Assembly: GCF_030758935.1 (NCBI RefSeq)
Contig: NZ_CP132333.1
Location: forward strand, 1,178,992 to 1,242,991
Direction of reading: 5' to 3'
Length of the DNA stretch: 64,000 nucleotides
Source of the DNA: Geothrix sp. PMB-07
Lineage (GTDB): Bacteria > Acidobacteriota > Holophagae > Holophagales > Holophagaceae
This document shows, piece by piece, positions 1 to 64,000 of this stretch (the first letter of the stretch is position 1; the number at the start of each line of letters is the position of its first letter). The translations under genes and the position numbers were made by a program. The notes beneath the pieces are model-generated. The model searched no databases. It was not told the DNA's origin and worked only from the letters and a program-made list of their open reading frames with translations.

Positions 1-942
1 CACCACGTCGCCGGCCTTGTCGGTGCCCGGGACTTCGGCGATGACGTTGTAGCCCTGGGTGTTCTCGGGATAGAGGCGGTTGGCGATTTCCAGGGCCAGC
101 TGCACCTCCTTGCCATCCTGCAGCACGCGGCAGATGCGGCCGTAGTCTTCGTGGCGCATGGCCAGGGTGGGCACCACTTTGGCGAGGTCGTAGCTGCGGT
201 TGCTGAAGGCTCTGATCTGACCGTTGCGCAGGGCGCTGTCATTAATGCGGGCCAGGGCCTTGTGGGTCACCAGGAAGGCATCCACCTGTTCGTTGATGGC
301 CCGGGGCTCCAGCGCCCCAGGGCGGCGGGCGGGTGGCGCTGGCATGCGCGGCGGATTCGGATTCGCAGGGTCGAAGCGCTTGGCGAGGCTTTCATCGGAA
401 AGGCGGGGCGACGAAGGGTTGGGATTCAGCGCAGGGACCTCCTTGAGCACCCCGGCCAAGACGATTCTCCCCGCCACTTTGTCTGCGGCAGCCTGAAGCA
501 CGGCGTTGAGCTCCTCCTGGGTGGGCTCGTCGGGGACTGGCAGGTGGAAGGCGGCGCCGCGGGCGGTGCCCTGGGTGGAGGGCGTCCAGGCCAGCACTTC
601 CACGGCCAGATGGCCCTTCCAGGGGGCCTCCACATGGGCGGCACAGCGCTCATTGGCCCAGCCCGGATGGCCCCAGTTCCAGGCTTCCAGATGGGCGTTG
701 CTGAGGCCCCAGGCCTTCATCTGATCGCGCGACCATTCCGCCGCGGCTTTGTAGGTGGGTGAACCCGTGAGCCGGGGGCTGAACACATCGGTGAGTTGGT
801 GCAGGGTGGCCATGACCTGCGAATGCTGAAGGGCCTCCTCCCGGATGCGGGCATTCATGGCCGCATCGATGGGCTCCTGGGCCGAGGCTGACACCACGGC
901 CAGGGCGAACAAGGTGAGGAAGGATCGTTTTGAGATGAGCAT
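1..942 (-). CDS. Secreted M28-family aminopeptidase, N-terminal part
   Basis: The frame is open from the ATG at 942 to the window edge, giving 314 residues of an incomplete protein. The N-terminus is a signal peptide (MLISKRS, then a hydrophobic stretch ending ASAQ). What follows resembles the prodomain and PA-like insert of secreted M28 zinc peptidases: 'SPRLTGSPTYKAAAEW' near residue 48, a Pro-rich linker near 210, and 'EIANRLYPENTQGYNVIAEV' close to the cut end, which is the usual lead-in to the metal-binding domain. The zinc ligands themselves lie outside the window. It is divergent from the M16 peptidase at 1080, with 137 bp between them. The family call rests on this layout only. Confidence 0.75.
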   Translation of the reverse strand, partial: MLISKRSFLTLFALAVVSASAQEPIDAAMNARIREEALQHSQVMATLHQLTDVFSPRLTGSPTYKAAAEWSRDQMKAWGLSNAHLEAWNWGHPGWANERCAAHVEAPWKGHLAVEVLAWTPSTQGTARGAAFHLPVPDEPTQEELNAVLQAAADKVAGRIVLAGVLKEVPALNPNPSSPRLSDESLAKRFDPANPNPPRMPAPPARRPGALEPRAINEQVDAFLVTHKALARINDSALRNGQIRAFSNRSYDLAKVVPTLAMRHEDYGRICRVLQDGKEVQLALEIANRLYPENTQGYNVIAEVPGTDKAGDVV

Positions 943-1079
943 CACATTATGATGCAGCTAGTTCGTCCCCTGTCCAGGGGGTCTTTCGATCCTTCGGAGG
1001 CTCTGATTCACCTCACCTCTCGGGTGTCTGTGATGAAGGCCCGTTCAAGGCAGACTGATCCCTCTCCCCCGGAGTTCCC

Positions 1080-3965
1080 ATGAAACCCGCCATCCTGGCC
1101 CTCGTTCCCACCCTGATCCCCAGCCTGATATCTGGCGCCCAGACCCCTGCGGCCGCACCCAAGCCACCGGCCAAAGCCCCGCGCAGCCTGGCCCAGAGCA
1201 CCAAGGCCTTCCCCTTCACCATCCATCAGAAGACCCTGCCCAACGGTCTCAAGGTGGCGGTCATTCCCACGGGCATGCCGGGTCTGGTGGCCATCCAGAT
1301 TCCCGTGAGCACGGGGTCGCGCAACGAAGTGGAACCGGGGAAGTCGGGTTTCGCCCACTTCTTCGAGCACATGATGTTCCGGGGCACCAAGACGGTGTCG
1401 CCCGAGGCCTGGAACGAAACCCTCAAGCGTACGGGCGCGGCCCAGAACGCCTACACCAGCGATGACCTCACCAACTACCACACCACCTGCGGCAAGGAGG
1501 ATCTGGAGACCTGGCTGAAGCTGGAGGCGGACCGCTTCCAGAATCTGGAGTATGAAGAGAGCGCCTTCAAGGATGAAAGCCGCGCGGTGCTCGGCGAGTA
1601 CAACAAGAATTCAGCCAACCCCATTTCCAAACTCTTTGAAGTCATGCGCGAGGCGGCCTTCACCACGCACACCTACAAGCACACCACCATGGGCTTCCTC
1701 AAGGACATCGAGGACATGCCCAACCAGTTCAAGTACTCGCGCGAGTTCTTCAACCGCTGGTACAAGCCCGAGAACGTCACCGTCATCATCGCGGGTGATG
1801 TCAGTCCCGAGCAGACATTCCCGCTCGTGGAGAAATACTTCGGTGCCTGGAAGCGCGGCACGGTGAAGCCCCCCGTGGTGCCGCAGGAGCCTGAGGCCAA
1901 GGGCCCGGTGACGGCCCACGTGCCCTGGGCGACGCCGACCATCCCCTGGATGACGGTGTCTTTCCACACCCCCGCCAAGTTCAGCACCGTCAAAAACGAC
2001 AGCGCGGCTCTGGAACTGGTGGGCAAGCTGCTCTTCGGCCAGCAGTCCGAGGTGTACCAGCGGTTGGTGGTGCAGGAGCAGAAGGTGGATCAGCTCTTCG
2101 CGGGCGGCGGCAGCAACAAGGATCCTGAGCTCTTCACCATCGGGGCCCGCGTGAAGAAGCTGGAGGATCTGGCCTACGTGCGGGAGGTCATCCTCGATAC
2201 CTGCGCCAGGGCCCTGGCCGTGCCCTTCTCGCCCGCCAAGCTGGAAGAGGCGAAGACCGAGGATCGGCTGGGCTTCGCCCGCGCCCTGGAATCCACCGAG
2301 CGGGTGGCGGGCGCCGTGGCGCGCTTCACAGCCTACGACCGTGATCCCGAAGCCATCGTCAAGACCATGGCCCTGGGCGAGACGGTTCAGACCACCGACC
2401 TGAGCCGCATGGCCAAGGCCACCTTCCAGGACCGGAACCGCGTTATCACCACCCTCAGCCACGAGGCTCTGCCAGAAAACCTCAAGGCCGACTTCCCCGG
2501 CGTGGAGGCCAGGGCCGCCAAGCTGGCCGAGCTGCCGAAGCTGGCCCTTCTGGAAGAGCCTTCGGCCTCGCCCCTGGTGAACCTCCGCGTCGTCTTCCGC
2601 ACCGGTTCGGTGGATGATCCGGTCGGCAAGGAAGGGCTCGCCTCCTTGGCGGCGGCCATGATCGAAGATGCGGGCACCCGCGCCAAGGGTTTTGCCGAGA
2701 TCACCAAGGCCTTCGCGGCCACGGGCAGCGGCATGGGCAGCCTGGTGGACAAGGAGCGTACCTCTTTCAGCCTCACCGCGGCCAAGCTGAAGGCCACCGA
2801 GGCCCTGGACCTGGCCCTGGAGCAGCTCACCGAGCCCGGCTTCCGCGACGAGGATTTCTCTCGTCTCAAGTCGCAGCAGGTGAACGCCCTCAAGGTGGGG
2901 CTCAAGGCCAACAACGACGAGGAGCTGGGCAAGCTCGCGCTGGAGAGCCGCCTGTACGCCGAGCCCTTCGCCCATCCGGTGCTGGGCACCGAGGCAGGTC
3001 TCGCCGCCATCACCCTGGAGGATGTGAAGGCCTTCGTGAAGGCCCACTACACCCGCAAGAATCTGCGAATCGGCCTGGCCGGTGGCTATGGCCCTGAGCA
3101 CAAGGGACAGGTGCTCCGCACCCTGGCGGCCCTGCCTGCGGAGGGCGCCGCCGCGCCCGCGTTGAAGGTGGCCGCCACGGGCACCGCGAGCCACGTTCAG
3201 ATCGTGGCCAAGGACACCCGGGCCACGGCCATCTCCTTCGGCTTCCCCATCGCTGTGGATCGCAACCATCCCGATTTCGCGGCGCTGTGGGTGGTGGCCA
3301 GCTACCTGGGCCAGCACCGCAACAGCACGGCCCTCCTCTACCAGCGCCTCCGTGAGGTGCGGGGCCTGAACTACGGCGATTACGCCTACATCGAGCCCTT
3401 CCCCGGCGGCATGTTCCGCTTCCAGCCCGATCCGGGCCTCACCCGCAGCCTCAACCACTTCCAGATCTGGATCCGCCCCGTGGCGCCCCAGAACGGAGCT
3501 TTTGCGCTGAAGGGCGCCCTCTACGAGCTGGACAAGGTGGTCAAGCAGGGGCTCAGCGAAAAAGATTTTGAAGCCAGCCGCACCTTCCTCGCCAAGTTCG
3601 TGCCCCACCTCACGGACACCGGCTCCAAGCGCCTGGGCCACGACCTCGACATGGCAGGCCTGGGCTTCGACAAGGGTTATGCCGAAACCTTCAAGGCCCG
3701 CCTGCTGGCCCTCAAGGCGGCGGATGTGAACGCCGCCATCAAGCGCCACTTGCGCACCACCGGGTTGGAGGTGGTGATGGTCGCCAAGGATGCCGACAGC
3801 CTGAAGAAGGATCTGCTCGCGGAGGCCTCGCCCATCCCGGCCTACCAGTCGCCCAAGCCGGAACTGAAGGACGAGGATGCCGCCATCTCGCGCCTCAAGC
3901 TCGACCTCAAACCCGAGGATGTCACCGTCATCGCATTGGATGAGATCTTCAAGACCGCCCAGTAG
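1080..3965 (+). CDS. M16-family zinc metallopeptidase, two fused M16 lobes, exported
   Basis: This is a 961-residue protein with a signal peptide (residues 1 to about 20, ending SGAQ) and a Pro/Ala linker. The inverted zinc motif HxxEH is present as H93-F-F-E96-H97, and the downstream Glu of M16 enzymes fits 'ESRAVLGEY' near residue 173. The second half (about 500-961) is a second M16 lobe without an HxxEH motif, as in clam-shell enzymes where one lobe is catalytic and the other helps hold the peptide. 'LREVRGLNYGDYAYIEP' is the R/Y region of the C-terminal lobe. A GGAG lies about 8 bp before the ATG. Likely role: degradation of peptides in the periplasm or outside the cell. A strong bidirectional hairpin follows the stop. 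Confidence 0.93.
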   Translation: MKPAILALVPTLIPSLISGAQTPAAAPKPPAKAPRSLAQSTKAFPFTIHQKTLPNGLKVAVIPTGMPGLVAIQIPVSTGSRNEVEPGKSGFAHFFEHMMFRGTKTVSPEAWNETLKRTGAAQNAYTSDDLTNYHTTCGKEDLETWLKLEADRFQNLEYEESAFKDESRAVLGEYNKNSANPISKLFEVMREAAFTTHTYKHTTMGFLKDIEDMPNQFKYSREFFNRWYKPENVTVIIAGDVSPEQTFPLVEKYFGAWKRGTVKPPVVPQEPEAKGPVTAHVPWATPTIPWMTVSFHTPAKFSTVKNDSAALELVGKLLFGQQSEVYQRLVVQEQKVDQLFAGGGSNKDPELFTIGARVKKLEDLAYVREVILDTCARALAVPFSPAKLEEAKTEDRLGFARALESTERVAGAVARFTAYDRDPEAIVKTMALGETVQTTDLSRMAKATFQDRNRVITTLSHEALPENLKADFPGVEARAAKLAELPKLALLEEPSASPLVNLRVVFRTGSVDDPVGKEGLASLAAAMIEDAGTRAKGFAEITKAFAATGSGMGSLVDKERTSFSLTAAKLKATEALDLALEQLTEPGFRDEDFSRLKSQQVNALKVGLKANNDEELGKLALESRLYAEPFAHPVLGTEAGLAAITLEDVKAFVKAHYTRKNLRIGLAGGYGPEHKGQVLRTLAALPAEGAAAPALKVAATGTASHVQIVAKDTRATAISFGFPIAVDRNHPDFAALWVVASYLGQHRNSTALLYQRLREVRGLNYGDYAYIEPFPGGMFRFQPDPGLTRSLNHFQIWIRPVAPQNGAFALKGALYELDKVVKQGLSEKDFEASRTFLAKFVPHLTDTGSKRLGHDLDMAGLGFDKGYAETFKARLLALKAADVNAAIKRHLRTTGLEVVMVAKDADSLKKDLLAEASPIPAYQSPKPELKDEDAAISRLKLDLKPEDVTVIALDEIFKTAQ

Positions 3966-3973
3966 GCCGCGGC

Positions 3974-4021
3974 TTCACACAAAAAGGCGGGTGGCATGCC
4001 ACCCGCCTTTTTGTGTGTGAA
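3974..4021. terminator. Bidirectional rho-independent terminator
   Basis: A near-perfect palindrome centred on GGCATGCC has a GC-rich stem (GGCGGGTGGC/GCCACCCGCC) extended by A/T tracts and TTCACAC/GTGTGAA arms. It sits between the convergent M16 peptidase and RND permease genes and gives a T-run on both strands. Confidence 0.9.
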
Positions 4022-4024
4022 GGA

Positions 4025-7000
4025 TCAGGCTTCAGCCGGAGGGCGTTCTCCGCTGTGCCGGTCCGTGCCCAGCAGCAGGTAGAAGGCCGGCACCACGAAC
4101 AGGGTGAACAGCGTGCCGATGGACAGCCCGGTGAAAATCACCAGGCCCATGGCCTTGCGGCCCGCGGCGCCCGCTCCGCCGGCGATCACCAACGGGAAGA
4201 CGCCCAGCACCATGGCGGCCGTGGTCATGAGGATGGGCCGCAGGCGGATGGCGGCGGCCTCCGTGATGGCATCCAGCTTGGACTTCCCTTCGGCCTGCAG
4301 CTCGTTGGCGAACTGCACGATGAGGATGCCGTGCTTGCTGATGAGGCCCATGAGCGTCACCAGACCCACCTGGGTGTAGATGTTGAGCGTGGCCAGGCCC
4401 AGGTTGATGAAGATCATGGCGCCGAAGAGGGCCATGGGCACGGACACCAGGATGATGATGGGATCGCGCATGCTGTTGAACTGCGCGGCCAGGGCCAGGA
4501 ACACGATGAGGATGGCGAAGCCCAGCGTGACGAAGAAGCCGCCGGACTCCTGCATGAACTGGCGGGAGACGCCGGAATAGTCGGATTCATAGCCCGTGGG
4601 GGCCGCCTCCCGGAGGGCGTTCCGCATGAAGGCGAGCACCTCCTCCTGGCTGAAGGAGGGGGCGAACACGCCGGAGATGGTGGCGGAGTTCAGCTGCTGG
4701 AACCGCTTGATGGACTGGGGCACCACCTCGTGTTTCAGCGAGGCCACGGTGGAAGCGGTCAGCACCGAACCATCCGGGGCCTTGATGTGATAGTCCAGCA
4801 CCTGGTCCGGGTTCAACCGGGAGGTCTGGAGCACCTGGGGAATCACGCGGTAGGAGCGGCCTGCGATGGAGAAGTAGTTCACGTAGCCACCGCCCAGCGC
4901 GCCGCCCAGCGCATCACCCACATCCTGCTGCGTGAGGCCCAGGGAGGCGATCATGTCGCGGTCCAGCACGAGGGTGGACTGGGGCTTGTCGATCTTCAGA
5001 TCCGAGTCCACGAAGAAGAACATGCCGCTGGCCTGGGCCTTGTCCACCACGGCCTGGGCCACCTGGTTGAGGCGGGCGAAGGGCTCGGTGGTCTTGATGA
5101 CGAATTCCACAGGAAGCCCCGTTGCTCCAGGCAGAGAGGGTGGCTGGAACACCGCCACCCGCGCGCCGGCGATGGCGCCCCAGGTGCCCTGCAGCTCCTC
5201 GGCAATCTGATCGGCGCTGCGCTTGCGCTGATCCCAGGGCACCGTGATCACACCGGCGAAGGCCGAGCCCGCATTGGTGAACTGGAACATCTGGCCGAAT
5301 TCCGGCAGCTTCTTGCCGCCCTCGAACACCTGGTCCGCATAGGTCTGCATCTGCTGCACGGTGGCGGTGGGCGGGCCCTGGATCTGGCACATGATGAAGC
5401 CCTGGTCTTCCTGGGGCGCCAGTTCGGACTTGGAGGAGCGGAACAGGTAGACCGTTCCCCCCAGGAGCAGGAGGCCCATGGCGACGATGACCAGGTGGGT
5501 CCGGAGCGCGCTCTTGAGGATCCGCTGGTAATGCCCGTGGAACCACTCGAACTGGCCGTCGATGAACTGCACGAAGGCGCCGCTGTCCTGCTCCTTCTTG
5601 AAGAACTTCCCGCACATCATGGGTGAAAGAGTCAAAGCCACCACGCCGGATACGGCGACGGCGCCGGCCAGGGTGAAGGCGAACTCGGTGAAGAGGCTGC
5701 CCGTGAGCCCGCCCTGGAAGCCGATGGGCACGTAGACCGCCACCAGCACCACGGTCATGGCGAGGATGGGGCCGCCCAGTTCGCGGGCGGCCTGGATGGC
5801 GGCGTCGATGGGTGTCTTGCCTTCCCGCATGTGGCGGTCGGCGTTCTCCACCACGATGATGGCGTCGTCCACCACCAGGCCGATGGCCAGCACCAGGGCC
5901 AGCAGGGTGAGCAGGTTGATGGAGTAGCCCAGGGCCAGCATCACGAAGAAGGTGCCGACCAGCGAGAGCGGCATGGCGATCACGGGCACCGCCACGGCGC
6001 GGAAGGTGCCGAGGAAGAGGAAGATCACCACTGTGACGATGACCAGCGCTTCCAGCAGGGTCATCACCACTTCCGAGATGGAGGTATTGATGAAGTTGGT
6101 GGCGTCATAGACGATGTCGCCCGTGAGGCCCGTGGGCAACTGCTTCTGGATCTCGGGGAAGCCCTGGCGCACCCGCTTGGCCACCTCGAGAATGTTGGCT
6201 TCGGGAGCCACCTTGATGCCGATGAAGACGGACTTCCGGCCATTGAAGGAGACCTGGAACGAATAGTCGTCCGCCCCCAGCACCACCGTGGCCACGTCCT
6301 CCAGACGCACGATGGCGCCACCACTTTGCCGAATGGCCAGACGCCGGAATTCATCGACGGTGTGCAGGCCCGTGGAGGCGGTGAGATCCACCGCCACCAT
6401 CTGGCCCTTGGTCGATCCCAGAGCGGAGAGGAAATTGTTGTTCTGGAGGGCCTGGGTCACGTCGGTGGCGGTGACGCCATGGGCGGCCATGCGGCGGGGA
6501 TCCAGCCAGGCGCGCAGGGCGAACTGGCGGGCGCCGAGAATCTCCGCGGTCTGCACACCGGGTACCGAATCGAGCCGGGGTTTCACCACCCGCTCCAGGT
6601 AGTCCGTGATGTTGTTGGTGGGCAGCACGTCGCTGTAGAAGCCCATGTACATCGCGTCGGTATTGTCGCCCATCTGCACCGTGATCACCGGCTGTTGCGC
6701 CTGGGGCGGCAACTGGTTCTTCACGGCGTTGACGCGGGTGGTGATCTCTGTGAGGGCCTTGTTGGAGCTGTAGTTGAGGCGCAGCGTGGCCGTGATGGTG
6801 GACAGGCTGTTCTGGCTGGACGACGAAAGGTAGTCGATGCCCTGGGCCTGGGCGATGGACGACTCCAGGGGCTGGGTGATGAAGCCGCCCACGGTGTCGG
6901 CATCCGCTCCGTAATAGGCGGTGGTGATGGTCACCACTGCGTGTTCGGTCTTCGGATATTGATTCACCGGCAGGTTGAAGATGGAGCGCAGGCCCAGCAC

Positions 7001-7066
7001 CAGGATGAACAGGCTCACCACCGTGGCGACGACGGGCTTGCGAATGAAGACATCCGTGAACGTCAT
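4025..7066 (-). CDS. RND (HAE1-type) efflux pump inner-membrane permease
   Basis: This 1,013-residue protein has the usual length and layout of AcrB/MexB-type proton-driven drug efflux permeases. TM1 is near residues 13-30, followed by a large periplasmic loop with 'QYPKTEHAVVTI'. The TM4 proton-relay pair is present as D400-D401 in 'GLVVDDAIIVVENADRHM', and the second half repeats the arrangement with a second periplasmic loop and 'ANELQAEGKSKLDAITEAA' near the end. It is co-directional with the adaptor gene at 7074-8240, with 7 bp between stop and start, so the two are one operon. No TolC-type outer-membrane channel or regulator gene is visible nearby; a channel from elsewhere would be needed. 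Substrate cannot be told from the sequence. Confidence 0.96.
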   Translation of the reverse strand: MTFTDVFIRKPVVATVVSLFILVLGLRSIFNLPVNQYPKTEHAVVTITTAYYGADADTVGGFITQPLESSIAQAQGIDYLSSSSQNSLSTITATLRLNYSSNKALTEITTRVNAVKNQLPPQAQQPVITVQMGDNTDAMYMGFYSDVLPTNNITDYLERVVKPRLDSVPGVQTAEILGARQFALRAWLDPRRMAAHGVTATDVTQALQNNNFLSALGSTKGQMVAVDLTASTGLHTVDEFRRLAIRQSGGAIVRLEDVATVVLGADDYSFQVSFNGRKSVFIGIKVAPEANILEVAKRVRQGFPEIQKQLPTGLTGDIVYDATNFINTSISEVVMTLLEALVIVTVVIFLFLGTFRAVAVPVIAMPLSLVGTFFVMLALGYSINLLTLLALVLAIGLVVDDAIIVVENADRHMREGKTPIDAAIQAARELGGPILAMTVVLVAVYVPIGFQGGLTGSLFTEFAFTLAGAVAVSGVVALTLSPMMCGKFFKKEQDSGAFVQFIDGQFEWFHGHYQRILKSALRTHLVIVAMGLLLLGGTVYLFRSSKSELAPQEDQGFIMCQIQGPPTATVQQMQTYADQVFEGGKKLPEFGQMFQFTNAGSAFAGVITVPWDQRKRSADQIAEELQGTWGAIAGARVAVFQPPSLPGATGLPVEFVIKTTEPFARLNQVAQAVVDKAQASGMFFFVDSDLKIDKPQSTLVLDRDMIASLGLTQQDVGDALGGALGGGYVNYFSIAGRSYRVIPQVLQTSRLNPDQVLDYHIKAPDGSVLTASTVASLKHEVVPQSIKRFQQLNSATISGVFAPSFSQEEVLAFMRNALREAAPTGYESDYSGVSRQFMQESGGFFVTLGFAILIVFLALAAQFNSMRDPIIILVSVPMALFGAMIFINLGLATLNIYTQVGLVTLMGLISKHGILIVQFANELQAEGKSKLDAITEAAAIRLRPILMTTAAMVLGVFPLVIAGGAGAAGRKAMGLVIFTGLSIGTLFTLFVVPAFYLLLGTDRHSGERPPAEA

Positions 7067-7073
7067 GCCTGCC

Positions 7074-8240
7074 TCACTGTTCCTGGGGCGTGGGGTGCGG
7101 ATCGTTGGCCGGCTGCACCCGGTTGTCCACCTTCAAGGGCGTGCCGTTGCGCAGCTTCAGGGCGCCGCTGGTGACCACCTGGTCCCCGGCCTTCAGACCC
7201 TTGAGGATGGCGACTTGATCACCGCGCGTGCCGCCGGTGGTCACGAACACCTGCTGGGCCTTGAGACCAGAAGCGCCCTCGGATTTGGCCACGAACACGA
7301 CCGCGCCGTAGGGGTTGTAGGTGACGGCGGTCTGAGGCAGGGTGAGCGCCTTGGTGGCGCCGCCCACGCTCAAGCTCGCATTGCCGAACATGCCCGGCAG
7401 CAGCGTCCGGCTCGGATTGGCGAAGATGGCCTCCACCTGCACGTTCCGGGTGTTCAGATCCACCTTGGGGTTCACGGTGGACACCTTGCCGACGAAGGTC
7501 TTGCCGGGGAAGGCATCCAGGGTGAGGTCCACCCGCTGGCCGGCGCGCACGGTACCGGCCTCCCGTTGAGGCAGGAAGAAGTCCAGGTAGACCTGGTCGA
7601 GCTTCTGCAGGGTGACCACCCCCACACCCGCGTTGAGGTAGGCGCCGGGGCTGGTGTTCACGATGCCCACACGGCCTGCGAAGGGCGCGACCAGGTGCTT
7701 CTTGGCCACGAGGGCCTGCTGGGATTGCGCGGCGGCTTCCTTGGCCTTGAAGTCCGCCTCGGCGGCCTCGAAATCCGCGGGGCTGATGGTCTTGGCTTCG
7801 AATTGGTCCTTGGCGCGGCGCAGGGTGGCCTTGGCCAGGACGGCGGCGGCCTGGAGCTGCCGGAGCTGCGCCATTTCGGTTTCGTCGCTGAGGCTCACCA
7901 GCGGCTGGCCTTCATGCACTTCCGCGCCGGGCGTGACTTCGATGCGGGTAACCACGCCCGGCACCTCGAAAGCGAGGTCGGCGCCCTGCCGGGCCCTCAG
8001 GGTGCCCACCGCCTGGAGGTTGGGCTCCCAGGTCTCCTCCTTGGCGGGAGCGAGCGTGACGGTCTGGGGCGGTTCACCTCCACCGGCCAGCGCCCGGCTG
8101 ATCATGATGCCTTTGAAGACGTTGAAGCCGATCAGCAGCCCGAGGAACAGCCCCACAGCCACGATCATGATGATCATGCGCCGACGGGTGCTGGGCGGTG
8201 CCGCGTTGGTTTCATCCATTGGGTGTTCTCTGTCAATCAT
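7074..8240 (-). CDS. RND efflux periplasmic adaptor (membrane fusion protein)
   Basis: This 388-residue membrane fusion protein would link the RND permease downstream to an outer-membrane channel. An N-terminal TM anchor spans about residues 22-45 ('MIIMIVAVGLFLGLLIG'). It is followed by the beta-barrel/lipoyl halves ('LRARQGADLAFEVPGVV' and 'VAPFAGRVGIVNTSPGAYL'), a coiled-coil hairpin rich in Ala, Glu and Lys between them, and a membrane-proximal domain. AGGAG lies 7 bp before the ATG at 8240, which favours this start over the Met at 8219. It is the first gene of the efflux operon and is divergent from the U32 gene, with the promoters for both in the ~110 bp between them. Confidence 0.94.
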   Translation of the reverse strand: MIDREHPMDETNAAPPSTRRRMIIMIVAVGLFLGLLIGFNVFKGIMISRALAGGGEPPQTVTLAPAKEETWEPNLQAVGTLRARQGADLAFEVPGVVTRIEVTPGAEVHEGQPLVSLSDETEMAQLRQLQAAAVLAKATLRRAKDQFEAKTISPADFEAAEADFKAKEAAAQSQQALVAKKHLVAPFAGRVGIVNTSPGAYLNAGVGVVTLQKLDQVYLDFFLPQREAGTVRAGQRVDLTLDAFPGKTFVGKVSTVNPKVDLNTRNVQVEAIFANPSRTLLPGMFGNASLSVGGATKALTLPQTAVTYNPYGAVVFVAKSEGASGLKAQQVFVTTGGTRGDQVAILKGLKAGDQVVTSGALKLRNGTPLKVDNRVQPANDPHPTPQEQ

Positions 8241-8353
8241 CCGGATCTCCTGCCCGAACCCCGATCACGGCGGTCCGACCAAGGTAGTCGGTTCCACCCG
8301 TCGACGGAATGGATTCATCGCGAGGTTTGCCCGTGACTGGTACCCTGGTGCCC

Positions 8354-10207
8354 ATGACACTCGAACTTCTTGCTCCCGCCAAGAATGCGGACCAGGGGAT
8401 CCTGGCGCTGCGCTGTGGCGCCGACGCCGTGTACATGGGCGGCCCGCAGTTCGGCGCCCGGCAGGCGGCGGGCAACGAGCTGAAGGACTTTGAGCTGCTC
8501 ACGGCCGAGGCCCGCCTTTGGGGGGCCAAGGTCTTTGCAACCCTCAACACCATCCTGTTCGATGGCGAACTTGACGCTGCGCGGCGCCAGGCCTGGGAGC
8601 TGTATGAAGCGGGCGTCGACGCCCTCATCCTCCAGGACATGGCCTTCCTGGAGATGGACCTCCCGCCCATTCCCATCCACGCGAGTACCCAGGCGGTTTG
8701 CGACAGCCCGGAGAAGGTGGCCTTCCTGGCCAGCGCGGGGTTCAGCCGGGCGATCCTCGCCCGGGAAGTGAGCCTGGACGACATCCGCGCGATCCACGGC
8801 GCCGCAGACATCGAGTTGGAGGCCTTCGTGTTCGGGGCCCTCTGCGTGGGTGAGAGCGGGCAGTGCTACCTGAGCGGCGCCATCTGCGAGCGCAGCGGCA
8901 ACCGCGGCGAATGCGCCCAGCCCTGCCGCGCGCCCTGGAACCTCATCGATGCCTCCAACCACGTGCTGGTGCGGGAGAAGCACCTGCTGAACATCCGCGA
9001 TCTGGACCTGTCCGATCACCTGGAAGCCATGGCCGATGCGGGCATCCAGAGCTTCAAGATCGAGGGGCGGCTCAAGGATGCAGACTATGTGAAGAACATC
9101 GTCAGCCAGGTGCGCCGCAAGCTGGATTTGCTCCTGCACCGCCGCCCCGAGCTGGGCCGCGCCTCCCTCGGTGCGGTCAGCCACGCCTTCACGCCCGATC
9201 CGACCAAGACGTTCCAACGCGGCCTGTCCTCCTACCGCATCGACGGCGAGCGCCAGCGCATGGGCAACCTGGAATCCGGCAAGCACCTGGGCGAGTTCAT
9301 CGGCCAGGTGCGATCCATCCAGGGCGACCGCCTCGTGCTGGATACGACCGAGGGCCTGCATCCGGGGGATGGCCTCGCCTTCGTGGAGGGCGCTGAGGTG
9401 GCGGGCACGGTGATCAATGCCGTGGAGCCCCGCCAGCTGTTCGTGCAGGATCCCTCGCGCATCAAGGTGGGCACCCGCCTGCATCGGAACCTGGACCTCC
9501 ATTGGCTGAAAGCCCTGCGCAGCGCCAAGGTGGAGCGCCGCATCGCGGTGAAGGCGGCCCTGGATTTCCCGGAGGGGGCCGTGCGTCTGCGCCTGGAGGA
9601 TTCCGGCGGCTTTGCTGGTGTAGCTCAAGCCGCGGGGGAATTTGCTGCCCCCCGGGATGTCGATGCCTCGGCCAAGGCCATCCATGAAGCCCTGGGCCGC
9701 CTGGGGAACACTCCCTTTGAATTGGCGGATCTGCAGGTGGCCGAGCCGCGCTTCGTGCCCCTCAGCGTGCTCAACAGCCTGCGCCGTGACGCGGCCGCGG
9801 CCCTGGAAGCCCTGCGCCGGGCCCCCCGGGCGCGGGAGCCGCGCCGGAGGCCCGCTTTGAAGCTGAACCCCCTGCCGGTGCGAGGTCTGGATTTCTCCTG
9901 GAACATCGCCAACCGAGCTGCGCGGGCCTTCTACGAGCGGGCCGGTGGCGAAGTGTTGGAACCGGCTGCGGAGCTGCACGACAGCCTCGATGGCCGCGTG
10001 GTGATGACCACACGCCACTGCGTCAAATACGAGCTGGGCTGGTGCCACGTGCACGACAACCCCGAACCCTGGGCGCGCATCCCGGAACCCCAGGGGCCCC
10101 TCTTCCTGGAGAACGGATCCACCCGGCTGGAATGCCGCTTCGACTGCGCCCGCTGTCGCATGGAGTTGGTGCTCCATGAGCAAGGGCACGCGAGGGTACA
10201 GGGGTGA
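8354..10207 (+). CDS. U32-family peptidase-like protein (RlhA/TrhP-type)
   Basis: From the ATG at 8354 (M-T-L-E-L-L-A-P-A-K) the protein is 617 residues; the frame is open further back to 8309, but family members begin with this ELLAPA segment. The Cys-rich U32 signature is clear: 'GQCYLSGAICERSGNRGEC' followed by QPCR. The C-terminal region has further cysteines ('TTRHCVKYELGWC', 'CRFDCARCRMEL') that could bind a metal or Fe-S cluster. Characterised relatives RlhA and TrhP help hydroxylate cytidine in 23S rRNA or uridine at tRNA position 34 in a prephenate-dependent way; others are called collagenase-like. Which substrate applies here cannot be told. The stop overlaps the GTG of the next gene (GTGA), so the two are translationally coupled. 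Confidence 0.9.
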   Translation: MTLELLAPAKNADQGILALRCGADAVYMGGPQFGARQAAGNELKDFELLTAEARLWGAKVFATLNTILFDGELDAARRQAWELYEAGVDALILQDMAFLEMDLPPIPIHASTQAVCDSPEKVAFLASAGFSRAILAREVSLDDIRAIHGAADIELEAFVFGALCVGESGQCYLSGAICERSGNRGECAQPCRAPWNLIDASNHVLVREKHLLNIRDLDLSDHLEAMADAGIQSFKIEGRLKDADYVKNIVSQVRRKLDLLLHRRPELGRASLGAVSHAFTPDPTKTFQRGLSSYRIDGERQRMGNLESGKHLGEFIGQVRSIQGDRLVLDTTEGLHPGDGLAFVEGAEVAGTVINAVEPRQLFVQDPSRIKVGTRLHRNLDLHWLKALRSAKVERRIAVKAALDFPEGAVRLRLEDSGGFAGVAQAAGEFAAPRDVDASAKAIHEALGRLGNTPFELADLQVAEPRFVPLSVLNSLRRDAAAALEALRRAPRAREPRRRPALKLNPLPVRGLDFSWNIANRAARAFYERAGGEVLEPAAELHDSLDGRVVMTTRHCVKYELGWCHVHDNPEPWARIPEPQGPLFLENGSTRLECRFDCARCRMELVLHEQGHARVQG

Positions 10208-11508
10208 AGGCAGCTGAAGGCGGCTCGATAAGGGGCCCCTGGGATGTCGTGGTGGTGGGCGCTGGACCGGCGGGGCTGCTGGCTGCGGGCAGGGCAGCCA
10301 TGCTGGGGGCCCGCGTGCTGCTGCTGGAGAAGATGGGACAGCCGGCCCGCAAGCTGCGCATCACGGGAAAGGGGCGGGCCAACCTCACCAACATGAAACC
10401 CCTGGAAGCCCACCTTCAGGAGATCTACCCGGAGCCGAGGTTCCTGCGCCAGGCCTTTGGCGCCTTCTTCCATCACGACCTCGTGGCCCTGCTGCAGACG
10501 CAGGGGGTGGCCACCAAGGTCGAGCGCGATGACCGCGTGTTTCCCGCCAGCGATCAGGCTTGGGATGTGGCGGATGCCCTGATCGCCTGGGCCAAGGGCC
10601 AGGGGGTTGAGCTGGTCCAGCACGCGCGCGTGGAAGGCCTGGTGATCGCAGACGGCATCTTCTCGGGCCTGAGGGTTGTGCGGAAGGCCGCGGGACCTTC
10701 GCAGACCATCGAGGCGCGCTGTGGCATCCTCGCCACCGGCGGGCAGTCCTACCCGGGCACGGGCTCCACCGGCGACGGTTTCCGGTTTGCCGAGGCCACG
10801 GGCCATCGGGTTGAAACCCCGCGGCCTTCTCTGGTGAGGATCGAGACGAATCCAGTCCTTGCCAGCGCCCAGGGCCTGGTGCTCAAGAACGTACGGTTGA
10901 CCCTCTGGATCGACGGGAAGAAGCAGGCCAGCGAATTCGGAGAGGCCGAATTCACCGCCAAGGGGCTCGCCGGAGCCACGGTGCTTCGTCTGAGCCGGCG
11001 AATTGTCGAGGCTCGGCTTGCGGGCCGGAAGGTCGCAGTGAGCCTCGATCTGAAGCCCGCCCTGGACCCGGCGAAACTGGAGGCGCGGCTGCTGCGGGAC
11101 ATGGAAGCCCATCGCGACGGTCGTTGCCAGAACCTGCTGAGATCACTCCTGCCGCCCCAGCTCATTCCAGGGTTTTGCGAACAGCTTGGGCTCGGGGTGG
11201 CGGATCCCATCGCGCGGATTCAGGGGCCCATGCGGAAGAAACTCCTGGGCCTGCTCAAGGAGATGCGCTTCGAGGTGAGTGGTCATGGGGGCTGGGAGGA
11301 GGCCATCATAACCGCCGGTGGCGTATCGGTGCGGGACCTGGATCCCAGAACCATGGCTTCGAGGAAAATCGAGAACCTCTACTTCGCCGGCGAAGTGATT
11401 GATCTGGATGCGAACACGGGCGGCTACAACCTCCAGATTGCATTTTCCACCGGCTGGCTGGCGGGAGAATCGGCGGCCCGAAAAGCGACGGAGCCTTCGC
11501 CATCCTGA
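10204..11508 (+). CDS. BaiN/HI0933-type NAD(P)/FAD-dependent oxidoreductase
   Basis: This 434-residue flavoprotein starts at a GTG overlapping the stop of the U32 gene. The Rossmann FAD motif is 'VVVVGAGPAGLLAAGRAA' (residues ~15-32), followed by the family signature 'KLRITGKGRANLTN' (usually GRCNLTN; here Cys is replaced by Ala). The C-terminal signature is 'AGGVSVRDLDPRTMAS' and 'GGYNLQIAFSTGWLAG'. Members of this family include YhiN and BaiN; the physiological substrate is mostly unknown. It ends 10 bp before the convergent chorismate mutase stop with no clear terminator between them. Confidence 0.93.
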   Translation: MKAAEGGSIRGPWDVVVVGAGPAGLLAAGRAAMLGARVLLLEKMGQPARKLRITGKGRANLTNMKPLEAHLQEIYPEPRFLRQAFGAFFHHDLVALLQTQGVATKVERDDRVFPASDQAWDVADALIAWAKGQGVELVQHARVEGLVIADGIFSGLRVVRKAAGPSQTIEARCGILATGGQSYPGTGSTGDGFRFAEATGHRVETPRPSLVRIETNPVLASAQGLVLKNVRLTLWIDGKKQASEFGEAEFTAKGLAGATVLRLSRRIVEARLAGRKVAVSLDLKPALDPAKLEARLLRDMEAHRDGRCQNLLRSLLPPQLIPGFCEQLGLGVADPIARIQGPMRKKLLGLLKEMRFEVSGHGGWEEAIITAGGVSVRDLDPRTMASRKIENLYFAGEVIDLDANTGGYNLQIAFSTGWLAGESAARKATEPSPS

Positions 11509-11518
11509 AAGGGAATCC

Positions 11519-11806
11519 TCAATCGCCTTGAGGCCCTTCGGGAACAGCCCCCCGCTTGGTCCAGGCCAGGATGAGGCTGAAGATCTCGCGCAGGCCTTCG
11601 TCCGGCAAGGGGCCCTGGTTGGCCTGCCGCAGGTGGCCCATGAGGCGATCCTCCTGGGCTGCATCGTGGAAACCAAGGCCCTGGGCCGTTTTGTGGTCCC
11701 TGAGCTGCCTGACCAGATGGATCCGCTGGTTGAGCGCTTCCAAGATGGCGCGGTCAAGACCCGCGATCTGTTCCCGATACTTCTGCATGACTGGATCCTG
11801 ACTCAC
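11519..11806 (-). CDS. Chorismate mutase, AroQ (type II) fold
   Basis: This 95-residue all-helical protein carries the AroQ pattern: an N-terminal helix with 'YREQIAGLDRAILEALNQR', a middle helix with 'HDAAQEDRLMGHL' and a C-terminal 'LREIFSLILAWTKR'. It would convert chorismate to prephenate, the first step to Phe and Tyr. It is a stand-alone monofunctional form without a fused dehydratase or dehydrogenase. It is 14 bp downstream of the methyltransferase gene and likely cotranscribed with it. A possible link with the U32 protein (prephenate supports RlhA/TrhP hydroxylation) is inference only. Confidence 0.85.
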   Translation of the reverse strand: MSQDPVMQKYREQIAGLDRAILEALNQRIHLVRQLRDHKTAQGLGFHDAAQEDRLMGHLRQANQGPLPDEGLREIFSLILAWTKRGAVPEGPQGD

Positions 11807-11820
11807 CTCGACACCTCCCC

Positions 11821-12531
11821 TCAGGCTTCGCTGGTTTTCATCCTAAGAGCAGGCGGGAGCTCGCGCTCTGGTTCACCCAGCAGCAGCCGGTTTTTCGGTG
11901 TGATATCGCCAGGAATCTGTTGCGTGAACACGCGGTACCCGCGCGCTCGCAGATGGGCCACCCGGGTCGCATCCATGGCCAGAGGGCCCTCCATCCAACC
12001 TTCCAGCCCACCAAGGTCCCCACGGGCGAGGTCGTGACAGCAGGGCAGCACCGCGACGCGGGCCCCGGCTTCGGCGGCCCTGGCCAGAATCACGTCGGTC
12101 AATCCGCCGCAGGCATGGGCCGAGACCACCACGTCCTGGGCTTCCAGGGGCACGTTCTGGAGATCGGTTTCCACAAACTGGACCCTGCCCCGAAGGCGTG
12201 GCCAGGCATCGCACAGCGCAGCGTGCAGGGTGGCGGCGCTTGGCGGAAGGCGGCGGTCCGCGGCCACGGCCCCCGGCGAACGGTCATCCAGCAGCAGGAG
12301 AACCTGGGCCAGCAAGCCATGGCCACAGGCAAGGTCGATGATGCGCCCGCCCCGGAAGCGGCGCCGCACCCTGCGGGCCATCTCCCAGGCTTCAAAGAGT
12401 TCCTTGCGGGGAAGACACCCTGCCCGGCAGACGGCCCTCGCGATGGCATCAAAGAGGGAAGGGCCCGCAAAGAGGGCGAGGCTGTGTTCTGTGAGCCGGT
12501 TGCGGGAAGCGCGATCCATCGGACCATCCAT
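11821..12531 (-). CDS. Class I SAM-dependent methyltransferase (Methyltransf_32-like)
   Basis: This 236-residue protein has a SAM-binding motif I, 'RIIDLACGHGLLAQVLLLL', near residues 62-80, and motif II around 'GAVAADRRLP'. It also has 'VVVSAHACGGLTD' followed by 'VAVLPCCHD', the PCCH-type element seen in Methyltransf_32 domains. The target is unknown. It lies upstream of the chorismate mutase and 86 bp downstream of the PBP gene, all on the minus strand. Confidence 0.8.
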   Translation of the reverse strand: MDGPMDRASRNRLTEHSLALFAGPSLFDAIARAVCRAGCLPRKELFEAWEMARRVRRRFRGGRIIDLACGHGLLAQVLLLLDDRSPGAVAADRRLPPSAATLHAALCDAWPRLRGRVQFVETDLQNVPLEAQDVVVSAHACGGLTDVILARAAEAGARVAVLPCCHDLARGDLGGLEGWMEGPLAMDATRVAHLRARGYRVFTQQIPGDITPKNRLLLGEPERELPPALRMKTSEA

Positions 12532-12617
12532 GTCTCTTCGTGCAGGGCGAGCAGGAAATGCAGGGCGTCACCACCAGCTGATCGGCGCTGCCCCGGGGGG
12601 GAGGCTCGGACAGCCGC

Positions 12618-14591
12618 CTATCTGGGGATGGTCTCTTCCTGTGGCAACGGTTCAAGCCCGTGAGTGGCGCAAGGTTCGACTGGCTCCGTTCCGGAGACGA
12701 AAAATTCATCCTGCTTCTGCGGACAGGCCTCCTGGGCCAGCAGCCCCGTGGTGGGGTCGATGCTGCGAACCACCACGGTTTCCGGCATGGGGAAATCCAG
12801 GGTGGGGCGCGATGACACTGCCTTGGTCATGAAGCGTTCCCAGATGGGGGCGGCGACGCCCCCGCCCGTGAAGCCCTTCCCTCCGGGCCGGGGCTGGTCG
12901 TAGCCGATCCAGACGCCCGTCAGCAGGTTCGGGGTGTAACCGACGAACCAGGCATCCATGCCATTGTCCGTCGTACCGGTCTTCCCCGCGGAAGGGCGGC
13001 CCTGGCTGAAGGGGCGCAGGGATTTGGCGGTGCCGTAGGTGAGCACGTCTTTCAGCATCTGGGTGGTGATGAACGCAGCCGCCGGAGACATGGCCTGGGA
13101 GATGGCTGGTGGATTCTCGATCCAGGTCTGACGCCTGCGGTCATAGATCCGGAGGATGGTTCGGGCCTCGGCCTTCATGCCCGCATTGGCCAGGGGGGTG
13201 TAGGCCTGCACCAGGTCCTTGAGGGTGACTTCGGCGGTGCCCAGGGCCAGCGAGAGGCCGTTCTGGGCAGGCAGGGTGAGTCCCGCCTTCCCTGCGAAAT
13301 TCACGAAGGAAGGCACACCCACGGTCTCCAGCACCTTCACGGTGATGATGTTGCCGGAATGGGCCAGAGCTTGGCGGAGGGAGAGCTCCCCGAACTCTTC
13401 CCGGCCGTAGTTCTGGGGTTTCCAGGTTTGGCCAGGACCGGCCTCATAGGCCACGGCCTCATCGCTCCAGAGGCTGGCGGCCGTCAGGCCTTTCTCCAGG
13501 GCATTCGCGTAGATGAGAGGCTTGATGGCCGAACCTGGTTGTCGTCTGGAGACGAAGGCGCGGTTGATGGCGCTGGCGGTTCCCTCAGCATCACCGACAG
13601 CCGCAAGCACATCGCCCGTGGTGGGATCGAGGCAGACCAGGGCGCCCTGCAATCCGGGAGAGAGGCGTTTGACGCCCTCTTTCAGGGTTTGTTCAGCCAG
13701 GCGCTGCAGATCCAGATCCATGGCGGCGATCACCTCCAGGCCACCCTGTTCCACGGCCGCAGCTCCGAGGCGTCCGATGAGCTGCGCGCGGATCTGCGCG
13801 AGGTACTGAGGGGCCTGCCCCAACGGCCGAGTGGCTGCCCCGTGGGCCTGGAGGGCCAGCCGCCGCTGAGGGGTAATGAGCTGGAGATCCTCCATGCGCT
13901 TGAGGACGACATCCCTGCGCCCGGCCACATCGGAGGGCTTTCCGAAGGGGTTGTAGCGGCTCGGATTCTTGGGCACACCCGCCAGCAACAGGCATTCGCC
14001 CTCGTTCAGTTCCTCCGGCCTCTTGTCGAAGTAGAGGCGCGCAGCCTGGACGATGCCTTGGGCCCCATTTCCGTAGTAGATCTCGTTGAAGTACATCTCC
14101 AGGATCTGCTGCTTGGAATAGGTCTTCTCGAACTCCATGGCCAGTTTGGCCTCTTCGATCTTCCGGTCGAGGGTGCGGGCCGAGCTCAGGAATTTGTTCT
14201 TGATGAGCTGCTGGGTGATGGTGGAGCCGCCTTCGGCCATCCGCCCCTTGAGCACATCCTTCATCGCGGCACGGGCGATGCTCCGGTAGTCGAGCCCGCT
14301 GTGCTCGTAGAACCGGGAATCCTCCACCGCCAACAGCGCCTGTTGCAGGAAGCCGGGGATGCGGTCGAGGGTGGCCCAGTAGCGGTTCTGGGGTGGAATG
14401 CGGCCCACGTAGCGGCCCTGGCTGTCGAGCACCGTGACCGACGTGACCCCCGTTGGAAGGGGCGGGCAGGTGGCGATGATGCTCGAGGGTTGTTGGCCCC
14501 AGGCGCCCAAGCCCTGAACCAGACCTAGCGCCAGAATCGCCGGGTGACGCCACCTGCTTTGGATCGGCTGCTTCAGCTGGGGCACTGTCAA
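12618..14591 (-). CDS. Class A penicillin-binding protein (PBP1-type transglycosylase/transpeptidase)
   Basis: This bifunctional peptidoglycan synthase carries the glycosyltransferase motifs 'EDSRFYEHSGLDY', 'GGSTITQQLIKN' and 'EMYFNEIYYGNGAQGI'. The transpeptidase motifs are SxxK ('RQPGSAIKPL'), SGN ('AHSGNIITVK') and KTG ('SAGKTGTTDNG'). A short hydrophobic N-terminal segment ('PAILALGLVQGLGAW') would anchor it. The frame is open back to 14918, but that extension is Arg/Pro-rich and unlike the family. AAGGAG at 14602-14597 is 5 bp from a TTG at 14591 and 11 bp from a GTG at 14585, so I place the start at 14591 (657 residues). It acts on the outer face of the cytoplasmic membrane. Confidence 0.93.
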   Translation of the reverse strand: MTVPQLKQPIQSRWRHPAILALGLVQGLGAWGQQPSSIIATCPPLPTGVTSVTVLDSQGRYVGRIPPQNRYWATLDRIPGFLQQALLAVEDSRFYEHSGLDYRSIARAAMKDVLKGRMAEGGSTITQQLIKNKFLSSARTLDRKIEEAKLAMEFEKTYSKQQILEMYFNEIYYGNGAQGIVQAARLYFDKRPEELNEGECLLLAGVPKNPSRYNPFGKPSDVAGRRDVVLKRMEDLQLITPQRRLALQAHGAATRPLGQAPQYLAQIRAQLIGRLGAAAVEQGGLEVIAAMDLDLQRLAEQTLKEGVKRLSPGLQGALVCLDPTTGDVLAAVGDAEGTASAINRAFVSRRQPGSAIKPLIYANALEKGLTAASLWSDEAVAYEAGPGQTWKPQNYGREEFGELSLRQALAHSGNIITVKVLETVGVPSFVNFAGKAGLTLPAQNGLSLALGTAEVTLKDLVQAYTPLANAGMKAEARTILRIYDRRRQTWIENPPAISQAMSPAAAFITTQMLKDVLTYGTAKSLRPFSQGRPSAGKTGTTDNGMDAWFVGYTPNLLTGVWIGYDQPRPGGKGFTGGGVAAPIWERFMTKAVSSRPTLDFPMPETVVVRSIDPTTGLLAQEACPQKQDEFFVSGTEPVEPCATHGLEPLPQEETIPR

Positions 14592-15247
14592 AACCGCTCC
14601 TTCGTCTGAGCCCTGCGCTTCCCCAGGGCCATCCACCCATTCTGAAGCCGGACCGCGCCGTGTCCATGGTGGGTTGCGAACCCGCGAGGGTCGGCCGAGC
14701 ATCCAACCCAGGGCCCCGGTGTTGTTCGATGGATTGCGGGGTAGGAGGTGGCTCACACAAGGCCGCCCCTTCAACCTTCGGCCCAGAGTCCCCCAGAGGG
14801 CCCTCGTGATTCCACGCGCAGGCCCAAACCCTGCCGCCTGCGAGGGACGTACGCGAAAACCGGAGCACTCGGCTCCGGTCATCGGTTTGGTTGGTAGGAG
14901 TTCAGATATAGACACCATCAGAGCGAGAGATAGACCCTCTTGAACCTACTTAACGCCGACCGTAATCCTGGGGCAAGGAAAGTGAACATTTTGTTAAGCC
15001 TATGTATAATTTAAATTACGCTTGAAGCGATCTCGCCGAGTAGATCAATGGTAGGCACTGGCTTGGAAATGGGGAAGATTTTCCGAGACCCGAGAATAAA
15101 GACAGCATAGGCCTCTCTGATTTATAAAATGACTTGAATCAATCCTTAAATCATGGATGGTGTAAACAATGTCCGGGTACGATAGTCTTTGGGAAGTCCC
15201 GATTTCCAACTGATTTACTTACAAGCGATACACTCGTCGAGCCCTCC
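14592..15247. other. Intergenic region without a convincing gene
   Basis: This ~650-bp stretch lies between the PBP gene and the plus-strand HTH gene. It is GC-rich next to the PBP gene and turns AT-rich after about 14,940, including a TATAAT at 15,005-15,010 that lacks a clear -35 element. It holds an isolated minus-strand terminator (listed separately). I see no tRNA or supported small ORF. Confidence 0.5.
14856..14879 (-). terminator. Orphan rho-independent terminator, minus strand
   Basis: Read on the minus strand, ACCGGAGC-CGAGT-GCTCCGGT forms an 8-bp stem with a 5-nt loop followed by TTTT. No minus-strand gene ends here, so it may end a small RNA starting near 14.9-15.0 kb, or act as an attenuator upstream of the PBP gene. 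Confidence 0.45.
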
Positions 15248-16279
15248 ATGGTCACCAGGCGAAGGAAATTGAAACCCGAAGAACGACTCGCACTTCTAGA
15301 GCGAGTGAAGACTACAGGCAACGTGGCAGAAGCTTGCCTTGCTTTCGGTGTCAGTCGACCATGTTTTTATAAATGGCGGGCCCGGTATGAGAGAGATGGG
15401 CTTCGAGGGCTCCAGGACCAGTCTAGGGCTCCTCGACATCATCCAAGACGGCTGGATCCTGGTGCTCGAGACGCGATCGTACGTTTTGCTATATTGCGGC
15501 CCTGGTTGGGATGCCATGCGCTCTCAAGCGCCTTGTTTACTGAGGTCGGCCGTGTAGTCTCTGGCGTAGCGATCCATAGGGTTCTCAAGGAGCGAAACCT
15601 TGAAACATGCGACCAGAGAGTCAAAGAGTCCACGAAGTGGTTAGTGAGACATCCGCACCTGAGGACGTCGGAAGCATGGGATTATCTTTGTCAGAGGAAC
15701 CCCTTGCTCGGCTTGATTGGAACCAGGCAAGGAGGGCGTGGGTACGTTTTTCAATGTGCTTTCCTTCCCTATCCAAAGGCGCACCCTGCTACAGCTCGAA
15801 CCATTCCGGTCGGTGATGATCCTTGGGCATTCGTTATGATCGATGGGAGTTCTGGGTATGTGATTGGCAGGATTTGGATCAGTGGCCAAGTGCCATTCTG
15901 GGATGTGGTTATCGATGAGGTTCGATATGTCTGCGAGCACTTGCAACTGGCCCCAAAACTCATCCAATTACATCCGAATTTTCTTTTCCATGTAAATGCT
16001 GCACAATTTCGAATTAGGAATATATTCAAGCATGCGATCCTTCAAATATTAAATAAACAAAATAATAATGTAGAAGATTGGGTACAAACTTTTATAAAAT
16101 ACGTTGATAGTCACTGGAAAATATTTTCTATAAAAGAGGCATCATTTATTAATTTACAGACTCATTTTTTGGACATTATTAAGCAATTTAATGCAGATAA
16201 GGTTAATGATGGCTTTCCCAATTTTGGTGAAGCACCAGAGGATATTTTCTGGAATAGTTTAACCAAAATATTGCACTGA
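15248..16279 (+). CDS. HTH transposase-like protein with degenerate C-terminal part
   Basis: From the ATG at 15248 the product is 343 residues; the frame opens upstream to 15134 without family features. Residues 1-130 look like the tandem HTH region of IS481/IS630-like transposases ('LKPEERLALLERVKTTGN', 'AFGVSRPCFYKWRARYERD', 'HALSSALFTEVGR'). The region after that resembles an RNase H-like fold only faintly ('PWAFVMIDGSSGYVIGRIW', then 'QLAPKLIQLHPN' where a DDE enzyme has its DNG), so the catalytic Asp residues seem lost. The last ~90 residues are Asn/Ile/Lys-rich and AT-rich in DNA. No inverted repeats were found. It could be a dead transposase or a derived DNA-binding protein. It flanks the distal end of the integron array on the opposite strand. 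Confidence 0.4.
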   Translation: MVTRRRKLKPEERLALLERVKTTGNVAEACLAFGVSRPCFYKWRARYERDGLRGLQDQSRAPRHHPRRLDPGARDAIVRFAILRPWLGCHALSSALFTEVGRVVSGVAIHRVLKERNLETCDQRVKESTKWLVRHPHLRTSEAWDYLCQRNPLLGLIGTRQGGRGYVFQCAFLPYPKAHPATARTIPVGDDPWAFVMIDGSSGYVIGRIWISGQVPFWDVVIDEVRYVCEHLQLAPKLIQLHPNFLFHVNAAQFRIRNIFKHAILQILNKQNNNVEDWVQTFIKYVDSHWKIFSIKEASFINLQTHFLDIIKQFNADKVNDGFPNFGEAPEDIFWNSLTKILH

Positions 16280-16450
16280 TATTTCCGAGAGGTCTTCTCA
16301 GCCCAATCAGATGTTGTGGCCAAGCAGATGGTTCAGCTTATGGCTTGATGTGTATTAGCCGGGCAAGCATCCGGTATTGGTACCGCCGGGACCCGCGAAT
16401 CCCGTTGTGGATGGGGCTGAGAGTGCTGGACGCAGCCCGGATGCGCTTCA
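16280..16450. other. Junction segment at the distal end of the cassette array
   Basis: This is a short non-coding stretch between the HTH gene and the truncated last attC. It contains GC-rich inverted segments around 16,360-16,445. It replaces the R' box of the last attC, so it marks a break of the array rather than an IntI crossover. Confidence 0.4.
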
Positions 16451-16545
16451 GCTAACCGGCCCTATTGCTGCGGGGACACGGACGCTGAATTGTTTGAGGA
16501 CACTAGCGCGCAGCGATAGGGTCCGAGTTGAGCGGAAGGTTAGGC
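16451..16545 (-). repeat. Partial attC (type A), distal array end
   Basis: R'' (GTTAGGC at 16539-16545), core and L' are intact, but the spacer and R' box that should lie below 16451 are missing, so this site cannot be a normal recombination partner. Confidence 0.85.
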
Positions 16546-16557
16546 CGACCATGACCA

Positions 16558-16980
16558 TTACTCTACAGATACGGAGCCAGACTTAACTCGGTAGTACAAG
16601 GCTTTGTGTAGGGCCACACCACTAGATTTAGACCAACCTGGGTACGGGTGGATCATTTCATCCATTGCTGGGCTATCTGAAGTCTTAGCACGGAACCAAG
16701 TCGAAACTGCCATGTCGTGACCGGGCGATCGTTTGATGGCACTTGCGAGATAGGTTCGACTGGCCTTATCAGCCATTGCATCTGTAGGACGCTTGCCGAT
16801 GAAAGTGACAAGAAGAGTGAAAGCCCCACCCATACTCCGAATCTCTGCCTTGGTCTTGATACCAGGACAGGCCTCAGGGATATTGAATTTCACTCCGTTG
16901 ATTGGCTGCGAAGCATTGACCGAATGGCAGCAAATAGCACTCAAAAACAATAGCATCATGGCTTGAATGTTCGATCTCAT
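16558..16980 (-). CDS. Cassette 1: small secreted protein of unknown function
   Basis: This is a 140-residue protein with an N-terminal signal peptide ('MMLLFLSAICCHSVNA', cleavage likely near residue 24). The mature part has two cysteines and a Tyr/Ser/Lys-rich C-terminus and resembles no family I recognise. It is the last cassette of the array. AGGAAC lies upstream of the ATG, itself 32 bp from the R' box of the preceding attC. Confidence 0.7.
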   Translation of the reverse strand: MRSNIQAMMLLFLSAICCHSVNASQPINGVKFNIPEACPGIKTKAEIRSMGGAFTLLVTFIGKRPTDAMADKASRTYLASAIKRSPGHDMAVSTWFRAKTSDSPAMDEMIHPYPGWSKSSGVALHKALYYRVKSGSVSVE

Positions 16981-17011
16981 GATGGTTCCTACAACGAGGG
17001 TTTGTTGAGAG

Positions 17012-17119
17012 GCCTAACGAGAGAAGCTAACCGGCCCTATTGCTGCGGGACACGGACGCTGAATTGTTTGAGGACACTAGCGCGCAGCGATAGGGTCCGA
17101 GTTGAGCGAGAGGTTAGGC
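17012..17119 (-). repeat. attC site (type A)
   Basis: R' GCCTAAC (plus strand) at 17012-17018 and R'' GTTAGGC at 17113-17119 flank the shared core. R'' also supplies the stop codon of cassette 2. Confidence 0.93.
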
Positions 17120-17530
17120 GTCTGCATTTGAATCGCCAACCTGGCTTGAAGTGTGGAATGCCAAGGTGATAATTGTCGGAAAAATGAGGCCCTTGATATA
17201 GGAGAGCGGATGCCTACCCAGGGTGAAATCGACGGGCAGGTTCCCGAAATGCGCCCAATAGTGCGTTGCAATAAGCCCGGTGATGCCGACCCACATCCCG
17301 CACAAGGCCCAGCGTTTGCCAAAGACGACGAGCAGCAAACTGAGAGTAATCACCACTCGAAGGATCGATTGTACGTATTCGAATGTTGTATGAGCACTGG
17401 TGCCAGCGCCTAGATACAGATCGCACAGTGTAAAGATGTGGTAATAGATCAGCAACCCGGCGAGAACAAAGATGATCAGGCGCCGGAATAACAGAAACCG
17501 GCTCATCTGCATTCCAGGCAGTGTGGTCAC
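17114..17530 (-). CDS. Cassette 2: small multi-pass membrane protein
   Basis: This 138-residue protein has about four hydrophobic segments (near residues 14-33, 52-72, 76-92 and 110-125). The start is a GTG at 17530 with AGGAGG 6 bp upstream, a near-ideal signal, rather than the internal ATGs at 17512 or 17506. It ends ...Asp-Ala-stop, where GCC-TAA comes from the attC R'' box. No family recognised. Confidence 0.75.
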   Translation of the reverse strand: MTTLPGMQMSRFLLFRRLIIFVLAGLLIYYHIFTLCDLYLGAGTSAHTTFEYVQSILRVVITLSLLLVVFGKRWALCGMWVGITGLIATHYWAHFGNLPVDFTLGRHPLSYIKGLIFPTIITLAFHTSSQVGDSNADA

Positions 17531-17552
17531 CTCGGCCCTCCTTTCTACAGAC

Positions 17553-17676
17553 GCCTAACGGTAGAAGCTAAGCGGCCACGCCTGCGCCGAGGTGCTGAAC
17601 GGAGCCAGGATAGAAAAATGTTGAGAGAGAACGAAAGACAATGCAGGCGGGGTCCGACTTGAGCGAAAGGTTAGAC
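17553..17676 (-). repeat. attC site (type B)
   Basis: R' GCCTAAC at 17553-17559; R'' GTTAGAC at 17670-17676. The central part is the longer type B form with 'AATGCAGGCGGGGTCC' before L''. Confidence 0.92.
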
Positions 17677-17721
17677 CGCGCCGAAGTATGATCGGTTGGC
17701 GAAATCAGTTTATGCCGAGTT

Positions 17722-18006
17722 TCAGTGAGCAGCCTGAACCTTGAACTGAACGCCTAGAGCGTGCATGAGCTTGAAGACCGTTTCATACCGAGGCTTGGCG
17801 CCAGGCGCGAGGGTTTTATAGAGGCTTTCACGCGAAACCCCGGCGTCTTTGGCTAATTGAGTCATGCCTCGTGCGCGGGCAACAGCGGCCACGGCCTGTA
17901 GGAAGTGATCCGGATCAGGGTCTTCCATAGCCACAGAAAGGTATTCAGCGATCATTTCCTCGCTGTCGAGGTAGTCAGCAACATCGAAGGGGGTGATTTT
18001 GGCCAT
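17722..18006 (-). CDS. higA: Cassette 3: HigA-type antitoxin (HTH)
   Basis: This 94-residue protein is of the 'addiction module antidote' class. An N-terminal segment ('FDVADYLDSEEMIAEYL') is followed by a lambda-repressor-like HTH ('RGMTQLAKDAGVSRESLYK') and 'PRYETVFKLMHALGVQF'. It would neutralise the toxin encoded just upstream and repress the shared promoter. It starts 3 bp after the toxin stop. Toxin-first order is the higBA arrangement. Both genes share one cassette, as is common for TA pairs that stabilise integron arrays. Confidence 0.88.
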   Translation of the reverse strand: MAKITPFDVADYLDSEEMIAEYLSVAMEDPDPDHFLQAVAAVARARGMTQLAKDAGVSRESLYKTLAPGAKPRYETVFKLMHALGVQFKVQAAH

Positions 18007-18009
18007 GGG

Positions 18010-18309
18010 TTACTCCTTAGGGAGAGACTTGAGAAGGGATTTAGCGTGTTGGATATCTCGGGCCTGAGTCGATTTGTCGCCACCGACAAGCAGCAAGTAA
18101 ACAATCTCGCCACGTCGGGTGTAGTAGATCCGATAGCCAGGGCCAGAGTCGATGCGCATTTCAGAGATACCGCTTCCCAATGCCTTGGCATCGCCAAAAT
18201 TCCCTTTGGTGGCACGGTCAAGGCGATTGAAGATGACAGCTTTGGCCCGAAGGTCCTTCAGCTCCCCAAGCCAGGCGCGGAATTCGTCGGTTTGGAGGAG
18301 CGTGTTCAT
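18010..18309 (-). CDS. higB: Cassette 3: HigB/RelE-family mRNA interferase toxin
   Basis: This 99-residue protein from the ATG at 18309 (a TTG at 18327 is possible) matches the phage Gp49-like/HigB family of the RelE superfamily: 'FRAWLGELKDLRAKAVIFNRLDR', split here as FRAWLGEL...AVIFNRLDR, then 'GISEMRIDSGPGYRIYYT' and 'LLLVGGDKSTQARDIQHA'. Such toxins cleave mRNA on the ribosome. The conserved Arg, Tyr and Lys residues expected for the fold are present. Confidence 0.88.
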   Translation of the reverse strand: MNTLLQTDEFRAWLGELKDLRAKAVIFNRLDRATKGNFGDAKALGSGISEMRIDSGPGYRIYYTRRGEIVYLLLVGGDKSTQARDIQHAKSLLKSLPKE

Positions 18310-18361
18310 GACAACAAGTGTAGCCAATTGGATACGCTTGTCAAGGGACGCAAATGAAGCG

Positions 18362-18470
18362 GTCTAACGAGAGAAGCTAACCGGCCCTATTGCTGCGGGA
18401 ACCAGGGAGCTGAATTGTTTGAGGACACTAGCGCGCAGCGATAGGGTCCGAGTTGAGCGAGAGGTTAGGC
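18362..18470 (-). repeat. attC site (type A)
   Basis: R' variant GTCTAAC at 18362-18368; R'' GTTAGGC at 18464-18470. The gene of cassette 4 has no stop before this site and is read through it. Confidence 0.92.
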
Positions 18471-18801
18471 CGAGTGTGGCCCTATGGGAAAGCCGCCAAT
18501 TTCGAAGCTCCCAATTGATGGCAGTGGCGCTAAAGATGAGGAACAAGGTTGCCAGGAGAGTAATCGAAAATGGGGTAAGGAAAGGCTTCACTTTGGGGAA
18601 CCACCCGCATAAGGCGATTGCGATTCCAGTGATGACGATTAGTTCTAGCCATCCGCCGATTACCAGCTTGGAAGTGACGTTGACCGAATAGATGGCCACC
18701 GGAATGAGAGCAATCCAGGCAATGAGAAACCCGAGTACTCCACAAATAATGCGAATGATACGGTGAGGCTTGTGGGGTTGGGCCGTTTCTTGAGCGTTCA
18801 T
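18364..18801 (-). CDS. Cassette 4: small membrane protein read through its attC
   Basis: This 145-residue frame starts 6 bp from the R' box of the previous attC. Residues ~17-95 hold three hydrophobic segments. There is no stop between them and the attC, so the last ~36 residues ('STRTLSLRASVLKQFS' and onward) are encoded by attC itself and the stop is the TAG at the R' box. Either the tail is tolerated, or the original stop was lost. No family recognised. Confidence 0.6.
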   Translation of the reverse strand: MNAQETAQPHKPHRIIRIICGVLGFLIAWIALIPVAIYSVNVTSKLVIGGWLELIVITGIAIALCGWFPKVKPFLTPFSITLLATLFLIFSATAINWELRNWRLSHRATLGLTSRSTRTLSLRASVLKQFSSLVPAAIGPVSFSR

Positions 18802-18806
18802 TGAGG

Positions 18807-18915
18807 GCCTAACGAGAGAAGCTAACCGGCCCTATTGCTGCGGGAACCTGGCTGCTGAATTGTTTGAGGACACTAGCGCGCAGCGATAGGGTCCGAGTTG
18901 AGCGGAAGGTTAGGC
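18807..18915 (-). repeat. attC site (type A)
   Basis: R' GCCTAAC at 18807-18813; R'' GTTAGGC at 18909-18915; normal core. Confidence 0.93.
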
Positions 18916-18935
18916 CGATATGCATTAGTGCGCCA

Positions 18936-19277
18936 TTAGGAACGCGGGTCAAAACCGAAAACGCGCAGTTCTTGGCTACAACGGCAGGCCTTGGCGATGC
19001 GTGCGGCCCATGCGATAGCCTCCTCGCGGGTGGGGAGATCTAGGATTGTGAACCCACCATTGAGTTTCGGTGCCCACGAGTAGCCGCCTTGGGCGACAGA
19101 TCCATCCGCAGAAACGAGGGCTGGTGGGATGTTTTCGTCGATACCACCACCGAAGATATAGACGCCAGCGGCCTTCGCTTCTTCAATCACCGCGTGGGCG
19201 TCTTGGCCTACAGTCTCTAGTTCACTATCGAGAACGACCATCGCAGCGGCGGGGAAGGAGATCAGGTATTTGGCCAT
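18936..19277 (-). CDS. Cassette 5: YCII-domain protein
   Basis: This 113-residue protein is of the YCII/DGPF superfamily, a dimeric ferredoxin-like fold of mostly unknown enzymatic role. Visible features are 'MAKYLISFPAAAMVVLD', 'HAVIEEAKAAGVYIFGGGI' and 'GGFTILDLPTREEAIAWA', the last being the characteristic domain core. GGAG precedes the ATG by about 7 bp. It is likely cytoplasmic. Confidence 0.88.
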   Translation of the reverse strand: MAKYLISFPAAAMVVLDSELETVGQDAHAVIEEAKAAGVYIFGGGIDENIPPALVSADGSVAQGGYSWAPKLNGGFTILDLPTREEAIAWAARIAKACRCSQELRVFGFDPRS

Positions 19278-19322
19278 GGTGCTCCAGGACTGAGATGGTA
19301 GTGGCTTGGAATGTCGCGAGAG

Positions 19323-19446
19323 GCCTAACGAATGGGGCTAACCGGCCGCGCCTGCACCGAGACGATGAGCGGAGCCGAGATAGCGGAATGCTGAGAGAGA
19401 ACGGAAGGCAATGCAGGCGGGGTCCGAGTTGAGCTAAGGGTTAGGC
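19323..19446 (-). repeat. attC site (type B)
   Basis: R' GCCTAAC at 19323-19329; R'' GTTAGGC at 19440-19446; type B core with a type A-like L' side (CTAACCGGCC). Confidence 0.92.
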
Positions 19447-19448
19447 GC

Positions 19449-19832
19449 CTATTCATTGAATATTTCAGATCGAATACTCACGGACTTTACCCGGTTGGAA
19501 GAATCTAGCCAAACTGTAATCAATTCATCGTGTCGCTCATTGACAAGACCCTTTTCCCATCTGTCGAGGTAGTAACTTAACTCGCGACCAATAATTTTAT
19601 CGTTCTCCTTTTTGGAAAGGAGCTCGTCAATCGTTGGTTTCCCCATGACTTTGAATACAGTTTCGACTGAATCTCCTTTGCGGAGTTTGAGGACCTGAGT
19701 TAGCAGGCGGAGTTTGGCCTCGCTCGTAACCTTGGAATAGGGGTGCGAATTAGCCTGAGCGTAAGCCGAAGTCGAGAAGGCGATTAATGCAAACGTCAGG
19801 AGCGATGAATGGAATCGGATACTAGTGAACAT
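19449..19832 (-). CDS. Cassette 6: secreted protein with a BamE/SmpA-like stretch
   Basis: This 127-residue protein has a signal peptide (cleavage after 'STSAYAQA'). The mature part contains 'RKGDSVETVFKVMGKPT' followed by 'YYLDRW' and a C-terminal 'VWLDSSNRVKSVSIR', the helix-helix-strand pattern of BamE/SmpA-like small periplasmic domains. It lacks a lipobox Cys. Function unknown; the resemblance is by eye only. Confidence 0.7.
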   Translation of the reverse strand: MFTSIRFHSSLLTFALIAFSTSAYAQANSHPYSKVTSEAKLRLLTQVLKLRKGDSVETVFKVMGKPTIDELLSKKENDKIIGRELSYYLDRWEKGLVNERHDELITVWLDSSNRVKSVSIRSEIFNE

Positions 19833-19839
19833 GCGTGGC

Positions 19840-19963
19840 GCCTAACGAAGGAAGCTAAGCGGCACCGCCTGCGCCGAGGCGCTGAGCGGAGCCGGGATAG
19901 CGAAATGATGAGAGAGAGCGGAAGGCAATGCAGGCGGGGTCCGACTTGAGCGGAGGGTTAGGC
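19840..19963 (-). repeat. attC site (type B)
   Basis: R' GCCTAAC at 19840-19846; R'' GTTAGGC at 19957-19963. R'' supplies the stop of cassette 7. Confidence 0.92.
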
Positions 19964-20767
19964 GTCATAACGAAGAGCGCGGTCGATGGCCTCTTTACTA
20001 ACATTTCCACAGCTATGTTGATGCTCCGCCTTCCACCAATTACGGCATAGAATCGGTTTGAAGGGGAATCTATCCCATTTGGGTTCACAGCGATCAAGAC
20101 CAATCAGGGCCTTTCGCAAGGACAGGTATCCTTGGAAGGAGCCAAGGTGGTGATTTAACCAAGGGTCCATGTCTGAGGAAAAGGCTTGAGAGACCTTGAA
20201 TCCGAGTGATTTCATAGAATTCGCAAATTGTTGATCATTGATGATAAAGATCTCATGGGCATCAGGTCGTGGATTTAGGTAGTTCCATCCGAATAGCCAG
20301 TAAGGGAATCTGGTCTTCTGTAATTCGTGGAATTTCACAATATATTCGGCAACGGAGTCTATTACTGAGCTTGGTTCGACATCATCTAATTTGGCATAGA
20401 TATCAAAACCATGAGTTTTCGGGTGAGTTAGGTCACCACGGATGTCGTTGAAGACAGTAAGCAAATCATAGGTTTTCAAATCCAGGGGAAGCGGGGCTCC
20501 AAGCAGTTCTGTTGGCCACTTTTTCAGTTTTGACATAATTTTTCCACGCCGAAGAGTTTCGAATATTTCGTCTTCGGATTTCGAGGCCGACAAATACCGC
20601 CGCATTTCCTGATTTAGAAATGCTTCCAGAGCTGCGATTCCAAAGTACAGCGACGCGGTCATATGGTGCGATCTCTCCATCTCCGTTTTGGCCTCACTTG
20701 CAGAGATAGCCTCCCTAAAGAGCGACGAGTAATTTTGCCAAACAGGGTTGATCGCCCAAGGGTTCAC
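19958..20767 (-). CDS. Cassette 7: HEPN-like protein of unknown function
   Basis: This 269-residue protein starts at a GTG at 20767 with GGAG about 5 bp upstream and ends ...Asp-Ala with GCC-TAA from attC. The helical first half ('TASLYFGIAALEAFLNQEM') is followed by 'VFNDIRGDLTHPKTHGF', where R-x4-H fits the catalytic motif of HEPN ribonucleases. The C-terminal ~110 residues are Trp-rich and unfamiliar. HEPN proteins are common toxins or antiphage effectors, but no partner gene is in this cassette. The family call is a motif-level suggestion. Confidence 0.6.
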   Translation of the reverse strand: MNPWAINPVWQNYSSLFREAISASEAKTEMERSHHMTASLYFGIAALEAFLNQEMRRYLSASKSEDEIFETLRRGKIMSKLKKWPTELLGAPLPLDLKTYDLLTVFNDIRGDLTHPKTHGFDIYAKLDDVEPSSVIDSVAEYIVKFHELQKTRFPYWLFGWNYLNPRPDAHEIFIINDQQFANSMKSLGFKVSQAFSSDMDPWLNHHLGSFQGYLSLRKALIGLDRCEPKWDRFPFKPILCRNWWKAEHQHSCGNVSKEAIDRALRYDA

Positions 20768-20809
20768 GGGTGCTCCAAATTTGACGACGCCTAACGAGAG
20801 AAGCTAACC

Positions 20810-21467
20810 AAAACATAAGGTAGGCCCCCCGCTATGCGGGGGCGACAGTCGGAGTTTGACAGCTACGGGAGTCCATCGCTGAACTGATCAGGTGAGCCGC
20901 CAAGCACACTTGAGGAGAACTGAGATGGACTTGTTTGAAAGTTTAAGTCACACAAGGTGGGAATGTAAGTATCACGTAGTGTTCGTGCCAAAACGAAGAA
21001 GGAAGGTGATGTATGGGAGGGTGAGAGAGCGATTGGGTGAAGTGTTCAGGCAGCTGGCTGGGCAGAAAGAAAGCAAAGTGCTGGAAGGGCACTTGCTGGC
21101 AGATCACGTACATATGTTGTTGGCGATTCCGCCGAAGTATGCCGTATCGCAGGTAGTGGGGTTTATGAAGGGTAAGAGCGCGATTTATCTGGCCCGTGTA
21201 TATGGAGAAACGAAGAGGAACTTCACGGGTCAGCATTTCTGGGCGAGAGGATTTCTGGTGTCGACGGTAGGGAAGGACGAGCATCAGATACGGCAGTACA
21301 TCCAGAACCAGGAACGCGAGGAAGAACGATTGGAGAAGCTGGAGCTTTGGCGCTAGGAGGCCACCGAGTAGGTGGCTCCAACCTTCGGGGCCGCGTTAGC
21401 GACCCCGTTTAGCCGCTTTGAGCGGCTCACATAATAAGGCCCCCGGCTTTGCCGGGGGATCGTTACC
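20810..21467 (+). mobile_element. IS200/IS605-like element, copy 1 (inserted in attC)
   Basis: The element is 658 bp with one tnpA gene and no tnpB. Both ends carry imperfect palindromes (CCCCCCGC-TAT-GCGGGGG at the left, CCCCCGGC-TTT-GCCGGGGG at the right), typical of this family, with no inverted terminal repeats and no target duplication. The left flank TAACC and the element's right end TTACC match the idea of left and right cleavage sites. Boundaries are ambiguous by 2 bp (CC). Confidence 0.9.
20925..21356 (+). CDS. tnpA: IS200/IS605-family TnpA transposase (Y1, HUH)
   Basis: This 143-residue single-strand transposase starts at the ATG at 20925 behind GAGGAGAACTGAG. The frame opens to 20892, but family members begin near 'SHTRWECKYHVVF'. 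The HUH motif is H61-V-H63 in 'LADHVHMLL' and the catalytic Tyr is Y125 in 'RQYIQNQE'. It would cut and join single-stranded DNA at hairpin-guided sites. The amino-acid sequence is identical to the copies at 26665 and 36538. Confidence 0.95.
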   Translation: MDLFESLSHTRWECKYHVVFVPKRRRKVMYGRVRERLGEVFRQLAGQKESKVLEGHLLADHVHMLLAIPPKYAVSQVVGFMKGKSAIYLARVYGETKRNFTGQHFWARGFLVSTVGKDEHQIRQYIQNQEREEERLEKLELWR

Positions 21468-21555
21468 GGCCCTATTGCTGCGGGAACCAGGACGCTGAAT
21501 TGTTTGAGGACACTAGCGCGCAGCGATAGGGTCCGAGTTGAGCGGAAGGTTAGGC

Positions 21556-21917
21556 ACCCGATGACGCTGGGACCCACCCGGGTTTCGAGATGTTTGGACT
21601 GGGTGAAACGAATGGGATGCCGCCCGTGTGTGAAGAACGGCTGGGTTGACCGAGCCCAAAGGCAAAGAACTGGGGCGGATTGCGCCATGGGTGAGGCGAG
21701 TGAAGGAACGGCGGAGACAGGATGCCATGAGAAGCCGCTGGACTCACCGGAGGAGCGGCAGAGAACGTCTGCGCAGCGCGAAAGCGCAAGCCCGCCATTC
21801 ATGGCGAGCCTGAGCTAAAGGGCCGCAGAGATTCGCGAATGGCAGGGCGAGGACGCTGAACCCGCACTCCGATTGAGAAGGATCGAACCCGGAAGGCGAT
21901 GGGAATGCGCCGGGTGT
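21556..21917. other. Cassette 8: repeat-family cassette without a convincing gene (copy 1)
   Basis: This ~360-bp cassette is clearly related to those at 24150-24512 and 29307-29670. Small indels between copies shift the reading frame, ATG codons are far from the R' box, and the long open frames on both strands look like GC-driven accidents. On the plus strand it contains GCCGCT/AGCGGC and GCGC-GAAA-GCGC hairpins that are kept by G-U changes in other copies. It may encode a structured RNA. Confidence 0.6.
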
Positions 21918-22041
21918 GCCTAACGAATGAAGCTAAGCGGCACCGCCTGCACCGAGACGATGAACGGAGCCGAGATAGCGAGATGCTGAGAGAGAGCGGA
22001 AGGCAATGCAGGCGGGGTCCGACTTGAGCGAAGGGTTAGGC
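21918..22041 (-). repeat. attC site (type B)
   Basis: R' GCCTAAC at 21918-21924; R'' GTTAGGC at 22035-22041. Confidence 0.92.
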
Positions 22042-22068
22042 CAGACACCGAAGCCGCCAATACTGATT

Positions 22069-22584
22069 TCATTGATTTGAAGTCTCTGGTCTTATGACCG
22101 AATCGATCTCTGCTTCAGCTTGATATTCATTCCAATCTTCAACCTTTAGTGAGAGATCAGAAGTTCCTGGGAAATGAATTATGACGGAGATTTTGACTTG
22201 ATCTGGGCGCACGAGCATCGATGGATTTAGATAAGCGAATCTAATAATGCTTTCACCGGGCTCAATGCCAAACGTTCTCTCATGAAGGTGGATGATTGGA
22301 CTTGGGCCTCCATGGACGCTCCCCCCGGGGACACCACCAGAATATGGCCCAATGAATCCAGTTCGATCTGAGTAGCCGATAGCCAGTGACACGCGGAAGT
22401 CATAATCATCGAAATAGACGCGCTGCTTGGTTGTGTTCGTAAGCTTAACCATTAGGAGTGCTTTCCGACCGACACAAAGTGAGTTGTCCAGAAGGCTGAT
22501 CGAAGCTTTGAGGGAGATTTTTTCAGCGGCCAATGCTGAGAAAGACCCTAAGGATAGAAGCATGGTGGCGAGTAGAAGTCTCAT
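22069..22584 (-). CDS. Cassette 9: secreted protein of unknown function
   Basis: This 171-residue protein has a clear signal peptide ('LLATMLLSLGSFSALAAE'). The mature part looks like an all-beta immunoglobulin-like domain: 'LLMVKLTNTTKQRVYFDDY', a Gly/Pro-rich loop, and 'IHLHERTFGIEPGESIIRF'. The ATG is 6 bp from the R' box of the preceding attC. No family named. Confidence 0.7.
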   Translation of the reverse strand: MRLLLATMLLSLGSFSALAAEKISLKASISLLDNSLCVGRKALLMVKLTNTTKQRVYFDDYDFRVSLAIGYSDRTGFIGPYSGGVPGGSVHGGPSPIIHLHERTFGIEPGESIIRFAYLNPSMLVRPDQVKISVIIHFPGTSDLSLKVEDWNEYQAEAEIDSVIRPETSNQ

Positions 22585-22589
22585 TGATG

Positions 22590-22698
22590 GCCTAACGAGT
22601 GAAGCTAACCGGCCCTATTGCTGCGGGGACACGGACGCTGAATTGTTTGAGGACTCTATCGCGCAGCGATAGGGTCCGAGTTGAGCGGAGGGTTAGGC
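22590..22698 (-). repeat. attC site (type A)
   Basis: R' GCCTAAC at 22590-22596; R'' GTTAGGC at 22692-22698; the core variant carries CTATCGCG instead of CTAGCGCG. R'' supplies the stop of cassette 10. Confidence 0.92.
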
Positions 22699-23481
22699 CA
22701 GCTCGGAACATGCAAATTCTGGATAGATTACTAGGCAAGTGTCTTCGATGGTTTTAAAGATTATGATTTTATCGAATCCGTGAGGACAAAGCTCGATCGA
22801 TAACTTTTTGGGGACCTGTTGATCCATCGCATGATCGAAGAAGTCCATGTACAGCAGTAGCCAGATCTTATCGATTCCTGAGTAAAGTCCCTTGGCGCGT
22901 TTCGCTTCCTTTTCTGTGACTCGGGCGTTCAACAGAGATTCATTGAGCGGATCTACGCTGAAGACGTTTTGGATAGACCATGTGTAATCATATACTTCAC
23001 TGAAGTCATATATCTGCACCAGCGCAAAAACGCCCTCAAATGGGTGGAGCTCTGAGAGGCCAATCATGGTTGGGTCTGCGTAGGTGGGCGGTCTAAAGGC
23101 CACAGCACGGGCGATCACATCAGCGAGAAATTTGGATATCTCCTTAATGCGTTTTGGATCTATACCACTTCGTTCTTGGAATCCGAGAATCACACGATAG
23201 CGTTGCCCGGTTGATCTTATAAAGATTTCCCTGGTTTCACTTAGAACTCGATCCTGAAACTGAGCTTGAGGGCGCAGCCCATATTGATCGCGGCCATCAT
23301 CTCTGAACAGTCGTGCCATCTCGATCCCGATTCGCTGGTTAGGGTTTTCAACGATGAAGTCGGGTTCCTTGCCTGGCTCGCCTTTCTTGATTGTTCCATC
23401 CGGGAAGAATTGGTAGGCATGACGAAACCGATCAAGAAAGGTTCTTTCCTGAATGTCCTTATTTTGGATCGGTGAGCTCAT
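22693..23481 (-). CDS. Cassette 10: possible PD-(D/E)XK nuclease-like protein
   Basis: This 262-residue soluble protein ends ...Leu-Ala-stop through the attC R'' box. Near the N-terminus 'GKEPDFIVENPNQRIGIEM' resembles the PD...(D/E)xK core of restriction-like folds, with Glu in 'GIEMARLF' and no obvious Lys two residues on. This is followed by 'DRVLSETREIFIRSTGQ' and a C-terminal beta-rich part. It could be a lone nuclease, a DNA-repair or defence gene, or an unrelated protein; the match is only to the motif. Confidence 0.5.
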   Translation of the reverse strand: MSSPIQNKDIQERTFLDRFRHAYQFFPDGTIKKGEPGKEPDFIVENPNQRIGIEMARLFRDDGRDQYGLRPQAQFQDRVLSETREIFIRSTGQRYRVILGFQERSGIDPKRIKEISKFLADVIARAVAFRPPTYADPTMIGLSELHPFEGVFALVQIYDFSEVYDYTWSIQNVFSVDPLNESLLNARVTEKEAKRAKGLYSGIDKIWLLLYMDFFDHAMDQQVPKKLSIELCPHGFDKIIIFKTIEDTCLVIYPEFACSELA

Positions 23482-23493
23482 GGGGTGTGAGTG

Positions 23494-23620
23494 GCCTAAC
23501 GAGAGAAGCTAATCGGACCAGCCGCAGCTGAAACGATTGGCAGAGAAGGGATGACTGAGTTGCCAGGGAGCAAGGACACGGCCGCTTGCGGCTGGGTCCG
23601 AGTTGAGCGGAGGGTTAGGC
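23494..23620 (-). repeat. attC site (type C)
   Basis: R' GCCTAAC at 23494-23500; R'' GTTAGGC at 23614-23620. The core differs: the outer stem carries GGACCAGCCGC...GCGGCTGGGTCC, a longer perfect arm than types A and B. Confidence 0.9.
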
Positions 23621-23633
23621 GTGTGCCGAGTCA

Positions 23634-24035
23634 TTAACCCTCGGGGGCGGGTTGACGGTCTTCGGCTTCTTTATCTGAAACGATACGGTGGACTGGCAAT
23701 TCGACCCAACCGTCCTTATAGACAAGACCAATATTCCAAAGAAAGCATGAGCAATCACCTTCTAGATCTGTAGCTCTCCATAGCTCAAGAACAGTTGGGC
23801 CTGCTTTGGCCTTTGCCTTTTTACGGATTTCAGTCTGCTGCCTCTTTGTAAGCTTGATCTTCATACCAGGTTTGAACTGGCTTCGTATCAGTGTTGCCTG
23901 CGATTTGGTGAGCTGAATTTCTATCACAGGCTCACCAGCAAGGCGTCCATCCGTGAATTTGAAGTCGTCTGCGAATAACGCAGCTGTGGAGGCGAAGAGC
24001 CAACCAAGAGTGAGAAGGGCTTTTCGGAGTCTCAT
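23634..24035 (-). CDS. Cassette 11: small secreted basic protein
   Basis: This 133-residue protein has a signal peptide ('LTLGWLFASTAALFADD'). The mature part has a Lys-rich stretch ('KIKLTKRQQTEIRKKAKAK'), a Cys pair ('GDCSCFLW') and 'GLVYKDGWVELPVHRIV'. Unknown function. The ATG is 6 bp from the upstream R' box. Confidence 0.68.
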   Translation of the reverse strand: MRLRKALLTLGWLFASTAALFADDFKFTDGRLAGEPVIEIQLTKSQATLIRSQFKPGMKIKLTKRQQTEIRKKAKAKAGPTVLELWRATDLEGDCSCFLWNIGLVYKDGWVELPVHRIVSDKEAEDRQPAPEG

Positions 24036-24040
24036 TGAAC

Positions 24041-24149
24041 GCCTAACGAGAGAAGCTAACCGGCCCTATTGCTGCGGGGACCGAGCTGCTGAATTGTTTG
24101 AGGGCTCTATCGCGCAGCGATAGGGTCCGAGTTGAGCGGAAGGTTAGGC
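24041..24149 (-). repeat. attC site (type A)
   Basis: R' GCCTAAC at 24041-24047; R'' GTTAGGC at 24143-24149. Confidence 0.93.
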
Positions 24150-24512
24150 ACCCGATGAAGCTGGAGCCTACCCGGGCATTCGAGATGGCCGGATTGGGTA
24201 CAGCGAATGGGGTGCCGACTGAGCGGGGAGATCGGCAGGGAAAGCCGAGCCCAAAGGCAAAGAACTGAGGCGGATTGCGCCAGAGGTGAGGCAAGTGAAG
24301 GAACGGCGGAGCCAGGATGCCACGAGAAGCCGCTGGGTTCACCGAATGAGTGGTAGAGAATGACCGCGCAGCGCGATAGCGCAAGCCCGCCATTCATGGC
24401 GAGTGTGAGTTACCGGGCCGCGGAGATTCACGACCGGCGGGGCCGGGGCGATAACCCCGCACTCCGATTGAGAAGGACCGAACCCGGAAGACGATGGGAA
24501 TGCGCCGGGTGT
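24150..24512. other. Cassette 12: repeat-family cassette without a convincing gene (copy 2)
   Basis: This is the second member of the ~360-bp cassette family. It keeps the blocks 'GAGCCCAAAGGCAAAGAACTG' (in shorter form), 'GGCGGATTGCGCCA' and 'AAGCCCGCCATTCATGG' but differs elsewhere by substitutions and indels. Open frames on the minus strand run into the attC and are not the same length in the copies. Confidence 0.6.
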
Positions 24513-24639
24513 GCCTAACGAGAGAAGCTAACCGGACCAGCCGCGGCTGGAACGATTGGCAGAGAAGGAAAGACTGAATTGCCAGGGAGCAAGGACACAG
24601 CCGCTTGCGGCTGGGTCCGAGTTGAGCGACAGGTTAGGC
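24513..24639 (-). repeat. attC site (type C)
   Basis: R' GCCTAAC at 24513-24519; R'' GTTAGGC at 24633-24639; the long GGACCAGCCGCGGC arm marks type C. Confidence 0.9.
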
Positions 24640-24837
24640 AGGCGCTCGGACAATGCCGATGGTAGCGCCAGGGCGATGAAGATGCTGACGTACGTTTGAT
24701 CATTCGCCCGGCGTGGCGCGTGGACGAGCCGGGCGAGCGTAATCGGCGCAAATCCAGCGTGCGGCGCGGTGAAGTTGGCCCACCGAAGGCGTTGATCAAG
24801 CGTAGCGAATCAAAGAGCCATTCGTAGTTGAGCTGAT
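24640..24837. other. Cassette 13: ~200-bp cassette with no clear gene
   Basis: This is the smallest cassette in the array. A minus-strand frame from 24799 runs through the type C attC but is Arg/Ser/Pro-rich and unlike a normal protein. An inverted repeat CGCCCGGC...GCCGGGCG lies near 24705-24745. It could carry an RNA or a promoter; nothing firm. Confidence 0.4.
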
Positions 24838-24961
24838 GCCTAACGAAGGAAGCTAAGCGGCACCGCCTGCACCGAGACGATGAGCGGAGCCGAGATAGCG
24901 AAATGTTGAGAGAGAGCGGAAGGCAATGCAGGCGGGGTCCGACTTGAGCGAGAGGTTAGGC
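24838..24961 (-). repeat. attC site (type B)
   Basis: R' GCCTAAC at 24838-24844; R'' GTTAGGC at 24955-24961. Confidence 0.92.
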
Positions 24962-24963
24962 GC

Positions 24964-25251
24964 TCACTTGGTGGCGTTTATTGCGGCCGTGAGGAGTTCG
25001 CCTGTGATACTCCGATTCTTGTAATCGTCTACAAAGTAGTTGATTCGATTAGCAAGGTATTGGAGAAATATCCAACCGAGTCCGTGAAGTTCCTTCAATT
25101 CTGTTTGATTGAGCTTGATGAGTCGGTCGAAACTGACAAACGAAGCCTCGCAATGGACAAGTATGTAGCGCACCTCGTCGTCATCCTGTAAGAGGTGCCA
25201 CCAGCTATCGTCAGTGTGGTAGGGGGCTTTGAGTACTGGTGCTAATCGCAT
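24964..25251 (-). CDS. Cassette 14: small soluble protein of unknown function
   Basis: This 95-residue protein has no signal peptide: 'DDSWWHLLQDDDEVRYILV' and 'KLNQTELKELHGLGWIFLQ'. It is mostly helical and acidic at the N-terminus. The start is 5 bp from the R' box and the stop is just outside R''. No family recognised. Confidence 0.65.
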   Translation of the reverse strand: MRLAPVLKAPYHTDDSWWHLLQDDDEVRYILVHCEASFVSFDRLIKLNQTELKELHGLGWIFLQYLANRINYFVDDYKNRSITGELLTAAINATK

Positions 25252-25256
25252 TGGAC

Positions 25257-25365
25257 GCCTAACGAGAGAAGCTAACCGGCCCTATTGCTGCGGGGACCGA
25301 GCTGCTGAATTGTTTGAGGACACTAGCGCGCAGCGATAGGGTCCGAGTTGAGCGGAAGGTTAGGC
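25257..25365 (-). repeat. attC site (type A)
   Basis: R' GCCTAAC at 25257-25263; R'' GTTAGGC at 25359-25365, giving the stop of cassette 15. Confidence 0.93.
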
Positions 25366-25920
25366 TGATGGCTCATGGCGGATCGCGAGGTAAATCAGGG
25401 CTGAGTATGAAAATTCAACTGCAGCTCCAGTAAAGGCCCCCATTGCGGGTGTGGCGTGGGTAATGGCAAGGATAAATGCGGCGATCGAGAGCGAGATTCC
25501 GCAAGCCCAGTACAAACGAGAACCGTACAAGGTTGTGAAAGTAAGGTACCTACCGCCGATGATGAGCAACATTGAAGGGAAGAATAAATCAATACGATAT
25601 CTGGAAATCACAAAAGCCAAAGGTAGGCAAAGCAAGAGTTGAAATGTTCCTTCGAGTGCTAGTCTACCGAGCTTGTTTTCAGGTGCGTGTGAGCCTGGAC
25701 GCCCGAGAACCTTGGTGATTACCACTCCGATGGGAAAAATGAACATGCCACCGATGAATAGAACTAGGACCGAACTCCCTGGAGAGCCCTTTAATGCAAC
25801 AAGCCCAGAAGCAAGCCAAACCAGGCCGGATGCTAAGACACCGGGGGCGCCTCCAAGGTACGAGTGGCGCATATTGCGCTGAGAGTCGGCGATAGTCAGT
25901 GGCTGTTGATTGGGTTCCAA
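25360..25920 (-). CDS. Cassette 15: six-pass membrane protein (possibly DUF7010)
   Basis: This 186-residue protein starts at a TTG at 25920 with GAGG 8 bp upstream; an ATG at 25872 is the alternative. About six hydrophobic helices are visible ('GVLASGLVWLASGLVAL', 'VLVLFIGGMFIFPIGVV', 'LLLCLPLAFVISRY', and others). 'MRHSYLGGAPGVLASGLVW' is reminiscent of DUF7010 membrane proteins, which I cannot verify. It ends ...Ser-Ala-stop via the attC R'' box. Confidence 0.7.
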   Translation of the reverse strand: MEPNQQPLTIADSQRNMRHSYLGGAPGVLASGLVWLASGLVALKGSPGSSVLVLFIGGMFIFPIGVVITKVLGRPGSHAPENKLGRLALEGTFQLLLCLPLAFVISRYRIDLFFPSMLLIIGGRYLTFTTLYGSRLYWACGISLSIAAFILAITHATPAMGAFTGAAVEFSYSALIYLAIRHEPSA

Positions 25921-25938
25921 GTTGATAACCTCGTAGAA

Positions 25939-26046
25939 GCCTAACGAAGGAAGCTAACCGGCCCTATTGCTGCGGGACACGGGCGCAGAGTTGTTTGAGG
26001 ACACTAGCGCGCAGCGATAGGGTCCGAGTTGAGCGGAGGGTTAGGT
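25939..26046 (-). repeat. attC site (type A)
   Basis: R' GCCTAAC at 25939-25945; R'' variant GTTAGGT at 26040-26046. Confidence 0.92.
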
Positions 26047-26523
26047 TTCGCACAATTCTGAGCCTTTCCTGCGGGACAGGAGCCGGCGCTGTGTTTTACG
26101 CTGTTCATTATTCTGAACATATTGAACGCTACGGACCGGATCGAGTTTCCACTGACTCGGTGTAAGCGGAACCCGATCGATGTTGCGGTGACCAACGGGA
26201 AGAAACCCGATTTGTAGAAATGTCACTCGGGCGAGAGTGGCGGCAAGGCTCGAAAAGAGTTCATCGAGTTCAGAGCACGATTCGACAAGAGAAATCCCCC
26301 GTTGGATATGGCTTTGAAGCTCTGCCATCCACTCATCGTCGTAGACCTGAATTGTTGCTGCGAGGGAGATGGAAATCGCTTTAAGTAGTCTCTTGGACTC
26401 CGTTCGCCAGGCTTTGATTGAGCCATAGTCCTTTACCTTGGCGAAGCTTTCACGGCCGAGAACTTCTTCGAACACGGCCTTCATCGCGTGGTATTGGCTT
26501 TGGTCGAAGCGAGTTTCGGGCAT
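26041..26523 (-). CDS. Cassette 16: soluble protein of unknown function
   Basis: This 160-residue, mostly helical protein from the ATG at 26523 ('MPETRFDQSQYHAMKAVFE') includes 'GRESFAKVKDYGSIKAWRT' and 'LDELFSSLAATLARVTFLQ'. It ends ...Glu-Thr-stop within R''. Its own ATG is 6 bp from R'. The neighbouring IS200/IS605-like element adds a second in-frame ATG at 26556 that would append MFWLASLVRFL to the N-terminus. Confidence 0.65.
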   Translation of the reverse strand: MPETRFDQSQYHAMKAVFEEVLGRESFAKVKDYGSIKAWRTESKRLLKAISISLAATIQVYDDEWMAELQSHIQRGISLVESCSELDELFSSLAATLARVTFLQIGFLPVGHRNIDRVPLTPSQWKLDPVRSVQYVQNNEQRKTQRRLLSRRKGSELCET

Positions 26524-26549
26524 CAGAAACCTAACGAGTGAAGCTAACC

Positions 26550-27207
26550 AAAACATAAGGTAGGCCCCCCGCTATGCGGGGGCGACAGTCGGAGTTTGAC
26601 AGCTACGGGAGTCCATCGCTGAACTGATCAGGTGAGCCGCCAAGCACACTTGAGGAGAACTGAGATGGACTTGTTTGAAAGTTTAAGTCACACAAGGTGG
26701 GAATGTAAGTATCACGTAGTGTTCGTGCCAAAACGAAGAAGGAAGGTGATGTATGGGAGGGTGAGAGAGCGATTGGGTGAAGTGTTCAGGCAGCTGGCTG
26801 GGCAGAAAGAAAGCAAAGTGCTGGAAGGGCACTTGCTGGCAGATCACGTACATATGTTGTTGGCGATTCCGCCGAAGTATGCCGTATCGCAGGTAGTGGG
26901 GTTTATGAAGGGTAAGAGCGCGATTTATCTGGCCCGTGTATATGGAGAAACGAAGAGGAACTTCACGGGTCAGCATTTCTGGGCGAGAGGATTTCTGGTG
27001 TCGACGGTAGGGAAGGACGAGCATCAGATACGGCAGTACATCCAGAACCAGGAACGCGAGGAAGAACGATTGGAGAAGCTGGAGCTTTGGCGCTAGGAGG
27101 CCACCGAGTAGGTGGCTCCAACCTTCGGGGCCGCGTTAGCGACCCCGTTTAGCCGCTTTGAGCGGCTCACATAATAAGGCCCCCGGCTTTGCCGGGGGAT
27201 CGTTACC
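26550..27207 (+). mobile_element. IS200/IS605-like element, copy 2 (inserted in attC)
   Basis: This 658-bp element reads the same as copy 1 by eye, in the same orientation and at the same attC position, directly after GCTAACC of L'. Confidence 0.92.
26665..27096 (+). CDS. tnpA: IS200/IS605-family TnpA transposase (Y1, HUH)
   Basis: This 143-residue transposase is identical in translation to the copy at 20925, with HUH motif H61-V-H63 and catalytic Y125 intact, so it is probably functional. GAGGAGAACTGAG precedes the ATG. Confidence 0.95.
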   Translation: MDLFESLSHTRWECKYHVVFVPKRRRKVMYGRVRERLGEVFRQLAGQKESKVLEGHLLADHVHMLLAIPPKYAVSQVVGFMKGKSAIYLARVYGETKRNFTGQHFWARGFLVSTVGKDEHQIRQYIQNQEREEERLEKLELWR

Positions 27208-27289
27208 GGCCCTATTGCTGCGGGGACACGGACGCTGAATTGTTTGAGGACACTAGCGCGCAGCGATAGGGTCCGAGTTGAGCGGAAGG

Positions 27290-27751
27290 TTAGGCAGGCA
27301 TGGGCGCACGCTTGAAGAACCCTACGATCAACGATGCCTTAGGAGGTTCAGGTAAAGAGAAACCAATGCAATTGATTGGACGCTCAGGGAATTGAGCGCA
27401 CCATCCGGAAGGTAATAGCGAGTGGGGCGGAAACCCTGGTTCGCTGACAATCGCGCTGCCGCCTGCCGCAAAAACTTCATCAGAAGTGGCGCCAACCCTT
27501 AACTGTTCAGGTGTCTTGAACTCGGGATCCTGAGTGCTGATATAGATCAGGCGCTCATCTTGATCCACAGCGAGTTGAAATTTGATGGCTGCATAGGATC
27601 GATTAACGTAGGGGAATGGCGGGTGTCTGCCATAGACGGTTAGATAGCCATCTCTCATGGCGACATCGAATTTTTCGCCGATCTTTGGTAGGGCAACGGC
27701 CTGTGACCAGGCCAAAGAGCAGGCTGCGAATAAGAGGAGCGGTGTCTTCAT
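27290..27751 (-). CDS. Cassette 17: secreted protein of unknown function
   Basis: This 153-residue protein has a signal peptide ('LLLFAACSLAWSQAVA'). The mature part includes 'IGEKFDVAMRDGYLTVYGR' and 'LRVGATSDEVFAAGGSAIV', reminiscent of a BamE/SmpA-like 'GxTxxEVxxxxG' element, and two Cys residues near the end ('GWCAQFPERPINCIGF'). It ends ...Pro-Ala-stop via R''. Confidence 0.68.
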   Translation of the reverse strand: MKTPLLLFAACSLAWSQAVALPKIGEKFDVAMRDGYLTVYGRHPPFPYVNRSYAAIKFQLAVDQDERLIYISTQDPEFKTPEQLRVGATSDEVFAAGGSAIVSEPGFPPHSLLPSGWCAQFPERPINCIGFSLPEPPKASLIVGFFKRAPMPA

Positions 27752-27756
27752 TGGCT

Positions 27757-27865
27757 GCCTAACGAGAGAAGCTAAACGGCCCTATTGCTGCGGGAACCAG
27801 GGAGCTGAATTGTTTGAGGACACTAGCGCGCAGCGATAGGGTCCGAGTTGAGCGGAAGGTTAGGC
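27757..27865 (-). repeat. attC site (type A)
   Basis: R' GCCTAAC at 27757-27763; R'' GTTAGGC at 27859-27865; L' carries one change (GCTAAAC). Confidence 0.92.
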
Positions 27866-28213
27866 GTCAGCGCGCCAATAATAAGGTGGGTTTTCCTTAC
27901 ATGCTGCGTGGAAATAGTTAACGCCGGATCCATTGGACGGATTCTCAACTGAACATTCAGAAGGAAAGAGTGGCCTCCAATCAGTGGCACGCTTATACCC
28001 CCGCCATTCGGAAATCTCGGGCGGAAGGTCATTAAGTATGTTGATTTGGTTATCAAGAAGGCTGCCTCCATTTGCCCCACCCCGTAGCCCTGGTGTTGCT
28101 AGCTGAACTGGATCATCCTCCCAGCCGCATAACGGGCATATGTCGTAAGAACCGATTGGCTCATCGAACACGATGAAACCGCACGAAGGACAAGGGTAGT
28201 TGGGGGAGTTCAC
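27860..28213 (-). CDS. Cassette 18: CPCC-family cysteine-rich protein
   Basis: This 117-residue protein starts at a GTG and has the N-terminal zinc-ribbon-like pattern of the CPCC family: 'YPCPSCGFIVFDEPIGSYD' followed by ICPLCGWEDDPVQ. It also has 'SLLDNQINILN' and a C-terminal 'PPYYWRADA'. It likely binds zinc; the function of the family is not established. It ends ...Asp-Ala-stop via R''. Confidence 0.85.
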   Translation of the reverse strand: MNSPNYPCPSCGFIVFDEPIGSYDICPLCGWEDDPVQLATPGLRGGANGGSLLDNQINILNDLPPEISEWRGYKRATDWRPLFPSECSVENPSNGSGVNYFHAACKENPPYYWRADA

Positions 28214-28218
28214 ATGAC

Positions 28219-28327
28219 GCCTAACGAGAGAAGCTAACCGGCCCTATTGCTGCGGGAACCAGGTTGCTGAATTGTTTGAGGACACTAGCGCGCAGCGATA
28301 GGGTCCGAGTTGAGCGGAAGGTTAGGC
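28219..28327 (-). repeat. attC site (type A)
   Basis: R' GCCTAAC at 28219-28225; R'' GTTAGGC at 28321-28327. Confidence 0.93.
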
Positions 28328-28573
28328 TGAGCCTGAACCAGGATCGGGCTGGTCTTTCTTGGGTTCATTTTGAGCCTCAATTACATGCTTGGCTTTACCG
28401 GATTCAAATATTTGCTGAAGGCCAAGAGTGACTGCACCAAGTGCGTTCGTTGAGGACTTGCGCTTTCTCCAGTAAATCCAGCCGCGGCGCTCAGCCCACA
28501 ACCCCACTCGGTCAATTAAGTAGAGAAGCACTAAAGCCGCAGCGATGATGAGGATGATGCGCAGTGGTTTCAC
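28322..28573 (-). CDS. Cassette 19: single-pass membrane protein (DUF6191-like), copy 1
   Basis: This 83-residue protein starts at a GTG, with an N-terminal TM helix ('IILIIAAALVLLYLIDRVG'), then 'LWAERRGWIYWRKRK' and a cytoplasmic tail with 'LGLQQIFESGKAKHVIE'. The pattern recalls DUF6191, from memory only. It ends ...Ser-Ala-stop via R''. Cassette 26 (32149-32400) encodes the same protein with two substitutions. Confidence 0.75.
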   Translation of the reverse strand: MKPLRIILIIAAALVLLYLIDRVGLWAERRGWIYWRKRKSSTNALGAVTLGLQQIFESGKAKHVIEAQNEPKKDQPDPGSGSA

Positions 28574-28589
28574 GGGGCGTTTCTGAGAA

Positions 28590-28712
28590 GCCTAACGGAT
28601 GAAGCTAAGCGGCCACGCCTGCACCGAGGCGATGAGCGGAGCCGAGATAGCGAAATGATGAGAGGGAACGAAGGCAATACAGGCGGGGTCCGACTTGAGC
28701 GCAGGGTTAGGC
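28590..28712 (-). repeat. attC site (type B)
   Basis: R' GCCTAAC at 28590-28596; R'' GTTAGGC at 28706-28712; slightly shortened core. Confidence 0.91.
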
Positions 28713-28722
28713 CGATCAGGGA

Positions 28723-29190
28723 TCATTTCATGGACTCTTCGATTCGACGGAATTCTGCCGAAAGAACCGATTCAACGGAGCTAATCAATTCTTGGAATTG
28801 AGGTAGCCGTTGCTGGATCGAGTCGTAATCGCATGTACGCATTGTTAGGCAATGAATGGGCCCGCGTGATGACTGCGCTTTGACCACCTTGGGTTTTCGC
28901 ACCCTCAGATCAGAATGTGCGAAAAGAGAATTGCGAAGATCGTTCAGTTCCTTATGAAGAGGGAGAAGCGCCTTCGGAACGCAGTTTTTCTTAAGTTGAT
29001 GCTTTGGTAGTAAGTTTCCGAAATTGGTGGAAAATGGCCGTGCGTAACATACGGCCATATCCCTGATGAGAGATTTTGCAATTTCGGAATCAGAGCAAAT
29101 TGAAAGGTGATGTGCAATCTGAAGTGCCTCCACCATGTCCCAGTGAAAGAGGCGAAGAAATTCGTGTAGTTCTTGTTCCTCTGGGGTCAT
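28723..29190 (-). CDS. Cassette 20: HEPN-like protein of unknown function
   Basis: This 155-residue, all-helical, soluble protein contains 'MVEALQIAHHLSICSDSEI' and 'LHKELNDLRNSLFAHSDL', where R-x5-H is in the HEPN catalytic position after a helix ending in Asn-Asp-Leu, as in AbiU2/Swt1-like HEPN proteins. No antitoxin partner is present in the cassette. It may be an RNase toxin or a cassette-borne defence gene; the call rests on the motif and helical context. Confidence 0.55.
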   Translation of the reverse strand: MTPEEQELHEFLRLFHWDMVEALQIAHHLSICSDSEIAKSLIRDMAVCYARPFSTNFGNLLPKHQLKKNCVPKALLPLHKELNDLRNSLFAHSDLRVRKPKVVKAQSSRGPIHCLTMRTCDYDSIQQRLPQFQELISSVESVLSAEFRRIEESMK

Positions 29191-29197
29191 GGGTAAG

Positions 29198-29306
29198 GCC
29201 TAACGAGAGAAGCTAACCGGCCCTATTGCTGCGGGAACCGGGACGCTGAATTGTTTGAGGACACTAGCGCGCAGCGATAGGGTCCGAGTTGAGCGAAAGG
29301 TTAGGC
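29198..29306 (-). repeat. attC site (type A)
   Basis: R' GCCTAAC at 29198-29204; R'' GTTAGGC at 29300-29306. Confidence 0.93.
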
Positions 29307-29670
29307 ACCCGATGAAGCTGGAGCCCACGCGAACATTCGAGATGCTCGGATCGGGTGCAACGAACGGGATGCCGCCCGAGCGTGAGGAGCGGCGGGGATA
29401 CCCGAGCCCAAAGGCAAAGAACTGAGGCGGATTGCGCCAGGGGTGAGGGGAGGGACGGAACGGCGGAGCCAGGATGCCACGAGAAGCCGCTGGATTCACT
29501 GGAGGAGTGGCGGAGAACGGCTGCGCAGCGCGACAGCGCAAGCCCGCCATTCATGGCGAGTCTGAGCCACCGCGGCGCAGAGATTCGCGATTGGCAAAGC
29601 CAGGGCGCTGAACCCCGCACTCCGATTGAGAAGGATCGAACCCGGAAGCTGATGGGAAAGCGCCGGGTGT
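29307..29670. other. Cassette 21: repeat-family cassette without a convincing gene (copy 3)
   Basis: This is the third member of the family at 21556 and 24150. The hairpin GCCGCT...AGTGGC here has a G-U pair where copy 1 has G-C, read on the plus strand; the GCGC hairpin near 29520 is kept. The plus-strand frame is open here past the point where copy 1 has a stop, so protein coding is not consistent among copies. Confidence 0.6.
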
Positions 29671-29778
29671 GCCTAACGAGAGAAGCTAACCGGCCCTATT
29701 GCTGCGGGACACGGACGCTGAATTGCTTGAGGACACTAGCGCGCAGCGATAGGGTCCGAGTTGAGCGAAGGGTTAGAC
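29671..29778 (-). repeat. attC site (type A)
   Basis: R' GCCTAAC at 29671-29677; R'' variant GTTAGAC at 29772-29778. Confidence 0.92.
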
Positions 29779-29788
29779 CGCGGGCCGA

Positions 29789-30463
29789 TCATTTTCTTGG
29801 TGGGAATGTGATTGAAAGAGAGGATTCACGAATTTTCGTTGCTTCGACTGGATTGACCACAGCGACATGGAAGCCTTTCTCATCGTGGTAAATGATCTTG
29901 GCTTCATTAGGGCTGAGTGCAACAACTTGATCTAAGACGACTGAACCTGAGGCCAGTGTTGATTTCTTGATGCCCTTTAGGTCTGAAAGCAATATCGAGG
30001 ACATATTTGGATTGTTTGGATCAACCAGGTTGTAGACCTTACCAAGGGGACTATCCATGCCTGTACCTGGAAGAGCGATGGTTCGATCACCTTCGATAGA
30101 TAAGTCCGAGTTTGGAAGTAGCCACCAGGACCTGCCATCAGCAGTGTCAATGAAGAGGATGTTGTGAGCGGTACCACTTCCGCCCTTGATGCTGAACGAG
30201 CCTGATTCTGGAGATCGGAGTTCAGCCCGGATTATCCCTGTTGATGCGATTTGCTCAAATTGGGCAAGCCTGAGTGTAGGTTTACCAGCTTCGGCAGGAG
30301 CTACATTTGGGGAGGGCGCTTGTTTCGAGGCCGAGGAACTGAACAAGGCCGAAACAAGGGTTGAGGTGATTCCTACAATTGCTAGCAAAACCAGAAGCAA
30401 AAGCGCGACAGCATTGATTCGCCAAACAATTCGAAACACTCGCGACCATGTTGCTGATTGCAT
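29789..30463 (-). CDS. Cassette 22: membrane-anchored protein of unknown function
   Basis: This 224-residue protein has an N-terminal TM anchor ('INAVALLLLVLLAIVGITS', about residues 16-40), a Ser/Pro/Ala linker and a beta-rich soluble domain ('NILFIDTADGRSWWLLPNS', 'DEKGFHVAVVNPVEATKIR'). The domain would face the periplasm or outside. No family recognised. Confidence 0.7.
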   Translation of the reverse strand: MQSATWSRVFRIVWRINAVALLLLVLLAIVGITSTLVSALFSSSASKQAPSPNVAPAEAGKPTLRLAQFEQIASTGIIRAELRSPESGSFSIKGGSGTAHNILFIDTADGRSWWLLPNSDLSIEGDRTIALPGTGMDSPLGKVYNLVDPNNPNMSSILLSDLKGIKKSTLASGSVVLDQVVALSPNEAKIIYHDEKGFHVAVVNPVEATKIRESSLSITFPPRK

Positions 30464-30495
30464 GGAATACTCCGGGATTCGATTGTTGGGTGGCG

Positions 30496-30603
30496 GTCTA
30501 ACGAGAGAAGCTAACCGGCCCTATTGCTGCGGGACACGGGGGCTGAATTGTTTGAGGACACTAGCGCGCAGCGATAGGGTCCGAGTTGAGCGGAAGGTTA
30601 GGC
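30496..30603 (-). repeat. attC site (type A)
   Basis: R' variant GTCTAAC at 30496-30502; R'' GTTAGGC at 30597-30603. Confidence 0.92.
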
Positions 30604-30640
30604 AGATGTTGGTTGGAGATGCCATTCGTTTGGCCTCGGT

Positions 30641-30991
30641 CTATTGGCGCAGAATCTTGTCGATGGATTTGCCTTTCGCGAGTTCATCAATGAGCTTATC
30701 GAGGTGCCTGATTTTCTGTGTGATCGGATCCTGAATCTCCTCGACCCGAATGCCACATACGACACCTGTGATTTTAGAGCTGTTCAGATGAATGGTCGGA
30801 GCCTGGTCGAAAAAGGCCTGAAAATCAATGTTCACAGTCTTGTGTTGGTTGAGTTGGTCTTGGCTGTAACCCGTCAACCAGCAGATGATCGTGTCCACCT
30901 CTTCTCTCGTCCGATTCTTTCGCTCGGCCTTCTGGACGTACAGCGGATAGACAGTCGTGAAGAGCAGTTTTGAGATCTCGCGTGCGGGCAT
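30641..30991 (-). CDS. Cassette 23: DUF2200 family protein
   Basis: This 116-residue protein matches the highly conserved DUF2200 pattern: 'VYPLYVQKAERKNRTREEV', 'IICWLTGYSQDQL', 'FFDQAPTIHLNSSKITGVV' and 'RHLDKLIDELAKGKSIDKI'. The family is small, soluble and of unknown biochemical role; it is frequent in cassettes and on chromosomes. About 40 bp separate the stop from R''. Confidence 0.92.
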   Translation of the reverse strand: MPAREISKLLFTTVYPLYVQKAERKNRTREEVDTIICWLTGYSQDQLNQHKTVNIDFQAFFDQAPTIHLNSSKITGVVCGIRVEEIQDPITQKIRHLDKLIDELAKGKSIDKILRQ

Positions 30992-31023
30992 GATGGCGGC
31001 TCACTGAAATGGATTTCGGAGAT

Positions 31024-31131
31024 GCCTAACGAGAGAAGCTAACCGGCCCTATTGCTGCGGGACACGGACGCTGAATTGTTTGAGGACACTAGCGCGCAGC
31101 GATAGGGTCCGAGTTGAGCGGAAGGTTAGGC
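31024..31131 (-). repeat. attC site (type A)
   Basis: R' GCCTAAC at 31024-31030; R'' GTTAGGC at 31125-31131. Confidence 0.93.
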
Positions 31132-31163
31132 AGGGCGGAAACGCATTCGGTTTCGATGAATAG

Positions 31164-31655
31164 TCACTCGTGCTCATACGATACTTCAAATTCTATCAAG
31201 CGGTTTCTCGTGAATCTAAAGGTAAGGAAACTCCAGTCGTAGCTTAGTTCGTATTCGATGGATTCATCCTTAGATATTGCAGGTTGACCCAGTAGCTTGA
31301 TGATCTTTTCCTTTGTATCGCCGAGGGCGACTCCGAGTGGGAGCCGAATCGTTGGGTCTGTGATGACGACCGCAACCACCTCATCCTTGGTGTAGCGATC
31401 ACCTCGGATGAATTCGAATCTGAAGCCACGATGCAACTCCGTATGGAATTCACCGTCGAGTTCAGAATTCGGGTTTCGATACTTTTCCATCCAGTGACGA
31501 AGAACAGAAGCTCGATGTGCCTTGAAGAAGGCTTTCCCAAATGGGATGAACTTGTTGATTGGGGCATTCGCTTCATATTTCACTGGCGGGGTTTGAGCGC
31601 CAAGCGAGGCTATTGCCGAAATGGAAATGGCCACAGTCAGGTTTCGGAGAACCAT
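31164..31655 (-). CDS. Cassette 24: secreted protein with BamE/SmpA-like C-terminus
   Basis: This 163-residue protein has a signal peptide ('VAISISAIASLGAQT'). The C-terminal half has 'VALGDTKEKIIKLLGQPAI', then 'YELSYDWSFLTFRFTRNRL', the same helix plus Tyr-strand arrangement as cassette 6, suggesting a shared BamE-like fold. No lipobox. Function unknown. Confidence 0.7.
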   Translation of the reverse strand: MVLRNLTVAISISAIASLGAQTPPVKYEANAPINKFIPFGKAFFKAHRASVLRHWMEKYRNPNSELDGEFHTELHRGFRFEFIRGDRYTKDEVVAVVITDPTIRLPLGVALGDTKEKIIKLLGQPAISKDESIEYELSYDWSFLTFRFTRNRLIEFEVSYEHE

Positions 31656-31663
31656 TGGGACCT

Positions 31664-31771
31664 GCCTAACGAGAGAAGCTAACCGGCCCTATTGCTGCGG
31701 GACACGGGCGCTGAATTGTTTGAGGACACTAGCGCGCAGCGATAGGGTCCGAGTTGAGCTAGGGGTTAGGC
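31664..31771 (-). repeat. attC site (type A)
   Basis: R' GCCTAAC at 31664-31670; R'' GTTAGGC at 31765-31771. Confidence 0.93.
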
Positions 31772-31784
31772 CGATGATAGTAGA

Positions 31785-32039
31785 TCAGTGTTTAAGCCGT
31801 TCATAAAAACCGAGCCACCTTTCAGGTTCGGGATAGGTGGTCTTAACTTTGAGCCGGATCTCGCCCTTCTGGGGCAACCACCAGTCACGGAATTTGAACC
31901 AATAGTCCTCCCCATAGCCCATGCGCCATCCGATGGAGCCTAAGGGAATATGAGGATATTTAACCCAGGGTGGAACCATCAGACCCGCTTGGTCGAAGTC
32001 AGGGATCGGTGGGTCTGGGGCCTTTTGAGGAGTGCTCAT
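31785..32039 (-). CDS. Cassette 25: small Trp/Tyr-rich protein of unknown function
   Basis: This 84-residue soluble protein has 'VKYPHIPLGSIGWRMGYGE' and 'YPEPERWLGFYERLKH'. It is rich in Pro, Trp and Tyr. The start is 7 bp from R'. No family name known to me. Confidence 0.65.
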   Translation of the reverse strand: MSTPQKAPDPPIPDFDQAGLMVPPWVKYPHIPLGSIGWRMGYGEDYWFKFRDWWLPQKGEIRLKVKTTYPEPERWLGFYERLKH

Positions 32040-32045
32040 TCAGCG

Positions 32046-32154
32046 GCCTAACGAGAGAAGCTAACCGGCCCTATTGCTGCGGGGACACGGACGCTGAATT
32101 GTTTGAGGACGCTATCGCGCAGCGATAGGGTCCGAGTTGAGCGGAAGGTTAGGC
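32046..32154 (-). repeat. attC site (type A)
   Basis: R' GCCTAAC at 32046-32052; R'' GTTAGGC at 32148-32154. R'' supplies the stop of cassette 26. Confidence 0.93.
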
Positions 32155-32400
32155 TGAGCCTGAACCAGGATCGGGTTGGTCTTTCTTGGGTTCATTTTGA
32201 ACCTCAATGACATGCTTGGCTTTGCCGGATTCGAATATTTGCTGAAGGCCAAGAGTGACTGCACCGAGTGCGTTCGTTGAGGGCTTACGCTTTCTCCAGT
32301 AAATCCAGCCGCGGCGCTCAGCCCATAACCCCACTCGGTCAATTAAGTAGAGAAGCACTAAAGCCGCAGCGATGATGAGGATGATGCGCAGTGGTTTCAC
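32149..32400 (-). CDS. Cassette 26: single-pass membrane protein (DUF6191-like), copy 2
   Basis: This 83-residue product is nearly identical to that of cassette 19 (two substitutions: Pro for Ser after RKRK, Val for Ala before QNEPK), starting at the same GTG. The upstream attC differs (type A here, type B there), so the gene was copied together with little flanking sequence or its neighbours changed afterwards. Confidence 0.75.
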   Translation of the reverse strand: MKPLRIILIIAAALVLLYLIDRVGLWAERRGWIYWRKRKPSTNALGAVTLGLQQIFESGKAKHVIEVQNEPKKDQPDPGSGSA

Positions 32401-32416
32401 GGGGCGTTTCTGAGAA

Positions 32417-32524
32417 GCCTAACGAGTGAAGCTAACCGGCCCTATTGCTGCGGGACACGGGCGCTGAATTGCTTGAGGACACTAGCGCGCAGCGATAGGG
32501 TCCGAGTTGAGCGAAAGGTTAGAC
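32417..32524 (-). repeat. attC site (type A)
   Basis: R' GCCTAAC at 32417-32423; R'' variant GTTAGAC at 32518-32524. Confidence 0.92.
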
Positions 32525-32551
32525 GTGCCAAAGCTCATGACCCTAGATTGT

Positions 32552-33115
32552 TCAGAAGCGAACACCAGCGTAGATACCAACCTGCAGCTTAGGACCGTCG
32601 TTTTCCTTTGTGAAAGGAGCAGCCACTTCAAGACCAATGAAGGGCTTGATGAGAGGAGTCGGGAAGGCATAGCCTGCGTTTACGCGGGCCCAGGGCCGAC
32701 TGTATGAATTCGTGGTGGTGAAGATGTTAGCCTTAGTGGTTTTCTCGAAACGATAATCAACACCTGCGCCGACTGCGACCAATGCCTTAAAATTAAACAT
32801 GGCACCGATGGCCCAGTATTCAGAGCCGAGTTTAGTTGGGACAGTCACGCCGTTCGGTTTCAGATCTGTGTCTGTCTTAGGCTGGTAGGCGGCTGTGACC
32901 TGGAACAAGGCTGGACCCATGTCGAACCAGGAATAGCCAACTCGCGCAGCGACCACAGTTTTCGAGTCGAAATCGAAGGCGACCGGGTCTGAATGGCCAG
33001 CGAAACCTGGCGCCGTGCTACTGGTATAGTTCTGCTGGGAAATGTTGACCCCGACTTCGAAATTCTGAGCGGCCAATGGGGCGACTAGAATCAGGACGAG
33101 CAGTAACTTTTTCAT
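32552..33115 (-). CDS. Cassette 27: outer-membrane beta-barrel protein
   Basis: This 187-residue protein from the ATG at 33115 has a signal peptide ('LLLVLILVAPLAAQNF') and alternating hydrophobic strands ending in Phe ('KLQVGIYAGVRF'), the C-terminal signal of outer-membrane barrels. Strand-like segments include 'VVAARVGYSWFDMG', 'EYWAIGAMFNFKALV' and 'RPWARVNAGYAFPTP'. The size fits an 8-strand OmpW/OmpA-like barrel. About 145 bp separate the start from R', unusually long for this array, so the cassette may carry its own promoter. Confidence 0.82.
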   Translation of the reverse strand: MKKLLLVLILVAPLAAQNFEVGVNISQQNYTSSTAPGFAGHSDPVAFDFDSKTVVAARVGYSWFDMGPALFQVTAAYQPKTDTDLKPNGVTVPTKLGSEYWAIGAMFNFKALVAVGAGVDYRFEKTTKANIFTTTNSYSRPWARVNAGYAFPTPLIKPFIGLEVAAPFTKENDGPKLQVGIYAGVRF

Positions 33116-33261
33116 GTATGGCTCCATGTGGGGAGGCCTATTCATTAGGCCAACCCTGTTGAAAACATAATGACGACTCACTGGTTATTTGTTGCCGGGT
33201 AGCTGCGAACGGTATCGAAATGGGGGCCGAACGGTATAAGCGACAGCAAGGCTGAGTGGAC

Positions 33262-33370
33262 GTCTAACGAGAGAAGCTAACCGGCCCTATTGCTGCGGGA
33301 ACCTGGATGCTGAATTGTTTGAGGACACTAGCGCGCAGCGATAGGGTCCGAGTTGAGCGGAAGGTTAGGC
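33262..33370 (-). repeat. attC site (type A)
   Basis: R' variant GTCTAAC at 33262-33268; R'' GTTAGGC at 33364-33370, giving the stop of cassette 28. Confidence 0.92.
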
Positions 33371-33661
33371 CGTTTGTACATTTGTCTTCGTTCGCTTAAT
33401 GTACAAACTGAACAAGAAAACTATGGCGAGAACGCCGGTAAGAATCAGAACAACGGTGAATTCACAGGCGTATAAGTGTTTCACTATTGAACTGAGAAAA
33501 TAGACCCCAAAGAAGATGTTTGATAGCAGGGAGAAACGATTCGTTTTGGAAGATAAGACTGCAGCGATGGAAATTCCTACGAGAAACAGGTCGAATTGGC
33601 CTGTCCCCTCCAAATAGAGCCAAGCTAAATGTTAAGGTCCACTCCAAAGGAGTCGGATCCA

Positions 33662-33928
33662 ATGAGGACAAGCAAGTTCACCGAGGAGCAGATCGTGGGG
33701 CTTCTCAGAGAGGCGGAGAAGGGGGAGCAGACGGTCGATGCCCTCTGCCGGGCCCGTGGGATCACGGCGCAGACCTTCTATCGATGGCGAAAGAAGTATG
33801 GCGGAGTCGAGGTTTCCGATGTCCGGCACATGCGGCAGCTTGAGAAGGAGAACGCCCAGCTCAAGCGCCTTCTGGCAGAACGGGAGCTGGATATCGCAGC
33901 CCTGAAAACGGTTCTTCGAAAAAAATGA
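33662..33928 (+). CDS. IS3-family transposase OrfA
   Basis: This 88-residue HTH protein ('SKFTEEQIVGLLREAEKGE', 'ARGITAQTFYRWRKKYGG') ends in a leucine-zipper helix ('LEKENAQLKRLLAERELDI'). It starts at the ATG at 33662. Its end overlaps orfB at a run of seven A before TGA, a plausible -1 slippage site that would make the OrfAB fusion transposase. Confidence 0.95.
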   Translation: MRTSKFTEEQIVGLLREAEKGEQTVDALCRARGITAQTFYRWRKKYGGVEVSDVRHMRQLEKENAQLKRLLAERELDIAALKTVLRKK

Positions 33929-34974
33929 GTGGCGCGTCGCAGCGAAAGGAGGGGGCGGCATACCTGACGGCCACCGGCTTCTCCCAGCGGCGCGCTGCCC
34001 GGGCCATGGGCCTGAGCCGTTCCTATGTCCGGTATTCACGCCGGGTGAAACTGGATGGGCTGGACGAGCGGATCGTCCAGCTTGCCCATGCCAACCCCCG
34101 CTATGGCCACCGGCGCGTCTGGGCCCTCCTGAGGCGGCTCCAGCTCCGGGTGAACCTGAAACGGGTCCACCGGGTTTTCAAAGCCCATGGCCTCCAGGTC
34201 CGGCGGCGTCCCAAAAAGCACCTCCGGACCGGCCAGCATGTGCCGATGAAATCCGGGTATCCCAACCAGGTCTGGTCCTACGACTTCGTCCACGACAGCT
34301 GCCTGAACGGCGAGGTCGTGAAGTGCCTGACGCTCACCGACGAGTTTACGAAGGAGGCGTTGGTCATCGAAGTGGCCTCCTCCTTCAAGGCCGAGGAGGT
34401 CATGCAGGTCCTCAAACGCTTGTTCCAGACCCGGGGATGGCCCGCATTCCTGCGCAGTGACAACGGCCCCGAGTTCATCGCCCATGACCTCCAGGTCTGG
34501 CTGATGGCCACCGGTGCCCAGACCTTCTACATCCCCCCGGGCTCGCCCTGGGCCAACGGCGTGGCCGAGAGCTTCAACAGCAAGTTCCGGGACGAATGCC
34601 TGAACATGGAGGCCTTCTCCAGCCTGGCTGAGGCCAAGGTCATCGTCGAAGCCTGGCGCCGTCGCTACAACGAGGAGCGCCCGCACAGCAGCCTGGGCTA
34701 CCTCACCCCAACCGAGTTCCGCTGCACCATTGAACTGGCTCAGCTCGGTCTCCCTGCGACGGGGGCTCTGCCCCCGGACCCCCGGGATTTATCGCTTTGG
34801 GCACCCCCGGTGGAGGCCAACGCCCTGACAGAAAAGGCCAGGGCGTTTCCCCTGGCCAACACCGTCCGGTGCATCTCCGAAGCGCTCAAGTCGCTTCCCA
34901 GCGTTGCTCTACCCTCTCCGGAGATGGAAGCCAAGCTACCATCTCCTGGAAGCTCCTGGCCAACCGGCCATTAG
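33925..34974 (+). CDS. IS3-family transposase OrfB (DDE integrase domain)
   Basis: This 349-residue protein contains HTH_21 ('HANPRYGHRRVWALLRRL') and the rve domain with Asp in 'QVWSYDFVHDS', Asp in 'LRSDNGPEFIA' and Glu in 'GVAESFNSKFRDECLNM', so the DDE triad is complete. It has a ~70-residue C-terminal extension beyond the usual end ('EERPHSSLGYLTP'). The ATG at 33925 overlaps the orfA stop. Confidence 0.95.
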   Translation: MSGASQRKEGAAYLTATGFSQRRAARAMGLSRSYVRYSRRVKLDGLDERIVQLAHANPRYGHRRVWALLRRLQLRVNLKRVHRVFKAHGLQVRRRPKKHLRTGQHVPMKSGYPNQVWSYDFVHDSCLNGEVVKCLTLTDEFTKEALVIEVASSFKAEEVMQVLKRLFQTRGWPAFLRSDNGPEFIAHDLQVWLMATGAQTFYIPPGSPWANGVAESFNSKFRDECLNMEAFSSLAEAKVIVEAWRRRYNEERPHSSLGYLTPTEFRCTIELAQLGLPATGALPPDPRDLSLWAPPVEANALTEKARAFPLANTVRCISEALKSLPSVALPSPEMEAKLPSPGSSWPTGH

Positions 34975-35230
34975 CTCTCTCTTTTTCAACCCGACCTTCA
35001 CATTTAGCCCGGACCTAAATCTGGGAACCGGCCAGAATAAGTTATGGACATAAGTGGCTTGCGATGAATTGTTCAGTCCGCCATGGATTAACCAACTCAC
35101 AAGGTCAAGTGCAGAGCTGAAGCCAAGAAATGCTACAAAAAAGGCCATGCCGAAGTTCGACTTTGGTTCCGAAGGGAAAACAACCTTTGTGTCCATAGGG
35201 ATCTCCAGCTTGTTTCTGAATTGAGGGAAG

Positions 35231-35354
35231 GCCTAACGAATGAAGCTAAGCGGCACCGCCTGCGCCGAGATGACGAGCAGAGCCGAGATAGCGAAATGTT
35301 GAGGGAGAGCGAAAGGCAATGCAGGCGGGGTCCGACTTGAGCGGAAGGTTAGAC
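35231..35354 (-). repeat. attC site (type B)
   Basis: R' GCCTAAC at 35231-35237; R'' variant GTTAGAC at 35348-35354. Confidence 0.92.
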
Positions 35355-35366
35355 CGACCGCGCTAC

Positions 35367-35759
35367 TCATTTGGAACCAGACTTTTTCAGCCGGTCAGCC
35401 AAGAATACTGCGGCTTGAAGAGGGGCGGCTCCAAGGAATAGCAACTGATGGAGCCGAGGTTCGATTTTTAAAAGGCGGCCGCCCCAGTAGGAGGTACCCA
35501 TATAGGCCAAAACTGACACCACAAGGAGAATCGGGGAATCAGTGATGGCGGCAGGGAGAAGGAAGAGAATGGTGGCTATCCAAAAGACGAATGATAAAAG
35601 CAGCCAACTCGCGGATGTGGTGAAAAGTCTGAAGCACAAAGAGATGGTGACTGTTGCCTTTAAGGCATTAAGGGCGGGCATTGCGAAGAAGACACACAGG
35701 GCGGCACAGCTAATGACAAGCCATCCAAAGAAGAACCCCATTGCGATGTTATGTATCAA
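35367..35759 (-). CDS. Cassette 29: small multi-pass membrane protein
   Basis: This 130-residue protein starts at a TTG at 35759 with AGGGAG 8 bp upstream; the ATG at 35741 is the alternative. It has three or four hydrophobic helices ('FFFGWLVISCAALCVFF', 'WLLLSFVFWIATILFLL', 'PILLVVSVLAYMGTSYW') and a basic C-terminus. Function unknown. Confidence 0.68.
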   Translation of the reverse strand: MIHNIAMGFFFGWLVISCAALCVFFAMPALNALKATVTISLCFRLFTTSASWLLLSFVFWIATILFLLPAAITDSPILLVVSVLAYMGTSYWGGRLLKIEPRLHQLLFLGAAPLQAAVFLADRLKKSGSK

Positions 35760-35802
35760 CGTTGGTACTCCCTTTTCGATGACAACCTGAGCTAAATCGG
35801 CG

Positions 35803-35910
35803 GGCTAACGAAGGAAGCTAACCGGCCCTATTGCTGCGGGACACGGACGCTGAATTGTTTGAGGACACTAGCGCACAGCGATAGGGTCCGAGTTGAGCGG
35901 AAGGTTAGGC
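35803..35910 (-). repeat. attC site (type A, R' variant)
   Basis: The R' box is GGCTAAC at 35803-35809, departing from the RYYYAAC consensus at one base; R'' GTTAGGC at 35904-35910; the core has CGCACAGCG instead of CGCGCAGCG. Confidence 0.88.
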
Positions 35911-35931
35911 TGGGCACTACGCTCGTATCAG

Positions 35932-36384
35932 TCATTTGGTGATTTCGATAATATGATTGTCAATGTGCCATGAAGAGAATCGTTTTGAGCCGTATACATG
36001 AACATTAACTTTTATGCTGTTTACTTCAAATCTATAGATCCATTCTACATCGCCAACCGGCCCAAATTCCCAATACCGACCACTCGCACCGAAGCCGCCA
36101 TTCGAGGGTTCGATTCTGGGTTGCTGGTTGATGAGTCTTGAAAGCCTTGGGTCCTTCTTGAGCAGTTCAACGGAATCGTGAGCTAGGGGAGAGTTGGCAA
36201 ATCTCTCGTGAACCAAATCCGTGAGAATGCATCCATCGCCCATCGGATGTTCCCAGGTTTGGTAAGCGGAATAAGCCGAGAACGCACAGACCAGCCCCGA
36301 AATTGCTACAGCCAGGCCGAGCAATTTCCCCAGACGGGACCCTCGTGGGGCTTGTACGACTTGGTCTGAAATAGGCCTGGTCAT
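35932..36384 (-). CDS. Cassette 30: membrane-anchored protein of unknown function
   Basis: This 150-residue protein from the ATG at 36384 ('MTRPISDQVVQAPRGSRLG') has one TM helix ('LLGLAVAISGLVCAFSAYS') followed by a soluble domain with a Gly-rich loop ('SNGGFGASGRYWEFGPVGD'). As in cassette 16, the IS200/IS605-like element next to it supplies a second in-frame ATG (36429) that would add MFWLASLVRLP. Confidence 0.68.
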   Translation of the reverse strand: MTRPISDQVVQAPRGSRLGKLLGLAVAISGLVCAFSAYSAYQTWEHPMGDGCILTDLVHERFANSPLAHDSVELLKKDPRLSRLINQQPRIEPSNGGFGASGRYWEFGPVGDVEWIYRFEVNSIKVNVHVYGSKRFSSWHIDNHIIEITK

Positions 36385-36422
36385 GTCGTTCTCTGGAGGA
36401 AGCCTAACGAGGGAAGCTAACC

Positions 36423-37080
36423 AAAACATAAGGTAGGCCCCCCGCTATGCGGGGGCGACAGTCGGAGTTTGACAGCTACGGGAGTCCATCGCTGAACTGA
36501 TCAGGTGAGCCGCCAAGCACACTTGAGGAGAACTGAGATGGACTTGTTTGAAAGTTTAAGTCACACAAGGTGGGAATGTAAGTATCACGTAGTGTTCGTG
36601 CCAAAACGAAGAAGGAAGGTGATGTATGGGAGGGTGAGAGAGCGATTGGGTGAAGTGTTCAGGCAGCTGGCTGGGCAGAAAGAAAGCAAAGTGCTGGAAG
36701 GGCACTTGCTGGCAGATCACGTACATATGTTGTTGGCGATTCCGCCGAAGTATGCCGTATCGCAGGTAGTGGGGTTTATGAAGGGTAAGAGCGCGATTTA
36801 TCTGGCCCGTGTATATGGAGAAACGAAGAGGAACTTCACGGGTCAGCATTTCTGGGCGAGAGGATTTCTGGTGTCGACGGTAGGGAAGGACGAGCATCAG
36901 ATACGGCAGTACATCCAGAACCAGGAACGCGAGGAAGAACGATTGGAGAAGCTGGAGCTTTGGCGCTAGGAGGCCACCGAGTATGTGGCTCCAACCTTCG
37001 GGGCCGCGTTAGCGACCCCGTTTAGCCGCTTTGAGCGGCTCACATAATAAGGCCCCCGGCTTTGCCGGGGGATCGTTACC
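36423..37080 (+). mobile_element. IS200/IS605-like element, copy 3 (inserted in attC)
   Basis: This 658-bp element has the same orientation and attC position as copies 1 and 2. One difference seen by eye is GAGTATGTGG here for GAGTAGGTGG, downstream of tnpA. Confidence 0.92.
36538..36969 (+). CDS. tnpA: IS200/IS605-family TnpA transposase (Y1, HUH)
   Basis: This 143-residue transposase is identical in translation to the copies at 20925 and 26665; HUH motif and catalytic Tyr intact. Confidence 0.95.
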   Translation: MDLFESLSHTRWECKYHVVFVPKRRRKVMYGRVRERLGEVFRQLAGQKESKVLEGHLLADHVHMLLAIPPKYAVSQVVGFMKGKSAIYLARVYGETKRNFTGQHFWARGFLVSTVGKDEHQIRQYIQNQEREEERLEKLELWR

Positions 37081-37180
37081 GGCCCTATTGCTGCGGGACA
37101 CGGACGCTTAATTGTTTGAGGACACTAGCGCGCAGCGATAGGGTCCGAGTTGAGCGAAAGGTTAGGTGCATGGGCGGCAT

Positions 37181-37618
37181 TCATTTCTTGTTCTTGCAGT
37201 AAGAAAGAACCATTTCACTGGATTCCAAAATGGTGCCATAGCCCCCATTGGCCACGACGAAGCTCTGAACCTTGCCCGTTGGGGTTTCTATATTGAGAAG
37301 AAACACGTCTCCGAGACCGGGCATGTTGGAGGTTGGATAGGAGAAGAAAATCGACCCACTGAATGCTGCTGAGCTTCCGCCGAAATAGTAACGAAGGGTT
37401 TCTCCAGGGTTCGATGCGTGAGAACCGGCTAGATCAATAGTGACTGTCGATTTAGGCGATGACTTTGATTCAGCCACGATATACCCCTGAGGAACGTGGT
37501 GTTCCGCCTGGACATAGAAGGCTCTAGCCTTACGGTTTCCGGAGGTAAAAATGCCGATGCTGCCAATGGCAATGCCGAGAACCAAAACAACCGCGTATTT
37601 GGCGAACTGAATGTTCAT
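37181..37618 (-). CDS. Cassette 31: membrane-anchored or secreted protein
   Basis: This 145-residue protein starts at the ATG at 37618 behind AGAGGAATTGCC. An N-terminal hydrophobic helix ('YAVVLVLGIAIGSIGIF') is followed by a beta-rich domain ('GYIVAESKSSPKSTVTIDL', 'FVVANGGYGTILESSEMVL'). Unknown function; uncleaved anchor or signal peptide both possible. Confidence 0.68.
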   Translation of the reverse strand: MNIQFAKYAVVLVLGIAIGSIGIFTSGNRKARAFYVQAEHHVPQGYIVAESKSSPKSTVTIDLAGSHASNPGETLRYYFGGSSAAFSGSIFFSYPTSNMPGLGDVFLLNIETPTGKVQSFVVANGGYGTILESSEMVLSYCKNKK

Positions 37619-37652
37619 GGCAATTCCTCTGGGTGGGAAGCGGTTGAGTAGC

Positions 37653-37776
37653 ACCTAACGAAGGAAGCTAACCGGACCCGCCTGCACCGAGGCGCTGGGC
37701 GGAACCGAGGAAGCGAGATGCTGAGAGAGTGCGGAAGGCAATGCAGGCGGGGTCCGAGTTGAGCGAAGGGTTAGGC
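37653..37776 (-). repeat. attC site (type B)
   Basis: R' variant ACCTAAC at 37653-37659; R'' GTTAGGC at 37770-37776. Confidence 0.91.
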
Positions 37777-37798
37777 GCTGGGCAGATGGGTGGAATAA

Positions 37799-38452
37799 TT
37801 AGGAAACACCCAAGCTGACTTTTAGGGACAGAATGTTTTCAATGAATAGAGCTCCTTGTGCACGAAACGCTTCTAGGGCTTTATTGATATTTCCGAGGAC
37901 CCCATCATAGGAGGATCCATAGTTACTTTCTCTGAAACTCGACTGGAAGAAGAATTGGTACTCTTCGGCGAGTTGGTTGAGAATGTTGATACGGTAGCTG
38001 ATTTCTAAAAGCCTCGTCTGCATATCATCGTTCAAGTGTTGGAAGCGTGAAAAATTGGCCTCCAGCAATGGAGCATGGCACTTTTTCAGGGCTAGCCCTT
38101 TGCCCTGCTCTTCAGATTGCTTTGCAACAGCGACGGCCAACTGTTCGTCATCTAGCGTCATCGCTTGCTCTAAGAACTTAAGCACAGATCCAGCCTTTGG
38201 CTTGTCCTTATATATCTTGAAGAGTGACAACTGCCATTTCACATTGTCTCTATTCAATTGATTGAATCGAAGGTCAATCAGGAACACAGCCCCCAGAATC
38301 TGGTAGCAGAGCTCGTCCAGTTCTTTGATGATAGAGACTTTGATTGCATCAACCTCGCGTTTTCGCGCGATTTTATCGACGATAACTGGGCTGAGTAATC
38401 CAAAAGACCAGCCCAGGATTAGAAAAAGTATTTTCTCAATCGATTCCGGCAT
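37799..38452 (-). CDS. Cassette 32: membrane-anchored helical protein of unknown function
   Basis: This 217-residue protein has an N-terminal hydrophobic helix ('ILFLILGWSFGLLSPVIV') followed by Lys/Arg and a long alpha-helical region ('VSIIKELDELCYQILGAVF', 'SYRINILNQLAEEYQFFFQ'). It is the first cassette in reading direction, the one nearest to where the integrase would be. Confidence 0.68.
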   Translation of the reverse strand: MPESIEKILFLILGWSFGLLSPVIVDKIARKREVDAIKVSIIKELDELCYQILGAVFLIDLRFNQLNRDNVKWQLSLFKIYKDKPKAGSVLKFLEQAMTLDDEQLAVAVAKQSEEQGKGLALKKCHAPLLEANFSRFQHLNDDMQTRLLEISYRINILNQLAEEYQFFFQSSFRESNYGSSYDGVLGNINKALEAFRAQGALFIENILSLKVSLGVS

Positions 38453-38470
38453 GGGCTCTCCATTGAGTGC

Positions 38471-38488
38471 GCCTAACGAGTGAAGCTA
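38471..38488 (-). repeat. Partial attC, proximal array end
   Basis: Only R' (GCCTAAC), its spacer and the first four bases of L' remain; the rest is replaced by the 3' end of a truncated transfer gene whose stop codon (TAG) is formed by the L' remnant. Confidence 0.85.
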
Positions 38489-38881
38489 GGCACCTTCCAG
38501 TTCCACCATGGAAATTGTTGTATCCAACATCTGGCTGAACAGCTTCTGAGTGGCGTCGACCATCGGACCATTGGCTGCCTCGATGACGCGGGTGCCAGCC
38601 CAGCTCGCCATCGTCCCGAAAATTGGGGAAGCTCCCATCACTAGAAACCAAACGACGAACAATTTTGCGTGAGCTTTGGCGAAAAATTTTAGGCTCTTAG
38701 CTCCGTCGGTGCTGTCGCCCACCCAGTTCAGGTACTGGTTCAATAAAAAAATGGCTCCGGCCGCGGCCCACACCACCGTGGAAACAACCCCAATCACCAT
38801 GTTCGACGAGGCGTCGAGCAAGCCTTTGACAATGATGTAATAGAAATTTGCGATGTTCTGAATCAGGTGGTTGTCCATCAC
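38486..38881 (-). pseudogene. Truncated TrbL/VirB6-like conjugative membrane protein
   Basis: This 131-residue N-terminal fragment has two or three hydrophobic helices ('NMVIGVVSTVVWAAAGAIF', 'KLFVVWFLVMGASPIFGTM') and an N-terminus like TrbL-type mating-pair proteins. It ends ...Glu-Gly-Ala at a TAG supplied by the broken attC, so the C-terminal part was lost at the array junction. The GTGATG start overlaps the stop of the preceding gene. TrbL assignment is from topology and neighbours, not from a firm motif. Confidence 0.5.
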
Positions 38882-40539
38882 GACCTCCAGCTCGACAGGT
38901 TGAAACTTTTTCCAAAGACAGCCCTCGCACCAGCATCCAGGCCCTCGAATACAGGCTGGAGTGCGCCAAGGCTCATGGTTTTGCTGAATTTCACGTATCC
39001 CGTTACATCACTCAACCGGTTCGCGAGTTTCGCAGGGAGGTCTGCCGCGATCGCCTCGGCCGGGTTTTTCACCTGTTGAGCAGATGATGCAGGAATAGTT
39101 CCTGGCAGCGTAGCAAGCTGGTCGGGTACGCGAACCGGAATCATCGTCGGACTGGGAAGTTTTGCGAGGATCAGTCGCAGGCGAGCCATCGTCGTCTCCT
39201 GTTGAATCTGTAAATTCAGCAGTCCCATTTGCTCTGCATACCATTGATCGCCCATGATTCCGCGCATGTCCTGGAAGGCGCGAGCCTTCTGGGAAGCAAA
39301 ATCCCGTAGTTTGTCGTTCTGGTCCTGGATTTGGGTCAACAGATTGTGCTTGAGCTGCTCCTCAACATTTGTGCCGGTTGCCTCCGCATGGGCGTTGGCT
39401 AGCATCGCTGCTGAAAGCTGCTCCTTGTTGGCGGTTTTCCCGTTGTTGTCGCCAAGTGTGTTAAACCAGCTCGTAAATGAAAGAACCCCCTCTGCGGGAG
39501 GCTTGTACTGACTTTTTAGCTCCTGGATGTTGTCGTGCTTCGTGCTTTGTCTTTTCGCCACTTCTCCGACCGCCACTCGCAATCGCGCGACAATAGCAAC
39601 CACCTCCGTCGCCTGGCCATCGATTTTGAGTAGGCGATTTGCTGTGTTTTCAGCGGCCTTAGTGTCCTCACCTTTGGCAAGCGCATCGTTTAGGTCAGAG
39701 AGGAGTTTCAGTGCCGCCTGATAGGTCGGGTCGTCCTGGCCGCGGGCCGAGAGAAATTCTGCTGATCGTTGAAGTGTTTCACGACGCTTACGAAAATAGG
39801 CCTGCGTCTCCTGCTTGAGGCCGACATAGGTGCTAGCGTCGAATGGGACATCGTAATAAGCCTCCTCGACCTCGTTGATTTTCTGCGCACTGCGCCAATT
39901 GCCCCACGCGTCTTCTGTGGCACGCTTTTGCAACTCGGCAGAGGACAGGTTGGCGTCATCAGCGCGCCTTACAATCGTAAAATGGTCGAGATCAAAATTC
40001 AGGTTGCCGGTCTTAAGACCGGCATAGATGTCTTCAAAGCCGCCGAAATTCATTCCGGGAAGATGGGGCGAGTTCAGCCTCTGCTGAGGGCGCAAAACTG
40101 GACGCAACACCCAGTGATCCTCGGCTCCATCGGTATGGCTAGCGAATGCCTCCAGCATTGGCATGCCCTGAATCAGGTTGATTGATGTGTTCGGGTTGGT
40201 AACGCGCTGGTAAAGGCGTACGCCGTTTTGATAGTCCTCGTATGTGGCCATGGCCTGACGAACAGCCCAGTAGTCTGTGGTTGCTTTGGAGTCCAACCAC
40301 TGGAGGTCTGATTTGACCTCACGATATGCCGTCTTCATGTATTCGGCGGCGCGCTGCCAGAAGGCAGGAACGTCGGTGGTTTGGGCATTGGCGGGCATTG
40401 ACCCAAGGAGCAAAAGTGAAGCGAGGGCTCCGCTCGTCAGCCTTCTTCCCAGGCGCCACGAGGCGAACGTCTCGGCGCTCAGCAATGGGAACACCGCCGA
40501 CACTACCAGGTAGGCCACTTCATGAAATATATTCCCCAT
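38878..40539 (-). CDS. Putative conjugative transfer protein (TrbJ/VirB5-like)
   Basis: This 553-residue protein has a hydrophobic N-terminus and a signal-like stretch ('TSGALASLLLLGSMPANAQ'). Long coiled-coil-prone helices follow ('QAYFRKRRETLQRSAEFLS', 'AALKLLSDLNDALAKGEDT'), then a Pro/Ala-rich C-terminus. Its position between a small protein and a TrbL-like membrane protein suggests a periplasmic pilus-assembly role as for TrbJ/VirB5. It is much longer than typical TrbJ (about 250 residues), so the name is tentative. Start and stop abut neighbours (TAAATG; TGATG). Confidence 0.45.
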   Translation of the reverse strand: MGNIFHEVAYLVVSAVFPLLSAETFASWRLGRRLTSGALASLLLLGSMPANAQTTDVPAFWQRAAEYMKTAYREVKSDLQWLDSKATTDYWAVRQAMATYEDYQNGVRLYQRVTNPNTSINLIQGMPMLEAFASHTDGAEDHWVLRPVLRPQQRLNSPHLPGMNFGGFEDIYAGLKTGNLNFDLDHFTIVRRADDANLSSAELQKRATEDAWGNWRSAQKINEVEEAYYDVPFDASTYVGLKQETQAYFRKRRETLQRSAEFLSARGQDDPTYQAALKLLSDLNDALAKGEDTKAAENTANRLLKIDGQATEVVAIVARLRVAVGEVAKRQSTKHDNIQELKSQYKPPAEGVLSFTSWFNTLGDNNGKTANKEQLSAAMLANAHAEATGTNVEEQLKHNLLTQIQDQNDKLRDFASQKARAFQDMRGIMGDQWYAEQMGLLNLQIQQETTMARLRLILAKLPSPTMIPVRVPDQLATLPGTIPASSAQQVKNPAEAIAADLPAKLANRLSDVTGYVKFSKTMSLGALQPVFEGLDAGARAVFGKSFNLSSWRS

Positions 40540-40833
40540 TTATTTCTCCTCGACCGAGTCGGTCGTCAATACTCCGCAAAGCTTTGCCACCACTGGTTCT
40601 CCAATTGGTGGATGAATCCACATTTCGCCTCGGGCAACCGCCTGGCGAATTACCTCAAAACCGGCATCGATGCTTGCCTCGCGAAGCCAAACCATTCGTC
40701 CTCGCGAGCCCCGACCAACAGAAGTTCGATGACCGATTTCGGACAGCAAATCCAGGACTGGCATAGGGCGATAGGCAAGTAGAGCGATGTCGCCATTTTT
40801 GGTTGCTAACCAAGTTGATGTCGGTGTTTGCAT
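40540..40833 (-). CDS. Small protein at the head of the trb-like operon
   Basis: This 97-residue protein from the ATG at 40833 ('MQTPTSTWLATKNGDIALL') has 'GRGSRGRMVWLREASIDAG' and 'AVARGEMWIHPPIGEPVVA'. It is soluble with no recognised domain. Its TAA is immediately followed by the ATG of the next gene, so it belongs to the same operon. Confidence 0.6.
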   Translation of the reverse strand: MQTPTSTWLATKNGDIALLAYRPMPVLDLLSEIGHRTSVGRGSRGRMVWLREASIDAGFEVIRQAVARGEMWIHPPIGEPVVAKLCGVLTTDSVEEK

Positions 40834-41148
40834 CCTTGATTTCCTTTCCACTCATAGCTTCTCGGCACAATTTTATTTAACTAAATCATTAAATCGAAAA
40901 TGATCTAAAGACTTTTGCCTTCGAGGCCGATGGGGTCCTATCCGTCGGAGGGTAGGGCAACGCAGGGATGCGACCCGAGCGTCGACGGTCGCCGGAGATC
41001 CACGGATCCCCACATACTGAGCCTCGCTTTGCGGGGCTCTTTCCATTGGCATTTCTTGAGTCAGCGATAAACCCTCGCAACCGCCGAATGGCGGGGACTG
41101 GCAGGATTTCCGGTGCAATGGTCGAATGCCTTTTCTGTCTGTCCTACC
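40834..41148. other. Intergenic region between trb-like operon and Gabija-like pair
   Basis: This stretch of about 315 bp should hold the minus-strand promoter of the trb-like operon, in the AT-rich part near 40,870-40,910. It also holds a terminator-like hairpin at 41,019-41,042. No supported gene. Confidence 0.5.
41019..41042 (+). terminator. Putative rho-independent terminator
   Basis: GAGCCTCGC-TTT-GCGGGGCTC forms a 9-bp stem with one G-T pair, followed by TTT on the plus strand. No plus-strand gene ends just before it, so it may insulate the downstream defence genes. Confidence 0.45.
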
Positions 41149-41233
41149 TTCCTGGAGCGGTGGTTATGGAAGAATGACTTTTCACTCCTCGTTGAGTCGA
41201 CGGCTTGATCGGCCACGAGACCAATTCCGTAAG
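41149..41233 (+). repeat. Direct repeat DR1 in front of the Gabija-like pair
   Basis: An ~85-bp sequence containing 'GGTTATGGAAGAATGACTTT' and 'GGCTTGATCGGCCAC' recurs with a few changes at 50427-50510, same orientation. It ends just before the likely start codon of the OLD gene and could be a promoter region, an attachment site or an element end. Confidence 0.85.
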
Positions 41234-41242
41234 GGAACGCTC

Positions 41243-42961
41243 GTGAGAATCCTGAGGCTACAGATCCAAAACTTTCGAGGAATCAGGTCGCTCGATTGGC
41301 AACCGGGACCTCACTTCCATTGCTTGATCGGTCCAGGAGACTCCTGTAAATCTACACTTTTAGATGCGATCGAGTTAGTCCATTACCCTCGATGGAATGT
41401 CGTATTCGATGACTCCGACTTCTTCAATGCGGACCCCAGTAATCCAATTGTCATTACTTCAACTATCTGCGACTTTCCGGCTGATTGGATCAAGGACGAC
41501 AGGTTCGGACTGAATCTGCGGGGATGGGGGCCAGATGGCCTTTTGGATGAGCCTCAGGATGACCTTTTGAAGGTTCTATCAATTCAGATGAAGGTAGATG
41601 GGAACCTGGAGCCGGAATGGCGGATTGTGAATGACCGAACTCCAGAAGGTCGCCCGATTTCAGCAAGAGACCGCGAAAAACTTGGCGTCTTCAGACTTGG
41701 CAATTCACCCGACTATCACCTTGGCTGGAGCCGTACATCCATCCTTAGCCGACTCACCACGGAAACTGATGATCTCCCAAAACTGATGGCGGAGGTGAGC
41801 CGCTCGGCAATGGAGGCAGTGAGACCGGACTTATTGCCAAGTTTGAAGGCGGCGTCTGCCGAGGTTCAAAAGTCGGCCAAAGTTGTTGGGTACGCCCCGA
41901 GGGTGGCCTTGCAGCCACTTCTCGATGCGAAGGCCATCTCCTTTGGGTCTGGAGCTATCGCGCTGCATGACGGGAAAATCCCTGTGAGACGAGCAGGCCT
42001 TGGTTCTCGGAGGTTGTTGACGATGAGCATCCAACGGGGACTGTCCCTTTCTGGTGGATTGTGCTTGGTTGATGAGATCGAACACGGACTTGAGCCACAT
42101 CGTCTTCGGAGGCTCCTACAAGTTCTCCGTGCTCCGAAGTCTTCCCCCAGCGACTCACCGTCGGATCAGACTTTTGTGACCTCTCACGCTCCGATCGTCT
42201 TGGCCGAACTGAAGGCTACCGAGTTGTTCGTCGTTAGGACTTCCGATGGATCCGTCACCATCGGCCAGATTCCTGGGGACCTTCAGCCCCTCGTGCGTAC
42301 CGAAACTGAGGCGTTCCTGGCCAGGAAGATCATCGTCTGCGAAGGAAAAACGGAGCTTGGGTTCCTACGGGGTATTGATAACGATCTTTGGGAAAGAAAG
42401 GGTGAGTCCTTCAGCTTGAAAGCGCTTGCCTTGGCCAACGGCAATGGGCGAAGTTCAGGTCCTCAGAGAGCCAAGGAACTTGCCGGTTTGGGCTACTCGG
42501 TGCTCTATTTCGGAGACTCCGATGACCCACTTTCGATTGGAGAGGCGGAACTCACTTCGCTAGGCATTAAGGTTGTCCTTTGGGCCGATAACTTTGCTTT
42601 TGAGGACCGACTTGCCCATGACCTTCCTTGGGATGGCATCGTGGCCTTGCTCGATTTGGCAGAGAAGAATAGGGGATTGGAACTGGTCCTGGCCTCGGTC
42701 GCGAAAGCTTTTTTACCTGGCAAGATCTCCCTGCCGAGGGAGTATTCGGCATGGCTTGAGGCCGGAGCCTCATCTGGCATTTCGGAATCCGAAATGCGGA
42801 GGGCGATCGGGAAGGCAGCCAATATAGGCGAGTGGTTCAAGAGGGTCGATCGTGCGGAACCTGTTGCGTCGCTGGTTAGGACGTATTGGGCGGCACTGAA
42901 GGAAAAGGATTCTGGTAAGAAGATCTGCGAAGTTACTGCATGGGCAGGTCTTCGTGATTGA
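41243..42961 (+). CDS. Class 2 OLD-family ATPase/TOPRIM nuclease (GajA-like)
   Basis: From the GTG at 41243 (AAGGGA upstream, 'RILRLQIQNFRGIRSLDW') the protein is 572 residues. The ABC-type ATPase part has Walker A 'GPGDSCKSTLLD' (Cys replaces the usual Gly before Lys), Walker B 'GGLCLVDEIEHGLEPH' and an H-loop 'FVTSHAP'. The C-terminal TOPRIM domain has Glu in 'IIVCEGKTELGFL' and Asp residues in 'VLYFGDSDDP'. Class 2 OLD proteins paired with a UvrD-like helicase are the GajA of the Gabija antiphage system, a nucleotide-sensing DNA nickase complex. The next gene overlaps by 8 bp and is such a helicase. Confidence 0.88.
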   Translation: MRILRLQIQNFRGIRSLDWQPGPHFHCLIGPGDSCKSTLLDAIELVHYPRWNVVFDDSDFFNADPSNPIVITSTICDFPADWIKDDRFGLNLRGWGPDGLLDEPQDDLLKVLSIQMKVDGNLEPEWRIVNDRTPEGRPISARDREKLGVFRLGNSPDYHLGWSRTSILSRLTTETDDLPKLMAEVSRSAMEAVRPDLLPSLKAASAEVQKSAKVVGYAPRVALQPLLDAKAISFGSGAIALHDGKIPVRRAGLGSRRLLTMSIQRGLSLSGGLCLVDEIEHGLEPHRLRRLLQVLRAPKSSPSDSPSDQTFVTSHAPIVLAELKATELFVVRTSDGSVTIGQIPGDLQPLVRTETEAFLARKIIVCEGKTELGFLRGIDNDLWERKGESFSLKALALANGNGRSSGPQRAKELAGLGYSVLYFGDSDDPLSIGEAELTSLGIKVVLWADNFAFEDRLAHDLPWDGIVALLDLAEKNRGLELVLASVAKAFLPGKISLPREYSAWLEAGASSGISESEMRRAIGKAANIGEWFKRVDRAEPVASLVRTYWAALKEKDSGKKICEVTAWAGLRD

Positions 42962-44363
42962 TGCTGAATGGCTCGCCAACGCTCACAATGTGGCAATCGA
43001 GGCTCCGGCTGGCACTGGGAAGACCACACTGATTTCCTCGGCTGTCGCACTATCCAAAGCAGAAAACCAACTTGTATTGACGCATACACACGCAGGAGTG
43101 GGGGCCATACGCCGGGCTCTTCATCGACATGGCGTCTCCTCGAAGATGTGTCATGTCGACACGATCGCAAGTTGGGCCCTCTGGTATGCCCAGTCCTACC
43201 CTGGAATGTCGGGCTTGAAGATCACTGAACCAGATAAGGATGATTGGGAAGAAGTCTATCGATGCGCCACAGCCTTGTTGATACACAAGGCTATCCGGCA
43301 GGTGGTCAAGGAATCCTATGCAGGGCTGTATGTAGACGAGTACCAGGATTGCACGCCTTCCCAACACAGATTGATCGTTGAACTGGCTGGAATCCTTCCT
43401 TGCAGGGTGTTGGGAGATCCCCTCCAGAGCATTTTCGAGTTCACGAAGGAGGGAGTTGTCTCATGGGAGTCGGATGTCGTTTCGGCCTTTTCGATCCATG
43501 CAGGGCCAACAGAACCTTGGCGCTGGAAAGGGCGAAATCCACGGCTTGGCAGATGGTTAGTGGAGGTTAGAAGGGCACTCCTCAATAATGAACCGATAGA
43601 TCTAAGGAATGCTCCCATCAGTTGGAAGCCGATCGGCAATAAGCCCGCCCAGCGAGTCCAGATCGCCGCGGCCAAGTTCCTCCGACACGCGCCTGGTGAA
43701 TCAGTTGTCGCAATCCACAAATGGGCTCCTGGCGTTCATAAGATTTCTGGTCTTTTGGGAGGATCCTACTCCGGCATCGAACCGATCGAATGCCCCGACC
43801 TCTTCAAATTCGCCAAAATGATTCAGGAGTCCTCGGGATTGGTCCGAGCTGTGGCGGTTATCGATTTCGCATCAAATTGCATGACCCACCTTGGATCCCA
43901 CTTGTCCTCGATCCGAGCCTCACTGGTCGCTGGCAACATCCCGAGAAGCCAGAAAGCCAAAGCTGAGCTTGAAGCTCTGGTACGGGTGGCTGAATCCGAT
44001 CAGGCGGATGCCGTCATTGCTGCTCTTGCAGTTCTTAGAGAAATACCGGGGTGCGCTCTGTATCGGAGAGAGCTATTTGACGCCATGCGGAGATCTCTTT
44101 TAAATTCCAATGCACACGATGAGGATGCTCTATCCGCATCTGCCTGGAAGACACGAAATGCGACTCGCCATATCGGTCGGAGGCTGGCTAATCATTCGGT
44201 TGGAACAACCCTGTTAGTGAAAGGTCTTGAATTTGATCATGCGGTGATTCTTGATGCGGAAGCTGTAGGCAACACAAAAGAGCATCTTTATGTAGCACTT
44301 ACTAGGGGATCACAGTCTCTAACGGTCGTTTCTAGGAGTGCATTGCTGACCCCAAGTGGGTAA
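42954..44363 (+). CDS. UvrD/Rep-like helicase (GajB-like)
   Basis: This 469-residue SF1A helicase-like protein starts at a GTG overlapping the end of the OLD gene. Its motifs are Walker A 'EAPAGTGKTTLIS', motif Ia 'VLTHTHAGVGAIRRAL', Walker B 'GLYVDEYQDCTPSQ', motif III 'VLGDPLQSIFEF', and motifs V/VI 'VKGLEFDHAVI' and 'HLYVALTRGSQSL'. In Gabija, GajB joins GajA in a large complex and senses DNA ends. With the OLD protein this forms a complete two-gene Gabija-like locus. Confidence 0.88.
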   Translation: MIDAEWLANAHNVAIEAPAGTGKTTLISSAVALSKAENQLVLTHTHAGVGAIRRALHRHGVSSKMCHVDTIASWALWYAQSYPGMSGLKITEPDKDDWEEVYRCATALLIHKAIRQVVKESYAGLYVDEYQDCTPSQHRLIVELAGILPCRVLGDPLQSIFEFTKEGVVSWESDVVSAFSIHAGPTEPWRWKGRNPRLGRWLVEVRRALLNNEPIDLRNAPISWKPIGNKPAQRVQIAAAKFLRHAPGESVVAIHKWAPGVHKISGLLGGSYSGIEPIECPDLFKFAKMIQESSGLVRAVAVIDFASNCMTHLGSHLSSIRASLVAGNIPRSQKAKAELEALVRVAESDQADAVIAALAVLREIPGCALYRRELFDAMRRSLLNSNAHDEDALSASAWKTRNATRHIGRRLANHSVGTTLLVKGLEFDHAVILDAEAVGNTKEHLYVALTRGSQSLTVVSRSALLTPSG

Positions 44364-44432
44364 CGAAATTGAACCCTGGACATTAGGCTGCAGCCATTAG
44401 GGCGAGCTTAGATTTTTGTGCCTGATACATGG

Positions 44433-45035
44433 CTATGCAATCTGATTCAGCCATTCCGGCGGGCAGGGACGAAGCAGTCGCTGTAGACTTTCCTTCGTTG
44501 TCGAATGTGCCAACCACAAATCCCAGGATTCCGGTCCGAGGATTGCGGGCATCCGATGGTGAAATGGGGCTATCAGGTCATTTGGTTCGGTCGTGATCAT
44601 TGTACAACTGCGGATTTCACTGCCTTCGAGTCCCCAATCATCGAAGAGGCCTGCGATCACAATCATTTCGTTTGGGTCGCTGTTGGTGAAGAGCACCTTC
44701 TTCTCATAAAACCCTTCTAGAACGAGGAGGCATCGCTTTGCCTTGAAGGGGCCGCGCCAACTCGGTTTGGTGGCCACTTCATCGTCTCGCGCATTCCAGG
44801 TGCTATAGGCCTTCCACTTCGGGAAGTCCTCTGGCTTGACCCAGTGCGGAATAAGCTTCCAGCTACGCGCTTCGGTTAGCCACTCACAGCCGTGAAGCCG
44901 CACGATCGGCATCTGGTCTGTTGGCCGGATGCGAGGGTTGGGCGGTAATGTCGGGGTCGTGGGTCCGGCGCCCTGTTGGAGCAGCCGTTCCTTTATCTTC
45001 CCCCTCATGGCCAGGAACGCTGCCTGGGTACACAT
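44433..45035 (-). CDS. SRAP domain protein (YedK/HMCES-like abasic-site shield)
   Basis: From the ATG at 45035 the product is 200 residues beginning Met-Cys-Thr, as required: Cys2 becomes N-terminal after Met removal and forms a thiazolidine crosslink to abasic sites in single-stranded DNA. Other conserved elements are 'TWNARDDEV' (NAR motif), 'LVLEGFYEK' (catalytic Glu; usually GFYEW) and 'FHHRMPAIL' (His-Arg-Met-Pro). The frame opens to 45263 but that part lacks Cys2. It starts 15 bp after dnaE2, as the last gene of the imuB-dnaE2 operon; a strong purine-rich RBS precedes it. Confidence 0.93.
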   Translation of the reverse strand: MCTQAAFLAMRGKIKERLLQQGAGPTTPTLPPNPRIRPTDQMPIVRLHGCEWLTEARSWKLIPHWVKPEDFPKWKAYSTWNARDDEVATKPSWRGPFKAKRCLLVLEGFYEKKVLFTNSDPNEMIVIAGLFDDWGLEGSEIRSCTMITTEPNDLIAPFHHRMPAILGPESWDLWLAHSTTKESLQRLLRPCPPEWLNQIA

Positions 45036-45049
45036 CGTTCCTCTCCTCT

Positions 45050-47944
45050 TCAAGTCCAACGAAGGATTATTACGCCGTCCTGAAGATCTCCCACGCCCTT
45101 GGCTGGAACAACCTCCCCCAGGGTGAAAGCCTGCCCACGTCGGCGGAAGGCATCTGGGAATACCACCGCCTCCACGAGGCCTGTCTCGTCCTCCAAGGTC
45201 ACGAATTGCATGGGATGATTGTCCTTCGCCATTACCACCTTTTCCGCCACAACGAGTGCCCAAAACCGGCTCTCATGGCCGATACGGTGAGGGACTTGGC
45301 TGATGCGGTGCGGGAAGTCCTCGGTTGGCCGCTGGCCTCGGATGAGCACTGCCGGATGGAGTTCAAGGGTGACGCCGAGGAGTTCCATCTCCTGGTTGGC
45401 CCTCTGTATGGGGCCGGTGGGTCGGGGTTCTACTCCCTTTGGTAATCCACCCACGCTGTCCCAGAGCAGGCGGGTCCTATCTCCATCGGGGGCCCACCGG
45501 TCGAAGGCGCCAGCCCGCGCCAGCAACTCCATCCCCTTCGCGGTGGTCCTCGCACGGGCTTGTAGGTCCTGAGGATCCTGGAACGGGCCATCCGCCTGCC
45601 TGGTCGTCAGTAGGCGATCCAGGTCGGACTTGTGCAGGCCTTTGATGAAGCTGAGGCCAACTCGGAGCCGGTGATCCCCAACGGGGACGTAACCGGCAGC
45701 ACTCTCGTTCACGTCGGGGCCGACAACCTTCACTCCGTGACGGCGGGCATCGCCGAGGTAGGCGATGGCCGGGTAGAACCCACCTTGGTTGTTGATCACG
45801 GCGGCGAAGAACGGTGCTGGATGGTGGGCCTTGACCCAACCGCTCTCGTAACTCACGCGGGCGTAGGACGCGGAGTGGGGCTTGCAGAAGGAGTAGCCCG
45901 TGAAGGTCTCGATCATCGACCAGACCTCCTCCGCACCATTATCTGGGATACCGGTGGCCCGGCAGCCATCCATGAAGGCGGCCTTGTAGTCAGGGACGCG
46001 AGCAGCGTGGTCTTTTTTCCCCAGTGCCTTCCGGAGCTTGTCAGCCTGCTTGTAAGTGAATCCAGCCATGCCCTGGGCCACGCGCATCACGTCTTCCTGG
46101 TAGACCAGGACACCGTAGCTCTCGCTCAACAAGTCATCGAGGGAAGGGTGGATCGGCTCATAGGGCTCGCCTTTGGTGCGGGACACATAGGCATCCACCC
46201 AATGATTAGCGGCGGGCCGGATCAGAGAACTGTGAATGGTCAGGTGTTCGTAGTCTCCTCGCCCTACTCGCTGCTGAAGGATGCGGCTGGCTGGACTCTC
46301 GACGTAGAAGACGCCGATGGTATCCCCCTTGGCCATGAGCTCTTGGGTGACCTCGTCCTGCTCGGGGAACCATGTTCGGTGCTCTGGCCCTTCCCCTCGG
46401 CTGTTCAGAACGGCCAGAGCGTCGCGCACGACGGCGAGGGACCGGTTGCCAAGCAGATCCAGCTTCACGAGCCCGTAGGATTCAACCCCGTCCTTCTCCC
46501 AGGGGAGGATCGAAACTCCCTCCTTGGCTGGGGCGGGCTGGCTTGGAGCGTGCTCCCAGAGCGGCCCTGGCGTGATGACAGTACCGCCGGGGTGGACGGA
46601 CAGGAGGTGGGGTTGCCCGACGAGACGGCTGGCCATCTGGATAATGTCTGGCCAGGGCTCCGGCATGGGTGCGTCGGTCCGGCTGGTGCGGCCCAACTTC
46701 ACCGAGAGCCCGGCCTCGTCCTCCCAGCCCCATGTCCGCAGGCGCTTCGACATTCGCGTGATCTCGCTCTCCGGGCGGCAATGGAGCTTGGCGACCTCGC
46801 GGATGGCAGCCCGGGGCTGGAAGACGTTGTGGTTCGCGACCATCGCCACGTGGTCTCTCCCGAACGTATCGAAAACCCACTTCAGTACGTCGTCACGCTC
46901 GTCCCAGGCGAAGTCCACGTCCAGGTCGGGCGGATCCTCACGGTCCTCGTTCAGGAACCTCTCGAACATTAGGTTCGCGCCGACGGGGTCTACGTTCGTG
47001 ATTCCCAGCAAGTAGCTGAGGAGAGAGGCGGCCCCACTTCCTCGTCCGCAGGTGCGAGAGGCATTCCGGGTAATGGCCTGCATCACGAGGAAGTAGCCTC
47101 CGTAACCCTTCCGAAGGATTAGGTCCATCTCAGCCTCCAGGCGGCGATGGACCTTTACGTCGGACACGGCTCCGTAGCGGCGCCGGATTCCCTCGCGGGC
47201 CTCGGCCCACAGGCGCTCGGCAACATCCTCACCAGGAGCGAGATGGGGCGGGTTCGGCAGTACCCACCGCCCCCACGCCAATTGCCAGCCCTGAAGCTGG
47301 GCTTTGATCCGACGGGTGCCTTCATTCACCTCCTCGGAGAGCCCCTGCTCCCAGGCAGAGCAAGTTCGAGCCGCCAGGCGTGGCTCCCAGTAGTCCTTGG
47401 GTTTCAAGTCCTGGAGCATTGCGTTCATGGCGATGGCCCTCTTTGCCTTGTGGATCGCCAATCCTTCCGACTTCAGGAATCGGAGCACCTGGGGACCCGC
47501 GACGGCGATGCCCTCGGCTCGGGCTCGCTGAGCCACTTGCCACCCAGCACTGCCAATGAGGATCACCACCCGCTTGGTGTCTGGTGACTGGTCCCTCAGC
47601 ATCAGGGCAACCCCCCAGCGGTCGGCCAGGAGCAGGCAATTGTCCGGCCACGTCCACGAGCGGCCGTGCGCCTTATCGGTCAGAGCCTTGTTCATGGCGG
47701 TGTAGCCGTCAGCACCAAGAGGGAGGACGTAAACTTCGCCGTCGCCAAGTGGCAGTCGGCAGCCAACGTGGAGCCGCAGGCCAAGCTTTTCAGCGGCCTC
47801 CCGCATCCGAGGGAAGCCGTGAAGGCCCCGGTCCACCAGGGCAAGGTCTGTGTAACCGAGGCGGAGCGCCAACTTTCCAAGATCCTCGGGCAGGTATACC
47901 CCTTCCATGAGGCTGTAGGCGGAGATGCCGAGGGCCAGGGCCAT
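45050..47944 (-). CDS. dnaE2: Error-prone DNA polymerase III alpha subunit (DnaE2/ImuC)
   Basis: This 964-residue C-family polymerase lies directly downstream of imuB (3 bp). The palm carries 'PPDLDVDFAWDERDDVLKW', the expected catalytic Asp cluster; 'GRGSGAASLLSYLLGITNV' and 'RKALGKKDHA' are typical of the family; the C-terminal OB fold has 'VTLEDETGLVEAVVFPDAF'. The N-terminal PHP domain has 'LGISAYSLMEGVY' where active forms have HxHSxYS, so its metal site looks lost and no proofreading is expected. It would carry out mutagenic translesion synthesis with ImuB. Shorter than most DnaE2 (about 1,050). Confidence 0.93.
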   Translation of the reverse strand: MALALGISAYSLMEGVYLPEDLGKLALRLGYTDLALVDRGLHGFPRMREAAEKLGLRLHVGCRLPLGDGEVYVLPLGADGYTAMNKALTDKAHGRSWTWPDNCLLLADRWGVALMLRDQSPDTKRVVILIGSAGWQVAQRARAEGIAVAGPQVLRFLKSEGLAIHKAKRAIAMNAMLQDLKPKDYWEPRLAARTCSAWEQGLSEEVNEGTRRIKAQLQGWQLAWGRWVLPNPPHLAPGEDVAERLWAEAREGIRRRYGAVSDVKVHRRLEAEMDLILRKGYGGYFLVMQAITRNASRTCGRGSGAASLLSYLLGITNVDPVGANLMFERFLNEDREDPPDLDVDFAWDERDDVLKWVFDTFGRDHVAMVANHNVFQPRAAIREVAKLHCRPESEITRMSKRLRTWGWEDEAGLSVKLGRTSRTDAPMPEPWPDIIQMASRLVGQPHLLSVHPGGTVITPGPLWEHAPSQPAPAKEGVSILPWEKDGVESYGLVKLDLLGNRSLAVVRDALAVLNSRGEGPEHRTWFPEQDEVTQELMAKGDTIGVFYVESPASRILQQRVGRGDYEHLTIHSSLIRPAANHWVDAYVSRTKGEPYEPIHPSLDDLLSESYGVLVYQEDVMRVAQGMAGFTYKQADKLRKALGKKDHAARVPDYKAAFMDGCRATGIPDNGAEEVWSMIETFTGYSFCKPHSASYARVSYESGWVKAHHPAPFFAAVINNQGGFYPAIAYLGDARRHGVKVVGPDVNESAAGYVPVGDHRLRVGLSFIKGLHKSDLDRLLTTRQADGPFQDPQDLQARARTTAKGMELLARAGAFDRWAPDGDRTRLLWDSVGGLPKGVEPRPTGPIQRANQEMELLGVTLELHPAVLIRGQRPTEDFPHRISQVPHRIGHESRFWALVVAEKVVMAKDNHPMQFVTLEDETGLVEAVVFPDAFRRRGQAFTLGEVVPAKGVGDLQDGVIILRWT

Positions 47945-47947
47945 GGT

Positions 47948-49069
47948 CTACGCTCCCTGGCGCAGAGCCTGATGGCCGAAACGACGGTGCAGCCGGAGCG
48001 CCGTCGCTTCCAGGGCCAACCGTTTCTGGATGTGGTCTTCCACGAGAAGTGCCTGAACTGCGGGCATCGGCCCGAGCCAGGCTTCCAGTTCCATCCGCTG
48101 GATGAGCACGCGCCGGGTGGCCTCTGACATGAAGCAGAGTTCAAGGTCCCGACAGCTCGTCCAAAGGTCCTCCCCGCCCAGACCAAATGGCATCTCGTGG
48201 TGGAGATCGTCCACATCCCACCAGGACAGCCGAAGCCGGTGGATGAATCGTCCGTCGAGACGCCACCTCCACGCCGCTTCCCAGACCCATGAGGCCAGAC
48301 CGAGATCGTGCTTATGCGCCGGTGGCATGATGGTTTTCCGAAGCGTCTCGGACGCCCGCACCGTTTCTAGCAGCGGGAGTCGGTCCTGGTCCTCTCCACG
48401 GGCCTGTCGGAGGACCTGGAATGCCTCAGGCGGAGGAATGATCCGGCCCAAGGCCTGTACCTCCATCGGCTGCACCTGGGCAATGCGATGGAGCCCGAAA
48501 TGCTGAAGCCGTTCTCGGGAACGGACCTCCAGGGCGGGAAGGGCGCACAAGGGGAATGGCGCCAGGAAGGGCGCCTCCGCCCCTGTTTCGATTAGGCGAA
48601 TTTGGTCCTCGGCCTTGGCTGCCAACCGGGATGCGGAAAGGCTCTGGCTGAGGCCACCATGGGCCTGCCACCCCACCGTCTGATGGAGTTCCTGCCTGAG
48701 GCGCTCTGCGGCATCGAGTGCTGGGCCATGGAGGCGTTCGGTGCCTCGTAGGTCTAGGAAGCCCTCTCCAAACCGCCCCAGGCGGCCCAGAGGGCTGTAG
48801 GCAAGCAGATGCCGTCCCAGGCAGGCACGAGCATCCATCCAGGTTGAGGGGGCCGGGTCCAGGATGATAAGCCCTGGATCCTGGTGCAGTGCGATGTCTA
48901 CCGGAACTCCGGGTTCCAAACCTGCCTTTCGTGCAATGCGGTCCACCATCCACAGCAGTGGGACGCGACCAACCTCAGGACTTCGGAAGCCAAGGGGACG
49001 ACCAGCCAGCCCTGGCTCGTGCAGCCGGGCAATCTGGAACGGAAGCTCTGGGACCCACACCGCGAACAT
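47948..49069 (-). CDS. imuB: ImuB-like Y-family polymerase homologue (non-catalytic)
   Basis: This 373-residue protein has Y-family layout ('LPFQIARLHEPGLAGRPLG', 'RLGRFGEGFLDLRGTERLH', 'HGGLSQSLSASRLAAKA', 'FGLHRIAQVQPMEVQALG'). The N-terminal Asp of the active site is absent (Val-Pro-Glu-Leu), as in ImuB, which acts as a clamp-binding hub for DnaE2. It is shorter than chromosomal ImuB (~500) and no ImuA/RecA-like gene precedes it, so the cassette is a reduced imuB-dnaE2 form with an SRAP gene at its end. Confidence 0.85.
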   Translation of the reverse strand: MFAVWVPELPFQIARLHEPGLAGRPLGFRSPEVGRVPLLWMVDRIARKAGLEPGVPVDIALHQDPGLIILDPAPSTWMDARACLGRHLLAYSPLGRLGRFGEGFLDLRGTERLHGPALDAAERLRQELHQTVGWQAHGGLSQSLSASRLAAKAEDQIRLIETGAEAPFLAPFPLCALPALEVRSRERLQHFGLHRIAQVQPMEVQALGRIIPPPEAFQVLRQARGEDQDRLPLLETVRASETLRKTIMPPAHKHDLGLASWVWEAAWRWRLDGRFIHRLRLSWWDVDDLHHEMPFGLGGEDLWTSCRDLELCFMSEATRRVLIQRMELEAWLGPMPAVQALLVEDHIQKRLALEATALRLHRRFGHQALRQGA

Positions 49070-49085
49070 CGAATCTCACATGCCA

Positions 49086-49100
49086 CCCCAAATTTTGGGG
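49086..49100. promoter_or_regulatory. 15-bp palindrome upstream of imuB, candidate operator
   Basis: CCCCAAATTTTGGGG, a perfect 7-bp inverted repeat around one base, lies 17-31 bp before the imuB start. A second inverted pair GTAGCG...CGCTAC lies at ~49,112-49,138. SOS control of imuB operons is usual, but neither matches a LexA box that I know. Confidence 0.4.
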
Positions 49101-49144
49101 GGTCCCAAATGTAGCGAAAAAAACACGAACACGCTACTCTGTTG

Positions 49145-49388
49145 AGCGAGATTGATGGATTGGGGCAGGGGCCCTAGGTCGGCTTGACCTGTAGCGGCCC
49201 TGGCTACGCTTCCTTCGCGCCCGGCGGACGGCGAGGCCTCTGCTTATGCTCCGCATCCCGGTGGGTCAGTGGAATCCCTCCCGCTAGTTCCGGCGCGGGT
49301 CTCCCGCAGAAAGTGGCCTCTGGCCTTGGGAGCCTCATCGCTTGCCTTTGGGCGAGCCGCACAGGCGGCAGACCAAAAGGAGCACACC
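49145..49388 (+). promoter_or_regulatory. Hairpin-rich leader upstream of ssb
   Basis: This GC-rich 240-bp segment without a supported gene carries several short inverted repeats (e.g. GGCGCGGGTCTCCCGC; GGCCTCTGGCC) and ends in ACCAAAAGGAGC just before the ssb ATG. A similar leader precedes the gene at 60522. Leading regions of conjugative plasmids use folded single-stranded promoters (Frpo/ssi) ahead of ssb and antirestriction genes; that role here is inference. Confidence 0.4.
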
Positions 49389-49718
49389 ATGTCCAATACC
49401 ACCGTCATCACCGGCAACCTCGGTAACGTCCCTGAAATTCAAACATTCAATTCCGGCAAGATCAAAGCCACCTTCAGCATCGCCTCCGAAGTTCGCGACG
49501 CTCAGGGCAACAAGACCACCCAGTGGCACCGAATCAGCCTCTGGGGCAAGCGTGCCGAGCGCGCCGCTCAGATGCTCTACAAGGGCGCGAAGGTCCTCGT
49601 CCACGGCCAGGAAGCAGAGCGCCCCTATACCGACAAGAATGGGGAAAGCCGCGTCGCCGTTGAGTTCTCTGCGCAGAACTTCTATTTGCTAGCCAAGCCT
49701 GTGAGGACGCAGGCCTAA
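49389..49718 (+). CDS. ssb: Single-stranded DNA-binding protein, short plasmid-type
   Basis: This 109-residue OB-fold protein ('NTTVITGNLGNVPEIQTF', 'TTQWHRISLWGKRAERAAQ', 'LYKGAKVLVHGQEAERPYT') starts at the ATG at 49389 behind AAAGGAGC. It stops right after the OB core and lacks the acidic DDDIPF-type C-terminal tail that recruits partner proteins, so it may only coat DNA. It is followed by a terminator and the ArdC-like gene, a grouping seen in leading regions of conjugative elements. Confidence 0.94.
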   Translation: MSNTTVITGNLGNVPEIQTFNSGKIKATFSIASEVRDAQGNKTTQWHRISLWGKRAERAAQMLYKGAKVLVHGQEAERPYTDKNGESRVAVEFSAQNFYLLAKPVRTQA

Positions 49719-49726
49719 CTCGATTT

Positions 49727-49761
49727 GGGACCGCCGGCAGGTCCGGCGGTCCCTCCCTTTT
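49727..49761 (+). terminator. Rho-independent terminator after ssb
   Basis: GGGACCGCCGG-CAGGT-CCGGCGGTCCC forms an 11-bp stem followed by TCCCTTTT. Confidence 0.85.
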
Positions 49762-49785
49762 CCCCTCGATTCCTCAGAGAAAACC

Positions 49786-50433
49786 ATGAACCAAGAAACC
49801 GACCATGCACGCGCCAACGCAGCTTCCTGGATGGATTCCATCAATGCCTTCGTTGAAGCCAGGAGCCAAGAAACCTGGGCTCGCCTGGAAGATCTGCGCG
49901 AGGAACGCGGCGAATGCCGTGACACAGCGAATCCGATGAGCTGTGATGACCTAGCCGAACTTGAGCGACGAGAGTCCCTGCTTGATGATTACGACGATGC
50001 GGAGGCAGCCCGTGAGCGGGCTCAAGAACCTATCCTCTCAGTTGAGGTTCGCTCCGGTTGGAATAACCCCAGCGAAACCATGAAAGCCGAAGAATTCATG
50101 ATCCTGTTACCCGAGACACCTCCGGCACCTGTCGAATTCGACCTCATTGTCGAGGCAGAGGCCCTGTGGGAGGCGATGCCGCAGCGCCCCAAGATGACCC
50201 ACGGCGGCGACCGCGCCTGCTACATCCCAGGCTGGGATGAGATTCGGATGCCGAATCGCGCTGCATTCCCCACGGCCGAGGGTTTCTACGAGACCCTTTT
50301 CCACGAAGCTGGACACAGCACCGGCCACAGTTCCCGGCTGAACCGGAAAGAGGTCATGGCTGGCGGGATGTTCGGCTTACGGGCTTACTCCTTGGAGGAG
50401 CTTGTGGCTGAGCTATCTGCCGTACTTTCCTGA
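49786..50433 (+). pseudogene. ArdC-like antirestriction metallopeptidase, C-terminally truncated
   Basis: This 215-residue frame has the C-terminal zincin half of ArdC-type proteins: 'RACYIPGWDEIRMPNRAAF', 'TLFHEAGHSTGHSSRLNR' (HExxH plus a third His) and 'SLEELVAELSA', after which family members continue for another ~80 residues. Here the frame ends Val-Leu-Ser-stop at the edge of direct repeat DR2. The first ~85 residues are acidic and helical and do not resemble the ssDNA-binding N-domain of ArdC. ArdC protects incoming plasmid DNA from restriction; this copy has probably lost function. Confidence 0.72.
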
Positions 50434-50510
50434 GGCGTTGGTTATGGAAGAATGACTTTTCACTCCCCGTGGAGTCAATGGCTTGATCGGCCACAAGACA
50501 ATTTCTATAG
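50427..50510 (+). repeat. Direct repeat DR2 at the break of the ArdC-like gene
   Basis: This is the second copy of the ~85-bp sequence at 41149-41233. The ArdC-like reading frame loses its family similarity where the repeat begins and stops inside it. Confidence 0.85.
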
Positions 50511-50803
50511 GCGGCTTATTTCCCCCTTCGATAGTTTCGAGGAGTTTTGGGCACCACAATCGTTTCAATTTTTGAAGTTCGATGAGGCAAAGCCATTCCG
50601 TCGTCTAATCTAGTAACAATAACTCCTAGGAACATTCGGCATTGAGTTTTAATGGAACGCTACGATAGAAATGTAGTTCACTTGGAGAGTGACCTAGATG
50701 CCTTGGTCAATCACACCAAGTGGCTCGGCGACCCGGGTAGCCGACAGGAACACACACTGAATATGTCGTGGGCGGAATGTTGAGCGATTTTTGAGGAGCA
50801 GAG
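50511..50803. promoter_or_regulatory. Upstream region of the Fic gene
   Basis: These ~290 bp hold no supported gene. An inverted repeat CTTGGT...ACCAAG lies at about 50,702-50,720, roughly 85 bp before the Fic ATG, and GAGGAGCAGAG forms its RBS. Confidence 0.4.
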
Positions 50804-51925
50804 ATGAGCAAATTGGTTGTTTCACCTGAAATTTTCTTTTTCCCAAAAATTGAAACTATAATTGACCCTGATTTCGCCATGGATGGCTTACTTAAACAAA
50901 AATTTACTATTCTTGATGAACTTATCAAAAAATTAGAATTCAATAATTATTTATCCGACTATTTCATTCAAGAGGACCTATTTAGTGCAAGGTATAAAAT
51001 CGTAGCTCGGATGGAACTCGGGAGTGACATAAAAAATTATCTGAAAAACCGAGCAATATTAATTCGATACTGCTTTGAATTGGTTTGTAGTAAAGAGTAT
51101 GAACAGGAAAAAATAACCTTAACTCAGTTGATAATTTTACATAAAAATTTAAAACGAATATCGGCCTCAAATTTGAAATCTGAATTCCGAAAAAACAAAG
51201 GATTTATCGGAACTAGCAATAAAGATATCTATATTGAAACATTAGGGCCAGAGCATATAGAATCCTACCTAGAAAAATTGTTTGATCTCATTAATAATGA
51301 AAAAATTCCTAAAATTTCACGAATTGCAATTTTTTATATGGGATTTCTTACCATTCATCCATTTGAGGATGGGAACGGAAGAGTGGCAAGGATTTATGCT
51401 TCCTTATTGTTCTATCAATTAGGGATTATATCATTACCAGTATTCAATTTATCTGCGACACTTGAAAAGCACCAATTTAATTTCATGACAGCAAGTCATG
51501 CGGCTCTGTTGAAAAATGATTGGAATATTTTTTTCCAATTTTTTTACTCAATTGTGTACGAATGCCTGGAGCAGCATATTCGGGTTGCTAAAGATTTGTT
51601 AGATCTTGAAACCTCGATGACTCTTACATTTAAAAATAATAATTTTTCGACTTTTGTAATAAAAAAAATAATTAGGGCGCTATACTTGGCACCAATTTCT
51701 AGCCGATCAGAATTAAGACGATACTCTGGACTATCACTTGTCGATTTCCAAAAATGCATCAGCGTTTTATTATCAGAAAATAAGGTTCAGCTTGAAAATA
51801 ATAATATTGTATTTTCAGCATTGGGAAAAATCGTATGGAATAAAGATTGGGAGGCGGCGGTGGCTGAAGATAATAAGCAGGAGGTTCCATCAGGATTAAT
51901 ACCAATTAATTTTGATGCAAATTAA
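50804..51925 (+). CDS. Fic-domain protein (probable AMPylator)
   Basis: This 373-residue protein has the full Fic motif 'HPFEDGNGRVAR' (His near residue 185), with an N-terminal helical domain ('KFTILDELIKKLEFNNYLS') and a C-terminal winged-helix-like region ('ISSRSELRRYSGLSLVDFQ'), the common Fic/DUF4172-HTH architecture. Such proteins transfer AMP to Tyr, Ser or Thr and may be toxins. I see no clear S/TxxxE(G/N) inhibitory helix and no small antitoxin gene beside it. The DNA is strongly AT-rich compared with everything around it, a sign of recent transfer. Confidence 0.9.
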   Translation: MSKLVVSPEIFFFPKIETIIDPDFAMDGLLKQKFTILDELIKKLEFNNYLSDYFIQEDLFSARYKIVARMELGSDIKNYLKNRAILIRYCFELVCSKEYEQEKITLTQLIILHKNLKRISASNLKSEFRKNKGFIGTSNKDIYIETLGPEHIESYLEKLFDLINNEKIPKISRIAIFYMGFLTIHPFEDGNGRVARIYASLLFYQLGIISLPVFNLSATLEKHQFNFMTASHAALLKNDWNIFFQFFYSIVYECLEQHIRVAKDLLDLETSMTLTFKNNNFSTFVIKKIIRALYLAPISSRSELRRYSGLSLVDFQKCISVLLSENKVQLENNNIVFSALGKIVWNKDWEAAVAEDNKQEVPSGLIPINFDAN

Positions 51926-52149
51926 AAATATCAAACAAATTAGTCGGCCCTGGAAATTTCCCAGGTATAGATTCAGCAAGAATTTGAGGAACTGTAGGGT
52001 ACCCGGTACACCAGAAAGAGAGGAGGGGCCTCCGATTTACGAGTGTACCGATGAAGCCGAAGGCGAGGCGAGCGATGAGCGAGCAGCCGTGGCCGGTTCC
52101 CAGATTTAGGTCCGGGCTAAATGTGAAGGTCGGGTTGAAAAAGAGAGAG

Positions 52150-53199
52150 CTAATGGCCGGTTGGCCAGGAGCTTCCAGGAGATGGTAGCTTGGCTTCCAT
52201 CTCCGGAGAGGGTAGAGCAACGCTGGGAAGCGACTTGAGCGCTTCGGAGATGCACCGGACGGTGTTGGCCAGGGGAAACGCCCTGGCCTTTTCTGTCAGG
52301 GCGTTGGCCTCCACCGGGGGTGCCCAAAGCGATAAATCCCGGGGGTCCGGGGGCAGAGCCCCCGTCGCAGGGAGACCGAGCTGAGCCAGTTCAATGGTGC
52401 AGCGGAACTCGGTTGGGGTGAGGTAGCCCAGGCTGCTGTGCGGGCGCTCCTCGTTGTAGCGACGGCGCCAGGCTTCGACGATGACCTTGGCCTCAGCCAG
52501 GCTGGAGAAGGCCTCCATGTTCAGGCATTCGTCCCGGAACTTGCTGTTGAAGCTCTCGGCCACGCCGTTGGCCCAGGGCGAGCCCGGGGGGATGTAGAAG
52601 GTCTGGGCACCGGTGGCCATCAGCCAGACCTGGAGGTCATGGGCGATGAACTCGGGGCCGTTGTCACTGCGCAGGAATGCGGGCCATCCCCGGGTCTGGA
52701 ACAAGCGTTTGAGGACCTGCATGACCTCCTCGGCCTTGAAGGAGGAGGCCACTTCGATGACCAACGCCTCCTTCGTAAACTCGTCGGTGAGCGTCAGGCA
52801 CTTCACGACCTCGCCGTTCAGGCAGCTGTCGTGGACGAAGTCGTAGGACCAGACCTGGTTGGGATACCCGGATTTCATCGGCACATGCTGGCCGGTCCGG
52901 AGGTGCTTTTTGGGACGCCGCCGGACCTGGAGGCCATGGGCTTTGAAAACCCGGTGGACCCGTTTCAGGTTCACCCGGAGCTGGAGCCGCCTCAGGAGGG
53001 CCCAGACGCGCCGGTGGCCATAGCGGGGGTTGGCATGGGCAAGCTGGACGATCCGCTCGTCCAGCCCATCCAGTTTCACCCGGCGTGAATACCGGACATA
53101 GGAACGGCTCAGGCCCATGGCCCGGGCAGCGCGCCGCTGGGAGAAGCCGGTGGCCGTCAGGTATGCCGCCCCCTCCTTTCGCTGCGACGCGCCACTCAT
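52150..53199 (-). CDS. IS3-family transposase OrfB (DDE integrase domain)
   Basis: This 349-residue protein is identical in translation to the copy at 33925-34974, with intact DDE residues and the same C-terminal extension. Confidence 0.95.
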   Translation of the reverse strand: MSGASQRKEGAAYLTATGFSQRRAARAMGLSRSYVRYSRRVKLDGLDERIVQLAHANPRYGHRRVWALLRRLQLRVNLKRVHRVFKAHGLQVRRRPKKHLRTGQHVPMKSGYPNQVWSYDFVHDSCLNGEVVKCLTLTDEFTKEALVIEVASSFKAEEVMQVLKRLFQTRGWPAFLRSDNGPEFIAHDLQVWLMATGAQTFYIPPGSPWANGVAESFNSKFRDECLNMEAFSSLAEAKVIVEAWRRRYNEERPHSSLGYLTPTEFRCTIELAQLGLPATGALPPDPRDLSLWAPPVEANALTEKARAFPLANTVRCISEALKSLPSVALPSPEMEAKLPSPGSSWPTGH

Positions 53200-53462
53200 T
53201 TTTTTCGGAGAACCGTTTTCAGGGCTGCGATATCCAGCTCCCGTTCTGCCAGAAGGCGCTTGAGCTGGGCGTTCTCCTTCTCAAGCTGCCGCATGTGCCG
53301 GACATCGGAAACCTCGACTCCGCCATACTTCTTTCGCCATCGATAGAAGGTCTGCGCCGTGATCCCACGGGCCCGGCAGAGGGCATCGACCGTCTGCTCC
53401 CCCTTCTCCGCCTCTCTGAGAAGCCCCACGATCTGCTCCTCGGTGAACTTGCTTGTCCTCAT
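53196..53462 (-). CDS. IS3-family transposase OrfA
   Basis: This 88-residue HTH/leucine-zipper protein is identical in translation to the copy at 33662-33928. It overlaps orfB by 4 bp at the A-run slippage site. Confidence 0.95.
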   Translation of the reverse strand: MRTSKFTEEQIVGLLREAEKGEQTVDALCRARGITAQTFYRWRKKYGGVEVSDVRHMRQLEKENAQLKRLLAERELDIAALKTVLRKK

Positions 53463-54062
53463 TGGATCCGACTCCTTTGGAGTGGACCTTAACATTTAGC
53501 TTGGCTCTATTTGGAGGGGACAGGCCAGCCGGTGATCGGCTGGAAGCTGGATCTGGCGCTGGACCCGAATCATGATCTGGTTCGTCTAACAGCGGTGATT
53601 CCTTGGGATGACATGACGAAAGATTGCGGCCAGATGTATGTGCCGGATCGCTGTGAGCCACCGGGAGGGCTTCGTCGTCGGTGCCATGAGTTGTCCAGAC
53701 AATCCGTATGATGGGCACACCCTGGATCTTGGGCAGAGACTTCACTCCGCAAGCAAAGAGTGCGGGAGCCACGCGCTGAGTGGCGATAGGTGGAGGGATA
53801 CCAGGGTCACGGCGTGGATCCCGACAGGAGCCAGGTGCTCATCAGCGACAAGTGGAAACTCGGCAATCGGCTCAAACGGGACCTGAGGCACAGAGCCGCC
53901 ATCGGGGCGGAACTGGGCCACTTGACATCAGATGGCCTCCTCGGACGGAACTCCCACAAGGGCGTGGCCGGAGACATGCGGAACTTCCTCCTCAGCGCGG
54001 CCGGGCACAACATCCGGAAGACCCAGGCTCACCTCAGGGGCCCTTTTGCACCTGCTCACTGA

Positions 54063-54350
54063 CGAGGGGAGGCAGAACGTCGGCGCCCTGATCACCTGCC
54101 TCGAACCTCAGGCTATGCACTAGCTGCGTCCCATATCCGCCTGACCTGGATCAGTCGGTTTTCAGGGCCAGGTGTTAATCGATTTCCTCAAACTTCAACC
54201 TGATAACCGGTCCATTCCTCCACCTGCCTGATCCAGCTGGATGCCAATCCGTTCCGATGTATTGAATACTTGCATTGTGGTATAATAAACATGCCGCAAT
54301 TGCAGCGCTATTTTAAACTAAAGTTAAGTTTGAATGGGAATTATATCTAA
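54063..54350. other. Intergenic region after the IS5-type remnant
   Basis: These ~290 bp hold no supported gene. GC-rich near the remnant, the DNA becomes AT-rich after 54,250, where the composition shifts to that of the following minus-strand genes, so a horizontal boundary probably lies near here. Confidence 0.4.
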
Positions 54351-54385
54351 GAGGGAGCGAGTGATTCATAAATCCTCGCTCCCTC
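54351..54385. terminator. Terminator hairpin downstream of the metzincin operon
   Basis: GAGGGAGCGAG and CTCGCTCCCTC form an 11-bp perfect stem with a 13-nt loop; T-rich tails occur on both sides. It lies 33 bp after the stop of the minus-strand gene at 54418. Confidence 0.75.
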
Positions 54386-54417
54386 TTTCTCTAGCTCTAA
54401 GATATTCCAATTCTAAA

Positions 54418-55749
54418 TCAATACATTGCAAGAGGGTGGATGAGCTTTTTGTGTTTAAACAAAGTATATCGTCCATCAGACCGAAGTACTTGCGGGGATT
54501 TAATGGTTTCTGGGTCAATGCCCACAAAGCCTTCACTCCCGTTAAATTGTTCAACAAGGATATCTACATTTTTATTTTTCTTAGTATGAAATGTCTTAAA
54601 TGCAACATTTGGTCCATCGAAATGAATTACAAGACCTGATGGGTGAAATATAGCGAGACGTGGTTCAGTCTCCGCCATATATTGAACAATTACCAAAGCT
54701 CCAATATCAGGATTAAATGGGTATCTGGCAGCAATAAATAGTTTACCATTCTCATGCCTTCCTGCGTATAGCCAGTTTTGCAGCAGCAGATCAGCATAAG
54801 ATTCAAATTTTGTAGAATTATTAAAATATTGAGCTGCGCTTGAATCCACAAAGGTTGTCATTCTGCCGCCGTTAAAGGGGCGGGACACCTTGTCTGGAGT
54901 TCCATAGATATCAAACTGGCCAACGACCAGTCCAGTTTTTGGTCGTCGATCGCTTGGCAAAATCGACGAAGGAGTTAGTTGAGGGCGCTGAATTACGTCA
55001 TATGGGGCAACCGATTTTTCCCAAGCGTCAAATATGATACCTCGCGAATAAATACGTCCAAGCTCCAGAGGATTATTTTCTATAAGCTCCGCATTCTGAA
55101 GCTCTTTTGGTAGATAACCATATAGGTTATCATGTTGGGTGATTTTAAAATTTAATGATCGATCAGACGGTTTAAAGTCCTTATCTAGAGTTTTAACATC
55201 TTCACCATTGGATGATAGAATTTTCATTGAAGGGAAGTTTAAATAATTTTCCGTTTCAATATAAATTAAATCAGAATCTCCAAATGTACTTATTCGACCT
55301 TTGATTTTACCTTCAGGGATAACGGTCGACTTCCCTTTTCGTAATTCCGTAGGAAGGTTGTTTTTTATAGTAATTCCCTCTTGGAAATACGCATTTCTTA
55401 GAGCCTTCCATTTACTTGTAGTAAGGATTTCATAGAATGAAAATTCAACAGGCTCTTCTTTAATTACAGGTTTTCGTCTATAGTATAAAGTACTCCTTCT
55501 GAATTCATGGTTAGAATATTCACTTTTGATTGAAAACCATTTTGTGCGGTCTCCAATTTCCAACTTCAAATCGAGAAAACGATCTGCAGGCAGATTTGAT
55601 TTTTGTTTCTCAAAGCCATCAAATATCTCGTAGACATGCATTATGCATTTTTTTGATAGCTCATCAGCGTGATTCCTAAAACTATCAATACTCTGGCTTA
55701 TACCAGAAACATGAATAATAATTATTAAAATTGCTGAACAAAATCTCAT
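54418..55749 (-). CDS. Secreted protein of unknown function coupled to the metzincin-like gene
   Basis: This 443-residue protein has a hydrophobic N-terminal signal ('FCSAILIIIIHVSGISQS'). The body is beta-rich ('KTGLVVGQFDIYGTPDKVS', 'LAIFHPSGLVIHFDGPNVA', 'GKLFIAARYPFNPDIGALV'), without Cys-rich or known catalytic motifs that I can name. Its ATG overlaps the TAA of the preceding gene (TAATG), so the two are made together. The DNA is AT-rich. It may be a substrate, chaperone or immunity partner of the peptidase, but nothing in the sequence decides this. Confidence 0.65.
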   Translation of the reverse strand: MRFCSAILIIIIHVSGISQSIDSFRNHADELSKKCIMHVYEIFDGFEKQKSNLPADRFLDLKLEIGDRTKWFSIKSEYSNHEFRRSTLYYRRKPVIKEEPVEFSFYEILTTSKWKALRNAYFQEGITIKNNLPTELRKGKSTVIPEGKIKGRISTFGDSDLIYIETENYLNFPSMKILSSNGEDVKTLDKDFKPSDRSLNFKITQHDNLYGYLPKELQNAELIENNPLELGRIYSRGIIFDAWEKSVAPYDVIQRPQLTPSSILPSDRRPKTGLVVGQFDIYGTPDKVSRPFNGGRMTTFVDSSAAQYFNNSTKFESYADLLLQNWLYAGRHENGKLFIAARYPFNPDIGALVIVQYMAETEPRLAIFHPSGLVIHFDGPNVAFKTFHTKKNKNVDILVEQFNGSEGFVGIDPETIKSPQVLRSDGRYTLFKHKKLIHPLAMY

Positions 55750-56556
55750 TAGCAGTCCGCCGGGATAGTTGCATTAAAATTGTTCAACTCTACTTTCAGT
55801 GCCGGGTTTGTACATCTGTTTGCCATTTTTTCCAGCTCAGTCTTCACTAGGGTCCCGTTCCTCACAGCCGCTCTCCCCGCTGCTTCCAGGAGACCGTATG
55901 CATCACTTGAAATGGTGGGTTGTCCAGAAATACCATTAAATGTATGTGTCACGCCAAATTGACAGAGCCTTTGTTCAGTCGTCTGGTTTTCATCATGCCA
56001 CGTACCAGCCGCGTGACTAAGTTCGTGATTATAAATCCATTCTCTAGCACCTTGGTCATCCCCAAGAACTGATCCCATGCCAGGCATTGCCAACTCGGCA
56101 AGCCCTCGATAGGAAAGACCAAACGTCGCAAAAGTAAGCTTCCAAATGGGCAGCAATCTGCCTATTTCAGTACCAATTGATGAATTAATCGTAGCCTGAA
56201 TTTGAGTATCGTTCTTTCCTTGGGCTCGCCCAAGAGCCGTTAATAGATCTGTAGCGTTATTAAAATTGTAACCCATATAGGCTAGAGTCCATGGAGTGTA
56301 TGGGTCCAACAGCGCTAGCGCCGGGATTCGAATTCCCCCCAGTTGAACTGCCATCGTTTGGAGGATTTTGGCCTGCTCCAGGATCGTAAGGATTACCAAC
56401 ATCAGCACCATCCCCGCCACGACTTGTACCAAGGGTTCCCCAAATCGTAACTCCTTGTGCATAAATATTTGAGTTTGGAGCAACAAATATGCCAGCACCC
56501 ATCATCGCCGCGATTGAGAGTTGAATTACTGGCACAACTACCTTTTTACTTTTCAT
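55749..56556 (-). pseudogene. Secreted metzincin-like zinc peptidase, frameshifted
   Basis: The signal peptide lies in one frame (ATG at 56556; 'VPVIQLSIAAMMGAGIFVA', ending NIYAQG), followed by a Gly/Asn/Pro-rich linker. The catalytic part continues in another frame from about 56315 ('LLDPYTPWTLAYMGYNFNN'). It contains HELSHAAGTWH, which fits the metzincin zinc motif HExxHxxGxxH exactly, and ends 'NNFNATIPADC'. A one-base shift near the Ala/Leu codons around 56,310-56,330 would join both parts into a ~268-residue exported peptidase. It is either a genuine frameshift mutation or a sequencing error; a separate 249-residue frame starting at 56498 is the less likely reading. Confidence 0.6.
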
Positions 56557-57368
56557 TGATCCGTTCTCCAAATGAGCGTTTGTAGTTCATAAGTTTAAAG
56601 AATTAATTTATTGATTTATATTTCTATTTGAGGTCCCAACCTCCTATTTTAAAATATTATTGGGAAAGAAACCATTGTTTAAAGCAACATTTGTATCCCA
56701 AATCATCCTCGTCCTTTTTGACACAAAAAGACTGAGGAATGTGCTGGATCTTGCGTTTCTACTTTTGTGAATTAGTTGTCCAAATGGCCTCCAAAAAATT
56801 GACAATTGATGACCCGACGATCATAGATGCACTCACTGGCAAGACAAGCAAATTCCGCCGAACGGTAGTATTTCCGACGCCGAACGGTTGGGTTGATAAC
56901 TTTCCAGGCATTGAGAACTCCTACCACCAAAGGACTCAGCCCCGCACCTTTGGTGTGGGCTGAGTCGCGAGGAATCCCTTCTGCCGACGGTGGAGTGTGC
57001 AATTCGTCGCAGACGGAGATTCTCCCGAGTCCGCAGGTAAAAAAAGTGTGTTCTCGATAGAGATGTCGGGCGCAGATCACAATCCGCGAGTTTTGGTGGC
57101 CTTTCGCGTGGCAGAGGACGGCAGGTCTGCGCGAGAGAGTGGCAAGGACTGTTGGTACCCTCCGTATCCGCGGTGAGATTGGCGAACACATTGAGCCTTT
57201 ATGAATATGGCTCGAATACAAGGAGTGGGGAAAGCCTTGGACCGAATACCATGGCGAAAACTTCTCCGCCTTCGAGGTGGTGGTTTTTCGCGGGGTGTTC
57301 TATTTTGGGGAGTAACCTGAGAGGTGTCACTAAAGGAACCCCGCTCTCTTATTCGAGCAAAGGTGTCA
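56557..57368. other. Region of ~800 bp without a convincing gene
   Basis: AT-rich next to the peptidase gene (its promoter should lie here) and more GC-rich from 56,760 on. Short frames exist on both strands, including a 149-codon minus frame, but none looks like a protein. A strong hairpin at 56,933-56,966 stands out. Confidence 0.5.
56933..56966. other. Strong hairpin of unknown role
   Basis: GACTCAGCCCCGCACC and GGTGTGGGCTGAGTC pair almost perfectly around TTT(G), with no T-run after it on either strand. It could be an RNA element, an IS end or part of a small RNA. Confidence 0.5.
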
Positions 57369-58883
57369 TTAATGGGGCTTCTTTGGTAATGCCTTAAGTC
57401 TATTTATGAGGGCATGAATTACCGGATCAGGCAGGCCATCAGCTTCCATAATCGCCTCAGGGAGAAGAGTGCTGGTCACATCAGTGCCAACTTCAAGTTC
57501 TTCCCTGGTTAGGTGAATAAGGGCCATGGCCTTTAAGTTTCGATTTACTCCAGCTGCTTCGATTGCTTTCCGATAGAGTTGGCGCCCAACCTCAGGTTGA
57601 TTAGAACGAAAATGGAGTAACCCTTCAGTCGCAAGGAGAGTCGTGCTAATGAAAGCTTCATCATGGTTCTGAGGGATCGATCTGAATACTGTTGTTGCCT
57701 CTCTAATTCGTCCCTGATGCGCCAGAGCCACAGCTTTGTTATTCAAAAGGACTGCATGATTGGGGTTTGCGCGAAGTCCTTGATTGGAAATCTCTTCACA
57801 CAATCGATGGTCTTCAAGAATTGTACAAGCTAGATATGAGCCAAGGGTTACTGGTCTTGACGAGAAAGGCTCATCGAGAGCCCAGTTTTGGCAGGATCTC
57901 AAGGATTCCTTCCAATTCGCGCTTAGGTATGAAAGCCGGGCTTGTGCTTCAAAAGATCGATCAACACTTTTGATATCGGTTTGAACGTTGATTGATTTAA
58001 TTCGTCTAGCCCACCAGATAGCCTGAGCAACGGAATTCTCGGTGGGGGATTCAAGACTTAGCTTGATGTACTTTTTGCCTGGCTTCTGATTCCCGGCTGA
58101 AAACTCCATGGAACCTAAAGCACTAGAAAGCTCCGAAAGCTGTAGTGTCGAGAATGAGGCCGAGGTAAGCATTTCCCTGGCTAGCTTCACATGCATGGGG
58201 GCCGATTCCGCAACCTCTGAAGTAGCAAGCTGGGCTGCGAGGAGCCAAGGGTCAAACTTGGTAGCAGCGCTTCGCTGAAGTATTTCGAGGGCGCGAGTAG
58301 GATCCTTGCCGTGAATGTACAATCGCGAGGCAGACCTTAGGACATAGCGATTGTTGGGAGCGGAAGCAACCGCATGTTCCATTGCACGAATCGATGGACC
58401 GAGCTGTCCGATCAAGATATAGGCTCTGGCCAGATCTGCCCAGAGCAGGGGATTGAATGGGTAATCATTGAGGGCATGCTTGATCCCTGCGATTCGAATT
58501 CGCGCAATTCGTTGATTTAAATCGGATTCAGCCTGAAGGTCTGGTTCTTGCGAAAGTCTATCTGGCTTAAGGATGACATTTGCAAGGGACCGGCTTCGAG
58601 GCGAAGCCGACTCAGATGCTAACAACAGCTCTGCTGCAGGCCTTGCATCTTTGAACCGATTCAATGCAATGGCTCCTGCCAATACATCAAAGGCAAGACC
58701 AATTGACGGGGCTTCGGCCCAATCACGTAATGAATTTTCAAAGTCGGATTGATCCAGGACAGCGGGCTTCACATTTGTGCGAAGAGGTCCTAACTCGCCA
58801 ACCTTAAGAGTCGTGGATGAGTCTCGCCACCTTGGAATCACCCTTCGCTTGTCATCGCGTACCCCTAAACTCATGGGCATCAC
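57369..58883 (-). CDS. Tetratricopeptide-repeat protein paired with a kinase
   Basis: This 504-residue cytoplasmic protein starts at GTG 58883 or ATG 58880, overlapping the stop of the kinase gene. TPR-like helix pairs are visible from about residue 150: 'NPLLWADLARAYILIGQLG', 'APNNRYVLRSASRLYIHGK', 'NHAVLLNNKAVALAHQGRI' and 'GLLHFRSNQPEVGRQLYRK'. No catalytic domain is evident. The tight coupling suggests it is a scaffold or substrate of the kinase, or the sensor or effector half of a two-protein system. Confidence 0.8.
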   Translation of the reverse strand: MMPMSLGVRDDKRRVIPRWRDSSTTLKVGELGPLRTNVKPAVLDQSDFENSLRDWAEAPSIGLAFDVLAGAIALNRFKDARPAAELLLASESASPRSRSLANVILKPDRLSQEPDLQAESDLNQRIARIRIAGIKHALNDYPFNPLLWADLARAYILIGQLGPSIRAMEHAVASAPNNRYVLRSASRLYIHGKDPTRALEILQRSAATKFDPWLLAAQLATSEVAESAPMHVKLAREMLTSASFSTLQLSELSSALGSMEFSAGNQKPGKKYIKLSLESPTENSVAQAIWWARRIKSINVQTDIKSVDRSFEAQARLSYLSANWKESLRSCQNWALDEPFSSRPVTLGSYLACTILEDHRLCEEISNQGLRANPNHAVLLNNKAVALAHQGRIREATTVFRSIPQNHDEAFISTTLLATEGLLHFRSNQPEVGRQLYRKAIEAAGVNRNLKAMALIHLTREELEVGTDVTSTLLPEAIMEADGLPDPVIHALINRLKALPKKPH

Positions 58884-59935
58884 ACTTTCTTTCTGAAGCT
58901 GAACTCTGCCTTTGTGGCAATCAGATCAAACTTCGATACGTACCGTTCAAGTGAGTATTGCATTGCACTATTTCCACGAGCTTTTGGGTATCCACGCCGA
59001 CCTAGATCGGGATCGCAAAGTTGAATGATAAGATCAGTCAATACCTCTCGGTACTCAGGTTCGATGGCAGACTTTAGTTGTTCAATCACATCTCCGAAGG
59101 CCTTGCGAACAACGGGAAGTACTTCTGGATATGTTCCAGTCCAGTTCCATGGATGGTGTGAGGTTGGAATTTCTTTTAGCAATTCCGGAGTCATGGCTGT
59201 TCCTGCGAAAAAGAACACAATCATGCTTCCGAGGTGGTATAGGTCACAGCCCTGCCTACGGATAAACCAACTATCGCTTGTGTGGTTGTACATCAGCTCT
59301 GGAGGGGCATAGCTTGGATCGCCAGGAACGATGCAATTGTCATGAGGCGGTGTCTTTCCCTGAACGGCAGCCCTTCCAAGATCCGTGATTCGAGATTCAT
59401 CATTGTTAAAAACGAGTACATTTGATGGTTTCAAATCTTGATGAGCAATAGTCTGCTTATGGAGTTGCCATAGGCCGGTTGAAATATGGTGCAAGGCGCG
59501 GAGTCGCAGTGCTATGTCGAATCGTTTTGAAAAATCGATTTGAGAGCGTACATCTCCATCGGCTAGTTCAAAAATAAGATAGGGAACGGCACCGGCATCG
59601 CCACTTCCGGGAATACGAACCGTGCCTTCAGCAATTGCAGTTGCAACTCTGTCGAGCCTCTTGTCCCGACAAAGTCGAAGGACATCCCTTTCGAAGTTGT
59701 AGCTCTCGGTTAGCGACTGGATAGCGCGAGCAGGGTCTGGAGAAGTCAAGGCTCTCGAAAAATCGAGAGCCTTCAAGAAGGCCTTTCGCCCTGATTCATG
59801 CTCTACAAAATATCCAATGGAGAAACAACCGCCGGTAGAACTTGGGCCTCTATTCTGGCGCGTAGTAACCTTCCACCCGCCTTCAAGGGTTAATCCTGTA
59901 AGTCGCTCAGCAGGTTTCAGCGCCGTATCCGACAT
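58880..59935 (-). CDS. Hanks-type Ser/Thr protein kinase
   Basis: From the ATG at 59935 (GAGG upstream) the protein is 351 residues. The N-lobe has a Gly-rich stretch 'GGCFSIGYFVEHESGRKAF' with the ATP-anchoring Lys in 'AFLKALDF'. The catalytic loop is 'AHQDLKPSNVLVFN' and the metal-binding loop is 'ITDLGRA' (DLG instead of DFG); 'GDPSYAPPELMYN' is the APE region. No TM helix or extracellular sensor domain is present, unlike PknB-type kinases, so it is a soluble kinase. It forms an overlapping two-gene operon with the TPR protein. Confidence 0.88.
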   Translation of the reverse strand: MSDTALKPAERLTGLTLEGGWKVTTRQNRGPSSTGGCFSIGYFVEHESGRKAFLKALDFSRALTSPDPARAIQSLTESYNFERDVLRLCRDKRLDRVATAIAEGTVRIPGSGDAGAVPYLIFELADGDVRSQIDFSKRFDIALRLRALHHISTGLWQLHKQTIAHQDLKPSNVLVFNNDESRITDLGRAAVQGKTPPHDNCIVPGDPSYAPPELMYNHTSDSWFIRRQGCDLYHLGSMIVFFFAGTAMTPELLKEIPTSHHPWNWTGTYPEVLPVVRKAFGDVIEQLKSAIEPEYREVLTDLIIQLCDPDLGRRGYPKARGNSAMQYSLERYVSKFDLIATKAEFSFRKKV

Positions 59936-60521
59936 GATGATCCTCTGGTTATTCCTGGCCGATGATAGCAAGTGATTAGAAATTGAGATATTGGTGCTTG
60001 TCGAGATCGGGCTTGTATTTTCTATCGAATTACGAACGACCTGCCCTAGGTGACATGGTCCGCGTGCTTAGCCAGCTCATCGAGGTCGGGGAAGAGCTGG
60101 GCAGCGGCGTGGTGGATGGCGAAAAGCTCGTAAGCGTCTGATTCGGAACCCCGGACCACCATGAAACCAACGAAAGATTGAGCCCAGGATCGAATGACCG
60201 CCGCTCCAGGGAGTGGTCCGTCAGGACGGGTTCGTGGTGCCCCGGCTGCCAGTCCTGCTCGTCGGAAAGTGCGCCCTCCTGCGCTGGCCTGGTTCCTCGC
60301 CAGGTCCCCCCAAACCCGCCGCTTCGCGGTCCCTATGCGCAAGGGGAAAACGCCCTTCGGGCGGGCCTCCGGCCCCGGTCTCCCGCGAGCGGGTCCCTCC
60401 GATTTTCCCCCTGCGCTTCGGGCTCCTGCGTCCCTGGGGCTTCGCCTGTGGAAGGCCGGGTAAGGCCCCCGGCCTCCCGTTGGGAGTGCGCGGCGGTCAC
60501 CACAAACCAAAAGGAGCGGAC
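59936..60521 (+). promoter_or_regulatory. Intergenic region with a hairpin-rich leader
   Basis: The first ~100 bp carry the minus-strand kinase promoter. From ~60,290 to 60,490 the plus strand is packed with GC hairpins (CCGCTTCGCGG, CGCCCTTCGGGCG, CCGGCCCCGG, CCCGCGAGCGGG) and ends ACCAAAAGGAGCGGAC before the ATG at 60522. This resembles the leader of ssb at 49.1-49.4 kb. A minus-strand frame at 60046-60180 ('SFVGFMVVRGSESDAYELF') may be a gene fragment. Confidence 0.4.
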
Positions 60522-60809
60522 ATGAGAAGCGAAACCTCAATTACGGCCTATGGCGAAGCCCGGCAGGAATCTTTCCGTCGGCGGGTGCTACAGGCTCGGC
60601 TTGCACGCCTCGAACAGGAGATGGATGCGTTGCTTGGTGACATCGCCTTGCTGAATCGTCTCTGCCTCCTAGAAGCCACTGACCGACTCGAAGAGCGGCT
60701 CACTTCGATGACGCGAGAGGCGCTGCGGCATCGTGTTGCCTTGGAGGGTCGGACGCCGTTGGTTGAAGTCCTCGCGCCGCGGTTGGCCGAGATGGTTTGG
60801 GCCTCGTAG
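60522..60809 (+). CDS. Small coiled-coil protein of unknown function
   Basis: This 95-residue protein starts at the ATG at 60522 after AAAGGAGCGGAC. It is helical throughout ('SFRRRVLQARLARLEQEMD', 'EATDRLEERLTSMTREALR'), likely a coiled coil. The strong RBS and the leader shared with ssb suggest an early-expressed gene of a mobile element. No family recognised. Confidence 0.7.
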   Translation: MRSETSITAYGEARQESFRRRVLQARLARLEQEMDALLGDIALLNRLCLLEATDRLEERLTSMTREALRHRVALEGRTPLVEVLAPRLAEMVWAS

Positions 60810-60915
60810 GTTAAGGCAAAGGCGGGGTTGGAAGGTGGAAGAGATGCCTCTAGTTTGGGATAAATAGTTAAAGCTCAATAGGCGTTGCCGATAAGGCCTT
60901 GAGGGGAGAGATGGA

Positions 60916-61194
60916 ATGCAGACCCAATTGATCAGTGGCCTTAGCCGGACTGAAAGGATGCTTATCGAACGGCTGGTCCGGGATGTTGACGAAGCCCTTC
61001 TCGGCCACACTGAAGCCTGTGCTCGGAAGGCCGATACGCAGACCGAGTGGACCTGCAAGGCCTATTCTCGGGGGAGTAACTTCGGTCGCCTCCAACAGGC
61101 TCAGGGGACACTTCGCGTCCTGCGCAAAGAGCTTCGTCGCCGCGGCGAAGACCTCCCGCCGGAGGCCTTTGCCGCTATGGAGGTGCGGGGATGA
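60916..61194 (+). CDS. Small soluble protein of unknown function
   Basis: This 92-residue, basic, helical protein ('LSRTERMLIERLVRDVDEA', 'GRLQQAQGTLRVLRKELRR') has AGGGGAGAGATGGA upstream of its ATG. Its stop overlaps the next ATG (ATGA). Plasmid-style orphan. Confidence 0.68.
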   Translation: MQTQLISGLSRTERMLIERLVRDVDEALLGHTEACARKADTQTEWTCKAYSRGSNFGRLQQAQGTLRVLRKELRRRGEDLPPEAFAAMEVRG

Positions 61195-61271
61195 GCGAAT
61201 CCACACCCTACCGGCTTGCGTTGGGCATCTGTGTTGGTGCAACCCTGATGCTCTTCTTTCAATGCTTGTAG
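61191..61271 (+). CDS. 26-residue single-TM protein
   Basis: Met-Ser-Glu-Ser-Thr-Pro followed by a hydrophobic helix ('LALGICVGATLMLFFQCL'). The ATG overlaps the stop of the previous gene. Too short for standard gene finders; plausible because of coupling and composition. Confidence 0.5.
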   Translation: MSESTPYRLALGICVGATLMLFFQCL

Positions 61272-61456
61272 ACCTAGGCTGCGAAAGCGAATTCCTCATT
61301 CTGTCGTGGGCGACGTGGGGGTTGTGGGCCCTCGGCGAGAGCTTTGAAAGCTACGAATCGAACCATCCTTTCGGCCAGCTCAACACTGTCCGCGCCAGGC
61401 GCAGCGTAATTGGATTGGCCTACGACGCCTTCGGCCATCGACTGGTTCGTTGGTAG
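61262..61456 (+). CDS. 64-residue protein nested against the TM peptide
   Basis: The ATG at 61262 lies inside the end of the 26-residue frame. The product ('MLVDLGCESEFLILSWATW' ... 'LAYDAFGHRLVRW') is Trp-rich. Support is only the coupled start and open frame. Confidence 0.45.
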   Translation: MLVDLGCESEFLILSWATWGLWALGESFESYESNHPFGQLNTVRARRSVIGLAYDAFGHRLVRW

Positions 61457-61505
61457 CAAACGAAAACAATTTATCCATTGGGACATTACCCGCCAGGAGG
61501 CGAAC

Positions 61506-61649
61506 ATGCTGGTCACTCGTTGGAACTCCTTCGTTGAGTGCTTTGCTGAGGCCCTCACCATCAAGCCGAAGCTTTCCAAGGGCTCTGGCCGACGCGATAC
61601 CCTCATGCTAATTGATCGAGTTCATCAGCACACTTTGATCGTTGGGTAA
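61506..61649 (+). CDS. 47-residue protein of unknown function
   Basis: The ATG at 61506 is preceded by CAGGAGGCGAAC, a strong RBS. The product begins 'MLVTRWNSFVECFAEALTI' and ends 'HQHTLIVG'. The frame opens to 61410 without an RBS, so the short form is preferred. Confidence 0.5.
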   Translation: MLVTRWNSFVECFAEALTIKPKLSKGSGRRDTLMLIDRVHQHTLIVG

Positions 61650-61822
61650 CCTGGCGTCGGGATGGGTTTCATCTTGGACGCGGGCACTGATCAGTGGGAA
61701 TCTCGTGCAAGAGAAAAAGGTGACTCCGCCGACGCCAAGAAATGGAGGCCGTGACTAGGATCTCTGGCCAAAAGCGTTAAATCCCCGCAGGCGCACAGCG
61801 CCGAGGATTTGGGGTAGGGGCC
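61650..61822. other. Convergent gap, no gene seen
   Basis: A short gap between convergent genes. GATCTCTGG and Cys-free short frames only; no clear terminator although a GCCGAGGATTT...GGTAAGG region lies near the minus-strand stop. Confidence 0.35.
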
Positions 61823-62296
61823 TTACCTTTTAGGCTTTTTGGCTGGTGCCTTAGCGGCTTTTCCGGCCCCGTCAGCGATGGCCTGAAGGATGCCCGGTAG
61901 TTCGCTTTGGAGAGCCGAGGCCAATTCCTGCCGAACGAGCGCCTTGATGTCTGCGGTGCCCATGGAGGATGCCAGGGGCATTGGTTTGGGGCTTTCGGTC
62001 TGCCAGCGCTTCCGGAGATCCGCCAAAAACGCCAGGTCGGCGGCCTTGCCTTCCGCCGTGTTGGCACGAGCGGCGTGCTGAGTCAGAGCCCTCTCCAGGA
62101 TGTAGCTATAGGAGCATTCCGCCTGGGATATTTCGCCGCGGTCTACCAGATCCTGGAGGGCCTTGCGCTCGGCCACCAGAGTTTCCCAACCCCGAAGCGT
62201 AAGCCTTAGGCTAAGTGGCTTCTGGAACGGACCAGCCACACGCCCCTGGGGGTGGGTTCGCTCCTTCTTTTCACCTGGCTTTGGGGGTCGGCCCAT
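61823..62296 (-). CDS. Basic soluble protein, plasmid-type, unknown function
   Basis: This 157-residue protein has a basic N-terminus ('RPPKPGEKKERTHPQGRVA'), then 'SLRLTLRGWETLVAERKAL', an Ala-rich helical region, and an Ala/Lys C-terminal tail ('GAGKAAKAPAKKPKR'). It could be a DNA-binding accessory protein such as those next to mobilisation genes, but no domain is certain. Confidence 0.65.
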   Translation of the reverse strand: MGRPPKPGEKKERTHPQGRVAGPFQKPLSLRLTLRGWETLVAERKALQDLVDRGEISQAECSYSYILERALTQHAARANTAEGKAADLAFLADLRKRWQTESPKPMPLASSMGTADIKALVRQELASALQSELPGILQAIADGAGKAAKAPAKKPKR

Positions 62297-62350
62297 GGTG
62301 GCCCTCCTGCTTTAGGAGTTTATACCACCAAACATTTAATGCTTTGGATG

Positions 62351-63436
62351 TCAGCCCTCTAGGGTTGGAAGGAGTTCAATGTCGATAACGCTAGGAAGAC
62401 CCTCGATGACGCGGATGGATTCGGCCTGAGCTGCCGCAGCAACAGTGGGTGTGTTTTCGATTTGATGAACGCCCATTGGTGATAACGCCGGGATCAGGCC
62501 GACGTTCTTACATTGTGGGCATTGGTTTGGTGCTGCGGCAGCACGTTGCGCGGCTTGAGTGGCACCAGCAGCGGAGGAGGCACCTGAGGCCGCAACGGTG
62601 GCCCCAGCGGTGGTTGCGGTTCCACCAGCAATGATTAAGAAGATTCCAATGCCGATTGGGATGACGCCGATGCAAAAAAGGAAAAGAAGAGGCAGTCCGA
62701 TCAGGATCAAGATGATCCCTAGAGCGGATCCACCGCATCCTGCGGCAGCCAGGCCTGTTCCGCCGACAGCCGCAGCAGTACCAATGGCTTTCGCCCCATC
62801 ATAAGTAGGTGCATTGCTTCGAAAGAGGCCAATCCAGCCACATGTTGAACAGAGGGTGTGGTCGGCTAACGGAAACTGCCGGTAGTAGTCGATTCGCTCA
62901 TTGTGGCGAATGACAGATTCCCGACGTCGCCTCTCAGCATCTCGGGCCAGGAATAGGATCCGCTCCATCCGTTTTCGATAAATTCTTCCCGCGAACGCAG
63001 ATAACGCGAGCCAGAGACTGATCACCACCACCACGCTCAGCGTCAGTACTAGTTGTTTAGCGGAAATGTCGATTAAAGTTTCTCGCTTGGCATGCATGGG
63101 AGCTAGAGCCTTCACTTCATCTGCCTCGTTGGCTTTGTCCTGGGCGCGCTTTTTCTTCCCTCTGGTGGGCGGTGGCGTTTCCCGGAGCTTTGCCATTCGT
63201 TCTTGAGATTCTTGAGACTGTCTTCGTAACTCTTCGCTCAATTCCTGGGCACGGATCTGCTGTTCGGTAGGTCCGATTGCGCTTTGAATTTGGTCTGAGA
63301 TTCCCTTGGAAGCGGCTTTCATTGCTTCAGGGAAGCCACCCAGCAACAGGGTGGTGAGGCAAGCGCCAACACTAAGAGCGAAAAGCGGTCTGGACCACCA
63401 GGGCGAGAAGAACGAACGAATTTTCTCAATCAGCAC
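62351..63436 (-). CDS. Membrane protein with split zinc ribbon
   Basis: This 361-residue protein has a TM helix near the N-terminus ('LFALSVGACLTTLLLGGF'), a charged coiled coil ('QELSEELRRQSQESQERMA'), a second TM ('LVLTLSVVVVISLWLALSA'), then CSTC, two hydrophobic Gly/Ile-rich segments ('IILILIGLPLLFLFCIGVI') and CPQC. The two CxxC pairs, about 100 residues apart, could close one zinc ribbon around the hydrophobic hairpin. Function unknown. Confidence 0.7.
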   Translation of the reverse strand: MLIEKIRSFFSPWWSRPLFALSVGACLTTLLLGGFPEAMKAASKGISDQIQSAIGPTEQQIRAQELSEELRRQSQESQERMAKLRETPPPTRGKKKRAQDKANEADEVKALAPMHAKRETLIDISAKQLVLTLSVVVVISLWLALSAFAGRIYRKRMERILFLARDAERRRRESVIRHNERIDYYRQFPLADHTLCSTCGWIGLFRSNAPTYDGAKAIGTAAAVGGTGLAAAGCGGSALGIILILIGLPLLFLFCIGVIPIGIGIFLIIAGGTATTAGATVAASGASSAAGATQAAQRAAAAPNQCPQCKNVGLIPALSPMGVHQIENTPTVAAAAQAESIRVIEGLPSVIDIELLPTLEG

Positions 63437-63607
63437 GATCTCATCCCAGAGATTGTCTCAATATTTGGAATCACTATCTCAGCTATGAATCGCCAAGCTT
63501 CGACAGGGTAATGGCGGTGCATACGTCTTCAGGTCACATTTCGACCGCATGGACTCGCCGCTGAATGTCTGATGGTACAAATGTGACCAAAGTTGTTTTT
63601 GGGGGGG
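63437..63607. other. Intergenic gap between two minus-strand genes
   Basis: These ~170 bp should include the promoter of the preceding membrane protein gene. A run of T then G (TTGTTTTTGGGGGGG) lies near the end. No gene seen. Confidence 0.35.
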
Positions 63608-64000
63608 CTACTTAAACAGGTCGGCTTCAAGGCTTCCAACGACGCTATCGGCTAGGGCCCTCTGGCCATTCGCACCGCCCATCGCAGTCATGGCCCAATC
63701 GGAACCGAGTGCCATGATTCGACCTGCCTCGTCGCGGATCTCGACCTCAATTCGGGCGTCTCCGGTGGCCCAGAAATCGGTCTCCACGAGCACCACGGCC
63801 ACCTTGAGGCTATAGGCGCCATGTGCGGTGGTGATGTCTTTCAGGCCCTGCTTTAGGGTCTTGAGGAACTCGACCGAACGCTCCTTGGCGGCCCATTCAA
63901 CCTCGCCACTCCAGGTGATGCCACGAGAGCGGTCGAAGCCTGGGGCCACCCAGAAATAGCAATTCTTGTTGGTGCCACGCTTGGCGGTCTCAAGGTAGTA
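63608..64000 (-). CDS. Protein of unknown function, N-terminus outside the window
   Basis: The frame is open to the right edge (130 residues visible, beginning Tyr-Tyr-Leu-Glu-Thr), so the apparent start at 63949 is internal. Visible parts are 'FWVAPGFDRSRGITWSGEV', 'VAVVLVETDFWATGDARIE' and 'DEAGRIMALGSDWAMTAMG'. The strand pattern suggests a mixed alpha/beta domain. No family recognised. Confidence 0.6.
   Translation of the reverse strand, partial: YYLETAKRGTNKNCYFWVAPGFDRSRGITWSGEVEWAAKERSVEFLKTLKQGLKDITTAHGAYSLKVAVVLVETDFWATGDARIEVEIRDEAGRIMALGSDWAMTAMGGANGQRALADSVVGSLEADLFK

Follow-up and report, generated by a model that had tools for sequence, protein, structure and literature searches.

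A repeated border sequence of about 90 bp at two cargo junctions of a mosaic island in Geothrix sp. PMB-07

The entry of defence operons such as Gabija into the variable slots of genomic islands usually goes unseen because no border sequence survives. The window analysed here, a 64,000-nt stretch of the Geothrix sp. PMB-07 chromosome (contig NZ_CP132333.1, positions 1,178,992 to 1,242,991), carries the same sequence at two cargo junctions, one of them directly before a Gabija operon. This raises the question of what the repeat is and whether it records how the cargo arrived. The two copies, DR1 and DR2, are located as follows.

41135–41227, + strand: DR1, first copy of the border repeat (alignment of both copies)
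41162–41188, + strand: identical core in DR1, part of a 28-nt stretch (GGTTATGGAAGAATGACTTTTCACTCC)
50413–50505, + strand: DR2, second copy of the border repeat, 85% identical to DR1 (alignment of both copies)
50440–50466, + strand: identical core in DR2, part of a 28-nt stretch (GGTTATGGAAGAATGACTTTTCACTCC)

DR1 and DR2 align without gaps over 93 nt in direct orientation, with 79 of the 93 positions identical (85%) and a longest identical stretch of 28 nt. The initial annotation had described a repeat of ~85 bp in two copies of the same orientation; this repeat is real, slightly longer than proposed, and the coordinates first given for it are off by no more than about 15 nt. There are exactly two occurrences of the 27-mer GGTTATGGAAGAATGACTTTTCACTCC in the window and none in 100 shuffles; clustering of the identity into the 28-nt core is not significant (P about 0.06). 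The flanks of the two copies are unrelated and the alignment breaks off sharply at both edges. Because the likeness ends so abruptly on either side, the repeat does not come from the margin of a larger duplicated segment, an origin that the initial annotation had named as fatal to its proposal. Across the whole genome (one 4.24-Mb contig) we identified only these two copies and no third. When 21 border segments of this island and a related one were compared, DR1/DR2 was the sole match beyond segment overlap or known island homology. The border repeat thus far exceeds chance expectation and has only these two locations in the genome. A weak resemblance of the repeat to gajA codons at 41322–41341 was judged to be chance after multiple tests.

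DR1 is flanked by a structured element on its left and by the following genes on its right.

40918–41042, + strand: structured-RNA-like element ending in an intrinsic terminator, shortly before DR1
41243–42961, + strand: gajA, Gabija ATPase/nuclease, GTG start (PADLOC GajA, 2e-174)
42954–44363, + strand: gajB, Gabija UvrD-like helicase (PADLOC GajB, 8e-145)
44433–45263, − strand: SRAP-domain gene (Pfam PF02586)
45050–49069, − strand: error-prone DnaE-type polymerase (45050–47944) and ImuB-like Y-family protein (47948–49069)

The structured-RNA-like element has no Rfam match. About 90 nt separate the end of its terminator (41042) from DR1, whose left edge lies about where homology to the related island stops. 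On the other side, 15 nt lie between the end of DR1 and the GTG start of gajA at 41243, with a plausible ribosome-binding site (AAGGGA) in this gap. The start codon is supported by the GajA profile, which aligns from residue 1, and since both GajA and GajB profile matches are nearly full length, the operon to the right of DR1 is complete. DR1 had been placed about 10 bp before a Gabija-like operon; the adjacency stands and the distance is corrected to 15 nt. The G+C content differs between the cargo genes (53% for Gabija, 64% for the polymerase block and 32% for the Fic gene right of DR2), a sign that their origins are separate. Among the genes between DR1 and DR2 there is neither a recombinase nor a transposase.

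The surroundings of DR2 consist largely of broken genes.

49786–50433, + strand: chimeric ORF, in which an unrelated N-terminal part of ~100 codons precedes an internal ArdC metallopeptidase fragment (about 50083–50427), ended by DR2
50506–50610, + strand: 3′ fragment of an ASCH-domain gene, ~33 codons, starting where DR1/DR2 identity ends (profile match)
50804–51925, + strand: Fic/DOC-family gene, 32% G+C (Pfam PF02661; composition)

Residues from about 100 to 213 of the chimeric ORF form an internal piece of ArdC (Pfam MPTase-PolyVal positions 12–87 of 126). This piece covers only metallopeptidase residues, corresponding to 122–236 of a 297-aa intact homologue, and unrelated sequence replaces the N-terminal ssDNA-binding domain. 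ArdC-family similarity stops around 50424–50427, as the initial annotation had stated in placing the start of DR2 at this point, and DR2 overlaps the last ~9–15 nt of ardC homology. The proposed break of the ArdC-like gene is therefore found at DR2, with the refinement that the frame is truncated at its opposite end as well. Intact homologues, which it had been suggested to look for, are present in genomes of the same family; they carry ArdcN at the N-terminus and extend about 60 residues beyond the window break (AAFLCAEVGIDQ...). A C-terminal profile did not locate the missing ArdC C-terminus elsewhere in the window, and the window copy also lacks ArdcN; a C-terminal fragment of ~20 codons was found only in the related island. 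In two same-family genomes ssb–ardC is followed by serine recombinase and RepB/ParB genes, an indication of the company in which these blocks move; none of them is seen here.

To the right of DR2, a profile of the ASCH C-terminus built from ten family members matches the short fragment with an E value of 4e-6 when twelve frames are searched and 9e-5 when all frames of the window are. DR1/DR2 similarity ends at 50505 and the first ASCH codon is at 50506. Judged by these matches, DR2 has a 5′-side piece of ardC on its left and a 3′ piece of an ASCH gene on its right. The earlier description of DR2 as lying upstream of Fic is correct but loose, since the ASCH remnant follows directly and Fic starts 299 bp after the end of DR2. 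A separate IS3-like element occupies 52090–53527, and the further genes right of Fic and this element include the PADLOC candidate PDC-M71B.

The search for the ArdC C-terminus, through a marginal match, led to the related island, a paralogous (sister) island located in this genome at roughly 2.945–2.985 Mb. It codes for ParA and for a coupling protein of the TraD/TrwB type, which identifies it as a conjugative-type element. The two islands share the following backbone.

38487–41042, strand not specified: left backbone module common to both islands, comprising a truncated 439-aa gene, a 553-aa gene, a 103-aa gene and the structured RNA with its terminator
49392–49718, + strand: ssb, backbone gene also present in the paralogous island (80% nucleotide identity over 49475–49774)
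60041–64000, strand not specified: right backbone module, 91–99% identical to the paralogous island, running about 2.3 kb beyond the window

The left module is 94.7% identical to its sister counterpart at the nucleotide level over 38487–40524 and 76.7% over 40523–41042. Weaker homology continues from 41042 to about 41134, with an alignment score of 52 against 48 for the best of 300 shuffles. The match of the right module spans 60041–66277 in window numbering. The left part of the window island is cut inside the 439-aa gene and fused near 38486 to half an attC site of an integron cassette array. Neither 198 relatives nor plasmids yielded a homologue of the 553-aa backbone protein.

Between these modules the cargo differs. 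The slot from the left module to ssb holds radC and a small gene in the sister, and DR1, Gabija, the SRAP gene and the error-prone polymerase genes in the window. The slot after ssb–ardC holds an AAA_21 ATPase gene, probably a defence gene, and its neighbour in the sister, and DR2, the ASCH fragment, Fic, the IS3-like element and further genes in the window. A conserved backbone with different cargo in the same slot, as expected for a modular defence hotspot, is thus seen in two islands of one genome. The sister island contains no copy of the repeat, and radC stands where DR1 would be. Based on this backbone comparison, DR1 and DR2 lie at the left borders of foreign blocks in two slots of one backbone, in the same orientation. 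No copy was detected at the nearby junctions (near 38486, 49775, 50083 and 50610).

Searches of larger collections returned no further copy. There was none in 198 relatives together with a 396-genome phylum sample (about 600 phylum genomes), none in phages, plasmids or viral contigs (the latter with 18-, 20- and 21-mers), and no 20-mer match in ~85,000 species genomes; this absence holds at the k-mer and search sensitivities used. A 16-mer from the repeat gave 29 viral-contig matches, which hardly extend past the 16-mer itself. Translated frames of the repeat showed no convincing match to relatives or plasmids. The search proposed at the outset therefore yields two copies in this genome and none in related ones, and the matching right end that was to accompany them was not found, as the two cargo blocks share no right end above shuffles.

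Several known identities were considered for the repeat and rejected. An integron attC site would require core motifs and a hairpin: GTTRRRY occurs once in DR1, by chance (GTTGAGT), and not in DR2, RYYYAAC is in neither, and no hairpin fold was detected on either strand of either copy (z-scores −0.2 to +0.7). The attC sites of the array in the window are also clearly different from the repeat. The repeat is not the 3′ end of ardC, because the C-terminal profile has no match in the DR frames and ardC likeness stops at the repeat, nor is it internal ASCH sequence, as the ASCH profile match stops there too. It is thus not a fixed 3′ portion of either gene, an outcome that the initial annotation had also regarded as refuting. 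As an end of an insertion sequence or transposon it fares no better: no inverted or diverged copy occurs in 37701–64000 above shuffles after multiple tests, there are two copies only, no transposase is linked, and neither a target duplication nor a terminal inverted repeat was found at the repeat. Sigma-70-like promoter hexamers are absent from both DR regions; an Frpo/ssi single-stranded DNA promoter is rejected because neither copy has a strand fold beyond shuffles or −35/−10 elements. A conserved gajA leader is rejected as well, as nothing similar lies upstream of five distant gajA homologues.

The feature is real and its general kind, a modular mobile island with defence cargo, is known. 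Our preferred reading, to which we tentatively give slightly less than an even chance, is that cargo was delivered twice into the same conjugative-type island and that the repeat is the relic of the left border of each delivery. The repeat would have formed the constant end of an element, or of a donor sequence, that carried differing DNA beside it. One event would have put the repeat with the Gabija operon, and possibly the polymerase genes as well, into the slot that separates the left module from ssb; another would have placed the repeat with the 3′ end of an ASCH gene at the ardC break, and Fic would have come in with this event or after it. Both the machinery and the opposite end would since have been lost and the copies drifted to 85% identity. 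The repeat is now probably functionless except as a substrate for homologous recombination between direct copies. The positions, orientation, backbone comparison and broken genes are directly visible; movement together with the cargo, the same process acting twice and the loss of machinery are what we infer from them. DR2 begins where ardC similarity ends, although intact ardC runs on in same-family genomes, and backbone sequence is picked up again at ssb and from 60041 on. The suggestion of one end of a mobile unit, the best-fitting of the three made initially, is partly supported by the location of both copies at left borders of cargo in backbone, but no right end, recombinase or third copy accompanies it. 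Against delivery stand the lack of a linked recombinase or transposase, terminal inverted repeat, target duplication and shared right end, and of any independent case of repeat plus cargo in the collections searched. Several neighbouring junctions moreover formed without the repeat, and the left border past the terminator depends on a weak alignment. A bolder version appears improbable: an undescribed delivery unit, with the repeat as its fixed end, would insert varied DNA, entire defence operons among it, into the backbones of conjugative islands with its machinery in trans, leaving only the ~90-bp border.

The missing right end, recombinase and target duplication, and the repeat-free junctions nearby, make a serious if unlikely rival of a passive origin, in which illegitimate recombination, through template switching or the joining of ends to local DNA, copied a piece of ~90 bp between junctions; this piece would be functionless and would have delivered no unit. 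Such scrap in a recombination-prone mosaic accounts for nearly as much as delivery does: several junctions of truncated genes lack the repeat (the N-terminus/ardC junction, the ASCH fragment and the half attC at 38486), and both copies fall within one 10-kb stretch with none elsewhere. Random placement would, however, seldom put both copies at backbone borders in the same orientation, and their 15% divergence speaks against a recent slip. The initial annotation had also offered a site-specific recombination site, which the data allow without lending it positive support. DR1 and DR2 would then be attachment sites of an excisable 9.3-kb segment holding Gabija, the SRAP gene, the polymerase genes, ssb and the ardC fragment. 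Direct repeats do bracket this segment, and a 28-nt identical core lies within a longer similar block. We nevertheless assign this reading a low probability, because no recombinase is encoded in the segment and the enclosed ssb is backbone shared with a second island that has no repeat; the segment is also heterogeneous in composition, and the core clustering is not significant. Less probable still is a shared promoter or leader, also proposed initially, by which the repeat would drive the gene downstream. The position of DR1 just upstream of the ribosome-binding site of gajA fits this role, whereas the absence of hexamers and of a fold, the repeat-free upstream regions of distant gajA homologues, and the separation of Fic from DR2 by a broken gene do not. 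The least probable of these readings, by a little, is a 3′ remnant of an undescribed gene. One frame reads FL.RWLWKNDFSL.VES.A in both copies and runs into a conserved TGA. Of its 13 changed codons, 6 are synonymous and 7 are not, the highest synonymous count of any frame (the ardC frame has 1:12). That frame is open for only ~25–45 codons upstream, and its protein has no convincing match in relatives and none in plasmids.

At present the border repeat is a relic known from two instances, both in this genome. If further copies were found, a repeated border at two cargo junctions would offer a handle on how defence operons enter islands.

ISCR/IS91 elements are carriers of cargo with a fixed end, in which a constant end adjoins variable DNA and no target duplication is made. 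The repeat resembles them in standing beside variable DNA without target duplication and differs in that no Rep-type transposase, ori or ter was found and in matching nothing known. With the attL/attR sites of integrative islands it shares direct repeats bracketing a multi-gene segment; unlike in those, no recombinase lies inside, backbone ssb is included, and the DNA next to both ends is broken or variable. The Frpo/ssi promoters found in plasmid leading regions are likewise repeated non-coding sequences near ssb and ardC, but they need a strand-specific fold carrying −35/−10 elements (PMC11541004), whereas the DR copies have neither such elements nor secondary structure beyond shuffles. The PAPI/PAGI islands of Pseudomonas exemplify modular defence hotspots in genomic islands (PMC12629846). 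Borders may fall outside the scope of that paper, and in the part of it available to us we found no description of a repeated border such as the ~90-bp sequence at two cargo junctions here. The islands are alike in that a conserved backbone is broken at fixed places by different defence modules, represented in our comparison of two islands in one genome by Gabija in the window and, putatively, the AAA-type ATPase gene in its sister.

In two genomes of the same family (loci L025 and L026), ssb-ardC is intact and is followed by a serine recombinase gene with an HNH-repeat stretch and by two RepB/ParB-type genes. At L025, the other side of the ssb-ardC block carries a DNA methylase gene and a type III-like restriction gene. 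For the ardC-like ORF of the window, the first ~100 codons (49786-50083) are unrelated to ArdC and gave no Pfam match. The join between this unrelated N-terminus and ardC is a separate junction that lacks the 93-nt direct repeat (DR1/DR2) found at the left borders of foreign cargo. The ardC gene of the paralogous island in the same genome is broken too, consisting of the N-terminal ~77 codons, ~230 nt of foreign sequence and the C-terminal ~20 codons. The genes of this sister island include those for a coupling protein, ParA and radC, as well as an AAA_21 ATPase gene and its neighbour. The features considered here are as follows (coordinates on the genome's single contig, G000:C1, are marked as such).

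G000:C1:2945000-2984800, sister conjugative-type island (loci L125 and L126)
16420-37774, integron cassette array with ~30 attC sites
33597-35034 and 52090-53527, two copies of a 1438-bp rve-domain transposase element (IS3-like)
20805-21470, 26545-27210 and 36418-37083, IS200-type element present three times (assignment to this family made by visual inspection of a 143-aa ORF)
38878-40539, gene for a 553-aa protein
40918-41042, plus strand, structured-RNA-like element with terminator, core GGAGGAUAGGGCAACGCAGGGAUGCGACCCGAGCGCC
57369-59971, candidate defence pair, a TPR protein and an adjoining protein-kinase-domain gene

The attC sites of the cassette array fall into two size classes of 128 and 139 nt, and a truncated island gene is joined to half an attC at ~38470-38486. 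No integron integrase was identified within the 64-kb window; two full-length integron integrases are encoded outside it, at genome positions 166045 and 719309. The array also harbours one of the two IS3-like copies, which are 100% identical and inverted relative to each other; insertion of this element is recent. All three IS200-type copies, nearly identical to one another, likewise lie within the array, and they share 99.7-99.85% identity with a copy close to the sister island's left side.

Among the other island proteins, the TPR protein of the candidate defence pair matched PADLOC PDC-M71B (3e-125). The 553-aa protein had no match in Pfam, NCBIfam or PADLOC, and its only two occurrences among the genomes searched are both in Geothrix sp. 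PMB-07.

The structured-RNA-like element just left of DR1 has a second copy at G000:C1:2964506-2964661. Its core was matched in more than 12 further genomes from within the family and phylum, with up to three matches in a single genome in some cases; in one of these genomes, the match lies 5' of an IS110-type transposase gene (family assigned by eye). Both sides had changed in 6 of the 13 predicted pairs. Comparison with Rfam 15 returned no convincing match, and the element possibly represents an undescribed RNA family.
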